Shown here: positions 1-48,335 of the stretch, in pieces
How the letters are laid out: every line of letters starts with the position of its first letter
Position numbering within the stretch: the stretch's first letter is position 1
From: an uncultured Ruminococcus sp.
GTDB taxonomy: Bacteria > Bacillota > Clostridia > Oscillospirales > Acutalibacteraceae
DNA length: 48,335 nucleotides
Assembly: GCA_902762615.1 (NCBI GenBank)
Contig: CACWOX010000016.1
Span: 1 to 48,335, forward strand
Direction: 5' to 3'
The notes under the pieces: generated by a model
The model's database searches: none
Told to the model about the DNA's origin: nothing
The model's input: the letters and a program-made list of their open reading frames with translations, nothing else
Program-made: the position numbers and the translations under genes

Positions 1-164
1 CTCCTTGTATGTGGTAAACCCTATATACTTTGGTTTTGCAACTATCAGTATGACAGGTAAACCCACGTTTTGCAAGAGGGGTCACTTCATATTATCTAAG
101 CGAAAAAAACTTGGAGTTAAATGCCATATTTTATCATTGCCTCCTTTTGAATCTTTGCCTTGTA
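1..164. other. Non-coding stretch 3' of the E2-like gene, with an orphan ribosome binding site
   Basis: No convincing gene. On the minus strand, 17 bases after the E2-like stop, there is a perfect Shine-Dalgarno match (AAAAGGAGG, 148-140). It is followed by two tiny frames: ATG at 137, six codons, and ATG at 127, eleven codons. After the stop of the second, the same frame stays open to the window edge. This could be the remnant of a fourth operon gene or the end of an inserted element. I recognise neither. No T-run terminator is visible after the operon. Confidence 0.3.
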
Positions 165-1211
165 TCAATACTCAAAGCCGCTTTCTTCGCCGATGGGCTT
201 TTCGAGCAGTTCGGGATTGGCAAATACGTGCTTCATCAGCTTCAGGCTGCGTGCAAAGTAGAAGCCGTCGGCAATGCGCTCATCCAGAGTCGCACCGACA
301 TCCACTACATCGCGTATCTGCTTGGTGCCGTCCGGCATGAGGACCTCTTCCTTGTGGAGTGTGCCTATGGTGATCATGATGCTGTTGGTGCCGTAGTTAT
401 TCAGATGATGATAGACTGCGGGACACTTGATGCTGCCGAGATTGCTGGTGAGAATCGTGGTGTAATTCGGATCGCCGTCGGTAAGGAATTTCGGGTTTTT
501 GCCCCAGAAGTCCAGCCAGCGGATTATGCGTATGGCTATGATCAGCACAAAGCGCGGCATTGCCGCGAATTTGTCGAGCAGCTCGTCAATGCCGCCTGTG
601 GAATGTTCGCTCTTGCGCGTCTCCTTCACGTCGCCTACAATCTTTTTGCTGATACTGTCGAGGTTATCCTCATCTTTTGGCACCAGCACCATGAGGGATT
701 CCTCCGCGCCGTCGGCAAACCGCCGCTTGACCACAAAGCTGATGGAGATTTCGTCTCGCTCGTACATTCTGTAGCCCTGAATAAAGCGGTTCATCAGCGG
801 ACGTTCCTTCACCATGCGTGCCATTCCAGTTACGGCGCAGTGAAAAATGGTTGTCTTGTAATCGGGGTGTTCTGCATTGCGACGCTCGAGATATTTCATA
901 AGCTCGGTCGCGTCGATGGTGTCATTCAGATAAACCTCGCAGTCGGTGCGCTTGGGCAGCAGGTACCCCATGACGGTTTGCAGTCCGGGCGCCTTGACCC
1001 TTCTGCCGTCGCGGCGGTCGCCCCATCTGCGGCGGCGTTTTTTCTTCTGGAGCTTTGCGTCAATTTTTGCCTGCTTGGCGTCAATTTTAGCCTGTTCTTT
1101 GGCGTTCTTTGCGTCGATCTTCGCCTGCTTTTGGGCATTCTTCGCGTCAATCTTTGCCTGCTTGGCAGCTGCTTTCGCCTGCGCTTTCATCTCTTTATTT
1201 TCCTTGCTCAT
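165..1211 (-). CDS. 2-oxoacid dehydrogenase E2-like acyltransferase-fold protein with Lys/Ala-rich N-terminus
   Basis: 348 residues. Residues 1 to about 65 are repeats of AKIDAKN/KQAKIDAK type ending in a run of Lys and Arg, probably a long basic helix. Residues about 90-340 resemble the trimeric catalytic domain of dihydrolipoyl acyltransferases and chloramphenicol acetyltransferase, which move acyl groups from CoA. The C-terminal motif, normally DHRVVDG, reads DERIADG here: Asp is kept, but the general-base His appears to be Glu. There is no lipoyl domain. I chose the ATG at 1211, which overlaps the upstream stop as ATGA and has GGAGG upstream. A GTG three codons earlier sits too close to that site. 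As third gene of a coupled operon with an acyl-CoA synthetase, it probably acts on an acyl-CoA or binds one without catalysis. Substrate unknown. Confidence 0.7.
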   Translation of the reverse strand: MSKENKEMKAQAKAAAKQAKIDAKNAQKQAKIDAKNAKEQAKIDAKQAKIDAKLQKKKRRRRWGDRRDGRRVKAPGLQTVMGYLLPKRTDCEVYLNDTIDATELMKYLERRNAEHPDYKTTIFHCAVTGMARMVKERPLMNRFIQGYRMYERDEISISFVVKRRFADGAEESLMVLVPKDEDNLDSISKKIVGDVKETRKSEHSTGGIDELLDKFAAMPRFVLIIAIRIIRWLDFWGKNPKFLTDGDPNYTTILTSNLGSIKCPAVYHHLNNYGTNSIMITIGTLHKEEVLMPDGTKQIRDVVDVGATLDERIADGFYFARSLKLMKHVFANPELLEKPIGEESGFEY

Positions 1212-2011
1212 AAGGTCCACTCCTCCATTTCATATGCGATTCCCTGTTTGATAGCACGGCAGGGAATATTGTATTTCTCCTTCAGCAGCGCTTCAATGCC
1301 CGAAGTGTCCACCTGTGCGGTCATGGGCGGGAAGCTGTCGTCGTAATGGTCGAGCAGCACCGCCTTGGGTTTCAGCCTTTCCACCAGAGAAGCGGCGTAA
1401 TTCACCGGATCGCTCTTGCCCTGATACGGCAGAATCAGCAGGTCGGCTCCTGTGGGATATGCTTCATTGGGATCAAGCCCCATGCTCCCCATGATCTGTA
1501 ATTTTCTTTTCCGGCAGGAAACCTCATAGAAAAGTATCTCGCCGTTCTCCGGATATCGCCTGTTCAGCCAAAGCAGCCGCAGTCCGCGGTGAAGATTGAC
1601 GGGTTTTAAATACCTTAGCGCCGTTTTTAGCACCAGCGCCTTGTCGAATTCACAGTGCCGCCCCTGATACGCCGTGACGGATAAATTGCCGACTGTGCAA
1701 TTCTGCCCCGGTGCAATTTTTTCAATCCGGTCTTCCGGAAATCCATTTCGCCGCAAAGTATCGCAGGGCGTTTGAGTAGCGTGAATTTTCGCATTGGCAG
1801 ATTGATAAACAGCGGGTATCTGCAATATATGGTCGAAGTGTCCGTGTGTGACAAACACATCCGACGCCTTTATGAAATATTCCGCGCAGTCGTCCGGACA
1901 GGTTTCCGGCTGCGTCGATCTCCAATCAATCCCTCCGAACGGGTCGAAGGCTATCACCGTATCGCCTTCCCATACAAGAAGCGCGGCTGTTCCGAACCAT
2001 TCCAGCTTCAT
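1208..2011 (-). CDS. MBL-fold metallo-hydrolase, UlaG-like
   Basis: 267 residues, a usual length for single-domain metallo-beta-lactamase-fold hydrolases. The N-terminus runs MKLEWFGTAALLVW, and the metal signature HGHFDH lies near residues 56-61. Further conserved His/Asp positions occur around YQGRH and LLDHYDD. The family hydrolyses esters, lactones, thioesters or phosphoesters with two metal ions, so substrate cannot be read from sequence. The start overlaps the acyl-CoA synthetase stop by one base (TGATG), and the stop overlaps the next ATG by four, so all three genes are translationally coupled. Thioester hydrolysis on the same acyl intermediate would fit the context, but that is inference. 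No signal peptide, so cytoplasmic. Confidence 0.8.
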   Translation of the reverse strand: MKLEWFGTAALLVWEGDTVIAFDPFGGIDWRSTQPETCPDDCAEYFIKASDVFVTHGHFDHILQIPAVYQSANAKIHATQTPCDTLRRNGFPEDRIEKIAPGQNCTVGNLSVTAYQGRHCEFDKALVLKTALRYLKPVNLHRGLRLLWLNRRYPENGEILFYEVSCRKRKLQIMGSMGLDPNEAYPTGADLLILPYQGKSDPVNYAASLVERLKPKAVLLDHYDDSFPPMTAQVDTSGIEALLKEKYNIPCRAIKQGIAYEMEEWTL

Positions 2012-3717
2012 CAGCTCGCAGCCTCCGTGTTCTTTGCCTCTTCCTCCTGCTCGAGCTGGCGGAAGGAAACCTTGCCCACCAGCGTTTTCGGCAGTTCACT
2101 GCGGAATTCGATTTCACGCGGAAGCGCGTATTTGGCGATATGCATGCGGAGCTGCTCCATGATTTTTTCCTTCAGCTCGTCGGTCGGCTCTATGCCGTCT
2201 GCCGGAACGATGAATGCCTTGACACGCTGCATTCGCCGGGGATCCTTCACGCCTATGACACAGCTGTAGGAAACCTCCGGACAGCTGTCGATGATGTTCT
2301 CGAGCTGCGAAGGATAGACGTTGTAGCCGTTGGTAATGATCATTCGCTTTAGCCTCTGGCGGAAATAGACATATCCGTCCTCGTCCATCACGCCTAAATC
2401 GCCTGTATAAAGCCATGTGTCGCCGTCGGGCAGCACGCGCAGGGTCTTGGCGGTTTCCTCGGGCATTTTGAGATAGCCGAGCATCACCGAGGGTCCCTTT
2501 AGAATGATCTCGCCCTCTTCGCCCGGAAGAAGCTGTTCGTCCGTACCGGGTCGCACTATGCAATAAACCGTATCCGGAAATGGAATGCCGATACTACCCT
2601 CGCGGTAATCGTCCTTTGGCGTCAGGCAGCTGGCGGTGACGCACTCGGTGAGTCCGTAGCCCTCGCGCACCTGAATGGATGCGTTATGCGCTTTGAGAAA
2701 GGCGTCTATCTTCTTTTTCAGCTCGACCGAAAGGCTGTCGCCGCCGCAGAACATTCCCATCAGAAAGCTCATGTCCAGCCCGTCAAGCTGCGGCATATGT
2801 AATAGCGCTTCAAATATCGTCGGCACGCCCGCAATGAAATTCGGGCGCTTGCGGCGAAGCATATCGGCGTAGCTCTTGTTGTTGAAGGTAGGCATCAGTA
2901 TGCAGCAGGCGCCGTGTATCAGAATGGTGTGAATATTGATTCCCAGCCCGAAGCCGTGGAAAATCGGCATACAGCTCAGAATTGACAGTCCGCAGCGGAA
3001 TTCCTCGCCGATAGCCTCTCTTGCCTGCATGGCACAGGCGTTGAAATTGAGGTCGGTCAGGCAGATGCCCTTGGGCTTGCCGCTGGTGCCTCCGCTGTAA
3101 AGAATGACGGCTGTGCGCTTGGGGTCAAAGGAAGGGTCGGGAAGTACGATACTCTTATCGTCGCCGCGCCTCAGGAAATCTGTCCAGAGAATGTGCGGCT
3201 TTTTGGGAAATTTCAGATAATCCTTGCCCTTTTTGAGCAGGTAGAGCGCCTTGAGATGAAGCGGCAGCTCCTCCTGCATACGGCAGGTGAGAATGGTGAC
3301 AGGGTGATCGACCTCGGCAAGCGCCGCCTGCACCTTCTCATAAAACAGATCAACCGTCAGAATCATTCTGCTTTCGGCAACATTGAGATAGTGCGTGATC
3401 TCGGTCTGAGCCGAAAGGGGGTGCACCATATTGGCGACCGCGCCTATCCTGCTGAGGGCATAGAAGCAGTCCAGCGCCTGCGGGATATTCGGCAGACAGA
3501 TGGTCACCGCGTCGCCCATGCGTATGCCGGAGGCATAAAATGCCCGCGCAGCCCGTTCGATTCTGCTCACAAAGCCGCGGTAGCTCGTCTTTCGGTCATA
3601 AAATTCATATGCCGGCTCGTCGGGATATTGCTCAGCGCATTTCCGCACGAGTTCAAACATTGTCGCTTCCGGATATTCCAGATGATCTTTTTGCCTGTAA
3701 TGCTGTTTTTCGTCCAT
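2011..3717 (-). CDS. Class I adenylate-forming enzyme, acyl-CoA synthetase (AMP-binding)
   Basis: 568 residues, full length for the ANL superfamily. It activates a carboxylic acid with ATP to an acyl-adenylate and passes it to CoA. Visible motifs in order: the phosphate loop SGGTSGKPKG (near residue 200), GYGLTE, the YTGDLG motif with the hinge-region KRMIITNGYNVYP, and the C-terminal lysine in LPKTLVGKVSF. The start is the ATG at 3717 with GGAAG upstream. An in-frame ATG 14 codons earlier would place the start inside the promoter region. It is first in a three-gene minus-strand operon with an MBL hydrolase and an E2-like acyltransferase. Long- or medium-chain fatty acids are the commonest substrates of close relatives, but the acid is not determined. 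Confidence 0.88.
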   Translation of the reverse strand: MDEKQHYRQKDHLEYPEATMFELVRKCAEQYPDEPAYEFYDRKTSYRGFVSRIERAARAFYASGIRMGDAVTICLPNIPQALDCFYALSRIGAVANMVHPLSAQTEITHYLNVAESRMILTVDLFYEKVQAALAEVDHPVTILTCRMQEELPLHLKALYLLKKGKDYLKFPKKPHILWTDFLRRGDDKSIVLPDPSFDPKRTAVILYSGGTSGKPKGICLTDLNFNACAMQAREAIGEEFRCGLSILSCMPIFHGFGLGINIHTILIHGACCILMPTFNNKSYADMLRRKRPNFIAGVPTIFEALLHMPQLDGLDMSFLMGMFCGGDSLSVELKKKIDAFLKAHNASIQVREGYGLTECVTASCLTPKDDYREGSIGIPFPDTVYCIVRPGTDEQLLPGEEGEIILKGPSVMLGYLKMPEETAKTLRVLPDGDTWLYTGDLGVMDEDGYVYFRQRLKRMIITNGYNVYPSQLENIIDSCPEVSYSCVIGVKDPRRMQRVKAFIVPADGIEPTDELKEKIMEQLRMHIAKYALPREIEFRSELPKTLVGKVSFRQLEQEEEAKNTEAAS

Positions 3718-3749
3718 TATAATCGCTTCCGTTTGTTGATATTGTATAT

Positions 3750-3778
3750 ATAATATCATGTTTGTTCATAATATGCAA
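3750..3778 (-). promoter_or_regulatory. Sigma-A-type promoter of the acyl-CoA synthetase operon
   Basis: Minus strand: -35 TTGCAT (3778-3773), 17-base spacer, -10 TATTAT (3755-3750). It lies 32 bases upstream of the chosen ATG. Seen in sequence only. Confidence 0.65.
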
Positions 3779-3856
3779 GTATTATGATGATATTTTTTGT
3801 ACAGGTAACTTCCTATAATAATTCCAATTTTATATATTAAAAAAATGTAAATATCG

Positions 3857-3885
3857 TTGCATTTTTTATAGGGGTATGATATAAT
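3857..3885 (+). promoter_or_regulatory. Sigma-A promoter of the glycan operon
   Basis: -35 TTGCAT (3857-3862), 17-base spacer, -10 TATAAT (3880-3885) with an extended TG at 3877-3878. Divergent from the acyl-CoA synthetase promoter. It leaves a leader of about 80 bases before the first gene. I see no other good promoter until 15376, so it probably drives the whole operon. Confidence 0.75.
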
Positions 3886-3970
3886 CAAAACAATTGTATT
3901 TTGGAATATGTAAAAATATCATGTCATTTAGTCGATATTTTTTATATAAATGAAAGGACGGTGATGGCGG

Positions 3971-4741
3971 ATGGAAAAATTTCAGCATGCGGTGGACAAG
4001 TCTGCCATCCCGACAGTAACCATTCTCGGGGTAAACATAGCCGATATCAATATGCCTTGGCTGCTGCAATTTACCGATGACAATTTAACCGATCTCGGCG
4101 GGGATTACATCTGCGTAGCCAATGTACATACCACCGTAAAATCTTCGGAGGACGATGAATATCGCGCCATTCAGAACGGCAGTATCATCACCATCCCCGA
4201 CGGCGGTCCTCTCTCGGTCATCGGACGAAGACGGGGCGCCACTCAGATTTCCCGCACTACCGGTCCCGATTATATGGGCGAGATATTCAAGATTTCCACC
4301 GAAAAGGGATACCGCCATTATTTTTACGGCAGCACGCCCGAGACACTCGAAAAGCTGATCAACAATGTGACCACAAACTACCCCGGCATTAATATAGTGG
4401 GAAGCTGTTCTCCCCCATTCCGTGAGCTGTCGGAGGAAGAGGACAACGAAATCATCGCCGGCATCAGTGAGACCAATCCCGATTTTATCTGGGTGGGTCT
4501 GGGCGCGCCAAAGCAGGAAAAATGGATGGCAGCGCATCAGGGCCGTGTAAAGGGGCTCATGGTGGGGGTCGGAGCCGGCTTCGATTATTTTGCCGGCAAT
4601 ATCAGCCGAGCGCCTGAATTTATGCAGAAGCACAGTCTGGAATGGCTCTACCGGCTTATTCAGGATCCCAAAAGACTCTTCAAGCGCTATCTGGTAACGA
4701 ATTCCAAGTTCATATGGCGTGCGGTGATAAGAGGAAAGTAG
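3971..4741 (+). CDS. WecG/TagA/CpsF-family (GT26) glycosyltransferase
   Basis: 256 residues, the usual length. Members transfer an N-acetylmannosamine-type sugar from UDP to an undecaprenyl-diphosphate-linked sugar at the inner face of the membrane. Family hallmarks are present: an early NVHTT, DGGPL (acceptor/catalytic loop), GLGAPKQEKW, GVGAGFDYFAG, and the C-terminal RAPEFMQ...LEWLYRL...DPKRL signature. It is first gene behind the 3857 promoter, consistent with acting early on the lipid-linked intermediate. Its position before two GT4 enzymes suggests the second or third sugar of the repeat unit. No priming phosphoglycosyltransferase is in view. The ATG at 3971 follows a purine-rich AAAGGA; another ATG at 3963 is out of frame. 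Confidence 0.88.
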   Translation: MEKFQHAVDKSAIPTVTILGVNIADINMPWLLQFTDDNLTDLGGDYICVANVHTTVKSSEDDEYRAIQNGSIITIPDGGPLSVIGRRRGATQISRTTGPDYMGEIFKISTEKGYRHYFYGSTPETLEKLINNVTTNYPGINIVGSCSPPFRELSEEEDNEIIAGISETNPDFIWVGLGAPKQEKWMAAHQGRVKGLMVGVGAGFDYFAGNISRAPEFMQKHSLEWLYRLIQDPKRLFKRYLVTNSKFIWRAVIRGK

Positions 4742-4744
4742 CAT

Positions 4745-5425
4745 ATGGCAGACAAAAAAGACAAAGTTCTTATCATACACAATTATTATCAGATACCCGG
4801 CGGTGAGGACACCGTCGTCGCCAATGAAAAAAAGCTGCTTGAGAGCAACGGTCACGAGGTAATCCTCTATACCAGAAACAACAACGAAATCAAAAGCATG
4901 GGTATGCTGAGGAAACTGCTTCTTCCTTTTGCCACTATATACAATCCACGTTCAGCAAGAGATGTAAAAAAAATAATCAGAGAGCAGAATATAGATATCG
5001 TCCATGTGCATAACACATTGAATCTGATATCCCCTTCGGTTTATTACGCGGCGGAAAAATGTGGAGTACCGGTCGTCCAGACCGTTCACAATTTCCGCTT
5101 TATATGTCCCGGGGCGATGCTTTACCGCGACGGGAACATCTGTGAGGAATGCGTTGAAAAGGGACTCAAATGCGCTGTCAGCCACGGCTGCTACCGCGGC
5201 TCGAAGGTACAGACGCTTATACTTGTCATCAGCGCCTGGATACACAGAGCAACCGGCATTTACGGCAGGATGAATTACATCTGCCTGACCGAATTCAACA
5301 GGCAAAAGCTCCTCCTTATCAACAAAAAGAGACGCATCATAGAGCCTTCCAAAGTATTTGTAAAGCCCAATTTTACATTTTTGAACGCAGGCGACCCGGC
5401 GCCTCGCAATGAAAATGGATTGTGA
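4745..5425 (+). CDS. GT4 glycosyltransferase, N-terminal half
   Basis: 226 residues forming only the first Rossmann domain of a GT-B, GT4-type glycosyltransferase (glycine-rich IPGGEDTVVANE motif, VHVHNTL, VVQTVHNFRF). The sequence stops with two consecutive TGA codons (5423-5428) where a normal member would run directly into its second domain. The next gene starts four codons later in the same frame and supplies exactly that missing domain. The two products may associate, or this may be a broken gene. The ribosome binding site GAGGAAAG overlaps the preceding stop, three bases away, so it is in the operon. Sugar donor unknown. Confidence 0.8.
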   Translation: MADKKDKVLIIHNYYQIPGGEDTVVANEKKLLESNGHEVILYTRNNNEIKSMGMLRKLLLPFATIYNPRSARDVKKIIREQNIDIVHVHNTLNLISPSVYYAAEKCGVPVVQTVHNFRFICPGAMLYRDGNICEECVEKGLKCAVSHGCYRGSKVQTLILVISAWIHRATGIYGRMNYICLTEFNRQKLLLINKKRRIIEPSKVFVKPNFTFLNAGDPAPRNENGL

Positions 5426-5437
5426 TGAGGTGAAGCC

Positions 5438-5983
5438 ATGAGCTTTCTTTATGTCGGCAGACTTGATGAATTAAAGGGAATAAAGGTTCTTTTTAACGCG
5501 TGGGAGCTTATGGGGCAGGGTGCGCCTCGTCTTGTCGTGTGCGGTCAGGGTTCTCTCGAGGATTGGTGCATCACGCGGTCAAAGAGTCTCCATATAGAAA
5601 TGAAGGGCTATGTGGACGCTTCCGCTCTGCCAGAACTCTTTTCGGCGAGCGAAGCGCTGATTCTCCCCACACTTCTGTATGAAGGCTTTCCCATGACCGT
5701 TGTGGAGGCATTTTCCATGGGAATTCCCGTCATCTGCTCCGATCTGGGGAACACCGGAAGCCTGATAGAAGAGGGCGTCACCGGTTGGAAATTTCCTGGC
5801 GGAAGCGCTCAGGGGCTGACGGAAGCCGTAAGAAAGCGGCAGAATTGCAATTACGATATCAACGGCAGCGTTAAACGTGTATATGAGTCCAATTACACTC
5901 CGGACGCCAACTACCGCTGTCTGACTGATATTTACTCGGAGGTTAAAAATGCGAATCGGTCTTTTGGTGCTGAGCGTAGGTGA
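5438..5983 (+). CDS. GT4 glycosyltransferase, C-terminal (donor-binding) half
   Basis: 181 residues corresponding to the second, nucleotide-sugar-binding Rossmann domain of GT4 enzymes. It begins at FLYVGRLDELKG, which in full-length relatives opens domain two, and has the E-x7-E type region around LYEGFPMTVVEAFSMGIPV. It is in frame with the preceding half, separated by TGATGA. It has its own ribosome binding site (GAGGTGA, four bases before ATG). Its end overlaps the next gene by 35 bases in another frame. A clean in-frame split at the domain border with a good site suggests a stable two-subunit enzyme, but a nonsense mutation cannot be excluded. Confidence 0.78.
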   Translation: MSFLYVGRLDELKGIKVLFNAWELMGQGAPRLVVCGQGSLEDWCITRSKSLHIEMKGYVDASALPELFSASEALILPTLLYEGFPMTVVEAFSMGIPVICSDLGNTGSLIEEGVTGWKFPGGSAQGLTEAVRKRQNCNYDINGSVKRVYESNYTPDANYRCLTDIYSEVKNANRSFGAERR

Positions 5984-7085
5984 ATTCGGAAATAAGGGAT
6001 TTTACAATTTGCAGGAGGTAGGACTCGGAAAAGCCTTTGGAAACGACGGACACACCGTAGAAATATACAAGTGTGTTTATAAAAGCAAAGCCGGCAGGAC
6101 AGAGGAAATCGCGCCAAACGTAACCCTTCATCTCATCGGGGCAAATACCCTGGGCAATAACGCCATGTTCTCATGCGAAAAGCAGCTCGACAGGAATCTG
6201 GACGTGCTGGTGTGCTTTTCCGATATTCAGTTCTGGACAACCAAGGTCTGCAAATGGGCGGAACGCAACCAAATTCTGTTCATTCCCTACGTCGGCATCA
6301 CGCACAGCACCAGCCCCTCCTTATTAAAAAGGGGATTGATCAACCTTCTGGCGCAAAGCGTTTTCAGGACCTACAGGAAAACCGGCGTGCTTGCAAAGAC
6401 CGGCACTATCGAAAAAGAACTCGTTGCAAAGGGAATAACAGATGTCCGCACAGTCCATGTCGGGATTGATTTTGATTTGCTCCACAGGGATTACGATGTG
6501 CCAAAGCAGGCGCTTTTGAATGAACTCGGGCTTGCGTCCGGACTTCAATATATGCTTATGGTGGGCAGAATAGAAAGCGACAGGAACCCGCTTGATGTGG
6601 TCACTGTGCTGGACAGGCTGCACCAAAATGACAGGAATTTCAAACTGATCGTCATTGGAAAAGGCTCGTTAAAGGAGGCGCTCTTTGCATCGCTCTCTGA
6701 AAAGGGGCTGTCAGACTGCGTAGTGTACATTCCGCAGGTGCCCAATGCCGACATGTGGAAATATTATCGCGCAGCTGACGCGCTGCTCAGCTTTTCACGC
6801 ACCGAAATATTCGGCATGTCCATCTTAGAGGCGATGTATTACGAGCTGCCCGTCTTTGTCATACACGCGCCCGGTCCCGACGAAATCGTGATCGACGGCG
6901 AGACCGGAAGGCTCGTTGATTCGCCGGAGGACATGGCGCAGGCTGTTCTTACCGAACGTGCCGGCGATATGGGAAAAAACGGGCACCGGCACGTCGCTCT
7001 GCATTTTTCATGGAACGGCATGGTCGACGCCGTTGTGGAAAAAGCCGGAACGGATGATTTGTCCGGCAGATATGAAAACAAATAA
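5949..7085 (+). CDS. GT4-family glycosyltransferase
   Basis: 378 residues, full-length GT-B fold. The N-terminal domain carries GEFGNKGFYNLQEVGLG and the C-terminal domain starts at YMLMVGRIESDRNP, with the donor site around FSRTEIFGMSILEAMYYELPVFV. It has no membrane segment and should act on a lipid-linked glycan at the cytoplasmic face. The ATG is preceded by GGAGG with six bases of spacing and lies within the end of the previous gene, so translation is probably coupled. Donor and linkage cannot be read from sequence. Confidence 0.88.
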   Translation: MRIGLLVLSVGEFGNKGFYNLQEVGLGKAFGNDGHTVEIYKCVYKSKAGRTEEIAPNVTLHLIGANTLGNNAMFSCEKQLDRNLDVLVCFSDIQFWTTKVCKWAERNQILFIPYVGITHSTSPSLLKRGLINLLAQSVFRTYRKTGVLAKTGTIEKELVAKGITDVRTVHVGIDFDLLHRDYDVPKQALLNELGLASGLQYMLMVGRIESDRNPLDVVTVLDRLHQNDRNFKLIVIGKGSLKEALFASLSEKGLSDCVVYIPQVPNADMWKYYRAADALLSFSRTEIFGMSILEAMYYELPVFVIHAPGPDEIVIDGETGRLVDSPEDMAQAVLTERAGDMGKNGHRHVALHFSWNGMVDAVVEKAGTDDLSGRYENK

Positions 7086-7100
7086 AGGAAAGTGAAATCA

Positions 7101-8423
7101 ATGTCACTTTACGAAAAACTCGTAAACCGTCAGGAATGTCTCTCGCTGGTCGGTCTGGGCTACGTGGGTATGCCTATCGCCGTCGCATTCGCCAAGAAGG
7201 GCATTCGCGTGATCGGGTTTGACCTGAACAAGGAAAAAATCGCCCTCTACCAATCAGGCATTGACCCCACAAAAGAGGTCGGCGATGAGGCAATATCAAA
7301 AACCGAGGTTGCATTTACCTCTGACGAAAAGGATCTGCAAAAAGCCTTATTCCATATAGTTGCCGTGCCGACTCCGGTAAACGCCGATCACACGCCCGAT
7401 CTCACTCCTGTAATAGGCGCTTCGGAGATCGTCGGACGCAACCTCCAGCCCGGTTCCATTGTGGTGTATGAATCCACCGTCTATCCCGGCTGCACCGAGG
7501 ACGTATGCATTCCCATACTTGAGCACGAATCGGGGCTTAAATGCGGCGCGGATTTCAAGGTGGGCTACAGTCCGGAGCGCATTAACCCGGGCGACAAGGC
7601 GCACAGGCTCGAAAACATACACAAGATCGTCTCCGGCATGGACGACGAATCGCTCGCCGAGATCAAATCGGTGTATGACATCGTCATCGAGGTAGGCACA
7701 CATCCCGTTTCCAATATACGCACCGCCGAGGCGGTAAAGGTGGTCGAAAACAGCCAGCGCGACATCAATATCGCATTCATGAACGAGCTGGCTATGGTAT
7801 TCGACCGCATGGACATCGACACAAATGAGGTCGTGGACGGCATGAACACCAAGTGGAATGCCCTCGGCTTCCGTCCCGGTCTTGTCGGCGGACACTGCAT
7901 AGGCGTCGATCCCTATTACTTCACCTATGAGGCGGAAAAATTAGGCTATCACAGCCAGATCATTCTCAACGGGCGTATTGTCAACGACAGCATGGGCGCA
8001 TACGTCGCCGACGCCGCCGTAAAAAAGATGATTGAAACCGGTCAGGCTCCCAAAAAGAGCAAGGTCGTGATCCTTGGTCTGACATTTAAAGAAAACTGTC
8101 CCGACACGCGCAACAGCAAGGTAGTCGATATCATCAGGCGACTGGGCGAATACGGCATTCATCCGTCGGTGGTCGACCCGTGGGCTTCCGAACGTGAAGC
8201 CATGCAGGAATACGGCGTAACGCTCACTTCTTTTGAGGACGCCGCCGGCGCGGACTGCGTTATCGTCGCCGTTGCGCACAACGAATTCCGCAGTATGACG
8301 CTTGATGAAATCAAAAAGCTGTTCAGAGACGTACCCGACCGGGAAAAGGTTCTGATCGACGTAAAGGGACTTTACAATATCAACGAGCTTAAAGCGTCCG
8401 GTATCAATTGGTGGAGGCTATAA
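7101..8423 (+). CDS. Nucleotide-sugar dehydrogenase, WbpO/TviB-like (UDP-N-acetylhexosamine 6-dehydrogenase group)
   Basis: 440 residues. It oxidises C6 of a UDP-sugar to a carboxylate using two NAD+. The Rossmann motif GLGYVG lies at residues 18-23, and the catalytic cysteine is Cys266 in GGHCIGVDPYY. The stretch with KVVENSQRDINIAFMNELA and TKWNALGFRPGLVGGHC matches the group acting on UDP-GalNAc or UDP-GlcNAc (WbpO, TviB, WecC relatives) better than UDP-glucose dehydrogenases. I chose the ATG at 7101 with AAAGGAA ten bases upstream; a GTG at 7092 is too close to that site. The product would be a UDP-uronate for the glycan built by the neighbouring transferases, giving an acidic polymer. 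Confidence 0.85.
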   Translation: MSLYEKLVNRQECLSLVGLGYVGMPIAVAFAKKGIRVIGFDLNKEKIALYQSGIDPTKEVGDEAISKTEVAFTSDEKDLQKALFHIVAVPTPVNADHTPDLTPVIGASEIVGRNLQPGSIVVYESTVYPGCTEDVCIPILEHESGLKCGADFKVGYSPERINPGDKAHRLENIHKIVSGMDDESLAEIKSVYDIVIEVGTHPVSNIRTAEAVKVVENSQRDINIAFMNELAMVFDRMDIDTNEVVDGMNTKWNALGFRPGLVGGHCIGVDPYYFTYEAEKLGYHSQIILNGRIVNDSMGAYVADAAVKKMIETGQAPKKSKVVILGLTFKENCPDTRNSKVVDIIRRLGEYGIHPSVVDPWASEREAMQEYGVTLTSFEDAAGADCVIVAVAHNEFRSMTLDEIKKLFRDVPDREKVLIDVKGLYNINELKASGINWWRL

Positions 8424-8441
8424 GTAAAAGGAGATACTTTC

Positions 8442-9266
8442 ATGTATATCCAGGTAATTTTTACATGCTACAACAGAGCAGAAAAAACGCAAAAATGCAT
8501 TCTGAGCCTCCTCTCGGGCAATCCCTCGCTGCAATTCCGCTTTATAGCGGTCAATGACGGGAGCACCGACAACACCTCTCAGATACTCGCCGCAACAGAC
8601 GAAGAATTTCACTGCGTCACCGAGATCAAGGGTGACGGCAGCCTGTTTTATTCCAAGGGCATGAGAAAGGGAATGGAAGCTCTCAACGCATCGGGAGAAA
8701 TCTCCGATTATGTCATGCTGGTCAATGACGACGTGGATTTTGCCGATCACGCCGTCGAGAGGCTGATTGACGAGAGCAAAGCAAAGCAGAATGCCATCAT
8801 CGTCGGCGCTACCCACGACGATAACGGTAATTTCACATACGGCGGAGTGAAATACAAAAAGGGTACAATTGACTATGCATTGATGACGTGTGAGCAGAGC
8901 GACGAGCTTTGCAACACCTTCAATGCCAACTGTGTACTGATCCCGTGGCGTTTGTATGCGTCGGTCGAGCCTATGGATGACCACTACGCTCATGCCGCGG
9001 GTGATTTTGACTATGGGTTTTCGCTCAGCAGAGCGGGAGCTTTGATATACACCTCGAGCTTTTATGCAGGCAAGTGCAACAGGAACCCTTCAAAGGGAAC
9101 ATGGAATGACCCCTCGCTTCCGCGAATCGAGCGGCTGAAAAAAAAGGAAAGTCCCAAGGGCTTGCCGCTTGGCTCATGGCTGCATTTTCTGCATAAGAAT
9201 TTCGGTCTGAAACAGGTCATACTTCACGGATTTACACCCTACATCAGAATCCTTTTGGGGAAGTAG
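8442..9266 (+). CDS. GT2-family glycosyltransferase, rhamnosyltransferase-like
   Basis: 274 residues, GT-A fold. The opening QVIFTCYNRAEKTQKCI, the AVNDGSTDNT nucleotide-binding segment and the metal-binding VNDDVDF (DxD-like) are clear. Residues GDGSLFYSKGMRKG and AGDFDYGF resemble a GT2 subgroup often annotated as rhamnosyl- or galactofuranosyltransferases, but donor assignment from this is weak. No membrane helix. AAAGGAG precedes the ATG by eight bases. It follows the dehydrogenase by 18 bases inside the operon. Confidence 0.85.
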   Translation: MYIQVIFTCYNRAEKTQKCILSLLSGNPSLQFRFIAVNDGSTDNTSQILAATDEEFHCVTEIKGDGSLFYSKGMRKGMEALNASGEISDYVMLVNDDVDFADHAVERLIDESKAKQNAIIVGATHDDNGNFTYGGVKYKKGTIDYALMTCEQSDELCNTFNANCVLIPWRLYASVEPMDDHYAHAAGDFDYGFSLSRAGALIYTSSFYAGKCNRNPSKGTWNDPSLPRIERLKKKESPKGLPLGSWLHFLHKNFGLKQVILHGFTPYIRILLGK

Positions 9267-9320
9267 CGGCATCCATAGTCCGTAAGTATGTTCCATTTAT
9301 TATACGGAGGAATTGATTAA

Positions 9321-10367
9321 ATGAATAAAATCGCGCTGATTACAGGCATCACCGGGCAGGACGGCTCTTATCTTGCGGAATTTCTGCTGGAAAAGGGCTA
9401 CGAGGTACACGGCATCACACGCCGTGCTTCCATTGCAAATACCCGCCGGATCGAGCACATTATTGACAGAATCAAGCTGCACGACGGCGACCTGACCGAT
9501 TCCACCTCTCTGATTAGAATTATTAAGCAGTCCAAGCCCTGTGAAATATACAACCTTGCGGCACAGAGCCATGTGCAGGTGAGCTTTGACGTGCCGGAAT
9601 ATTCCGGCGACGTGGACGCAATCGGTGTGCTGCGCATTCTCGAAGCCGTGAGAATGCTCGGCATGGAAAAGACCTGCAAAATCTATCAGGCATCCACATC
9701 CGAGCTGTACGGCAAGGTCGAGGAAATACCTCAGAGGGAAACCACCCCCTTCCATCCCTACAGCCCTTACGCCATAGCCAAGCAGTACGGCTTCTGGATG
9801 GTCAAGGAGTACCGCGAGGCATACGGCATGTTCGCCGTCAACGGCATTCTCTTCAATCACGAATCCGAACGCCGCGGCGAGACTTTCGTCACCCGCAAGA
9901 TCACGCTTGCCGCCGGACGCATAGCCGAAGGGCTTCAGGATCACCTCGAGCTGGGCAATATGGATTCCCTGCGCGACTGGGGATACGCAAAGGATTATGT
10001 CGAGTGCATGTGGCTCATCATGCAGCAGGAGCAGCCGGACGATTTTGTCATCGCAACAGGCGTGCAGCACACAGTGCGCGATTTCACCGAGAAGGCATTT
10101 GCCGCCAACGGCATTCAGATACGTTGGGAAGGCAGCGGACTTGACGAAAAGGGCTATGATACAGCCACCGGCAAAATGCTGGTCTGCGTCAATCCCGCCT
10201 GGTTCCGTCCCACCGATGTGGACAATCTGCTGGGCGACCCCACCAAGGCAAAAACGGTGCTCGGCTGGAATCCGCAGAGCACAAGCTACGAGCAGCTTGT
10301 GGAAATCATGGCAAAGCACGACAGAGCGCTTGCCATGCGCGAAAAAGCCATGAAGGAGGCACTTTAA
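9321..10367 (+). CDS. gmd: GDP-mannose 4,6-dehydratase
   Basis: 348 residues, normal length. It converts GDP-D-mannose to GDP-4-keto-6-deoxy-D-mannose, the first step to GDP-L-fucose. It is an extended short-chain dehydrogenase: [18 protein letters not shown] binds NADP, the catalytic Tyr-Lys pair is in YAIAK, and the family-specific [17 protein letters not shown] is intact. GGAGG lies ten bases before the ATG. The next gene, five bases downstream, is the GDP-fucose synthase, so the two-step pathway is complete in adjacent genes. Confidence 0.96.
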
Positions 10368-10372
10368 TTATT

Positions 10373-11317
10373 ATGATGGAGAAAAACGCCAAGATATACG
10401 TCGCCGGACACCGCGGAATGGTCGGTTCCGCCATTGTCAGGGAGCTTCAGAGACAGGGCTACAGCAATATCGTCACCCGCACACACAGCGAGCTTGACCT
10501 GACGCGTCAGGACGCGGTGGAAAGATTCTTCGCAGAGGAAAAGCCGGAATATGTGTTCCTTGCGGCGGCAAAGGTCGGCGGAATTATAGGCAACGCCACT
10601 GCCAAAGCCGACTTTATGTATGAAAATATGATACTCGAAATGAACGTGATTCACAGCGCGTGGCAAAACGGCTGCAAAAAGCTGGAATTTCTCGGCTCTT
10701 CGTGCATCTATCCCAGAATGGCTCCGCAGCCGATGCAGGAGAGCTGCCTGCTCACAAGCTCGCTCGAGCAGACCAACGAGGCATATGCCCTTGCCAAAAT
10801 CAGCGGCTTAAAATACTGCGAATATCTCAACACCCAGTACGGCACGGACTACATCAGCGTCATGCCCACCAACCTTTACGGTCCCAACGACAACTATCAT
10901 CCCACCCACTCGCACGTGCTTCCGGCACTGATCCGCCGCTTCCACGAGGCAAAGGTTTCGGGGGCGGAATCGGTCACATGCTGGGGAGACGGCAGTCCTC
11001 TGCGCGAATTCCTTTATGTGGACGACCTGGCGAATCTCTGCGTATTCCTGATGAACAACTACAGCGGCAACGAAACCGTCAACGCAGGCACAGGCAAGGA
11101 GCTGACAATCAAAGAACTCACCGAGCTTGTGGCAAAGGTAGTCGGTTATACCGGACGCATCGAATGGGACACAAGCAAGCCCAACGGCACGCCGAGAAAG
11201 CTGCTTGACGTCAGCAAGGCGGCAAAGCTCGGCTGGACATACAAGACCGAGTTAGAGGACGGCATACGGTTATCCTATGAGGACTTTTTGAATAATCCCA
11301 TGCGCGCAGAAAGGTGA
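10373..11317 (+). CDS. fcl: GDP-L-fucose synthase
   Basis: 314 residues. It epimerises and reduces GDP-4-keto-6-deoxymannose to GDP-L-fucose with NADPH. Motifs: NADP-binding VAGHRGMVGSA, FLGSSCIYPRMAPQPMQE, the catalytic YALAK, and NLYGPNDNYHPTHSHVLPAL, all characteristic of WcaG/Fcl. Two ATG codons stand in tandem (10373, 10376). GGAGG lies 13 bases before the first, at the end of gmd. Its presence implies that L-fucose or a derivative is part of the polymer. Confidence 0.96.
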   Translation: MMEKNAKIYVAGHRGMVGSAIVRELQRQGYSNIVTRTHSELDLTRQDAVERFFAEEKPEYVFLAAAKVGGIIGNATAKADFMYENMILEMNVIHSAWQNGCKKLEFLGSSCIYPRMAPQPMQESCLLTSSLEQTNEAYALAKISGLKYCEYLNTQYGTDYISVMPTNLYGPNDNYHPTHSHVLPALIRRFHEAKVSGAESVTCWGDGSPLREFLYVDDLANLCVFLMNNYSGNETVNAGTGKELTIKELTELVAKVVGYTGRIEWDTSKPNGTPRKLLDVSKAAKLGWTYKTELEDGIRLSYEDFLNNPMRAER

Positions 11318-11327
11318 TTAATACGGT

Positions 11328-12677
11328 ATGCACATTATTCTGTTATCCGGAGGCTCAGGGAAAAGACTCTGGCCTCTTTCAAACGACACCCGTTCCAAGC
11401 AGTTTATAAAAATATTCAAAAGACCCGAGAACAGCGCACCTCTCGGCAGGGACGAGGACACGGGCTACGAATCCATGGTGCAGAGAGTCTACCGCCAGAT
11501 CAGAACGGTGGACCCCGACGCCACAGTGACCATAGCCACCTCCAAATCGCAGGTTTCATCTATACACAATCAGCTGGGCGACGGAGTGTCTATCTCGGTG
11601 GAGCCCTGCCGACGCGACACATTTCCGGCTATCGCTTTGGCGACGGCATATCTGCACGACGTGCTCAATGTTCCATCGGAAGAAGCGGTGGTTGTCTGCC
11701 CGGTCGACCCCTATGTGGAGGACAGCTATTTCAAATGCCTTGACGAAATGTGTCACACCGCCGAGCAAAAGGGCGGATTGGTGCTGATGGGAATTAATCC
11801 CACCTTCCCCACCGAAAAATACGGGTATATCCTGCCTCATGAAGACGAGGACGGCAGCTCTCACTTTGAATTCAAGGAGAAGCCGGACGCCGAGACAGCT
11901 AAAAAATATATCGAAGAGGGCTGCCTGTGGAACGGCGGCGTATTTGCCTACAGACTTTCGTATGTGCTTGAGAAGAGCCGTGAGCTGATTGGCACAAGCA
12001 GCTATTACGAGCTTTACGCCAATTACGACAAGCTGAAAAAGATCAGCTTCGATTACGCCGTTGTAGAGAACGAAAGCCATCTCAGCATTATCAGATACTA
12101 CGGCGAATGGAAGGATCTCGGCACATGGAACACTCTCACCGAGGCGATGGAGGAAAGCTCTGTCGGTGACGTGAGAATGAACGACAAGTGCGACAACGTT
12201 CACGCCATCAATGAGATGGGCGTTCCGATGCTGGTCATGGGCTGCCAAAACATTGTCATTTCCGCCTCGCCCGAAGGAATTCTTGTATCCGATATGGAGC
12301 AGAGCAGCTACATCAAGCCCTTTGTGGACGATATCAAGCAGCGCATTATGTTTGCCGAAAAATCATGGGGACGCTACCGCGTGCTCGATGTGGGCGAAAA
12401 CAGCATGACAGTCAAGGTCACACTGAATGCCGGACACAAGATGAATTATCACAGCCATGAAAAGCGGGACGAAATCTGGACGGTGATATCCGGTTCGGGT
12501 CGCACCATCGTTGACGGAATGGAGCAGCCGGTAAAGCCGGGCGACGTAGTGACCATGGCGGCAGGCTGCAAGCATACCGTTATAGCCGGAAACAAGGGAC
12601 TGCAAATGATCGAGGTACAGCTCGGCAAGGACATCAGCGTCTCGGACAAGAAAAAATATGAGTTTCCTTATAAATAA
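11328..12677 (+). CDS. manC: Mannose-1-phosphate guanylyltransferase
   Basis: 449 residues, long form. The N-terminal nucleotidyltransferase domain (signature LLSGGSGKRLWPLSN, then KEKPD) makes GDP-mannose from GTP and mannose-1-phosphate. The last ~110 residues form a cupin related to type II phosphomannose isomerase, with WGRYRVLDVGE, HSHEKRDEIWTVISG and IEVQLG. The isomerase half may be redundant, since a type I isomerase follows directly. GAAAGGTGA precedes the ATG. Together with gmd and fcl it supplies GDP-fucose. No phosphomannomutase is in the window, so that step must come from elsewhere. Confidence 0.94.
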   Translation: MHIILLSGGSGKRLWPLSNDTRSKQFIKIFKRPENSAPLGRDEDTGYESMVQRVYRQIRTVDPDATVTIATSKSQVSSIHNQLGDGVSISVEPCRRDTFPAIALATAYLHDVLNVPSEEAVVVCPVDPYVEDSYFKCLDEMCHTAEQKGGLVLMGINPTFPTEKYGYILPHEDEDGSSHFEFKEKPDAETAKKYIEEGCLWNGGVFAYRLSYVLEKSRELIGTSSYYELYANYDKLKKISFDYAVVENESHLSIIRYYGEWKDLGTWNTLTEAMEESSVGDVRMNDKCDNVHAINEMGVPMLVMGCQNIVISASPEGILVSDMEQSSYIKPFVDDIKQRIMFAEKSWGRYRVLDVGENSMTVKVTLNAGHKMNYHSHEKRDEIWTVISGSGRTIVDGMEQPVKPGDVVTMAAGCKHTVIAGNKGLQMIEVQLGKDISVSDKKKYEFPYK

Positions 12678-12711
12678 CTCCCTTTTCCGGACCACAAAGG
12701 AACAATAGCTT

Positions 12712-13701
12712 ATGAATATTCCATTTATGCTTACACCCGCCGCAAAGAGCTACTTATGGGGCGGAAGTCGGTTAAATGACGATTTCGGAAAAAATATAAA
12801 CCTTGAGCCGCTCGCCGAGACATGGGAATGCAGCACCCATCCCTGCGGTCAGAGCACCGTTGCGGGCGGCGAATTTCAGGGAATGCTGCTGGGTGACGTG
12901 CTGGATATGCACCCGGAGTTTTTAGGCACTCACCCGCTTGAAATTACCCACGGCAGATCAGAGCTGCCAATCCTGATAAAGCTCATCGACGCAAAGCAGG
13001 ATCTTTCGGTGCAGGTGCACCCCGATGACGAATACGCTTTGAAGCATGAGAACTCTCTCGGCAAGACCGAGCTGTGGTATGTACTGGACGCCAAAAGAGG
13101 CGCAAGCCTTGTCTACGGCTTCAATCAGGATATGACCGAGCAGCGTGTCAGGGAAGCACTTGCCGACGAAACCATCGGCAATTATCTCAATTGCGTTCCC
13201 GTCCACAAAAACGACCTTTTCTATATCGAGGCAGGCACCATTCATGCCATTGGAGCAGGTGCGCTGATAGCCGAGATTCAGGAGAACAGCGACATCACCT
13301 ACAGACTTTACGATTATGAACGCGTAGGCAGCGACGGCAAAAAACGCCCGCTGCACATAGATCAGGCAATGAACGTCATCAACCTCAAATCGTCCGATAC
13401 CCCGCGTCAGCCGATGCGCGTGCTGAAATACAAAAACGGAGCTGCCAGCGAACTGCTCAACAGCTGCAAGTATTTTCAGGTAGAAAGACTTTTGCTCAAC
13501 ACGGAGATTAACCGTTCCCTGATGAAATTTCAGACAGGGAGCAACAGCTTCCATGCACTGCTTTGCGTAGACGGCTGCGGCGTACTGTTTGGCGAAGGGG
13601 TGACGCTTCCCTTTTTTAAAGGAGACTGCATTTTTGTGCCGTCGGAAAGCATTCCCATGAAGCTGCACGGAAAGGCTCAGATACTCAACGTGAGCTGCTG
13701 A
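12712..13701 (+). CDS. manA: Mannose-6-phosphate isomerase, class I
   Basis: 329 residues, the short Firmicutes-type enzyme. It interconverts fructose-6-phosphate and mannose-6-phosphate, bringing carbon from glycolysis into the GDP-mannose branch. Zinc and active-site motifs: LIDAKQDLSVQVHPDDEYA, GKTELWYVLDA and AGTIHAIGAG. AAAGGAA lies nine bases before the ATG. It is the last enzyme of the four-gene GDP-fucose cassette. Confidence 0.94.
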   Translation: MNIPFMLTPAAKSYLWGGSRLNDDFGKNINLEPLAETWECSTHPCGQSTVAGGEFQGMLLGDVLDMHPEFLGTHPLEITHGRSELPILIKLIDAKQDLSVQVHPDDEYALKHENSLGKTELWYVLDAKRGASLVYGFNQDMTEQRVREALADETIGNYLNCVPVHKNDLFYIEAGTIHAIGAGALIAEIQENSDITYRLYDYERVGSDGKKRPLHIDQAMNVINLKSSDTPRQPMRVLKYKNGAASELLNSCKYFQVERLLLNTEINRSLMKFQTGSNSFHALLCVDGCGVLFGEGVTLPFFKGDCIFVPSESIPMKLHGKAQILNVSC

Positions 13702-13756
13702 TTTGAGCGATGCATTGCATCGACACACCTATTTTTCTTTACGGCAGGTGATCAAT

Positions 13757-14905
13757 ATGAAAATCAACAGAAAAGAACCGATCTATTTGCTTATACTCCT
13801 TCAATTTGTCAGAATGCTCAATATGGGAGGCTACACCAAATACCTCATTCCGCTTGGCTTGTCCATGCTGTTTGTCATATATGGCAAAGACACGATCAAA
13901 CGCAACAACGCGTTTATTTTGGTTCCGGGTTTTACTTACGTATTTTTCGGATTGATGAGCAGCTTTATTTCGGGCTTTCTGGATTCATCTTCCATAAAAA
14001 CAGGTATATTGCTCACGATATCGTCGGTTTCCGTGCTCTTTCTTTATGAAAAAATCATTGATCATGAAATAGATATATGCAGGGTTCTCTTTCTGGCGTT
14101 TGCAATTTACACCGCCACATTTTTTACGATATCCTTCACCCGCTTTTCGGTCGTCTGGGAATCTACCAGGGCATTTATCTATGGAGCGTTTGTTATTTAT
14201 TTTTTGATAAAAGATGATTGGTTATTCTGCGCGTTTGCCGCTGTTTTTTGCTACATTTCGGATAAAAGAATAGCATTGGTCGGCGTCGTCGCGGCTGTCT
14301 TTTTTGTCATAGCAGTTGCCGTCATTACAAGGGCTTTCCGGATAGATACAAGAAGGATCTTTTTTATCACAGCTATTTTGGGAACAGTGACAGCCTATAC
14401 CATGACATATCTGATTCACACCGGTCTGCTGGTTGGATTCCTTGAGGGACATGGCATATCCTCCACAGGGCGCGATACGATCTGGGGGATTTTCCGGCAG
14501 TTCGCGCAGTTTGACATTGGATTCACCGGACAGGGTCTGGGCTTTGTCACGTCCAAGCTGGAAGAATTCAAAATCAGCATGAGTCATTCATGGTTCAAAA
14601 ATCTCCATTCCGATTTTTATACCGGCTATATTGATCTGGGATTTTTCGGTTTCGGCATCTGGATATTATCCTATTTCTGGGCATACGGCAATCTCACCAA
14701 ACCGGTACAGGACGATGACAGACCGCTGCTGTTTGCGATGGGTGCCATAGTTTATACATTTATCCTTTATCTGACGGACAACGTGCTGATTTACTATGAA
14801 TACTGGTTTCCTGTGAATATAATGCTGCTCGATTTAGTCAACAGACGTCCATGCGATCATAAAGAAAAACTACGGCTGCCAACATCACCGCTCTGTAATT
14901 GTTAA
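13757..14905 (+). CDS. Polytopic membrane protein, O-antigen polymerase/ligase-like
   Basis: 382 residues with about ten hydrophobic segments and a larger polar loop around residues 235-285 (STGRDTIWGIF, GQGLGFVTSKL), the layout of Wzy/WaaL-type proteins. The family shows little conservation, so the call rests on topology, the loop and its place at the end of a glycan operon. It would polymerise lipid-linked repeat units outside the membrane. I start it at the ATG at 13757 with GGCAGGTGA upstream. Another candidate start at 13703 lacks such a site and would add a hydrophilic leader. No flippase gene accompanies it, which is unusual for a complete Wzy-dependent locus. Confidence 0.7.
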   Translation: MKINRKEPIYLLILLQFVRMLNMGGYTKYLIPLGLSMLFVIYGKDTIKRNNAFILVPGFTYVFFGLMSSFISGFLDSSSIKTGILLTISSVSVLFLYEKIIDHEIDICRVLFLAFAIYTATFFTISFTRFSVVWESTRAFIYGAFVIYFLIKDDWLFCAFAAVFCYISDKRIALVGVVAAVFFVIAVAVITRAFRIDTRRIFFITAILGTVTAYTMTYLIHTGLLVGFLEGHGISSTGRDTIWGIFRQFAQFDIGFTGQGLGFVTSKLEEFKISMSHSWFKNLHSDFYTGYIDLGFFGFGIWILSYFWAYGNLTKPVQDDDRPLLFAMGAIVYTFILYLTDNVLIYYEYWFPVNIMLLDLVNRRPCDHKEKLRLPTSPLCNC

Positions 14906-14926
14906 TATCATTCACGGAGGTGCTCA

Positions 14927-15379
14927 ATGGGCAGAGAAGCAAGCTTTGAGCTGAATTGTTCCCGCTTTTCAGACAATTTGCTCGATATAATAAAATTGCT
15001 TAACAGCTTCGGCTGGACATATTATGATGAGGACGAACACGCCGAGTATCTGCCGGTGGGCGACAGAGACAGCTTCGACTGGCAGATGGGCGAAATTACC
15101 GAGGGCGACCTTTACGCCATAATAGACCGCAAGCAGCAGCGCGGCGAGACGGTGGGGCTGGTGATGTATTACCGCGACACCGAATACGGCATTACCCTGC
15201 TTGCCGCCAATACAAGCGAAATTTCGATAATGCCCAACATCAACCGCAAAACGCTCGACGAGGACGACGACACCGATTCCGTCACAGACGTGAGCTGGTA
15301 CGCCGAACGCATCATTCAAAAGCTGATTTGGTATAATTGCGATGTGGACAGCTTTAAATTTGAAGAATACACCGATTGA
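14927..15379 (+). CDS. Hypothetical acidic cytoplasmic protein
   Basis: 150 residues, strongly acidic, with no signal peptide or membrane segment. It begins MGREASFELNCSRFSD and has a central DEDDDTDSVTD run. I do not recognise a family. The ribosome binding site CGGAGGTG is good, and it follows the polymerase-like gene by 21 bases, so it is probably co-transcribed as last gene of the glycan operon. Its stop codon lies inside the -35 box of the next promoter. The codon use looks like its neighbours. Confidence 0.75.
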   Translation: MGREASFELNCSRFSDNLLDIIKLLNSFGWTYYDEDEHAEYLPVGDRDSFDWQMGEITEGDLYAIIDRKQQRGETVGLVMYYRDTEYGITLLAANTSEISIMPNINRKTLDEDDDTDSVTDVSWYAERIIQKLIWYNCDVDSFKFEEYTD

Positions 15380-15404
15380 CACAGACTCCTTTGTATGGTA
15401 GAAT
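15376..15404 (+). promoter_or_regulatory. Sigma-A promoter of the riboswitch/CDF exporter transcript
   Basis: -35 TTGACA (15376-15381), 17-base spacer, -10 TAGAAT (15399-15404). The -35 box overlaps the stop codon of the previous gene. An inverted repeat, AACAGC-AAC-GCTGTT (15408-15422), covers the expected start of transcription and could be an operator, a 5' hairpin, or a weak terminator of the glycan operon. Confidence 0.75.
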
Positions 15405-15460
15405 AATAACAGCAACGCTGTTGTAATATTTGCACAAAATAATGAATAATATTATTCTGA

Positions 15461-15545
15461 ACAGGCGTCTGTCGCGTGGCAGTCACGCCGGGCCTGCGAG
15501 AGCGGGCAGCAGTTTGAGCTTATGGTAAAGCCTGCGGGACAGACA
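15461..15545 (+). ncRNA. Probable metal-sensing riboswitch aptamer (NiCo/czcD-like four-way junction)
   Basis: The leader folds into a four-helix junction that I can pair by eye. P1 is 15467-15473 with 15538-15544 (GTCTGTC/GACAGAC, perfect). P2 is 15474-15478 with 15484-15488. P3 is 15492-15497 with 15502-15507, capped by a GAGA tetraloop. P4 is 15509-15512 with 15532-15535 plus 15518-15521 with 15528-15531. A terminator directly downstream shares bases 15530-15539 with P4 and P1, so the two folds exclude each other. Four-stem junction aptamers of the NiCo class precede czcD-type CDF exporters in Clostridia (established knowledge). The assignment to that class rests on architecture and context and was not searched. 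Expected logic: metal stabilises the aptamer and turns the exporter on. Confidence 0.6.
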
Positions 15546-15568
15546 AAATCTTCCCGCAGGCATTTTTT
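15530..15568 (+). terminator. Intrinsic terminator, riboswitch expression platform
   Basis: A ten-base-pair perfect stem (15530-15539 with 15552-15561) is followed by ATTTTTT. It is placed between promoter and exporter gene, and its 5' arm is shared with the aptamer, so it should be conditional. Confidence 0.8.
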
Positions 15569-15586
15569 ATACGCGGAGGGTTATAT

Positions 15587-16456
15587 ATGGACAGAAAGAA
15601 AACTGTGGAAAGAATCTCGGCAATCAGCATAGCCGTCAATCTCATTCTCTCGGTGGGAAAGCTGGCGGCAGGTATTCTGGCACATTCCGGCGCGATGGTT
15701 TCCGACGCGGTGCATTCCGCCTCAGATGTATTCAGCACGGTCATCGTGATAATAGGCTTCCGTCTGTCGGCAAAGGACGCAGACAAGGATCACCCCTACG
15801 GTCACGAACGTCTCGAATGTGTGGCAGGCATCATTTTAGCTGTCATTCTCTTTATAACAGGTCTTGGCATAGCAAAATCCTCCTTCGATCTGGTGATATC
15901 CAAGGATTACCTGACCGCGCAGACGCCCGGTATCGCCGCGCTGATCGCCGCGATCGTCTCCATCGCCGCCAAAGAAGGGCTTTACTGGCTAACCATATTC
16001 TACGCCAACAGGATAGACTCCCCCGCGCTCAAAGCCGACGCATGGCACCACAGAAGCGACGCGCTCTCCTCCATCGGCGCAATGATCGGCATTATCGGCG
16101 CTCGAATGGGGCTTTCCATATGCGAACCTGTCGCCAGCCTTGTAATCTGCCTGTTCATCATCAAAGCATCTATAGAAATATTCAGCGACGCTACCAGCAA
16201 GATGACCGACAAGGCGTGCGATGAAGCCACACAAAACTCGATACGCGAGATCATTTTGGCGCAGGACGGCGTCGAATCGCTTGCCGAGCTGAAAACCAGA
16301 ATGTTCGGGGCAAAAATGTATGTTGACGCTGTGATAACGGTGGACGGAAATCTTCCCCTGACGGAAGCTCACGCCATAGCCGAATCGGTGCATGACAGCG
16401 TGGAGCACGCCTTTCCCAACGTAAAGCACTGCATGGTACATGTCGATCCGGCTTGA
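15587..16456 (+). CDS. Cation diffusion facilitator (CDF) metal exporter
   Basis: 289 residues with six predicted membrane helices and a C-terminal cytoplasmic domain of about 85 residues, the standard CDF plan. It exports a divalent metal by exchange with protons. The metal site is His43-x3-Asp47 in helix 2 (SDAVHSASD) and His154-x3-Asp158 in helix 5 (WHHRSD), which fits Zn/Co/Ni/Cd-type rather than the DxxxD pattern of manganese exporters. GGAGGG precedes the ATG. It is a single-gene unit under its own promoter and a conditional terminator, so expression is probably controlled by the leader RNA. Confidence 0.92.
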   Translation: MDRKKTVERISAISIAVNLILSVGKLAAGILAHSGAMVSDAVHSASDVFSTVIVIIGFRLSAKDADKDHPYGHERLECVAGIILAVILFITGLGIAKSSFDLVISKDYLTAQTPGIAALIAAIVSIAAKEGLYWLTIFYANRIDSPALKADAWHHRSDALSSIGAMIGIIGARMGLSICEPVASLVICLFIIKASIEIFSDATSKMTDKACDEATQNSIREIILAQDGVESLAELKTRMFGAKMYVDAVITVDGNLPLTEAHAIAESVHDSVEHAFPNVKHCMVHVDPA

Positions 16457-16556
16457 ATTTTTACATTTTTTATTATTATGAAATTTTTATATAAGCAAAC
16501 CGAAAAGAGCCGCATCATTTCAAATATGAAAGAAATGCAGACATAATGTGAATCAT

Positions 16557-16598
16557 TTGTAAATAATCGTAAAAAATATAAAATCCCCTTACGTAAGG
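16557..16598 (+). promoter_or_regulatory. Promoter and palindromic operator candidate of the merR-ABC operon
   Basis: -35 TTGTAA (16557-16562), 16-base spacer, -10 TAAAAT (16579-16584). A perfect 12-base palindrome, CCTTACGTAAGG (16587-16598), follows at the expected start site. CGTAA recurs at 16606-16610 and 16616-16620. An alternative promoter with a MerR-like 19-base spacer is TTGCTC (16601-16606) and TATTCT (16626-16631). A MerR family gene follows, so autoregulation is likely. Confidence 0.5.
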
Positions 16599-16653
16599 TA
16601 TTGCTCGTAACGCCACGTAATAGGCTATTCTTGGGGTGAAGGAGGTGAAAGCT

Positions 16654-17376
16654 ATGTCAAAATACACGACAGGAGAGATGGCAAAGCTCTGCGGCGTGAC
16701 AGTCAGGACGGTGCAGTATTACGATACACGGGGCATTCTTGTTCCGGCGGAGCTTTCGGAGGGAGGCAGGCGGCTCTATTCCGAAAACGACCTGAAACGC
16801 ATGAAGATCATCTGCTTTCTGAGAGACTTAGGACTTCCGCTTGATTCCATTTCCCAGATGCTTGCCGAGGACGACCCGGGCAGCGTCATTTCACTTCTTC
16901 TGGAACAGCAGGAGAAGGTGCTGAAAGAAGAAATCAGCGAGCGGCAGGATAAGCTGGACAGGCTGGAATCGCTCAGACGTGATCTCAAAGACGTGGAGAC
17001 GATCTCTTTTGAATCCATCGGCGACATAGCGTACACAATGACAAACAAAAAAAAGCGCAGGAAAATCCATGCAGTCATGTTGATCACAGGCATTCCTGTC
17101 ACGCTGCTGCAATGGGCAGCCATCGTTCTGTGGATCGTGAAAGGTTGGTGGTGGCTGTTCGCGGTCTGGGCAGTTATTGCCATCCCGTGGGGAGTTATTA
17201 TTTCAAAATATTACTACGATCACACTGCTTACCTTTGCCCCCAGTGCCATACAGTATTCACACCGACCTTTAAAGAGATGTTCTTTGCAAGGCATACGCC
17301 CTCGACGCGCAAGCTGACCTGCACCTCATGCGGGCATCACGGCTTCTGCGTGGAAGTGGCAAAGGAAGAAGAATAA
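16654..17376 (+). CDS. Membrane-tethered MerR-family regulator with C-terminal zinc ribbon
   Basis: 240 residues in four parts. Residues 4-70 are a typical MerR winged helix (YTTGEMAKLCGVTVRTVQYY). About 75-118 is the dimerisation coiled coil. About 140-161 and 165-184 are two hydrophobic membrane segments. At 195-226 two Cys pairs, CPQC and CTSC, make a zinc-ribbon-like tail. MerR proteins normally end in a soluble ligand domain, so a membrane anchor plus metal finger is unusual and suggests sensing at the membrane. The start is the ATG at 16654 with a perfect AAGGAGGTGA. A GTG six codons earlier overlaps that site. It leads an operon with a small membrane protein and an ABC transporter. Confidence 0.88.
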   Translation: MSKYTTGEMAKLCGVTVRTVQYYDTRGILVPAELSEGGRRLYSENDLKRMKIICFLRDLGLPLDSISQMLAEDDPGSVISLLLEQQEKVLKEEISERQDKLDRLESLRRDLKDVETISFESIGDIAYTMTNKKKRRKIHAVMLITGIPVTLLQWAAIVLWIVKGWWWLFAVWAVIAIPWGVIISKYYYDHTAYLCPQCHTVFTPTFKEMFFARHTPSTRKLTCTSCGHHGFCVEVAKEEE

Positions 17377-17414
17377 AAATAGAGAAACCATTGGATTAGA
17401 TAGGAGGTATTATT

Positions 17415-17630
17415 ATGAACGCTGATTTTGAAGCATTGAAAGAATATCTGCCGCTGCTGCTGCCGCTCATCGTGACAGAGCTTGCCCTTTTTGTCTGGGC
17501 GCTGGTGCATGTTCTCACCCACAAGACCTACAGGCACGGCAGCCGGATTCTTTGGCTGATTGTGGTCATTCTGATGATGAATTTCGTGGGTCCGATACTC
17601 TACTTCATTTTTGGGAAAGAGGACGAATGA
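17415..17630 (+). CDS. Small PLDc_N-domain membrane protein
   Basis: 71 residues with two hydrophobic helices (about 13-35 and 47-65). The second ends in NFVGPILYFIFGKEDE, the signature of the PLDc_N domain (the membrane anchor of cardiolipin synthases, also found alone). Function of stand-alone copies is not established. They often accompany ABC transporters in Firmicutes. AGGAGG precedes the ATG, and its stop overlaps the start of the ATPase gene (ATGA), which indicates translational coupling. Confidence 0.85.
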   Translation: MNADFEALKEYLPLLLPLIVTELALFVWALVHVLTHKTYRHGSRILWLIVVILMMNFVGPILYFIFGKEDE

Positions 17631-18535
17631 GTATGGCAGACGTACTTGAAATAAACGGACTGTGCAAGCGCTTCGGCAGCAAACAGGCGCTCGGCGGCGT
17701 GACGCTTTCCGTGCCGGAACGCTGCGTGTTCGGCTTCGTGGGACGCAACGGCGCCGGCAAGACCACCACCATGAAGTCGATCATCGGACTGCTCAAGCCG
17801 GACGGCGGAGAAATCACCGTATGCGGCGAGAGAGTTGCCTACGGCGGCACAAAGACCAACCGCTTCATAGGCTATCTGCCCGACGTGCCGGAATTTTACG
17901 GCTACATGACCGCGCGGGAATATATGTCGCTCTGCGGCAGGGCAGCCGGAATGAAATCATCGGATATCAAAGCCCGCACCGACGAGCTGCTTGAACTGGT
18001 AGGGCTTTCGGACGAAAAGCATCGCATCAAGGGGTATTCGCGCGGCATGAAGCAGCGTCTCGGCATAGCGCAGGCGCTGATCAACCGCCCGAAGCTTCTC
18101 ATCTGCGACGAGCCGACCTCCGCCCTCGATCCGGTCGGACGCAGGGAGATTCTCGACATACTCAAGGACGCGGGAAAGCAGACCTCTGTTTTCTTCTCGA
18201 CCCACATTCTCACCGACGTCGAGCGAATATGCGACCGCGTCGCCTTTCTGGAAGGCGGCAAGGTGGCGCTCAGCGGAGACATTGACGAAATCAGAAAAAA
18301 GCGCTCCGACACGGCGGTGGAAGTGCTGCCGGAAAAACCGTCCGACGCAGCTCTGCTGGCAGAGCAATTTCCTTCCGGCGAGGTGCGAGACGGCTGCTTT
18401 ACGCTCAAGAACGCCTCCGCTCAGGACGCGGAAGATCTGATGAAATGCATACTGGCAAAGCATATATCCGTTGTACGGTTTGAGCGAAGAGAGCCGGATC
18501 TGGAAAATATGTTCATGGAGGTGATCGGAGAATGA
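17627..18535 (+). CDS. ABC transporter ATP-binding protein
   Basis: 302 residues, in the group of drug/bacitracin-type (CcmA-like) ATPases. Walker A GRNGAGKT is at residues 39-46, the signature is YSRGMKQR, Walker B is LLICDEP and the switch His is in FFSTH. A C-terminal extension of about 80 residues is normal for this group. I chose the ATG at 17627, coupled to the preceding gene. Two codons on is a second ATG. With the permease that overlaps its stop, it forms a complete exporter or a bacitracin-type resistance pump. Substrate unknown. Confidence 0.92.
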   Translation: MSMADVLEINGLCKRFGSKQALGGVTLSVPERCVFGFVGRNGAGKTTTMKSIIGLLKPDGGEITVCGERVAYGGTKTNRFIGYLPDVPEFYGYMTAREYMSLCGRAAGMKSSDIKARTDELLELVGLSDEKHRIKGYSRGMKQRLGIAQALINRPKLLICDEPTSALDPVGRREILDILKDAGKQTSVFFSTHILTDVERICDRVAFLEGGKVALSGDIDEIRKKRSDTAVEVLPEKPSDAALLAEQFPSGEVRDGCFTLKNASAQDAEDLMKCILAKHISVVRFERREPDLENMFMEVIGE

Positions 18536-19320
18536 TTATCCTTCCGTTCTTCAAAAATTATTTCACTTTCATGGGCAAGGAGCTGCTGGAGCTTCGCCGC
18601 AGCGGAAGGCTTCTTTTGCTGACAGTACTCTTCACGGCTTTCGGGGTGATGAATCCCGCCATGGCAAAGCTCACGCCGTGGCTTCTTCAGACAATGTCCG
18701 ATTCGCTGGAGGCTTCCGGCATTACCGTCACGGAATACACCGTCACGGCGATGGAGTCATGGGTGCAGTTTTTCAAAAATATGCCTATGGCAATGCTGGT
18801 TGCGCTGGTGATGTTCGGCGGGATTTTCACATCGGAATATTCAAAGGGCACGCTCATTCCGCTGCTTGCCAAGGGCTTGCGGAGAAACGCCGTTTCCGCG
18901 GCAAAAACAAGCATCATGCTGCTTGTTTGGAGCATCGGTTATTTTTTAAGTTATGGCATTACATTTGTCTACAGCGACTATTATTGGGACAATTCCGCCG
19001 TAAAGAATTATGCCTTTGCCGCCTTCGGACTGTGGCTCTTCGGCGTGCTTCTGCTGTGCTGCGTCACCTTCTTCTCGTCCTTTGCAAACTCTGCGGCGCA
19101 GGTGCTTCTCGGCGTTGGCGCGGTGTATATTGCCCTCCATCTGCTGGGTATGGTCGGCACGGTCAGCGAATATCTGCCGTCCTATCTCACCCAAAGCGGC
19201 GAATTGCTCACCGGACAGGCTAATCCGTCGGATTACACCTCGGCGGTATGCGTAACGGCAGTATCTTCTCTTGTCCTGCTGATCGCTTCCGTTCCGATTA
19301 CCTCCAAAAGACGGGTATAA
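18532..19320 (+). CDS. ABC-2-type transporter permease
   Basis: 262 residues with about six membrane helices. Its opening (FMGKELLELRRSGR) and the FTSEYSKGTLIPLLAKGL segment are typical of ABC-2 permeases, where a cytoplasmic coupling helix follows helix 2. The start overlaps the ATPase stop by four bases. Homodimerisation with two copies of the ATPase is expected. It is the last gene before a bidirectional terminator. Confidence 0.88.
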   Translation: MIILPFFKNYFTFMGKELLELRRSGRLLLLTVLFTAFGVMNPAMAKLTPWLLQTMSDSLEASGITVTEYTVTAMESWVQFFKNMPMAMLVALVMFGGIFTSEYSKGTLIPLLAKGLRRNAVSAAKTSIMLLVWSIGYFLSYGITFVYSDYYWDNSAVKNYAFAAFGLWLFGVLLLCCVTFFSSFANSAAQVLLGVGAVYIALHLLGMVGTVSEYLPSYLTQSGELLTGQANPSDYTSAVCVTAVSSLVLLIASVPITSKRRV

Positions 19321-19345
19321 TTTTACATCTATCCCAACACAAGCG

Positions 19346-19388
19346 AAAACTCCTCACTGCCAATGGATACGGCGGCGGGGAGTTTTTT
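19346..19388. terminator. Bidirectional intrinsic terminator
   Basis: A ten-base-pair stem (19346-19355 with 19377-19386, one G-T pair) with an inner CTGCC/GGCGG stem. The plus side ends in six T, and the minus side also has a T-rich flank. It separates the convergent ABC operon and the peptidoglycan-binding gene. Confidence 0.8.
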
Positions 19389-19402
19389 GCAATGTGAAAT
19401 AA

Positions 19403-20746
19403 TTACAGACTGTTGCCTCGGGTGATGATCCGGCTCCATTCGACCGGACCGATCGCGCCGTTCTGCTCAATGCCGAGCTGCCGCTGTAAGGCAAAGACCG
19501 CATTGCGCGTCGCTTCGTCGAAGGTGCCGGTGACGTTGACCTGCGGAATCTGCGGATCGGTCTGCGATATGATATTCAGATAGCGCTGAATGATGCTGAC
19601 GCTCTCGCCGCTGTCGCCCAGCACAAGGAACCTGCCGGGATACGGCTCACCAATGGCGCTCTGGTAATTCGCGGGAAGCTCCTCGACGGCGGCGCGGTAC
19701 GCTCTCTCCACCTCGCGGAAGGTGCGCTGCCCCACAATGCCGTCCACCGTCAGCCCGTAGAGCTTCTGAAAAGTCAGCACCGCGTCGCGGGTCTGCTCTC
19801 CGAAGTAACCCGTAATGGGTATCGGCGGCAGTTCGGGAAAGAAATACCCCAGAAACGCGAGATAATATTGCAGCGCTTCCACATCAACGCCGCTGTCGCC
19901 CAGCTGAAGCGATCTGGTATATCTGCGCTCCACCTCGGATATTTCCAGACCCTCGCCGGTGATGTCGGAAAGCCGCTTGACGGCGGCGTAGATCTGCTTG
20001 ATCTTGTACCATGTCGCCTTGCCGACCACGCCGTCCGGCTCAAGATTAAATATATTCTGGAATGCCTTCACAGCCTCTTCTGTCTCGAAGTCATAGACTC
20101 CCGTCAGGCTGCTGATTCTCGGCACGGCGGGATAATTGAGCGCTATGCGGTTAAGCTCCCTCTTGATGATCAGCACGTCGTCCCCGAAGGAACCGCGCCG
20201 CAGCGGAACTCCGGGATAGGACGGCGCGTTGTTCCCCACAGCCGCGTCCCGCACAAGGCGTATGTTGTCCCCGAAATAATACTGCAATATCTGGAAGGCG
20301 TTCATTCCCTGCTCGGCAAGACGGACGCTGCCCCATTGCGACAGTCCGCTGCACTGGACATACACGCCGTCGCAGAACTGCGCGTAAAGCGGCACGATGC
20401 TGCCGTTTCGCACGATGTAGTTGTTGAATATTTCGTCCACAATCTCGCTGATATTGCCGAATATCTCGCTGTCGGGCTGAAACGCCTGATCGTAGAGGGT
20501 GTTGTTGGTTATGTCGAAGTCGTAGCCGCGGCTGGGATAGTATTCGGTGTAAATGCGGTTGAGGGCGAAGGTGATCTGAGCCAGAATATTGGCTCTCAGC
20601 GCTGCCTCGGGCCAGTTGGGATAAATCTCATTGGAGGCGACGTTCTTGATGTATTCGGTGAAGCCGACCGTCACATTCTCCGCCTGTTCATTCGGAGCGC
20701 CGAGATGCACGGTCACGGTCTGCGGAATGACGGGAAGTGTCGGCAT
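19403..20746 (-). CDS. SpoIID-like and triple peptidoglycan-binding-domain protein
   Basis: 447 residues. The first ~170 resemble the SpoIID/LytB domain (WPEAALRANILAQITFALNR, then CSGLSQWGSVRLAEQG), a glycan-strand lyase in engulfment. Three PG_binding_1 repeats follow at about 183-255, 287-360 and 372-447, each with LRxGDxGxxV and DGxVGxxTW-type motifs. At the position of the SpoIID catalytic glutamate (EALKAQ), this protein seems to have AALRAN, so lytic activity is doubtful. No signal peptide is visible. The ATG follows the stop of the small upstream gene without a gap, with GGAGGGTGA upstream. It may be a spore coat or cortex protein; this is inference. Confidence 0.78.
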   Translation of the reverse strand: MPTLPVIPQTVTVHLGAPNEQAENVTVGFTEYIKNVASNEIYPNWPEAALRANILAQITFALNRIYTEYYPSRGYDFDITNNTLYDQAFQPDSEIFGNISEIVDEIFNNYIVRNGSIVPLYAQFCDGVYVQCSGLSQWGSVRLAEQGMNAFQILQYYFGDNIRLVRDAAVGNNAPSYPGVPLRRGSFGDDVLIIKRELNRIALNYPAVPRISSLTGVYDFETEEAVKAFQNIFNLEPDGVVGKATWYKIKQIYAAVKRLSDITGEGLEISEVERRYTRSLQLGDSGVDVEALQYYLAFLGYFFPELPPIPITGYFGEQTRDAVLTFQKLYGLTVDGIVGQRTFREVERAYRAAVEELPANYQSAIGEPYPGRFLVLGDSGESVSIIQRYLNIISQTDPQIPQVNVTGTFDEATRNAVFALQRQLGIEQNGAIGPVEWSRIITRGNSL

Positions 20747-21175
20747 TTAATCACCCTCCGTCATATGATTTGCCGGAGTCAGCGAAAGCGGCAGAATTGT
20801 CTCGATCCGGTCGTAAACGGTCACGACCTTGTCAATGATGGATTGGAAGGACGGGTGGAAAAGCGACACAAGATACTGCGCTTCGTCGATATCGGACGTC
20901 TTGGGATTGAGTGCGGTATCTACAGGACGGGTAGGCAGCACCATATTGTCCACAATGCCTGAAGAATTGGTGGTATCGCTGTAAAGCAGGTAGCGCACGC
21001 CGTTATGAATCACCGCTACGTCCACCTCCACACCCTTTACCGGGAATGCCTCATATGCCGCGCTGATCTGCACCTTGAGGGTACCTCTGCCGGGATAGCT
21101 GATGATGTAATCCTCATACTCCGGCACAAAGGGCGATATGCCCCCCTGACGTTCGGTCTGGATGGAATTATTCAT
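20747..21175 (-). CDS. Hypothetical protein with carboxypeptidase-regulatory-like beta-sandwich
   Basis: 142 residues. The middle (GRGTLKVQISAAYEAFPVKGVEVDVAVIHNG) looks like a small beta-sandwich of the carboxypeptidase-regulatory or transthyretin-like type, in which extra domains decorate surface proteins. No signal peptide. Its stop codon is directly followed by the start of the SpoIID-like gene, so the two products are probably made in equal amounts and may work together. AAAGGAG lies eight bases before the ATG. The family call is tentative. Confidence 0.6.
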   Translation of the reverse strand: MNNSIQTERQGGISPFVPEYEDYIISYPGRGTLKVQISAAYEAFPVKGVEVDVAVIHNGVRYLLYSDTTNSSGIVDNMVLPTRPVDTALNPKTSDIDEAQYLVSLFHPSFQSIIDKVVTVYDRIETILPLSLTPANHMTEGD

Positions 21176-21239
21176 GATAAACTCTCCTTTCAGATTGACC
21201 TGTTACTATACTATTCGCCCATGTAAAAAGTGTGCACAT

Positions 21240-21281
21240 AAAAAATGCTCCTGCCCAAAATCTTTCTCCGGCAGGAGCATT
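21240..21281 (-). terminator. Intrinsic terminator of the CYTH gene
   Basis: A perfect 12-base-pair stem (21244-21255 with 21270-21281) is followed on the minus strand by TTTTTT. It lies five bases past the CYTH stop and separates that gene from the SpoIID-like pair, which therefore needs its own promoter. I could not find a convincing one. Confidence 0.88.
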
Positions 21282-21285
21282 GCAT

Positions 21286-21786
21286 TTATTTCACATTTCC
21301 GTTGTCATCAAAGATAAAATCCAGCCGTCCCTTGACCCAGTAGTTGCTCATGCTGAAATCCCGCACCTCGGTCACTTCCCTGCCAAGGAATGGTGGCGGA
21401 ACAAAGGCATTTGCCGCCTCCACCGAGTCGAATTCCACCTCGGCGTACATGAAGCCGTGATCGGTGCCGGCGTCCACCGCGCTGCATTCCAGACGCAGAC
21501 CGTCCGGCAGCTCGTAGACATGATAATCCTTGTGAATGGGCTGGCGCCTGAGCAGTCCCGACATTTCCTCATACTGCGAGGCTTCTATGGTGAGATTGAC
21601 CTCCGCGCGAACCAATGTCCCCTTGCCCTTGACTGTCAGCTCGTACCTGTCGCAGCCGTCAGGATGGGAAAATTTGCGAATACGCACCACGGGCGCGGTT
21701 GAAAGATAGCCCTGCCACACCTGCGCGGAATCAATTTCGGGCAGGTCGGGGAATTTTTCAATGAGAAACTGACGCTCTATTTCCAT
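21286..21786 (-). CDS. CYTH-domain protein (triphosphate tunnel family)
   Basis: 166 residues, the size of a single CYTH domain. The N-terminal ExExK-type motif reads MEIERQFLI, with Gln where Lys is usual. It is followed by alternating charged strands such as RIRKFSHPDG, YELTVKGKG, RAEVNLTI and the late acidic YAEVEFDS. The family hydrolyses inorganic triphosphate or organic triphosphates with a divalent metal. Activity of this member is unproven. It is a single-gene unit with its own promoter and terminator. Confidence 0.85.
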   Translation of the reverse strand: MEIERQFLIEKFPDLPEIDSAQVWQGYLSTAPVVRIRKFSHPDGCDRYELTVKGKGTLVRAEVNLTIEASQYEEMSGLLRRQPIHKDYHVYELPDGLRLECSAVDAGTDHGFMYAEVEFDSVEAANAFVPPPFLGREVTEVRDFSMSNYWVKGRLDFIFDDNGNVK

Positions 21787-21853
21787 AAAAACAACCCTTC
21801 TTTTTGTAATTTGTTCGGATTAATTAATATTGAATTAACAAAACTACAAGATA

Positions 21854-21882
21854 ATTATACCAAAAACATTTGCCATAATCAA
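21854..21882 (-). promoter_or_regulatory. Sigma-A promoter of the CYTH gene
   Basis: Minus strand: TTGATT (21882-21877), 17-base spacer, TATAAT (21859-21854) with an extended TG. It is placed 68 bases upstream of the start. Confidence 0.75.
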
Positions 21883-21964
21883 TAGACTTGGAATATTCTA
21901 TGCTCAAATTATTATGTCAAGCGCAGAAATTTCCGAAAGGGAATATTTTTCATTGAATTTTGAC

Positions 21965-21993
21965 TTTACTTTGAAGCCGGAATGTGCTATTAT
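21965..21993 (+). promoter_or_regulatory. Promoter candidate of the activator/dehydratase operon
   Basis: TTTACT (21965-21970), 17-base spacer, TATTAT (21988-21993) with an extended TG. The match is moderate. It diverges from the CYTH promoter. Confidence 0.5.
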
Positions 21994-22061
21994 TTTCTTT
22001 GTATAAAATCAAATTGGCGGATTGTATATTTCAACCATATCGAAAGAATGGAGAATGAATC

Positions 22062-24956
22062 TTGAGAATAGGAATAGACGTTGGTTCCACGACCATCAAA
22101 TACGTCGTGATGGACGACCAGAACAAAATCATACATAAATCCTACGAGCGGCATCTCTCTCAGATAACCCAAAAGACCCTCGGCGTACTCAGGACAGTGC
22201 GCGAGCTGACAGGCGAAACACACGCGCTGCTCTCCATTTCCGGCTCGGCTGGCATGGGAATATCCGAAGCATGCGGCATTCCTCTGGTGCAGGAGGTGTT
22301 CGCTTCCCGCATAGCGCTCAAAAACCTGCTGCCCGACGCCGACGTTGCCATAGAGCTGGGCGGCGAGGACGCAAAGATTCTCTTTGTCACCGGCGGCATG
22401 GAATTCCGCATGAACGGCTCCTGCGCGGGCGGCACCGGCGCATTCATCGACCAGATGGCGACCCTGCTCAATATTTCCCCGACCGAGATGAACGAGGCGG
22501 CAAAGTCCGCCGAACGCAGATACACCATCGCCTCGCGCTGCGGCGTGTTCGCCAAGACCGACATTCAGCCGCTTCTCAATCAGGGCGCGCGCACAAGCGA
22601 CGTCTCGTCCAGCATATTCTATGCCGTGGTCAACCAGACCATTGCCGGATTGGCTCAGGGCAGACCCATCAAGGGCAACGTCGTCTACCTCGGCGGTCCG
22701 CTGACATTTTTCTCCGAGCTGCGCAAGGCGTTTGACGACACATTGAAGCTCACAGGCACATGCCCCGAAGATTCGCTCTATTATGTGGCAATCGGCGCGG
22801 CATACGGCGCCGACACCGAAATCGACCTCGATAAAGCCATTGAAACGCTCAGCGGTCTCAAAGCCGTCGGCAATTACAATTCGATAGATCCGCTCTTCAA
22901 AAACAAGGACGAATACGAGGAATTTATCAGACGGCACTCCGAAGATACAATAGAAAGAATTGACCCCGATACCTACGAGGGAGAAGCCTATTACGGCGTG
23001 GACTCCGGCTCAACCACCATCAAAATGGTGGTCATCACCCCTGACGGCAAGATTCTCCGCGACAAGTACAGCTCCAACAAGGGAAATCCCGTGCCGCACG
23101 TCAAGGAATTTCTCGAGCACTTCTACTGGAAATACCCCAAAATCAAAATAGTCGGCGCAACCTCCACGGGCTACGGCGAAGAGCTGATCAAGAACGCCTT
23201 CAGCCTTGATTCCGGCATCGTAGAGACCACCGCCCATCTCACCGCCGCAAAAAAATTCATGCCCGACGTGGAATTTGTCATAGACATCGGCGGTCAGGAT
23301 ATCAAGTGCTTCAAAATAGGCAAAAAGGGCGAAGTGGACAGCATCTTCCTCAACGAAGCCTGCTCCTCCGGCTGCGGCTCCTTCCTCCAGACCTTTGCCG
23401 AGGCTTTAGGCAAGCCGATTGCCGAATTTGCGCAGCTGGGTCTCTTTGCCGACAAGCCGGTTGACCTCGGCTCACGCTGCACTGTCTTTATGAATTCCTC
23501 CGTCAAGCAGGCGCAGAAGGACGGCGCATCCATTGAAAACATCTCGGCAGGACTTTCCATCAGCGTCGTCAAAAACGCGCTCTATAAGGTCATTCGCGTG
23601 TCAAGCCCCGACGAGCTTGGCAAAAAGATCGTCGTGCAGGGCGGCACCTTCCTCAATGACGCGGTTCTCAGAGCCTTCGAGCAGGAAATGGGCGTACATG
23701 TAGTGCGTCCCGCCATCGCCGGATTGATGGGCGCGTACGGCGCGGCACTGTATGCCTCGCGTCATTCCACCGGCAGCAGCAAAATCCTCAACGCTCAGCA
23801 GCTTGCCAACTTCTTCCATCAGGTCAAGGACGCCCGTTGCGGTCTTTGCAGCAACAACTGCCGCCTGACGGTCAATATATTCGACAACAATCGCAAATTT
23901 ATCAGCGGCAACCGCTGCGACCGTCCTATCACCCACCGCAAGGCGGACGATTCGCTCAATATTTACGACTATAAATTAAAGCTGCTCAAGCAATACCAGC
24001 CGGTCGCAGGTCAGCGCGGCAAAATCGGTATTCCCATGGGTCTGAATATGTTCGAGCTGCTCCCCTTCTGGCACACGCTTTTCACCAAGCTGGGCTTCGA
24101 GGTGGTCACCTCTCCCCTCTCCAACCGCAAAATGTACCTTTTAGGACAGGCAACCATTCCCTCCGATACCGTTTGCTTCCCGGCAAAGCTCATGCACGGT
24201 CACATTCAGACGCTGATCAACGACGGCGTGCAGACCATATTCTACCCCTGTCTCTCCTACAATTTTGACGAAAAAAAGGGAGACAATCATTACAACTGTC
24301 CTGTTGTGGCGTATTACCCCGAGGTGATACACGCCAACATGCCGGATATCGAAAAGGTCGATTTCATCAACGACTATCTCGGCATTCACCGCCCGAAGGA
24401 TTTCCCGAAGAAATTCCAGCAGGTGATGTCAAAATACTTCGACATTATTCCGCTCGACGAGGTGAAGGCGGCGGCTTCCGAGGCATACGCGGAATACGAC
24501 CGCTATCTTGACAAAATACGCGAACGCGGCGAAGCGATTATAGAAGAAGCACGCAAAAACAAAATGCACATCATCGTGCTTTCGGGTCGTCCCTACCACA
24601 TCGACCCCGAGATCAATCACGGCATTGACAAGATTATTTCCGGCTGCGGTGCCGCCATCATTTCGGAGGATGTGGTGAGCAACCGGGTCGAGAAATTCCC
24701 CGTAAAGGTGCTCAATCAGTGGACATATCATTCAAGGCTGTATTCCGCCGCGAAATACGTGCTGACGCAGCCTGACATGAATCTCGTGCAGCTCGTCTCC
24801 TTCGGCTGCGGCATTGACGCTATCACCACCGACGAGGTGCGTTCCATCCTGGAAAGCGGCGGCAAGATCTATACACAGATCAAGATCGACGAGATCACCA
24901 ATCTCGGCGCCGTCAAGATCAGACTGCGCAGTCTTTTTGCTGCAATTGAGGAATAG
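22062..24956 (+). CDS. Acyl-CoA dehydratase activase-like protein (two BcrA/BadF ATPase domains plus DUF2229)
   Basis: 964 residues. Two ASKHA-type ATPase domains occur in tandem. The first has GIDVGSTTIK at the very start and NGSCAGGTGAF. The second has GVDSGSTTIK near 310 and NEACSSGCGSF. The Cys in these glycine loops would hold a bridging 4Fe-4S cluster, as in HgdC. A Cys cluster follows at 593, 596 and 600 (CGLCSNNC), then a DUF2229 region to about 800. HgdC-type activators pass electrons at very low potential to 2-hydroxyacyl-CoA dehydratases. The role of this long form is not established. The start is a TTG with GGAG eight bases upstream. Relatives are usually one chain of about 1,420 residues; here the rest is in the next gene. 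Confidence 0.85.
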   Translation: MRIGIDVGSTTIKYVVMDDQNKIIHKSYERHLSQITQKTLGVLRTVRELTGETHALLSISGSAGMGISEACGIPLVQEVFASRIALKNLLPDADVAIELGGEDAKILFVTGGMEFRMNGSCAGGTGAFIDQMATLLNISPTEMNEAAKSAERRYTIASRCGVFAKTDIQPLLNQGARTSDVSSSIFYAVVNQTIAGLAQGRPIKGNVVYLGGPLTFFSELRKAFDDTLKLTGTCPEDSLYYVAIGAAYGADTEIDLDKAIETLSGLKAVGNYNSIDPLFKNKDEYEEFIRRHSEDTIERIDPDTYEGEAYYGVDSGSTTIKMVVITPDGKILRDKYSSNKGNPVPHVKEFLEHFYWKYPKIKIVGATSTGYGEELIKNAFSLDSGIVETTAHLTAAKKFMPDVEFVIDIGGQDIKCFKIGKKGEVDSIFLNEACSSGCGSFLQTFAEALGKPIAEFAQLGLFADKPVDLGSRCTVFMNSSVKQAQKDGASIENISAGLSISVVKNALYKVIRVSSPDELGKKIVVQGGTFLNDAVLRAFEQEMGVHVVRPAIAGLMGAYGAALYASRHSTGSSKILNAQQLANFFHQVKDARCGLCSNNCRLTVNIFDNNRKFISGNRCDRPITHRKADDSLNIYDYKLKLLKQYQPVAGQRGKIGIPMGLNMFELLPFWHTLFTKLGFEVVTSPLSNRKMYLLGQATIPSDTVCFPAKLMHGHIQTLINDGVQTIFYPCLSYNFDEKKGDNHYNCPVVAYYPEVIHANMPDIEKVDFINDYLGIHRPKDFPKKFQQVMSKYFDIIPLDEVKAAASEAYAEYDRYLDKIRERGEAIIEEARKNKMHIIVLSGRPYHIDPEINHGIDKIISGCGAAIISEDVVSNRVEKFPVKVLNQWTYHSRLYSAAKYVLTQPDMNLVQLVSFGCGIDAITTDEVRSILESGGKIYTQIKIDEITNLGAVKIRLRSLFAAIEE

Positions 24957-24972
24957 AAAGGGTTAAAGCTAC

Positions 24973-26346
24973 ATGGCAGAATTAAAATACACCAAGGACG
25001 GCAGACTGCTCTTTACCAAAGAGATGCGTCGGGAATATAAGATTCTGGTTCCGAACATGCTCCCCGTGCATTTCAAGCTCTTTGAAAAGGTGCTGCAAAA
25101 GTCGGGCTACAACATTGAAGTGCTCACCAACAGCAGCCACAGAGTTGTCGAGGAAGGTCTCAAATACGTCCACAACGACACCTGTTATCCGGCGCTGCTG
25201 GTTATCGGACAGATGATTGACGCATTGAACAGCGGCAAATACGACGTAAACAAGACAGCCCTTATGATTACCCAGACCGGCGGCGGCTGCCGCGCCTCCA
25301 ATTACATACACCTCCTGCGCAAGGCTCTCAAATCGGCTGGATATGAAAATGTCCCCGTGATCTCGGTCAACATGTCGGGACTTGAGAGCAATCCCGGATT
25401 CTCGCTCACTCCGGCGCTTGTCATGCAGTTTGTGGCAGGACTTGTGTACGGCGACATGCTCATGCTGCTCAACAATCAGGTCAAGGCATATGAGCTTAAC
25501 AAAGGCGAATCCGAAGCATTGGTCAACAACTGGGTGGAACGTCTGCTCGATCAGTTCTCGCACGGCAAGGGTCTGATGGGCGAGGACTTCCGCAACAACC
25601 TGAAACAGATAGCCGACGAATTTGACGCCATTCCCGTCAACCGCGTTCCAAAGGTGCGCGTGGGCGTTGTGGGCGAGATCTATGTAAAATATTCCCCCCT
25701 TGCCAACAACCGCCTCGAGGAATTTCTTTCCTCACAGGACTGCGAGGTGATGGTGCCCGGACTCATGGGCTTTGCGCTGTTTAAAATCGATAACCGTCTG
25801 GACGACATTAATCTGTACGGCGGCAGCAACATCAAATACAAATTTGTCTCCTTCCTGAAGGACTTCTGCACTAAGATGGAGACCGCAATGCTCGACGCGC
25901 TCAAGGATCATCCGAATTTCACCGTTCCGTCTCCCTATGCCCATCTGCGTTCACTCGTGAACGGCGTGATAGGCTACGGCAGCAAAATGGGAGAAGGCTG
26001 GCTGCTCACCGCTGAAATGCTGGAGCTTTGTGAATCGGGATATGAGAATATTGTCTGCACGCAGCCCTTCGGCTGTCTACCCAACCACATCAACGGCAAG
26101 GGCATGATCGGCAGGATCCGCAAGGTATTCCCCAACTCCAACATCACCCCCATCGACTACGACCCAAGCGCCACCAAAGTCAATCAGGAAAACCGCATCA
26201 AGCTCATGCTTGCCGTGGCACGCGAAAACCTCAGCGAACGCATGGCAGATGAAAAGTCGGACAAAACAAAGGGCAAATCGCCCAATAATACGCCTGAGGA
26301 CGCCGACGCTCAGCCAATCGGAGGCATAGCTACAGACAATGAGTAA
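24973..26346 (+). CDS. 2-hydroxyacyl-CoA dehydratase-like subunit, C-terminal part of the long activase
   Basis: 457 residues matching the HgdB/FldC-like C-terminal third of long BcrA/BadF activases. Cys-containing motifs include HNDTCYPALL, TGGGCRASNY and CTQPFGCLPNH, which could ligate an Fe-S cluster. The last ~45 residues are polar and probably disordered. It starts 16 bases after the activase stop with GAAAGGG upstream, and the two polypeptides add up to the normal full length (964 + 457). So the split is probably a stable two-subunit version. Its stop overlaps the phosphatase start by eight bases. Confidence 0.82.
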   Translation: MAELKYTKDGRLLFTKEMRREYKILVPNMLPVHFKLFEKVLQKSGYNIEVLTNSSHRVVEEGLKYVHNDTCYPALLVIGQMIDALNSGKYDVNKTALMITQTGGGCRASNYIHLLRKALKSAGYENVPVISVNMSGLESNPGFSLTPALVMQFVAGLVYGDMLMLLNNQVKAYELNKGESEALVNNWVERLLDQFSHGKGLMGEDFRNNLKQIADEFDAIPVNRVPKVRVGVVGEIYVKYSPLANNRLEEFLSSQDCEVMVPGLMGFALFKIDNRLDDINLYGGSNIKYKFVSFLKDFCTKMETAMLDALKDHPNFTVPSPYAHLRSLVNGVIGYGSKMGEGWLLTAEMLELCESGYENIVCTQPFGCLPNHINGKGMIGRIRKVFPNSNITPIDYDPSATKVNQENRIKLMLAVARENLSERMADEKSDKTKGKSPNNTPEDADAQPIGGIATDNE

Positions 26347-26878
26347 CACCACAATCTATTCCGCACGCCACGGAGAAACGGATTTTAACGTAAAATTCTG
26401 TCTCTGCGGACAGATTGACATTCCTCTGACCGACAAGGGCATTGAACAGGCGCATACTCTGGCGCAGTCGCTTGTCGGCAAGGGCATAGAATACATTTAT
26501 TGTTCGGACCTTTGCAGGGCAGTGACCACTGCCGAAATAGTGGGACAGGCGCTGAACTTGCAGCCAGTACCCGATGCAAGGCTGCGTGAAACCGATTTCG
26601 GCGCGATGGAATGCCGCAAGCGCGACGACCCCGAATATTTACGCAGAAGTCAGGCTTTTGCGGAGCGGTTTCCCGAGGGCGAATCAATATTGCAGTCGGC
26701 GCACAGAGTCTACACATTCCTTGATGAGATCATAGACAGGCACAGCGGCAAGACAATTCTTCTGGTCAGCCACGGCTGGACGAACAAGATGATCGCCTCC
26801 TATTTCCGCGATATGACCAATGAGGAATTCGGAAGGTTTGTTCTGCCCAACTGCGAATTTGCGCGGTATGAAATATAA
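26339..26878 (+). CDS. Histidine phosphatase-family protein (phosphoglycerate mutase-like)
   Basis: 179 residues. The phosphohistidine motif RHGETDFN lies at residues 10-17 and the second catalytic His in VSHG. LRETDFGAMEC supplies the conserved Glu. Members include cofactor-dependent mutases, CobC-type alpha-ribazole phosphatases and broad phosphatases. The short length and divergent loops fit a phosphatase rather than a glycolytic mutase. It overlaps the previous gene by eight bases and ends the operon. Confidence 0.88.
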   Translation: MSNTTIYSARHGETDFNVKFCLCGQIDIPLTDKGIEQAHTLAQSLVGKGIEYIYCSDLCRAVTTAEIVGQALNLQPVPDARLRETDFGAMECRKRDDPEYLRRSQAFAERFPEGESILQSAHRVYTFLDEIIDRHSGKTILLVSHGWTNKMIASYFRDMTNEEFGRFVLPNCEFARYEI

Positions 26879-26901
26879 TTTTACACCTTATCAATCATCA
26901 G

Positions 26902-26942
26902 AAACAGGAGCCTTCGATTTTCGTAAAAGGCTCCTGTTTTTA
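26902..26942 (+). terminator. Intrinsic terminator of the activase operon
   Basis: A perfect 13-base-pair stem (26902-26914 with 26927-26939) runs into a T-rich tail. It is 24 bases after the phosphatase stop. Confidence 0.9.
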
Positions 26943-27004
26943 TTATACATTTTTGATGGGTTGCACAAAACCGTACAAAAATATTAAATTCACATTTAAT
27001 TTTC

Positions 27005-27033
27005 TTGACATAACCTGAAAAAAGCGATACAAT
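27005..27033 (+). promoter_or_regulatory. Sigma-A promoter of the RNase Y gene
   Basis: TTGACA (27005-27010), 17-base spacer, TACAAT (27028-27033). It is the best promoter in the 437-base gap before the RNase Y gene and leaves a leader of about 275 bases. Confidence 0.75.
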
Positions 27034-27039
27034 ATATAG

Positions 27040-27315
27040 GGTATATGTGGACTTATTCTGCGTTTTCGCGGAATAATCAGCCATATGAATCCACTATTTA
27101 ACCAAAAACACGGTTTCTGCACATTTTTCCCTTTACATATTGGGAATGCTGCAGCAGGCGGCGCAATTGAATTTTCCAGCCGATGACGTTTACTCGGCTT
27201 GTTCATTATTTTTTGATTATTTTTATATATACTTACCCAGATAAAATGACATTTAATAATTTGTAAATTGAATTTGCGCCGACCTAACTATTTTAAGGAG
27301 GTTGTGTGTAAAGCA
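27040..27315 (+). other. Long untranslated leader of the RNase Y gene
   Basis: I see no gene in this stretch; a 34-codon frame around 27085 has no ribosome binding site. A ten-base-pair hairpin with a TTTT loop (27053-27062 with 27067-27076) lies about 15 bases from the expected 5' end. It has no T-run, so it is not a terminator. The rest is AT-rich. I recognise no known riboswitch or T-box motif. Confidence 0.4.
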
Positions 27316-28881
27316 ATGGATTGGTTAAAAATTGTATTACCCTTGGTGATCGGATTGCTTGCAGGCGGAGCGTCGATGTATTTCTACGGCTTCAAAAAGG
27401 GCTACCTGAACCGCAAGCAGACCGCCGAAGCTGCCATTTCCTCGGCAGAGGAAGAAGCGGAACGCATTGTGGACGAGGCTAAAAAGGACGCTGAATCCAA
27501 ACGCAAGGAGATCGTGCTCGAAGGCAAGGAAGAGCTCCATCGCCTGAGATCCGAAAACGACAAAGAGATCCGCGAGCGCCGCAATGAGATCAACAAGCAG
27601 GAAAAACGGGTGCAGCAGCGCGAGGAGCACCTGAACAAGAAAATCGAGCAGGCGGAAAAGAAGCTCGAGCAGTACAACGCGCGTATGAAACAGGCTGATG
27701 AAAAATTTGAGGAAGCCGAAAAACTCAAGCACAGCCAGATGGAAATACTTGAAAAGATTTCCGGCTACACCGCCGAACAGGCAAAGGATCAGCTCATGAA
27801 GAGCCTGGAAGAAGAGCTGATTCATGAGAAAGCTATCAAGATCAAGGAATACGAAGCGCAGACCAAGGATGAAGCCGAAAAGAAGGCGCAAAACATCATT
27901 TCGCTTGCTATTCAGCGCTGTGCTTCGGATTATGTGGCAGAATCCACCGTATCGGTTGTGGCTCTGCCCAACGACGAGATGAAGGGCAGAATTATCGGAC
28001 GCGAGGGTCGCAACATCCGCACGCTCGAAACCGTCACAGGCGTTGACATCATCATCGACGACACGCCCGAAGCCATCACCCTTTCGTCCTTCAATCCCAT
28101 CCGCCGCGAGGTCGCCCGCATTGCAATGGAGCGTCTCATTCAGGACGGCAGAATTCATCCGGCACGCATTGAAGAAATGGTGGACAAGGCAAACCGTGAA
28201 ATCGAAGCCACCATCAAGGAGGAAGGCGAACACGCCACCCTCGAGGCAAACGTCATGGGACTTCATCCCGAGCTTGTCAAGCTACTGGGTCGTCTGCGTT
28301 TCCGCACAAGCTACGGTCAGAACGTTCTCAAGCACTCGCTGGAGGTTTCCATGATCGCCGGAGCTATGGCTTCAGAGCTGGGCGTTGACCCTGCCCCCGC
28401 ACGCCGCGCAGGTCTGCTGCACGACATCGGCAAGGGTCTGGATTACGAGATGGAAGGCAGCCATGTGGACATCGGCGTCGATATGGCTCGTAAATACCGC
28501 GAGCCGGAAAGCATCATTCACGCCATTGCCGCTCACCACGGCGGCGTAGAGGCAACCTCGATCATCGACTGTCTCGTTCAGGCAGCCGACGCTGTTTCGG
28601 CAGCGCGTCCCGGAGCACGCAGAGAGAATGTCGAGAGCTACATCAAGCGTTTGCAGCGCCTTGAGGAAATTGCCAAGGAATTCGACGGTGTTTCCGAGAG
28701 CTTTGCCATTCAGGCTGGCAGAGAGGTTCGCGTGCTGGTCAAGCCCGAAGCCATCAAGGACGACGAAATGCCGTTCCTCGCCCGCGAGATCTGCAAGAAG
28801 ATCGAGAGCGAGCTGGATTATCCCGGTCAGATCAAGGTCAACGTGATACGCGAGAGCCGCGCTTCCGAGTACGCGAAGTAA
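27316..28881 (+). CDS. rny: Ribonuclease Y
   Basis: 521 residues, the standard length. It is a membrane-anchored endoribonuclease that starts mRNA decay. An N-terminal membrane helix (about 4-24) is followed by a long charged coiled coil (about 30-200), a KH domain with [15 protein letters not shown], and an HD domain with [10 protein letters not shown] and [12 protein letters not shown], where the His-Asp pair binds metal. The chosen ATG has AAGGAGG 13 bases upstream; earlier in-frame codons are too close to or within the site. It is a single-gene unit with promoter, long leader and terminator. Confidence 0.96.
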
Positions 28882-28899
28882 AAAACAAATAATCCTCAC

Positions 28900-28946
28900 T
28901 CCGCAGGAATGTGCCCATTCGCACCGCATATTCCTGCGGATTTTTT
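28900..28946 (+). terminator. Intrinsic terminator of the RNase Y gene
   Basis: An 11-base-pair stem (28900-28910 with 28930-28940) is followed by TTTTTT. The right arm and tail (28924-28949) recur exactly after the Rpn gene at 29941-29966. Confidence 0.9.
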
Positions 28947-28949
28947 GCC
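28924..28949 (+). repeat. Left copy of a 26-base direct repeat bracketing the Rpn gene
   Basis: These 26 bases are identical to 29941-29966. They contain the right arm and T-run of the terminator. The copies are 1,017 bases apart with a complete promoter and gene between them. Confidence 0.85.
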
Positions 28950-28969
28950 TAAAAACCACAGGTCATATC

Positions 28970-28998
28970 TTGAAATAATTATCTATTTGAAGTATAAT
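28970..28998 (+). promoter_or_regulatory. Sigma-A promoter of the Rpn-family gene
   Basis: TTGAAA (28970-28975), 17-base spacer, TATAAT (28993-28998). It lies 25 bases before the start codon, so the leader is very short. Confidence 0.8.
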
Positions 28999-29023
28999 AA
29001 TTATGTAAGGGAAGGTGATACCC

Positions 29024-29899
29024 ATGATTGAGGGATATCCGATCGTCAAACTAAAGCTCGACGTGATATTCAAAAGAGTTTTTGGCGACGAAAACAACAA
29101 GGACATTATAGCCGCCATGATTTCGGCGCTTCTCGAGATACCTCGGGAAAGCATAAGAAGCATTGAAATCAGCAATGTGGAGATGCCGCCGGAATATTAC
29201 GATCAGAAATTCAGCCGTCTGGATCTGCGCATGAATGTAGACGGAACAATAGTCAATGTAGAGATGCAGGTTAATTACGAGACTGATTTCAGAGAGAGAA
29301 CGCTGTTCTACTGGTCAAAAATTTACAGCGACGAACTGAAAGCCGGAGACGAATACGGCGAACTCAAAAAGACATATTGCGTGAACATTATCAATTTCAA
29401 CCTTTTCGACTGCGAGGATTACCATTCCCATTTTAAGGTGATGGAAACAACTCGGCAGGAGGTATTGTCAGATAAATTCGCGATACACTTCTTTGAGCTC
29501 AAGAAAATTGACAACATCAGAAAAAATCAGCCCATGGAGGATTGGCTTAAATTGATTAACGCAGAAACGGAGGAGGAACTTATGGAAATTCAGCAGACAA
29601 CAGACATTCCGGAAGTAAGAAATACGATAGTCAAGCTGCGCCAGATGAGCGCAGACGAAAAAATCCGCATGGAAGCGTATTACCGTGAGAAACGCCTCCA
29701 CGATGAGGCAAGTGCATTAGGCTCCGCCAGACGGGAAGGTTTGGCGGAAGGAGTAGAAAAAGGTCGTGCAGAAGGTCGTGCAGAAGGTCGTGCAGAAGGT
29801 CGTGCAGAAGGCGAGCAGTCTTTTAAAAACAGTCTTATTGAAAAATGGCGAAAAGCAGGTATGTCCGAAGAACAGATCAAGGAACTGCTTGGCGAATGA
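29024..29899 (+). CDS. Rpn-family recombination-promoting nuclease / PD-(D/E)XK transposase-like protein
   Basis: 291 residues. The N-terminal 200 match the PDDEXK_2 group: LDVIFKRVFGDENNKDI, then FSRLDLRMNVDG with NVEMQVNYE, which supplies the D...ExQ variant of the PD-(D/E)XK site. A helical part follows, then a tail with GRAE repeats encoded by a perfect 12-base tandem, ending in a short GMSEEQIKELLG helix. Rpn proteins of E. coli are DNA nucleases that raise recA-independent recombination. Many family members vary in repeat number. The start is the ATG at 29024 with AAGGTGAT; a GTG three codons earlier overlaps it. The gene is bracketed by copied terminators. Confidence 0.88.
   Translation: MIEGYPIVKLKLDVIFKRVFGDENNKDIIAAMISALLEIPRESIRSIEISNVEMPPEYYDQKFSRLDLRMNVDGTIVNVEMQVNYETDFRERTLFYWSKIYSDELKAGDEYGELKKTYCVNIINFNLFDCEDYHSHFKVMETTRQEVLSDKFAIHFFELKKIDNIRKNQPMEDWLKLINAETEEELMEIQQTTDIPEVRNTIVKLRQMSADEKIRMEAYYREKRLHDEASALGSARREGLAEGVEKGRAEGRAEGRAEGRAEGEQSFKNSLIEKWRKAGMSEEQIKELLGE
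29762..29809 (+). repeat. Four perfect 12-base tandem repeats inside the Rpn-like gene
   Basis: GGTCGTGCAGAA is repeated four times without change, encoding GRAE units. A 12-base unit keeps frame, so slippage changes tail length only. Confidence 0.95.
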
Positions 29900-29915
29900 A
29901 TTTCAGAACAGATTG

Positions 29916-29963
29916 ATCCGCAGGAACGTGGGTGAACACGCCGCATATTCCTGCGGATTTTTT
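29916..29963 (+). terminator. Intrinsic terminator of the Rpn-like gene
   Basis: An 11-base-pair stem (29916-29926 with 29948-29958) has an inner CGTG/CACG stem and a six-T tail. It is a close copy of the terminator after the RNase Y gene. Confidence 0.9.
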
Positions 29964-29966
29964 GCC
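29941..29966 (+). repeat. Right copy of the 26-base direct repeat
   Basis: Identical to 28924-28949. The left arms of the two hairpins also agree (CCGCAGGAA), while the loops differ. Confidence 0.85.
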
Positions 29967-30091
29967 AATTAGCCAAATATTCCCCATCTGGTGAATATTT
30001 ATGCAGGAATTCCCTGTTGCATATGCATAATCACAGTTTTTTCAACCACAATTTTCTTTTCTGAATAAGGTATTTTTGTACTACATATTCA

Positions 30092-30120
30092 TTGCAAAGA
30101 ACGACTATATATGATATAAT
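30092..30120 (+). promoter_or_regulatory. Sigma-A promoter of the rnf operon
   Basis: TTGCAA (30092-30097), 17-base spacer, TATAAT (30115-30120) with an extended TG. It is 35 bases before the rnfC start, which has AAAGGAAGG. Confidence 0.82.
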
Positions 30121-30155
30121 GAACAGTATTCAATATAATGTAAAGGAAGGAATAC

Positions 30156-31526
30156 ATGGACACTTCTAACATTAAAGACGGTCAGACTGCGGTTGTCAAT
30201 GACCTCGGTCTGCCAAAAAAGCCCTTTAGGACACACGGCGGCGTTCACGTCGATCACATGAAAAACACCGCCGAATTCGAGTCGGAGGAGCTTCCCACGC
30301 CAAAGCGCGTGATTGTCTCAATGCAGCAGCACATCGGCGCTGCCTGCGAACCTATCGTCAAAAAGGGCGACAAAGTAACAGTCGGTCAGCTCATCGCCGA
30401 CAGCACTTCATTCATGTGCGCACCCATTCACTCCGGTGTTTCGGGTGAAGTCACCGCTATCGGCACCATCATCATGCCCAACGGCGCGGAAATCAAGACC
30501 ATCGAGATTGCGTCCGACGGTCAGCAGACGCTCTGCCCCGATATCGAGCCGCCGGTAGTGACCAATGCCGACGAGCTTTACGCTGCCGTCAGGAAATCCG
30601 GTCTGGTCGGTCTGGGCGGCGCGGGATTCCCCGTGTCCATCAAGCTCAATTATTCTCCGGACAAAGAGGTTGATACCCTCCTCATCAACGGTGCGGAATG
30701 TGAGCCTTATCTCACCGCCGACTACCGCGAAATGATCGAATGTCCCGAGGACATCGTGGAAGGCACCCGATTTGTAATGGAAACTCTCGGGCTGAAAAGA
30801 GCCATTATCGGCATAGAGGGCAACAAGCCTGCCGCCATCAAGCGTCTGAGCGAAATCATAAAAGAGCGTTCTCTCGATCAAAGAATGTGCGTGCTCAAGC
30901 TCGGCACCTCCTACCCGCACGGCGCGGAGAAGGTGCTTATCAAGGCATGTACCGACAGAGCCGTTCCTGTGGGCAAGATTCCCGCCGACGCCGGCTGCAT
31001 CGTGCTCAACAGCACATCCGTTTCCTTCATCGCCAAATACATGCGCACAGGAATGCCGCTTGTCACCAAAAGAATCACCGTGGACGGTTCCGCGATCAAC
31101 GAGCCTAAGAACGTCATCGCTCCCATCGGCACGCTGATTTCCGACATTGCTGAATTCTGCGGCGGCTTCAAACAGGAGCCGAAGAAGGTGCTCATGGGCG
31201 GTCCCATGATGGGTACGGCACTCTACACCCTCGATTATCCCATCATCAAGCAGAACAACGGCCTTATCTTCATGGGCGAAAAGGAAGCCGATGACATAAA
31301 GCCCTCCGACTGCATTCGCTGCGGCAGATGCGTCGCGGCATGTCCGATGCTGCTCACACCCGTGAACATTCAGCACCTTGTGGAGCATCGGGACGTGCAG
31401 GGGCTTAACGACCTCTGCGTCATGAGCTGCATGGAATGCGGCTGCTGCGCATTCTCCTGCCCCGCTCGCCGTCCGCTGGTTCAGTACCTCCGCATGGCAA
31501 AGGGTATAGTCAAATCCGGCAGATAA
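30156..31526 (+). CDS. rnfC: Rnf complex subunit C, NADH-binding
   Basis: 456 residues, in the usual range. RnfC carries the NAD site and two 4Fe-4S clusters of the ferredoxin:NAD+ oxidoreductase and sits at the cytoplasmic face. The nucleotide loop GLGGAGFPVSIKL is at about residues 152-164 and INGAECEPYLTADYR follows. The clusters are given by CIRCGRCVAACP and CMECGCCAFSCP near the C-terminus. It is first gene of the rnfCDGEAB order typical of Clostridia. The complex couples ferredoxin oxidation to Na+ or H+ export. Confidence 0.96.
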   Translation: MDTSNIKDGQTAVVNDLGLPKKPFRTHGGVHVDHMKNTAEFESEELPTPKRVIVSMQQHIGAACEPIVKKGDKVTVGQLIADSTSFMCAPIHSGVSGEVTAIGTIIMPNGAEIKTIEIASDGQQTLCPDIEPPVVTNADELYAAVRKSGLVGLGGAGFPVSIKLNYSPDKEVDTLLINGAECEPYLTADYREMIECPEDIVEGTRFVMETLGLKRAIIGIEGNKPAAIKRLSEIIKERSLDQRMCVLKLGTSYPHGAEKVLIKACTDRAVPVGKIPADAGCIVLNSTSVSFIAKYMRTGMPLVTKRITVDGSAINEPKNVIAPIGTLISDIAEFCGGFKQEPKKVLMGGPMMGTALYTLDYPIIKQNNGLIFMGEKEADDIKPSDCIRCGRCVAACPMLLTPVNIQHLVEHRDVQGLNDLCVMSCMECGCCAFSCPARRPLVQYLRMAKGIVKSGR

Positions 31527-31581
31527 CGTCTTTCCCCAAGATAAGCATTAAAATTCCAACGAAAGGACTGCTTGTATTAAC

Positions 31582-32565
31582 ATGGATAATTCTTCTCCTG
31601 TCAATAATACACCTACGATGCTTTCGGTTTCGTCCTCTCCTCACAGACACAGCGGTGAAAACACTGCCTTCATCATGCAGGACGTTCTGATAGCTCTTGT
31701 TCCCGCGGCTCTGATGTCAATTGTCTATTTCGGCTGGCGTTCGGCGCTGCTGATAAGTCTCTGCACCGGCACCTGTGTGCTCACCGAATACATATGCCGC
31801 CGCATAATGAAACGCAAACAGACCATTGGCGATTTCTCCGCCGCCGTCACAGGCGTGCTGCTTGCCTTCAATCTGCCGCCCACACTCAATCCGATTTTTG
31901 CTGTGCTCGGCTCGATATTCGCCATTGCCGTTGTCAAGCAGATGTTTGGCGGCATAGGCATGAATTTTGTCAATCCGGCGCTTGCCGCGAGAATATTCCT
32001 GCTCATCAGCTTCCCGTCCCAAATGAGCAAGTGGTCGCTGCCCTTCTTTTACATGAGCAGCAATGCCGGAACCGACGTTGTGTCAACTGCAACACCTCTG
32101 GCGCAGATGGCTTCGGGCAAGCTCGCAACCTCCACACTTGACCTCTTCATCGGTCTGCACGGCGGCTGTCTCGGCGAGACCTGCGCGCTTGCGCTGCTGC
32201 TTGGCGGAATGTACCTGCTGCTGCGCCGCGTCATTACGCCCCATATTCCGCTCGCTTTCATCGGAACGGTCGCACTGATTGCCCTTATCGCGGGTCAGGA
32301 TCCGATAGCGCATGTGCTTTCGGGCGGCGTGATACTCGGCTCTGTATTCATGGCAACCGATTACACCACCTGTCCCGTCAACAAAACCGGCAGAGTGATC
32401 TACGGAATCGGGTGCGGCGTGATCACCATGACCATACGTCTCTTCGGTTCGCTGCCGGAAGGCGTGAGCTATTCCATCGTGCTGATGAATATTCTCACTC
32501 CCCATATCGAGACTCTCACACAGTCAAGTCCCTTTGGTTCGGAGGTAAAACGCAGTGGAAAATAA
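31582..32565 (+). CDS. rnfD: Rnf complex subunit D, FMN-binding membrane protein
   Basis: 327 residues with about nine membrane helices. LSVSSSPHRHS opens the conserved part. The covalent FMN site is expected at Thr171 in STATPLAQ. MATDYTTCPVNKTGRVIYG is the late family signature. AAAGGA lies rather far (14 bases) from the ATG. It overlaps rnfG by 11 bases. It forms part of the electron and ion path within the membrane. Confidence 0.94.
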   Translation: MDNSSPVNNTPTMLSVSSSPHRHSGENTAFIMQDVLIALVPAALMSIVYFGWRSALLISLCTGTCVLTEYICRRIMKRKQTIGDFSAAVTGVLLAFNLPPTLNPIFAVLGSIFAIAVVKQMFGGIGMNFVNPALAARIFLLISFPSQMSKWSLPFFYMSSNAGTDVVSTATPLAQMASGKLATSTLDLFIGLHGGCLGETCALALLLGGMYLLLRRVITPHIPLAFIGTVALIALIAGQDPIAHVLSGGVILGSVFMATDYTTCPVNKTGRVIYGIGCGVITMTIRLFGSLPEGVSYSIVLMNILTPHIETLTQSSPFGSEVKRSGK

Positions 32566-33148
32566 TAAGCAAAGCGGCTTGGCAGCTGTAGCAAAGCCAA
32601 CTCTGATACTCACGGCGATATGCACCATCGTCACACTTCTGCTGGCAATGACCAACATGCTCACCACCGATAAGATCGCGGCTAACGCAGCTCAAAAGGC
32701 AGCCGACAGCCGCAAGAAGGTGCTTGCCGCGCAGGATTACAAGCAGCTCGACAAGGACGGCGCTGTGTACGGCGCTTACGACGCTGACGGAAATCTGATC
32801 GGCGTGGTAATCACCACCCAATCCAGCGGCTACGGCGGAAAAATCGAGGTAATGACCGGAATCAAGTCAAACGGCGAGGTCTCCGGCGTAAACATCCTCT
32901 CGATGGAGGAAACGCCCGGTCTCGGCGCCAAGGGCAAGGAAGACAGCTTCCTCAAGCAATACAAGGGCTTTGACCGGTCCAATCTGGCGGTCAGCAAGGA
33001 CGGCGGAGAGATCAACGCGCTCTCCGGTGCGACCATCACCTCCAGAGCCATCACAAAGGCTGTCAATGAGGCAATTGAAATTTCAAAGTCCTATCTTGGA
33101 GTGGTCTCCCAGTCCGATATGACCGCAGCGACAGGAGGTAATGAATAA
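32555..33148 (+). CDS. rnfG: Rnf complex subunit G, covalent flavoprotein
   Basis: 197 residues. One N-terminal membrane helix (about 14-32) is followed by the FMN-binding domain, which lies on the outer face. The FMN-threonine motif SGATITS holds Thr160. The start is GTG with GGAGGT nine bases upstream, inside the end of rnfD. The stop is directly followed by the rnfE start. Confidence 0.94.
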   Translation: MENNKQSGLAAVAKPTLILTAICTIVTLLLAMTNMLTTDKIAANAAQKAADSRKKVLAAQDYKQLDKDGAVYGAYDADGNLIGVVITTQSSGYGGKIEVMTGIKSNGEVSGVNILSMEETPGLGAKGKEDSFLKQYKGFDRSNLAVSKDGGEINALSGATITSRAITKAVNEAIEISKSYLGVVSQSDMTAATGGNE

Positions 33149-33979
33149 TTGGCTAAGAAAACGATTTCAAAGGGCAGAGATCACATAGAGGAATCCGCTG
33201 CCGTTATAGAAGAAATACAGGAGACAGAGGTTTCCGGAGAAATCTCTGAAGCCGCTGCGGAAGGCGTTGCCTCGTCCGAGCATGCAAACGCCAAGCAGTC
33301 GGCAGCCGGAGTGCTTGGCGACGCCATGAAGAGAGGCATCATTCTTGAAAACCCCGTGCTTCGTCTGGTGCTCGGCACCTGCCCGACTCTGGCAACCACT
33401 ACAGCCGCCTCCAACGCCATCGGCATGGGAATCGCCGCGACACTGGTGCTGATCTGCTCCAACACGGTCATTTCCCTGCTCCGCAACATAATCCCCGACA
33501 AGGTGCGAATTCCCGCATACATCACCATTATCGCAAGCTTCGTTTCCATCGTGCAGATGCTGGTCAAGGCATTCGCTCCGGCGCTCGATGAATCGCTCGG
33601 CATTTATCTGCCGCTGATCGTCGTCAACTGCATCATTTTAGGCAGAGCCGAAATGTACGCAAGCAAACACGCGCCCGCTCTTTCCGCGCTTGACGGACTC
33701 GCAATGGGTGTGGGCTTCACCACCGCTCTGCTCTGCATGGGTACGATACGCGAAATTCTCGGCGCGGGCTCACTCTTCGGCGCAAAGCTCCCGATTCTCT
33801 CGAGCCAGCCGATCCTCTTCTTCTCGCTTGCACCCGGCGGCTTCTTCGTATTCGGCATGCTGATTGCAGCCGCCAACAGACTCAGCAGAAAGAATCATCT
33901 TCCCGTGCGCAACGGCTGCGGAGACTGTCCTGCCGCCGCCACATGCAGCATGTCTGGTAAAGGAGGCTGCAAACAATGA
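33149..33979 (+). CDS. rnfE: Rnf complex subunit E, with unusual N- and C-terminal extensions
   Basis: 276 residues, about 60-70 more than usual. The membrane core starts near residue 60 (RGIILENPVLRLVLGTCPTL) and has six helices as in NqrD/RnfE. Ahead of it lies an acidic, low-complexity stretch (EEIQETEVSGEISEAAAEG). After it comes a Cys-rich tail, CGDCPAAATC and GKGGCKQ. The TTG start at 33149 directly follows the rnfG stop and has AGGAGGT. An ATG at 33326 would remove the extension but has only a distant GGAG. RnfE and RnfA are inverted in topology and form the central ion-path core. Confidence 0.93.
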   Translation: MAKKTISKGRDHIEESAAVIEEIQETEVSGEISEAAAEGVASSEHANAKQSAAGVLGDAMKRGIILENPVLRLVLGTCPTLATTTAASNAIGMGIAATLVLICSNTVISLLRNIIPDKVRIPAYITIIASFVSIVQMLVKAFAPALDESLGIYLPLIVVNCIILGRAEMYASKHAPALSALDGLAMGVGFTTALLCMGTIREILGAGSLFGAKLPILSSQPILFFSLAPGGFFVFGMLIAAANRLSRKNHLPVRNGCGDCPAAATCSMSGKGGCKQ

Positions 33980-34590
33980 ATATGTTCCGTATGATCGTCA
34001 CCATTATTCTTGCCGGAATACTCACCAACAACTACGTTCTTTCCAAGTTCCTCGGAATATGCCCCTTCCTCGGCGTTTCCAAGAAGCTCGACACGGCAAT
34101 GGGCATGAGCGCAGCCGTTATCTTCGTTATGGCGCTCTCCACAGCCGTCACATATCCCATTCAGCGCTTTGTTCTGGAAGCGCTGGGATTGGAATATTTG
34201 CAGACCATCGTGTTCATTCTCATCATTGCCGCGCTGGTGCAGCTGGTTGAGATCGTGCTCAAGAAATACATTCCCGCGCTTCACGCGTCGCTCGGCGTAT
34301 ATCTTCCCCTTATCACCACCAACTGTGCCGTGCTCGGCTGTGCCATTCTCGTGACCGAGGATTACAGCAGCGCCGTTTACAGCTTCGGCGAGGGATATGT
34401 CTACGCGCTGTCCTGCGCCTTCGGTTCGGGGCTCGGCTTCCTAGTGGCAATGGCGATCTTCGCCGGCGTGCGCAAGCGCATGGAATCCTGCGATATTCCC
34501 GAAACTCTTAAAGGACTGCCCATCACTCTTGTGGCGGCAGCTCTGGTCGCCATGTCCTTCTTAGGCTTCTCGGGCGTAGTTCACGCTTGA
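33976..34590 (+). CDS. rnfA: Rnf complex subunit A, membrane core
   Basis: 204 residues with six membrane helices. The conserved opening ILTNNYVLSKFLGICPFLG carries the Cys that, with one in RnfE, is believed to hold an Fe-S centre inside the membrane. TTNCAVLG is the second Cys motif. The start overlaps the rnfE stop by four bases (ATGA), with GGAGG upstream. Confidence 0.96.
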   Translation: MNMFRMIVTIILAGILTNNYVLSKFLGICPFLGVSKKLDTAMGMSAAVIFVMALSTAVTYPIQRFVLEALGLEYLQTIVFILIIAALVQLVEIVLKKYIPALHASLGVYLPLITTNCAVLGCAILVTEDYSSAVYSFGEGYVYALSCAFGSGLGFLVAMAIFAGVRKRMESCDIPETLKGLPITLVAAALVAMSFLGFSGVVHA

Positions 34591-34618
34591 CAATCAACAG
34601 CAAAGGCAGGGTAAAAGA

Positions 34619-35410
34619 ATGACAAGTATATTGATACCGGTGCTCATCGTCGCCGGAATAGGATTACTGGCGGGTCTCGGACTGTCGGCGGCTTCCGTCA
34701 TCATGGCGGTTCCGGTGGACGAGACTGCCGAAAAGCTGACCGAGGCTCTTCCGGGAGCCAACTGCGGCGCCTGCGGATTTTCGGGCTGCGCCGGATATGC
34801 TGCCGCTCTCTCCAAAGGCGAGGCAAAGGTAGGAATGTGTCCTGTCGGCGGCAAGGCTGTCGCTGACGAATGTGCCGCCATTCTCGGCGTGGACGCGGGA
34901 GACATGACGCCCAAGGTCGCCATCGTCCGCTGTCTCGGCACATGCGACAACACCTCGGTCAAGATGGATTACACAGGTGTGGATTCCTGTGCTGCTGCGG
35001 CTCTGCTCTACGGCGGAATGAATTCCTGTCAGTACGGCTGCATCGGTCTCGGCGACTGCGCAAGGGAATGCGATTATCACGCCATCGAGCTTTGCAATGA
35101 GATTGCCATTGTAGACCGCAATCTCTGCGTCGGCTGCGGCAAGTGCGCCAAGGTATGTCCCAAGCAGCTCATCGAGATAACCGACCGCAAGCAGGCGGCG
35201 CAGGTCATGTGCTCCAACAAGGACAAAGGCGCCGTCACCCGCAAGGTCTGCAAGGTGGGCTGCATAGGCTGCATGAAGTGCCAGAAGAACTGTCCGGCAG
35301 GTGCGATCACCGTTGAAAACTTCGTGGCTCATGTAGACCGCAATCTCTGTACCAACTGCGGACTGTGCATCGAGAATTGCCCGACGCACGCCATTCAGGA
35401 GATTTTTTAA
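34619..35410 (+). CDS. rnfB: Rnf complex subunit B, polyferredoxin
   Basis: 263 residues. An N-terminal membrane helix is followed by the Fe-S domain CGACGFSGC. Four ferredoxin-type motifs come next: CQYGCIGLGDCAREC, CVGCGKCAKVCP, CIGCMKCQKNCP and CTNCGLCIENCP. RnfB accepts electrons from soluble ferredoxin and feeds the complex. The gap of 28 bases from rnfA and the terminator after it close the six-gene operon. Confidence 0.96.
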   Translation: MTSILIPVLIVAGIGLLAGLGLSAASVIMAVPVDETAEKLTEALPGANCGACGFSGCAGYAAALSKGEAKVGMCPVGGKAVADECAAILGVDAGDMTPKVAIVRCLGTCDNTSVKMDYTGVDSCAAAALLYGGMNSCQYGCIGLGDCARECDYHAIELCNEIAIVDRNLCVGCGKCAKVCPKQLIEITDRKQAAQVMCSNKDKGAVTRKVCKVGCIGCMKCQKNCPAGAITVENFVAHVDRNLCTNCGLCIENCPTHAIQEIF

Positions 35411-35432
35411 GATTTTTAACTATTCATCAATA

Positions 35433-35475
35433 CCGTCCGGTTTATTTATTGCAAATGAGCCGGACGGATTTTTTT
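35433..35475 (+). terminator. Intrinsic terminator of the rnf operon
   Basis: A stem of at least eight base pairs (35433-35440 with 35460-35467) is followed by ATTTTTTT, 22 bases after the rnfB stop. Confidence 0.88.
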
Positions 35476-35558
35476 GTAAATACGCAACCAACGGGATTGA
35501 ATAGGTGCTTATTATTTATGAGAGGCCTCTTAAAAATGAAAAAAGGTGGTGAATTACA

Positions 35559-36119
35559 ATAGAGGACAGGGATATTGTCAATCTGTATCTGGCGAGGAAT
35601 GACGCTGCCATCGCCCGCACAAAGGAAAAATACGGCAGCCGGCTGCTGCATATGGCATATGAAATCACCGGCGACGCGCAGGAGGCGGAGGAATGTGAAA
35701 ACGACGCCTATCTCAAGGCGTGGAATTCCATCCCGCCCCACGAACCGCACGAATATCTGTTTCCGTTTCTGACCAGACTGCTGCGCAACTCGGCGCTCAA
35801 TTGCTGCCGAAGCAAAAGCAGCGGGAAAAGAAAGGCATTGCTCCAGGAATTGAACGACGAGCTGAGCAACACCATTCCGTCCCGCGAAGGTGTGGAGGAA
35901 TCGGTGAGCGAACATCAGCTGGCGGAAGCCATCAACACATTTCTCTCAGCGCTGCCGGAGGAAACGCGCCGCGTATTTATCAGAAGATACTGGTATATGG
36001 ACTCTATTGAGCGCATTGCCAAAGGATATGGCATTTCAAATGCAAAGGTTAAATCCATGCTGTTCCGATGCCGAAACAAATTACGCGACTATTTAGAGAA
36101 AGAAGGCTATCACATATGA
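35559..36119 (+). CDS. Sigma-70 (ECF-like) RNA polymerase sigma factor, apparent ATA start
   Basis: 186 residues. Region 2 spans about 10-80 (AEECENDAYLKAWNSIPPHEP) and region 4 about 125-180 (LPEETRRVFIRRYWYMDSIERIAKGYG). Relatives begin with MEDREIV-type sequence. Here the same segment reads (I)EDRDIVNLYLARND, starting at ATA 35559. AAAGGTGG is nine bases upstream and an in-frame TGA stands three codons before. The first in-frame ATG (35652) would cut away the start of region 2. Either ATA initiates, or the gene has lost its start. Its stop overlaps the next gene, a membrane protein, as usual for sigma/anti-sigma pairs. Confidence 0.78.
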   Translation: MEDRDIVNLYLARNDAAIARTKEKYGSRLLHMAYEITGDAQEAEECENDAYLKAWNSIPPHEPHEYLFPFLTRLLRNSALNCCRSKSSGKRKALLQELNDELSNTIPSREGVEESVSEHQLAEAINTFLSALPEETRRVFIRRYWYMDSIERIAKGYGISNAKVKSMLFRCRNKLRDYLEKEGYHI

Positions 36120-36904
36120 AAAACAACACCGATAAATTAGAGCTTATGAGCATGATTGACACGAAGTATGTGGAAGACGCGGCTTATCCCGCAGCGCAGC
36201 AGAAAGAAAACAGCTTCTATTCAAACAAATGGTGGAAGGTCGCCGTTTCCGCGGCTGCCGTGCTGGCGCTCAGCCTGACCTGCCTGCGGTTCTATCCCCA
36301 GATCAAAGCGTTTGCCGGCGACTTCTTCAACAGTGCGACTGTCTTTGACGACGGCAACAGATTTGAAGGGCAAATGGGCATGGTGCCGATCAACGAAGTT
36401 TCGGTCTCGGACTTGCAGAAGGAATACTATACGCTTAACGAGGTGGAAGAGCTTCTCGGCGTCAATCTGCTGCAAAGTCCTCTTGCGAGCAGTACGCTTT
36501 ATCCCTGTATCCATATAGAGGGCTGGCTGGACGGCGGCATAGTCGACATATCCTCTTTAGCCTATTATCTGCATAATTGCAGCACGACTCCCCGTCACCC
36601 GGACGATGTGGGCAATCCCGTTTATACTCATGCCGATGCAGACGACGCTTACCATATCAGCTATGATGCGGAGTTTTTGTGCAATGGAAAATACAACGGC
36701 GACCAGCATCATTACGATAACGCCCAGCTTGTGGAAAAATACACCACTTCCAATGGGCTGCACGCGGCTATATTCTATTGCGTCAAGTCCTATAACGCCG
36801 TCATCTATCACAACAACATCCGTTATGAATTTGAAATGAATGCATACCGCGGCTCAGGCGATGTCAATGAGCTTAAAGCATTTCTCGATACGCTGAGCGA
36901 CTGA
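36116..36904 (+). CDS. Putative membrane-anchored anti-sigma-type protein
   Basis: 262 residues. About 38 cytoplasmic residues come first, then one membrane helix (about 40-58), then an extracytoplasmic domain of roughly 200 residues that I do not recognise. The layout and the four-base overlap with the sigma gene suggest it holds or senses for that sigma factor. No zinc-binding HxxxCxxC anti-sigma motif is present in the cytoplasmic part, so the mode of binding is unclear. The start at 36116 overlaps the sigma stop and follows AAAGAAGG. Confidence 0.72.
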   Translation: MKNNTDKLELMSMIDTKYVEDAAYPAAQQKENSFYSNKWWKVAVSAAAVLALSLTCLRFYPQIKAFAGDFFNSATVFDDGNRFEGQMGMVPINEVSVSDLQKEYYTLNEVEELLGVNLLQSPLASSTLYPCIHIEGWLDGGIVDISSLAYYLHNCSTTPRHPDDVGNPVYTHADADDAYHISYDAEFLCNGKYNGDQHHYDNAQLVEKYTTSNGLHAAIFYCVKSYNAVIYHNNIRYEFEMNAYRGSGDVNELKAFLDTLSD

Positions 36905-36945
36905 TTGACAAAAATCCCCCATTCAATATATAAAACCCGCGCATT

Positions 36946-36988
36946 GCCGCGGAAATCGACGAATTATCGCTGATTTCCGCGGCTTTTT
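36946..36988 (+). terminator. Intrinsic terminator of the sigma operon
   Basis: A perfect 12-base-pair stem (36946-36957 with 36972-36983) with a TTTTT tail. Confidence 0.9.
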
Positions 36989-37021
36989 GTCACCTTATTT
37001 TACGTCATTTAGTCTGATAAA

Positions 37022-37064
37022 AACATTTTGAAATGTTGACATTAAATTAATCTTATGATATAAT
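37022..37064 (+). promoter_or_regulatory. Full-consensus promoter with abutting palindrome for the giant surface gene
   Basis: -35 TTGACA (37036-37041), 17-base spacer, -10 TATAAT (37059-37064) with an extended TG. Every base matches the sigma-A consensus. A 16-base palindrome, AACATTT-TG-AAATGTT (37022-37037), covers the first two bases of the -35 box and is a good repressor site candidate. Confidence 0.85.
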
Positions 37065-37079
37065 ATTATTAAGTTTTGA

Positions 37080-37105
37080 TTGGGAAAAATATACATTTTT
37101 CCCAA
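37080..37105 (+). promoter_or_regulatory. 5'-leader hairpin of the giant surface gene
   Basis: A perfect 11-base-pair stem (37080-37090 with 37095-37105) with a four-base loop, about ten bases after the expected transcript start and 41 before the ATG. No T-run follows directly. It may protect the 5' end of the 6.7 kb mRNA. Confidence 0.65.
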
Positions 37106-37146
37106 CAAGAAACTTTGAAAAATTTTTTACGAAAGGAAGAGTCCCT

Positions 37147-40100
37147 ATGAAAAAGCCCCAACGCAAAAGGACCTTGAGCACGCTGATTATTTCAGCGCTG
37201 CTTGTGACCGCATTGTCCTGCTGCACGGCTGTATTTTTCTCGGCAAACGCCGCTGAAGATACCAGCCAGCCAACCGCTGTCACTCAGTCCGACGCCATTG
37301 ATGAGACAGCAAAAGATGACGACCCCGGCGGAAATGTCGATGAAGCCGACAAAGACACCGACGTCACCCAAGACGAATTGGAATGCCATACCGTTACCGT
37401 TTCGTCAAAGGATGTCAGCGATACCTCCCACTACCGCTTTAAACCCAACGCCGTTTACAACGGCAGCTTCAGAAGCGAACTGCTCGCTAATGAGGTAACG
37501 ATCTACGATGCTCTGGTACAGCATTTTATCACTGACAGCAGCAATGAGACGCTGCATGTGGACATCGAATCCATGGGCTATACCACATCGGATCAGGCGG
37601 CTGTCGGCGATATGGTTCTGTCGGCATACGCCGCGTTTACCACCGATTACCCAATGTCTTACTGGATGGACGGCTACGGCAGCGGCATATGGTCGGGTGA
37701 CGGGAAAATTGTCGCGGTGGACATTGAGCCGTCCGAGCGCTATGACGGCGCTTACAGCGAGATGGCTACCATCAAGAGCGGCATTACTTCCGCTGTCAAC
37801 ACCATCAGTGCCAACAGAGCATCTTCATCACGCTATGACACTGTAAAGGCGATTCACGATTACATCTGCAACACCATGTCATACGATTATGACGCCGCGG
37901 AAACCGGGAATTATCCTGAGGCTCACTGCATCGCGCCTTTGTTCGGCGGCGGCAGCAGAGGTCATCAGTTCGTTTGTGAAGGCTACGCCAATTCCTTCAA
38001 GCTGCTCTGCGACAAATTCGGTGTTCCTGCCGTTCACGTCAAGGGTGACGCAGGCGGCGCTCACAGCTGGAACTATGTGCAGATGGAAAACGGCAGCTGG
38101 TACGGCGTTGACGCAACATGGGACGATCAGGCATCATTACTCTATACGTACTTCCTGGTAGGTACAAACAGCGTCGTCTTCAACGGCAACACCTTCGGTC
38201 AGGACCATGTTCCCCAGAATCAGGTGATGGTTCAAAGTACCGTTAACCCGCTGGCATATCCTGTTCTTTCCGATGAAGCCTATACGCCCGGCGACTGGTT
38301 TGATTTCTGGGGCGAAAGTGCTCAGGATAACCGTGAAGTATCCGGCAACGTGGAGTTCCAGTGGAAATTCGTCGGCGAACAGTCCATAACAAACGTTGTC
38401 GATGTTTATTTAGACAATAATCATCTGGCTACGATTGACATTGATGCAAACGGTTATGCCTCTTACTGGATGGATACCACTGATCTGGAAAACGGCACAC
38501 ACACTGTCAAAGCTGTTTTCACCAAGTCCGGCAGCGACAGCATTACTGTCACAAGAAACATCGTTGTTTCCGGCGCCTCTTTTGGATTCCTGTACATGGA
38601 TGAACCAATTCCTACACTTCGTTATATTCACAGCATTTACATGAAGCAGGTGAATTGCGGAAGCGCTCTCGACTGCGAGGTTCAGTTCTTTGTTGACGAT
38701 AACTTCATGGAGACACTTTATTGCGACAGTGAAGGCGTCTTCGAATATGATTTGGATACCTATGCATTAAGCGACGGCGAACACGTCTTGCGAGCTGTTT
38801 TGAACTTCGGCGATAATCAGACACGGGTCGCTGAAAAGACCGTAGCTGTCGCAAACCCCACGCTTAAAGTACTTGACCCGGAAGATGGTTCTACTGTTTC
38901 CGGCACAGTCAGGTTTGAAATGGTGCAGTATAATTTCGACTCATCTGAGCCCTGCCAAGTAGATATCAGCTTAGACAATGAATATTGTACTACACTGGAA
39001 AGCAGCGAGGGTGAGATCTTCTACTACGAGGTTGACACTACTCAGCTGACCAACGAATATCACTATTTAGAGCTTCATCTCCAATCTCCGTCCGGAGAAG
39101 AATACTGGTCCGGTGTAAGCTTCATTGTTGAAAATTACATTGATCCGGCATCTATAACTTTAAATCGTGAATCTGTTTCCATTCATCTGGGAGAAACCAC
39201 CAAGCTGCTGGCGTCGTTAGAGCCATTCAACGCTACCGGTGAGATCACCTGGTTCTCTGAGGATGAAAGCATTGCTACAGTAAATGAAAAAGGTCTGGTT
39301 ACATCTGTTAATGTCGGTGAGACAGTGATCCACGCTTGTTCGGGAGAGATCAACGCAGCATGTACCGTAAGGGTAACATCTCCGGTCAAATATCCTGTAA
39401 CACTCAGCAAATCATGGGTTTCTCTGTTCATGACAAATAACAAGTACAACCCGACTGCCACTCTGAAGGCAACCAAACCGAAATCCATCAAGAAGGTAAT
39501 CTGGTATTCCGACGACACCGACGTTGTAGATGTCAGTCAGTCAGGCGTTATTACCGCGCTGTCATCAGGTACTGCCAACATTTATTGCACGTCAGAAGAC
39601 GGTGAGTACATCAGCGCACCCTGCAAGGTGACTGTCGGTGAGTTCTACGTTTACAAGAATGAGGATAGCCCATACTTCGACACTTTGAATATTCCTATCG
39701 GCGGCAATGGCTACATGGGAGCATACGCCCATAATATTCCGGGATATGATGACGAAGAAGCTCAAAGAAAAATAGCATGGAAATCCAGCAATACCAAAAT
39801 CGCAAAGGTCGGCTCGAACGGCTATGATGAATGCGAAGTCAGCGGTATCAGCAAAGGAACGGCAACCGTCACCGCAAGTATCGGTGTAGAGTGCTCGGCA
39901 ACCTATAAGGTGACTGTATTTGCTTCTGCCACTTCTTTGAAGCTCAACACCCATTCTGCATCGATTTATGTAAACAAACCCCTTACTTTGAAGGCAACGC
40001 AGAACAAGGGCGCAAATGATCCGCTTTATTGGGTATGTGACGATCCCGATATCGCATACGTCACAGAAAAAGGCGTAGTCTATGGCTTCAATCAGGGAAC

Positions 40101-43100
40101 AACCACAATTAGGGTATATTCCTACGACGGAAGTGCATATGACGAAGCAACCATTACCGTACGTACGCCTGCAAACAGTATTGATTGGTATCCGTCAATT
40201 TACGGCTTAAATCCCCGCTCTGCGGTAAAGCGCGCGGTTGCTTTGAAAGACGTACTTGATCTCAAAGTAGAGATATACGATCCTTACATGTGCAACGACA
40301 CTATTACATGGACAACAAGCAACAAGTCTGTTGTTGGAATCCACAGCATCGTCAATGACGGTAAATGCGCACGCCTTGTGGGTCTCAAAAAGGGCAGCGC
40401 AACCATCACCGCAAAAACCGGCAGCGGCAAGAAAATCAGTTACCTTGTAACCGTTGTTACTCAGGCTGCTGACAGCATCACGCTCAATAAGCATGAAGCC
40501 AATCTCTACATTCGTTCATCGCTTTCTCTGACAGCCAAAACCACCCCAAAGGGAAACAACGATGTTATTACATGGGTTTCCACCAATCCGTATGTTGCAA
40601 CCGTAGACGAGAACGGAAAGGTGACAGCCGTTAGTCAGGGAGAAACTGAAATATACGCCATATCCGATTCCTCAGGCGAAGTACGTGACTATGCAACCAT
40701 TCACGTACTCACCAAGGCAAACAGTCTGACATGGGGTACGCTTCCCGAAAATATTACTCCTGCCAAGACCGTCAAATACGGTGTTCCGGTCGGCGGAACC
40801 AAGGAATTGTCTGCGGTTATCACCTCACCGGAAGGCTGCAACGACATCATCAACTGGACAACGAGCAGTAAGGCAGTCGTTGCCATCATTGGCAATCCGT
40901 TAAACACAAGCGGCGTAACCGTTCAGGGTTTGAAGAAGGGAACCGCCACCATCACAGCCAAAACAGGCAGCGGAAAATCGGTCACCTATCAGATTACAGT
41001 TGTTCCCAGCAGCGCACAGCAATTGGTAATAAACAAGCATGAAGTCAGTATTTACAAGGGTTCGTCACTGAGTCTGTCGGCTCAGGTACTTCCCAAGGGC
41101 TGCAATGACGTAGTGCTTTGGAAATCCAGCAATTCCAACATTGCCAGAGTGGATGAGAACGGCAAGGTCACAGCTGTTGAACAGGGAGACGCTGTGATAA
41201 CCGCTTACTCGGCAACATCGGGTGATGTTTTAGACACAGCAGCAGTTCAAGTGCGTACAAAGGCAGTCAGCATAACATGGAGCGACATTCCCGTTAATAT
41301 GAAGCCTGCCAAGACAGTCAAGCACAGCATTCCGGTCACTGGGACCAAGGAATTGGGCGTAATTATTACATCTCCGGAGGACTGCAACGACTCCGTCAAC
41401 TGGTCAACAAACAATAAATCAGTTGTTGCCATTACAAGCAGCGCATCAAATGTTCGCACCATAACCGTTCAGGGTCTGAAGAAGGGAACCGCTACCATCA
41501 CTGCCAAGTCGGGCAGCGGAAAGGCAATCACTTATCAGATAACGGTCGTTCCCGAAGGCGCACAGCAGTTTGTATTAAACAAGCATGAAGCCAATGTTTA
41601 CAAGGGTTCATCGCTTGCCCTGTCAGCTAAAGTACTCCCCAAGGGCAGCAATGATGTGGTGATCTGGAAGTCCTCCAATCCGGATGTGGCAACGGTTGAC
41701 GAGAACGGAAAGGTAACCGCCGTTGGACAGGGCGACGCTGTCATAACAGCTTATTCTGAAACATCAGACGTTCCTAATGACACGGCAACAGTTCACGTGC
41801 TCACTAAGGCTACCAAATTCACATGGGTTAATATTCCTGACGGAATGATGCCTAAGTCAGCCGTAAAATACGGCGTTCTGGTTGGACAGAGCAAAGAGCT
41901 TTACTCTGTCATAACAGCTCCTGAAAACTGCAACGACACTATCACCTGGACAACCAGCAACAAGTCAATCGTTGCAATAAACGAGTATCTTGACAACAAC
42001 TCCGGCGTTCGTATTACGGCATTGAAGAAGGGTACCGCAACCATTACCGCAAAAACCGGCAGCGGCTGCAAGATTATCTACACAATCAACGCCGTCAGCG
42101 AATCCGCTCAGAGCATTGTTCCCTCCAAGAATTCCGTTTCGCTCTATCAGGGCAGTGCCGTAAGTATTTCCACAAAAATCACCCCAAAAACCAGCAACGA
42201 TACCTTACTCTGGAAGTCGGAAAATCCGAGCATTGCCTCTGTTGACGAAACAGGTAAGATCACCGCTAATTACTACGGCACGACAGTGATCAAGGTTTAT
42301 TCCTCTACTTCGGAAGAAGTGATGGAACTTATTTCTGTTAATGTTATATCAAGGGCTCAGTTTGTTGATATCAAGGCAACTGAAATTACACTTGTTCAGG
42401 GCAGATCAGTTCAGGTAGACGCTGTTGTATTGCCTGAAAGGTATCATGATAATCTGACATGGTCATCAAGCAGCAAAGGAGTCATTTCGATTACACCTGT
42501 TCCTGAAAGTAGCTCAGCCATCATATCCGGTCTTAAACCCGGCACTACCAAACTTACGGTTAAGACAGGAAGCGGCAAGAGCAGAACCATTCCCGTGACT
42601 ATCAAAAAAGGTCCTGTTTACGATTCCAACAATGTTAACCTCACTCTCTGGGGTGAGGAATCCGATCAGCAATTCCTCACTCAGACAGCCAATGAATGGG
42701 CAAGCGCATACAAAGCTGAACATCCCAACTATAAATCGGTTAAGGTCAGTGTTTCCATCGTTGGTGCGGATGTAGCCACTTATGCTCTCGATGATCCTTC
42801 TGTAGTTGGTGCGGATGTCTTTACGACAGCCGCTGATACTTGCCTTGGTCTTATTGAATCAGGAAAAATCTTAGAGCTTCCCGAAACAGTCGTAAACGAA
42901 ACAGAATCTCTTGTCGGCAGCGCCTTAATGGAGTCAGCTTGCTACCAGGGCAGATATTACGGCATACCCAGTCGTTTTGAAGCTGCAAATGTTCTGTATT
43001 ATAACAAGAACCTGTACACGCAGGAAGAGATTACCAATCTCAATACCATGCTCGCCAAAGACCTTAACGGCACCTCCAACCTGATGATGGATCTTAATTC

Positions 43101-43857
43101 AGTTTGGTACGGCATGAATTGGTTCAGCACTGCGGGAGCAAGACTTTACACCAATTACGACAAGTCAATCAATACAATGAATAACCCCGAAGTAGTGAAA
43201 ATGATGAAATGGCTCGCCGAACGTCACAGAGAAGGAACTATAGTCGGTTGTGCAGATGACTCTTTGGCAGCTCAGGCAATGGGTGACGGCACGGCAGCCG
43301 CAGTAATAGCTGGTCCGTGGTGTGAAAACGAATTCAGAGACAGAGTCGGCGATGATCTTGGTATCGCTGAACTGCCCTATATTACGGTTCCCAACTCCGT
43401 TACCAACCAGCATATGTACTGCTTCACCAATTCCAAAATCACTGCGGTGAATGCACAGAGCTTTTATCCTGAAGCCGCGCTTTCACTTGCTCAGTATCTT
43501 ACCAATGAAAGCAACCAGCTCAGAAGATTTGAGATGACAGGTGCTGTTCCTACTGCAGAATCGCTTGTTTCCAACAGTGCCGTTTTGTCTGATCCTCTCG
43601 CCAAAGCTCAGGTTGCTCAGAAGAACTATACTGTATTTTCAAACGCATACTTGGGCAGAGCTAATTACTGGGGTTTGTGCGAAACTTTCCTCGCCGATTT
43701 GCTCGGTCGTACATTGAGTGATGAAACCATAGAGATGCTTTATGCCGACGGATTCACCGAAGAGCAAATAATGGATATAATGACGCCACATTTATCGGAT
43801 GAAGAAATTGCACAGAAACTCAATGAGATAGTCGATGAAATGCAGAATAATTTCTGA
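37147..43857 (+). CDS. Giant secreted protein: transglutaminase-like domain, Ig-like/BIG2 stalk, C-terminal solute-binding domain
   Basis: 2,236 residues. Signal peptide 1-35 (cut after SANA, no clear lipobox). The transglutaminase-like domain at about 200-345 has triad Cys277 (FVCEGYA), His306 (AHSWNYV) and Asp322 (GVDATWDD). Three Ig-like domains follow at about 375-664 (YLDNNHLATI, NGTHTVKAVF). Thirteen BIG2-like domains run from 665 to 1818, with an exact two-domain period of 182 residues in 1011-1738. The last ~407 residues (1830-2236) resemble family 1 sugar-binding proteins of ABC importers: NLTLWGEESDQQF, YYGIPSRFEAANVLYYNK, AAAVIAGPW. No LPXTG, SLH, dockerin or C-terminal helix is seen, so anchoring is unknown. 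AAAGGAAGAG precedes the ATG. No ABC permease gene is nearby. Confidence 0.85.
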   Translation: MKKPQRKRTLSTLIISALLVTALSCCTAVFFSANAAEDTSQPTAVTQSDAIDETAKDDDPGGNVDEADKDTDVTQDELECHTVTVSSKDVSDTSHYRFKPNAVYNGSFRSELLANEVTIYDALVQHFITDSSNETLHVDIESMGYTTSDQAAVGDMVLSAYAAFTTDYPMSYWMDGYGSGIWSGDGKIVAVDIEPSERYDGAYSEMATIKSGITSAVNTISANRASSSRYDTVKAIHDYICNTMSYDYDAAETGNYPEAHCIAPLFGGGSRGHQFVCEGYANSFKLLCDKFGVPAVHVKGDAGGAHSWNYVQMENGSWYGVDATWDDQASLLYTYFLVGTNSVVFNGNTFGQDHVPQNQVMVQSTVNPLAYPVLSDEAYTPGDWFDFWGESAQDNREVSGNVEFQWKFVGEQSITNVVDVYLDNNHLATIDIDANGYASYWMDTTDLENGTHTVKAVFTKSGSDSITVTRNIVVSGASFGFLYMDEPIPTLRYIHSIYMKQVNCGSALDCEVQFFVDDNFMETLYCDSEGVFEYDLDTYALSDGEHVLRAVLNFGDNQTRVAEKTVAVANPTLKVLDPEDGSTVSGTVRFEMVQYNFDSSEPCQVDISLDNEYCTTLESSEGEIFYYEVDTTQLTNEYHYLELHLQSPSGEEYWSGVSFIVENYIDPASITLNRESVSIHLGETTKLLASLEPFNATGEITWFSEDESIATVNEKGLVTSVNVGETVIHACSGEINAACTVRVTSPVKYPVTLSKSWVSLFMTNNKYNPTATLKATKPKSIKKVIWYSDDTDVVDVSQSGVITALSSGTANIYCTSEDGEYISAPCKVTVGEFYVYKNEDSPYFDTLNIPIGGNGYMGAYAHNIPGYDDEEAQRKIAWKSSNTKIAKVGSNGYDECEVSGISKGTATVTASIGVECSATYKVTVFASATSLKLNTHSASIYVNKPLTLKATQNKGANDPLYWVCDDPDIAYVTEKGVVYGFNQGTTTIRVYSYDGSAYDEATITVRTPANSIDWYPSIYGLNPRSAVKRAVALKDVLDLKVEIYDPYMCNDTITWTTSNKSVVGIHSIVNDGKCARLVGLKKGSATITAKTGSGKKISYLVTVVTQAADSITLNKHEANLYIRSSLSLTAKTTPKGNNDVITWVSTNPYVATVDENGKVTAVSQGETEIYAISDSSGEVRDYATIHVLTKANSLTWGTLPENITPAKTVKYGVPVGGTKELSAVITSPEGCNDIINWTTSSKAVVAIIGNPLNTSGVTVQGLKKGTATITAKTGSGKSVTYQITVVPSSAQQLVINKHEVSIYKGSSLSLSAQVLPKGCNDVVLWKSSNSNIARVDENGKVTAVEQGDAVITAYSATSGDVLDTAAVQVRTKAVSITWSDIPVNMKPAKTVKHSIPVTGTKELGVIITSPEDCNDSVNWSTNNKSVVAITSSASNVRTITVQGLKKGTATITAKSGSGKAITYQITVVPEGAQQFVLNKHEANVYKGSSLALSAKVLPKGSNDVVIWKSSNPDVATVDENGKVTAVGQGDAVITAYSETSDVPNDTATVHVLTKATKFTWVNIPDGMMPKSAVKYGVLVGQSKELYSVITAPENCNDTITWTTSNKSIVAINEYLDNNSGVRITALKKGTATITAKTGSGCKIIYTINAVSESAQSIVPSKNSVSLYQGSAVSISTKITPKTSNDTLLWKSENPSIASVDETGKITANYYGTTVIKVYSSTSEEVMELISVNVISRAQFVDIKATEITLVQGRSVQVDAVVLPERYHDNLTWSSSSKGVISITPVPESSSAIISGLKPGTTKLTVKTGSGKSRTIPVTIKKGPVYDSNNVNLTLWGEESDQQFLTQTANEWASAYKAEHPNYKSVKVSVSIVGADVATYALDDPSVVGADVFTTAADTCLGLIESGKILELPETVVNETESLVGSALMESACYQGRYYGIPSRFEAANVLYYNKNLYTQEEITNLNTMLAKDLNGTSNLMMDLNSVWYGMNWFSTAGARLYTNYDKSINTMNNPEVVKMMKWLAERHREGTIVGCADDSLAAQAMGDGTAAAVIAGPWCENEFRDRVGDDLGIAELPYITVPNSVTNQHMYCFTNSKITAVNAQSFYPEAALSLAQYLTNESNQLRRFEMTGAVPTAESLVSNSAVLSDPLAKAQVAQKNYTVFSNAYLGRANYWGLCETFLADLLGRTLSDETIEMLYADGFTEEQIMDIMTPHLSDEEIAQKLNEIVDEMQNNF
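40177..42360 (+). repeat. Four tandem 546-base units (paired BIG2 domains)
   Basis: Unit borders fall at 40177, 40723, 41269, 41815 and 42361, each exactly 546 bases apart. Each unit encodes one longer BIG2 domain with the CND-WTTS-LKKGTATITAKTGSGK type core and one shorter domain with NKHEA, KGSSLSL and VDENGKVTAV. The copies have diverged but keep length without a single indel. Confidence 0.9.
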
Positions 43858-43912
43858 GAACAATTCGGTATTCTAATCAAAGCCGAATCTTAGCACAGAC
43901 AACACCATAACG

Positions 43913-43960
43913 TTCCCCCGGCGGTCGGTTTTATAATCGGTCGTCGGGGGAATTATTTTT
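43913..43960 (+). terminator. Intrinsic terminator of the giant surface gene
   Basis: A GC-rich stem (TTCCCCCG at 43913-43920 with CGGGGGAA at 43945-43952, extended inward) followed by TTATTTTT. Confidence 0.85.
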
Positions 43961-44001
43961 ATGCTGCATTCACAGGCAATCCCTACTCGCAAAAATTCCA
44001 T

Positions 44002-44030
44002 TTGACAACCGCATAAAAATATAGTAAAAT
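44002..44030 (+). promoter_or_regulatory. Sigma-A promoter of rnpB
   Basis: TTGACA (44002-44007), 17-base spacer, TAAAAT (44025-44030). It is placed seven bases before the predicted RNA 5' end. Confidence 0.88.
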
Positions 44031-44036
44031 AAAACA

Positions 44037-44398
44037 ATGAGCAGAATAAACGGTCGCGTGCTTTGCTCCAAAGGGCATTGCATGAGGAAAGTCCGAGCAT
44101 CGCAGGGCAGGATAACGGCTAACGGCCGCCGAGGGTGACCTCAGGAAAAGTGCAACAGAGATATACCGCCCTTTTCGTGGATTTTCACGGAAAGTGGTAA
44201 GGGTGGAAAGGCGAGGTAAGAGCTCACCGATCATTTTGGAGACAAGATGATCCTGTAAACTCTATCCGATGCAACATCGTGGAGGGACATGATGCGGCTG
44301 CCCGTCGCGTCCCGTGGAGATGGCTGGAGCTGTGCAGCAATGTACAGTCGAGATAGATGACCGTTCACGACAGAACTCGGCTTACAGTTCTGCTCATT
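44037..44398 (+). ncRNA. rnpB: RNase P RNA, bacterial type A
   Basis: Catalytic RNA that trims tRNA 5' ends. Conserved region I GAGGAAAGTCC starts at 44083. Region V ACAGAACTCGGCTTA lies near the 3' end. P1 pairs ATGAGCAGAA near the 5' end with TTCTGCTCAT near the 3' end. The internal GGATAACGGCTAACGGCCG and about 360-base length fit type A, which is usual in Clostridia, while Bacilli have type B. Confidence 0.96.
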
Positions 44399-44410
44399 AT
44401 TTTATATTTA

Positions 44411-44493
44411 AATAAGCGCTGTTTTCTGCGGCAATTAAGTCTGAAGTTTCATAGAATGAAATAGCAGGCATGATCTGCCGGGCAGCGCTTATT
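44411..44493 (+). repeat. 83-base nested inverted repeat between rnpB and the NUDIX gene
   Basis: Outer arms AATAAGCGCTG (44411-44421) and CAGCGCTTATT (44483-44493) are perfect complements. Inside, CGGCA (44429-44433) pairs with TGCCG (44476-44480), and TTTCAT (44447-44452) with ATGAAA (44456-44461). No T-run follows, so a standard terminator is unlikely. It may be a structured leader RNA, a small insertion element or the tail of the rnpB transcript. Confidence 0.6.
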
Positions 44494-44631
44494 GTTTATG
44501 ATGTGAGTGACATGCCTGTCAAAGTATCCTATAAAAAATTCGGGGAGTGTGTAAGCAGAACAATGAGCAGCTTTATTTGTGACGATAAGCAGATTTGGAA
44601 AAAGACTGTCGCTATCAACAGCAGTCGGCAT

Positions 44632-45156
44632 ATGGCTGCCGACGCATGGCGCGGAGCCGAACTGTGGGATTTGCTTGACGAGGACGGTATGCCCGTCGGA
44701 GCCACCCATGTTAGGGGCGAAGCACTGCCGCACGGCGCGTATCACCGTGTCGTTGAGATATTTACACTCAATGCAAAGGGGGAGCTTCTGGTGACGCTGC
44801 GCGCTCCGGAGAAGAAGCTCTATCCTAATATGTGGGAAACCACCGGCGGCGCGGTGGTAGCGGGCGAGGATTCGCTCGACGCTGCAAGAAGGGAACTTCG
44901 GGAGGAAACCGGACTGAGTGTGGGACTGGGAGAACTGGAGCTGCTGCTCACCCACCGCGGCAAGAGCGTATTTGTGGACATATACCTTGCGCACAAGGAC
45001 GCGGATATTTCCGAGCTGACCATGCAGCCGGGTGAGACAGTTGCCGCACGCTGGGTGACGTTGGACGAATTTGAGCGCATGATGGGCGACGGACTTATTC
45101 CCTCACCGGTGTGCAGGAGATACGCTACAGTAAAGTATATTTTACAGAACAGATAA
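44632..45156 (+). CDS. NUDIX hydrolase
   Basis: 174 residues from the chosen start. The NUDIX box is GGAVVAGEDSLDAARRELRE followed by ETGL, complete with the metal-binding glutamates. The opening AELWDLLDEDGMPVGATHVRGE matches a group of isopentenyl-diphosphate-isomerase-like NUDIX proteins that begin here. Substrate unknown. No ribosome binding site precedes this ATG. An ATG at 44563 has GGGGAG 15 bases upstream, and the frame stays open to 44470, inside the inverted repeat. So the stop is sure but the start is not. Confidence 0.85.
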   Translation: MAADAWRGAELWDLLDEDGMPVGATHVRGEALPHGAYHRVVEIFTLNAKGELLVTLRAPEKKLYPNMWETTGGAVVAGEDSLDAARRELREETGLSVGLGELELLLTHRGKSVFVDIYLAHKDADISELTMQPGETVAARWVTLDEFERMMGDGLIPSPVCRRYATVKYILQNR

Positions 45157-45162
45157 AATCAT

Positions 45163-45187
45163 AAAAAAGCCGCCCCGGACAGGCGGG
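45163..45187 (-). terminator. Weak terminator of the YraN gene
   Basis: On the minus strand, a short stem (45186-45182 with 45174-45170, CCGCC/GGCGG) is followed by CTTTTTT. It lies about 80 bases past the YraN stop. Confidence 0.5.
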
Positions 45188-45263
45188 TCAATGCTGACTT
45201 CCTGACTGGAGCGGAATTTTTATTTGCTGGAGGGATTGGCAGCTTGGGCAAAAAAATTTATTA

Positions 45264-45665
45264 TCATATAAAGCCGTTATAATCTCCCGCAGTTATCGCG
45301 TTTTTGAACCAATGTATCTTGTCGACGGCGAATTGCTCTTTTTCATCTATCACAAGCCAGTGCCCGTCTATTTCAATAACATCAATTCTATGCTGGAGTG
45401 GGAAGCGGTTTTCTTTGAGAAACAGAAGCGCCGTCTTGATGATCTTCTGCTTTTTCTCTCGGGTAACGGCGGTATATCCCTTGTACCGCGAGGCTTTTGT
45501 ACGGGTCTTGACTTCGGCGAAAACGAGAAACCTTTCATTTTTCACTATCAGATCTATCTCGCCGTACTTGGTCTGATAATTCCGCGCAACAAGCTCAAAC
45601 CCGTTTTCGAGAAACATTTTCAAAGCCGCGTCCTCCCCTGCCCTGCCGGTCGCACCGATGTTCAA
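45264..45665 (-). CDS. YraN family (UPF0102) nuclease-like protein
   Basis: 133 residues. It starts with IGATGRAGEDAALKMFLENG and has the core ARNYQTKYGEIDLIV followed by FLVFAEVKTRT, the D...ExK site of Holliday-junction-resolvase-like folds. Function is not established; it is widespread and usually near ribosome or chromosome genes. The start is TTG with AAAGGAGG nine bases upstream. It reads away from the BspA-like gene, which is on the same strand upstream. Confidence 0.9.
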   Translation of the reverse strand: MNIGATGRAGEDAALKMFLENGFELVARNYQTKYGEIDLIVKNERFLVFAEVKTRTKASRYKGYTAVTREKKQKIIKTALLFLKENRFPLQHRIDVIEIDGHWLVIDEKEQFAVDKIHWFKNAITAGDYNGFI

Positions 45666-45705
45666 TGCCGCCGCCTCCTTTGTTTGACGAATTCATTATT
45701 ACATC

Positions 45706-45747
45706 GCTCCGGGCAAACAAGCCAATTCTGACCTTGCCGACCGGAGC
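45706..45747 (-). terminator. Inverted repeat between the BspA-like and YraN genes
   Basis: GCTCCGG (45706-45712) pairs with CCGGAGC (45741-45747), with a further GCAA/TTGC inside. It stands 36 bases past the BspA-like stop. No T-run follows on either strand, so terminator function is only possible. Confidence 0.4.
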
Positions 45748-45782
45748 AATATATGATTCCTATGACGATTCAGATATAAAAT

Positions 45783-48218
45783 TTACATGACATAGACCGT
45801 TGCAATGCCGGAATACACCTTATTGCCTGTGGCGTCGGTGACAAGGCAGCGCACCTGCATTTCGTCCCATGAGCTGTTCGCCGTCGCGGTGGTGGAAGCG
45901 GTGGTTCTGCCGTTCCACAATGTCCATGAGCCGCCTGCCTTCTTGAAGTACCACTGGTATTTCAAGCCGGTGCCGGTTGCCTTGACGGTGAAGGTGGTAT
46001 TTTTGCCGGCGGAAACTACAACATTCTGCGAATTGGCGGTTATCTTGAGCTGTGCGGCAATGGTAACTGTCGCTGCCGATGAGGTAGTGCTGCCGTTGCT
46101 GTCGGTGACCACACAACGAACCTGCATTTTGTTCCATGTGTCATTGGATGTTGCCGTTGTGGTCGCTGTGGTGTGATTGTTCCACAATGTCCACGAGGTC
46201 TGACCGGACTTCTTGATGTACCACTGATATTTAAGAGTGCCGGTTCCTGTTGCCTTGACAGTGAAGGAGACGTTCTTGCCGGAATACACCGTGACATTGG
46301 CCGGCTGCTGCGTGATGACAGGAGCCTTTTTCACGGTTATGGCAGCGGAATTGGAGACTGCCGTGCTTCCCGCCGAATCGGTGACGATGCAGTACACCTT
46401 CATGCCGTTCCATGTGGAGTTGGCTGTGGCGGTGGTGGTTGCGGTGGTGTGACCGTTCCACTTGGTCCAGCTGCCGCCGGATTTCTTATAGTACCACTGA
46501 TATTTCAGCACGCCCGTACCGGTTGCCTTGACGGTGAAGGAAACTGTCTTGCCGTCAGAGGTTGTGACGCTGACGGGGTGTGAAGTGATAGTGAGAGCCT
46601 TCTTGATATAAACTGTGGAGGCTGATGATGTGACCGAGCTGTTGCTGTCCTTAACAACGCAACGCACCTGCATTCCGTCCCATGTGGAATTGGCGACTGC
46701 CGATGTGGAAGCGGTGTTTTTATTGTTCCACGCGTTCCATGCGGTCTGACCTGACTTCTTGTAATACCACTGATATTTCAGCGTACCGGTGCCTGTCGCC
46801 TTGAGGGAGAATTTAGCGGTAGCGCCGTCAGCTACGACGACCACGCTGTCGGGCTGTGTGGTAATGGCAGCTTTTTCAGTAACCTTGAGCGTAAGGATAT
46901 TGGAGCTGACGGAATTGCCTGCGCTGTTTTTGACAATGCACTTGACCTGCATGCCGTTCCATGACGTATTGGCGGTTGCGGTGGTGGATGCGGTGGTTCT
47001 GCCGTTCCACGCGCTCCATGCGGTCTGTCCGGACTTCTTGTAATACCACTGGTAGGTAAGACCCGTGCCGCTCGCGGTTGCCTTAAATGTGACGGAATCG
47101 CCGGCGTAAAGAGTCGTTGAAGGAGACGCCGCAGCAGATACGGTGATGGTGGCAATTGTCACTGTGGCAGCACTGGAAGTGACGGATTTGCCTGCCGTGT
47201 CCTTGACAACGCATCGCACCTGCATTTTGTTCCACGTATCACCGGCTGTAGCGGTGGTGGTGGCAGTGGTGTGACCGTTCCATTTTGACCATGCAGTCTG
47301 ACCGTCCTTCTTGAAGTACCACTGATATGTCAGCGTGCCGGCTCCGGTCGCTTTGACAGTAAATTTTGCTGTATCGCCAACTTTCACAGCAATATTGTCG
47401 GGGTTCTGTGTTATTATCAGCTTTGGGGTAACGCTGAGAGGGATTACGTTAGAGCTGACGGAATTACCCGCGCTGTTTTTGAGGATACAGCGAACCTGCA
47501 TTCCGTCCCATGTGAGGTTGACCGTCGCAGTAGTGGAAGCCGTAGTTCTGCTGCCCCAGTTGTTCCACGCAGTCTGACCTGATTTCTTGTACTGCCACTG
47601 GTAGGTAAAACCCGAACCCGACGCGTTGACGGTAAATGTAACGATATCTCCATCAGTCAGAGAGTTTGAAGGAGTTACTGTTATTGAACCTGTCGGCATT
47701 TCCTCTGAATACTCATAAATAAATTTCGGAGCATTCAGCAGGTAGGAATTGCCATCAGTATTGATGCCGTCCTCTTTAAGGCTATTCCACCTTGTTTTTG
47801 AACCCGTAAATTTGACAGTGTTGAGAGAAGAACAGTTTGAAAATGCATTTGCCTCGACGGTAATTAACGCCTTTGGCAAAACAACGGTTGTCAATGCACT
47901 GCATCCTCCAAATGCGGAGGACTCTATGTCGGTAACATGTTTCCCTACCGTCACCGTTTTAAGCCCGAAACAACCATAGAATGAATCCGTCTGAATGACA
48001 TTGACATTATCGGGAATGACAATTTGCGTAAGACTCGTACAGCCTTCAAAAGTCCCCTGATATCTATCATTACGCCAATAATCATAATTGGTTTTCATCT
48101 CTGTCAGTTTGGAGCCGGCTTCAAATGTGACACTTTTAAGGGTTTTCAATCCGTAAAAAGAACTGCCTATGGAGGTCACGGATGCGGGAATGGTAATGCT
48201 AACCAATCCACTGTCCAA
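45783..48218 (-). pseudogene. BspA-like leucine-rich-repeat and Ig-repeat surface protein, 5' end missing
   Basis: 811 codons from a TTG at 48218. The first ~165 residues are BspA-type leucine-rich repeats (VSITIPASVTSIGSSFYG, LTTVVLPKALITVEANAF). Seven Ig-like domains of about 91 residues follow, each with YQWYYKKSGQTAW and GMQVRCVVKDSAGNSVSS-type motifs. The reading frame continues upstream in recognisable repeat sequence (YTSIGDYAFLD) to about 48241 and then meets TAATAA at 48266-48261. There is no signal peptide, ribosome binding site or plausible start. Such proteins are normally secreted, so this copy looks truncated at its 5' end, probably by an insertion. It ends without a sorting signal. 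Confidence 0.75.
45786..47723 (-). repeat. Seven tandem Ig-like repeats of about 270 bases
   Basis: Each unit encodes one Ig-like domain with a YQW core and a WNG-TTA-TTATA segment. Similarity between units is high, so recombination could alter copy number. Confidence 0.85.
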
Positions 48219-48329
48219 AAATGCATAATCTCCAATACTAGTGTATTGACATATTGAAATTTATTAAAATATTGATATTTTGTAAAAGATGTAGTAAGAT
48301 ATAATCATCACAAAAAGGTGGTGGTTATA

Positions 48330-48335
48330 TGGCTC
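48330..48335 (+). CDS. Start of a gene cut by the window edge
   Basis: ATGGCTC stands at the end of the window, with AAAGGTGG about ten bases upstream, preceded by an AT-rich stretch with a promoter-like TTGATA (48273-48278) and TAAGAT 17 bases on. Only the first two codons are visible. Its position right after the abrupt end of the BspA-like frame suggests the first gene of an inserted element, but nothing in the visible sequence names it. Confidence 0.4.

Follow-up and report, generated by a model that had tools for sequence, protein, structure and literature searches.

Solute-binding proteins (SBPs) are normally treated as importer parts, which raises the question of what one is doing at the C-terminal end of a long secreted protein that begins with a transglutaminase (TGase)-like domain and continues as a stalk of immunoglobulin (Ig)-like domains. 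The gene lies in a stretch of 48,335 nucleotides from an uncultured Ruminococcus sp. (assembly GCA_902762615.1, contig CACWOX010000016.1), hereafter the window. Its open reading frame (ORF; 2,236 residues) has no internal stops, and matches to Transglut_core (E 9.7e-8, 32.7 bits against a cut-off of 23), Big_2 (11 stretches, E 6.6e-95) and SBP_bac_8 (residues 1851-2153, E 4.7e-22, 79.5 bits against a cut-off of 27) each exceed the Pfam thresholds. A single Big_7 stretch (residues 393-456) stays below its own cut-off, and counting the repeating motifs by eye gave 13 Big_2-like and three Big_7-like domains, 16 altogether. The N-terminus resembles a signal peptide, with no good lipobox in the sequence, and no LPXTG motif, SLH domain or C-terminal membrane helix was visible to the same inspection by eye, so that the term surface arm is an assumption. 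These results bear out the preliminary description of this DNA, which had placed a TGase-like domain, about 16 Ig-like domains and an SBP in one ORF without a visible wall or membrane anchor.

Table 1. Features of the TGase-Ig-SBP gene and its flanks (positions in the window) and of other SBP fusions (positions in their loci).
Feature	Location	Strand	Basis
Whole gene: secreted TGase-like / about 16 Ig-like / SBP protein, 2,236 aa	37147..43857	+	ORF, Pfam
Signal-peptide-like N-terminus, residues 1-35 (...FFSANA/AED)	37147..37251	+	Sequence by eye
Transglut_core domain, residues 225-323	37819..38115	+	Pfam, alignment, solved relative 9crn
Triad codons C277, H306, D322	37975-37977, 38062-38064, 38110-38112	+	Sequence position, alignment
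About 3 Big_7-like Ig domains, residues ~381-670	38287..39156	+	One sub-cut-off Pfam Big_7 stretch; number by eye
About 13 Big_2-type Ig domains, residues ~671-1822	39157..42612	+	Pfam, 11 stretches; number by eye
Solute-binding (MalE-derived) domain, residues 1823-2236	42613..43854	+	Pfam, AlphaFold2, Foldseek, alignments
Pocket aromatics W1987, W2058, W2175	43105-43107, 43318-43320, 43669-43671	+	Alignments
RNase P RNA (rnpB), directly downstream of the gene	44038..44400	+	
Upstream pair: sigma-70 region 4 protein (35652-36119) and one-hydrophobic-segment protein (36068-36904)	35652..36904	+	
TIR_2-TM-SBP, 659 aa, G003	L014 207-2186 (apparently same contig as L088, JAQXFQ010000151.1)		Pfam; helix by hydropathy
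TIR_2-TM-SBP, 628 aa, G002	L074 4943-6829 (same protein as L015)		Pfam; helix by eye
Dockerin_1 + SBP_bac_8, 694 aa, G574 (another family of the order)	L110 2316-4400 (minus strand)		
N-terminal hydrophobic helix (by eye) + SBP_bac_8, 1,104 aa, G574	L110 4440-7754 (minus strand)		
SBP_bac_8 + CHASE, GAF, HisKA, HATPase, receiver (hybrid histidine kinase with SBP sensor), G433	L171 4-4219 (minus strand)		

The catalytic triad described earlier for the TGase-like domain is at the positions given, and all 15 aligned rows share Cys277, His306 and Asp322 (the window protein and 14 genus proteins chosen by BLAST at E ≤ 1e-10 from fetched loci, most weaker matches being left out). The protein thus combines the profile and the triad of the transglutaminase-like superfamily with the tandem Big_2 domains of bacterial Ig-like stalk proteins. 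Among solved chains, 9crn comes closest to the TGase-like part (E 2.2e-14 for the sequence alone, 4.9e-24 with a profile); it is entered under no more specific name than transglutaminase-like domain protein, and assignment to a named enzyme was rejected; no paper found by an open-licence literature search names the 9crn code. A model of the TGase-like part from its single sequence was unusable (pLDDT 33). An anti-phage role was also rejected, PADLOC giving no match at E ≤ 0.01. Group III transglutaminase-type adhesin-like proteins of gut methanogens are secreted surface proteins that, in the available part of their description, likewise pair a TGase-like domain with an Ig-type (Big) stalk (PMC11532034). 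They differ in being archaeal and in having the TGase domain C-terminal, beside pseudomurein-binding repeats and with a membrane helix; that part of the text does not mention an SBP, whereas the window protein carries one.

Modelling of residues 1819-2236 with AlphaFold2, using 15 relatives from related loci as input, gave a type I SBP fold (pLDDT 91.5, pTM 0.88). Together with the SBP_bac_8 match, this upholds the earlier view that an entire solute-binding domain ends the protein, and the reservation that it might not fold as one falls away. The top Foldseek matches of the model are maltodextrin-binding proteins, the best being SPs0871 of S. pyogenes (9kha; TM 0.88 by target length), MalE1 of L. 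casei (5mk9/5m28) and EUR_01830 of E. rectale (4ua8), and sequence searches concur. The NCBIfam scores for MalE (42.2 bits against a cut-off of 291) and for the galactooligosaccharide protein GanS (102.5 against 700) are both far below threshold. The permease domain BPD_transp_1 was found in none of the 37 window ORFs scanned with Pfam, a subset of the ORFs of the window, in agreement with the preliminary description, and a role for the SBP in a local transporter was rejected on this ground. An ABC exporter-type pair lies at 17552-19320.

To place the domain, we searched 18 genomes of the genus with it and obtained 15 matches in 12 genomes (E ≤ 0.001), comprising 12 standalone proteins and three fusions (the window protein and two TIR proteins). 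The standalone proteins have lipoprotein-like starts in the ORFs read. Where flanks were long enough to read (L075 is cut by a contig end), Pfam identified carbohydrate phosphorylase and 4-alpha-glucanotransferase genes upstream of the standalone gene in L068 and L077; downstream of it, two permease genes with BPD_transp_1 follow in L068, L076 and L077. By predicted gene content, the standalone MalE-type genes of the genus sit in a maltodextrin-use operon. A 38-row tree places the window SBP as sister to five standalone genus proteins (support 100/97); support is 98/96 for a set of 13 rows (the window protein, 10 standalones and the two TIR fusions) and 100/100 for a set of 15 that includes all 12 standalones. 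The MalE encoded in the same genome as the window protein falls outside the 13-row set and is 32% identical to the window SBP. On this phylogeny, the window SBP descends from the MalE-type maltodextrin-binding protein of the genus; its branch is long (1.14, the median for end branches being 0.17), and the support values therefore overstate how precisely it is placed. The 12 closer of 19 named relative loci belong to uncultured Clostridia, Clostridiales, Ruminococcus or Bacillota assemblies, several of them labelled goat stomach or RUG, and a contig scan with the window protein as single query gave 18 pattern matches and no relative.

Ligand binding by SPs0871 is described as depending critically on Y184, W256 and W380, and, in the available part of that report, the W256A variant was set against the wild type by ITC and W256 was termed essential (PMC12130509). 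Alignment equates these residues with W1987, W2058 and W2175, respectively (chain-to-paper numbering offset of 26, counted from alignments), so that all three pocket aromatics are present in the window SBP; the pairing of W1987 with Y184 comes from profile and MAFFT alignments, the plain phmmer alignment differing by one residue. Their counterparts in MBP we take to be Y155, W230 and W340, in role as in position, and D1897 and E1945 align with MBP D65 and E111. Of 20 columns that are presumably ligand contacts in MBP, four are invariant in the 12 standalone proteins (glutamate at K42, glutamine at R66, W230 and W340), and the window SBP keeps two of them, both tryptophans, with alanine and threonine replacing the glutamate and the glutamine. 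Over this assumed set of 20 columns, identity to MBP is 5 for the window SBP, 6 for the MalE of the same genome and 4 for L003. Over its whole length, the domain keeps 39 of the 49 positions invariant in the 12 standalones and 100 of the 174 invariant in the five-member sister clade. Judged from these residues, a sugar-binding cleft is likely in the window SBP, and the two pocket-column changes make its present ligand less certain. Like SPs0871, MalE1 and EUR_01830, then, the domain has the MalE fold, family profile and pocket aromatics, and its ancestry lies in genus MalE. Unlike them, it is the C-terminal end of an enzyme arm and not a lipoprotein or free periplasmic protein, has no permease found beside its gene, and is altered at two conserved pocket columns.

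The arm itself also occurs without the SBP. Homologues in G016 and G012 (52% and 50% identity, respectively, over residues 1-665) carry the TGase-like domain, triad included, and a Big_2 Ig stalk, but stop 1-2 residues past the end of the Ig part of the window protein and lack an SBP; no C-terminal anchor was seen in them either. In the window protein, the SBP is joined in frame just after the last Ig domain, without the lipoprotein signal of MalE. In G012, the homologue (ORF 2623-7674) immediately precedes rnpB (7835-8201), an arrangement shared with the window, although only the rnpB side is common to both and the remaining neighbours differ; in G016, the arm gene and rnpB are on separate contigs. 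Since neither homologue extends into the SBP and rnpB follows the arm gene in G012 too, the SBP is best read as a C-terminal addition. The simplest reading of the sequences would be that it was gained in the window lineage, although it may instead have been lost in both relatives.

Among 15 rnpB regions fetched from other genomes of the genus, the arm gene is beside rnpB in one, that of G012. Five others (G002, G005, G006, G010 and G016) have Rnf genes followed by rnpB and a NUDIX gene, without the arm gene, the last Rnf gene being hidden by a longer antisense ORF in most of them; RnfA identity is 92-96% in four of the five, and G002 gave only a 32% match to an Rnf paralogue. The remaining nine regions show other genes or contig ends. 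With Rnf genes upstream and rnpB and NUDIX downstream conserved in the genus, the window gene thus stands between genus-conserved flanks. Codon usage in the SBP part correlates better with the last Ig block (0.74) than with the middle one (0.57) or the window genes (0.58); against window genes, the MalE of the same genome reaches 0.51 and the TGase part 0.88. The sigma-70 region 4 gene, which overlaps the hydrophobic-segment gene, lies with it and the TGase gene between rnfB and rnpB. Further along the window, positions 45783-48218 (minus strand) encode an 811-residue protein with BspA-type leucine-rich repeats and Ig domains, the C-terminus of which has a close relative near rnpB in G010 (81% over 84 aa). 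Elsewhere, the window contains an extracellular polysaccharide cluster (3971-14905), with glycosyltransferases, a UDP-sugar dehydrogenase, a GDP-mannose dehydratase, mannose-phosphate genes and an O-antigen ligase-like protein, and, at 15447-16456, a NiCo riboswitch just 5' of a cation efflux transporter gene.

The order TGase-Ig-SBP was seen in one genome only, that of the window. We searched for MalE-like matches in open frames of at least 600 residues, in overlapping samples drawn from larger groups and, in the large searches, with at most four candidates scored per genome. Such frames held 3 of 15 matches in the genus (18 genomes), 2 of 50 in the family (398 genomes, E ≤ 1e-25; both among the genus ones), 3 of 61 in the order (394 genomes, E ≤ 1e-15; the window and two of G574), 1 of 57 in the class (391 genomes, E ≤ 1e-20) and 1 of 35 in the phylum (398 genomes, E ≤ 1e-20), the window protein being the only one in the last two. 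A search of 80 relatives took in the wider SBP_bac_8 family; among the matches listed, nine long frames were read, seven of them with a Pfam scan (L171-L177) and two by reading alone (L178 and L179, long SBP frames).

These searches uncovered several other SBP fusions (Table 1). The two TIR proteins are laid out like receptors, with TIR_2 at the N-terminus, then a single hydrophobic helix, and a MalE-related SBP at the C-terminus; their TIR part is matched in 17 of the 18 genus genomes (L119-L138), in proteins with differing C-terminal parts, several of which have a hydrophobic helix. The two L110 fusions are adjacent and have similar extra sequence at their C-terminal ends. Five long proteins with an SBP (L172-L176) include three matches to CBM_35, only that of L174 above the cut-off, and L177 is a permease-SBP fusion. 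Pfam found neither Transglut_core nor Big_2 in the fusions from L014, L074, L110, L171 and L177. All place an SBP module in a larger architecture, as in the window protein, and differ from it in the partner, which is a signalling domain, dockerin, kinase or permease. The TGase-Ig-SBP order thus turned up once in these searches, while SBP fusion as such recurs; the architecture looks new, the capture of an SBP does not. In the open-licence literature, titles and abstract starts among the best matches listed contained no TGase-SBP or TIR-SBP protein, in line with the preliminary statement that no named system has this architecture. That statement needs qualifying in that SBPs fused to non-transport modules (TIR-TM-SBP, dockerin-SBP, SBP-histidine kinase) recur. 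Another alpha-glucoside-binding protein is reported in the available part of PMC13311272.

The reading that we favour, with a probability of about 0.45, is that the captured MalE would act as an alpha-glucan-binding head on the TGase-Ig arm; its ligand and the activity of the enzyme we infer from sequence and model. The MalE-type domain captured onto the C-terminus of the secreted arm would no longer serve an importer and would work like a carbohydrate-binding module, clamping the ends of alpha-1,4-glucans (starch, glycogen, maltodextrin or an alpha-glucan coat), with domain closure on the sugar providing the binding and the Ig stalk the reach. By clamping glucan ends, the arm would hold its N-terminal papain/transglutaminase-fold enzyme close to the glycan, which is the presumed benefit, and the enzyme might there crosslink or trim surface proteins. 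Counting against such a head are the two changed pocket residues, the long branch, the higher score of GanS than of MalE, the single genome and the lack of a visible anchor. The earlier proposal that the protein captures or displays a glycan hence gains from ancestry, fold and pocket aromatics, narrows to a maltodextrin-type origin, and is weakened by the two altered pocket columns.

Of the rival explanations, the likeliest, although in our view somewhat improbable, is that the SBP fold was kept and its ligand changed, to another oligosaccharide (e.g. a galacto-oligosaccharide), to a cell-wall or capsule glycan, or to none, the domain then being an adhesive or structural cap. The loss of two of the four invariant pocket-column residues, the long branch, the retention of just 100 of 174 sister-clade positions and the choice of GanS as best NCBIfam model, far under its cut-off, all point in this direction, whereas the three stacking aromatics and the D65 and E111 equivalents are kept and the closest solved structures bind maltodextrin. 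Considerably less probable is that the SBP still docks on a MalFG-type permease, which would serve as a hidden anchor or receive sugar from, or be regulated by, the protein. MalE, from which the SBP derives, docks on such permeases, a MalE locus with two BPD_transp_1 permeases is present in the same genome, and no other anchor is visible. However, the nearest relatives of the SBP are MalEs of other species, the divergent MalE of its own genome lying outside their set, and the SBP-less homologues show no C-terminal anchor either.

A chimeric join in a metagenome-type contig, or an annotation artefact, comes last and appears very improbable. The fusion is present in one genome, a second not having been found, and the codon usage of the SBP is less like that of the window genes than is that of the TGase part. 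Yet the SBP resembles the last Ig block in codon usage, and the MalE of the same genome is no closer to the window genes; the join is in frame right at the Ig boundary, with no MalE signal peptide; genus-conserved genes flank both sides; and the SBP falls in a clade of the same genus. The possibility of an artefact, raised in the preliminary description, is therefore weakened by flanks, codon usage and clade, and not removed, given the exact fusion in one genome only.

A broader and more tentative idea is that MalE may be a portable glycan-reading head in the genus, captured into at least two architectures, the TGase-Ig arm and the TIR membrane receptors. The latter would resemble Toll receptors and sense sugar, their TIR domain being separated by a single membrane helix from a MalE-related domain across the membrane. 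The tryptophans at the positions of MBP W230 and W340 are retained in the window SBP and the TIR fusions alike, other pocket residues having drifted.

The capture of MalE by the secreted arm can be traced here, sister species having homologues that lack the SBP, and through it an uptake domain would have become a surface binding module; the locus also allows the targeting of a TGase-like enzyme to a glycan to be tested. The related TIR fusions suggest that the MalE-type module has also been turned into a sensor. For annotators, the locus is a warning that an SBP match need not mean transport.
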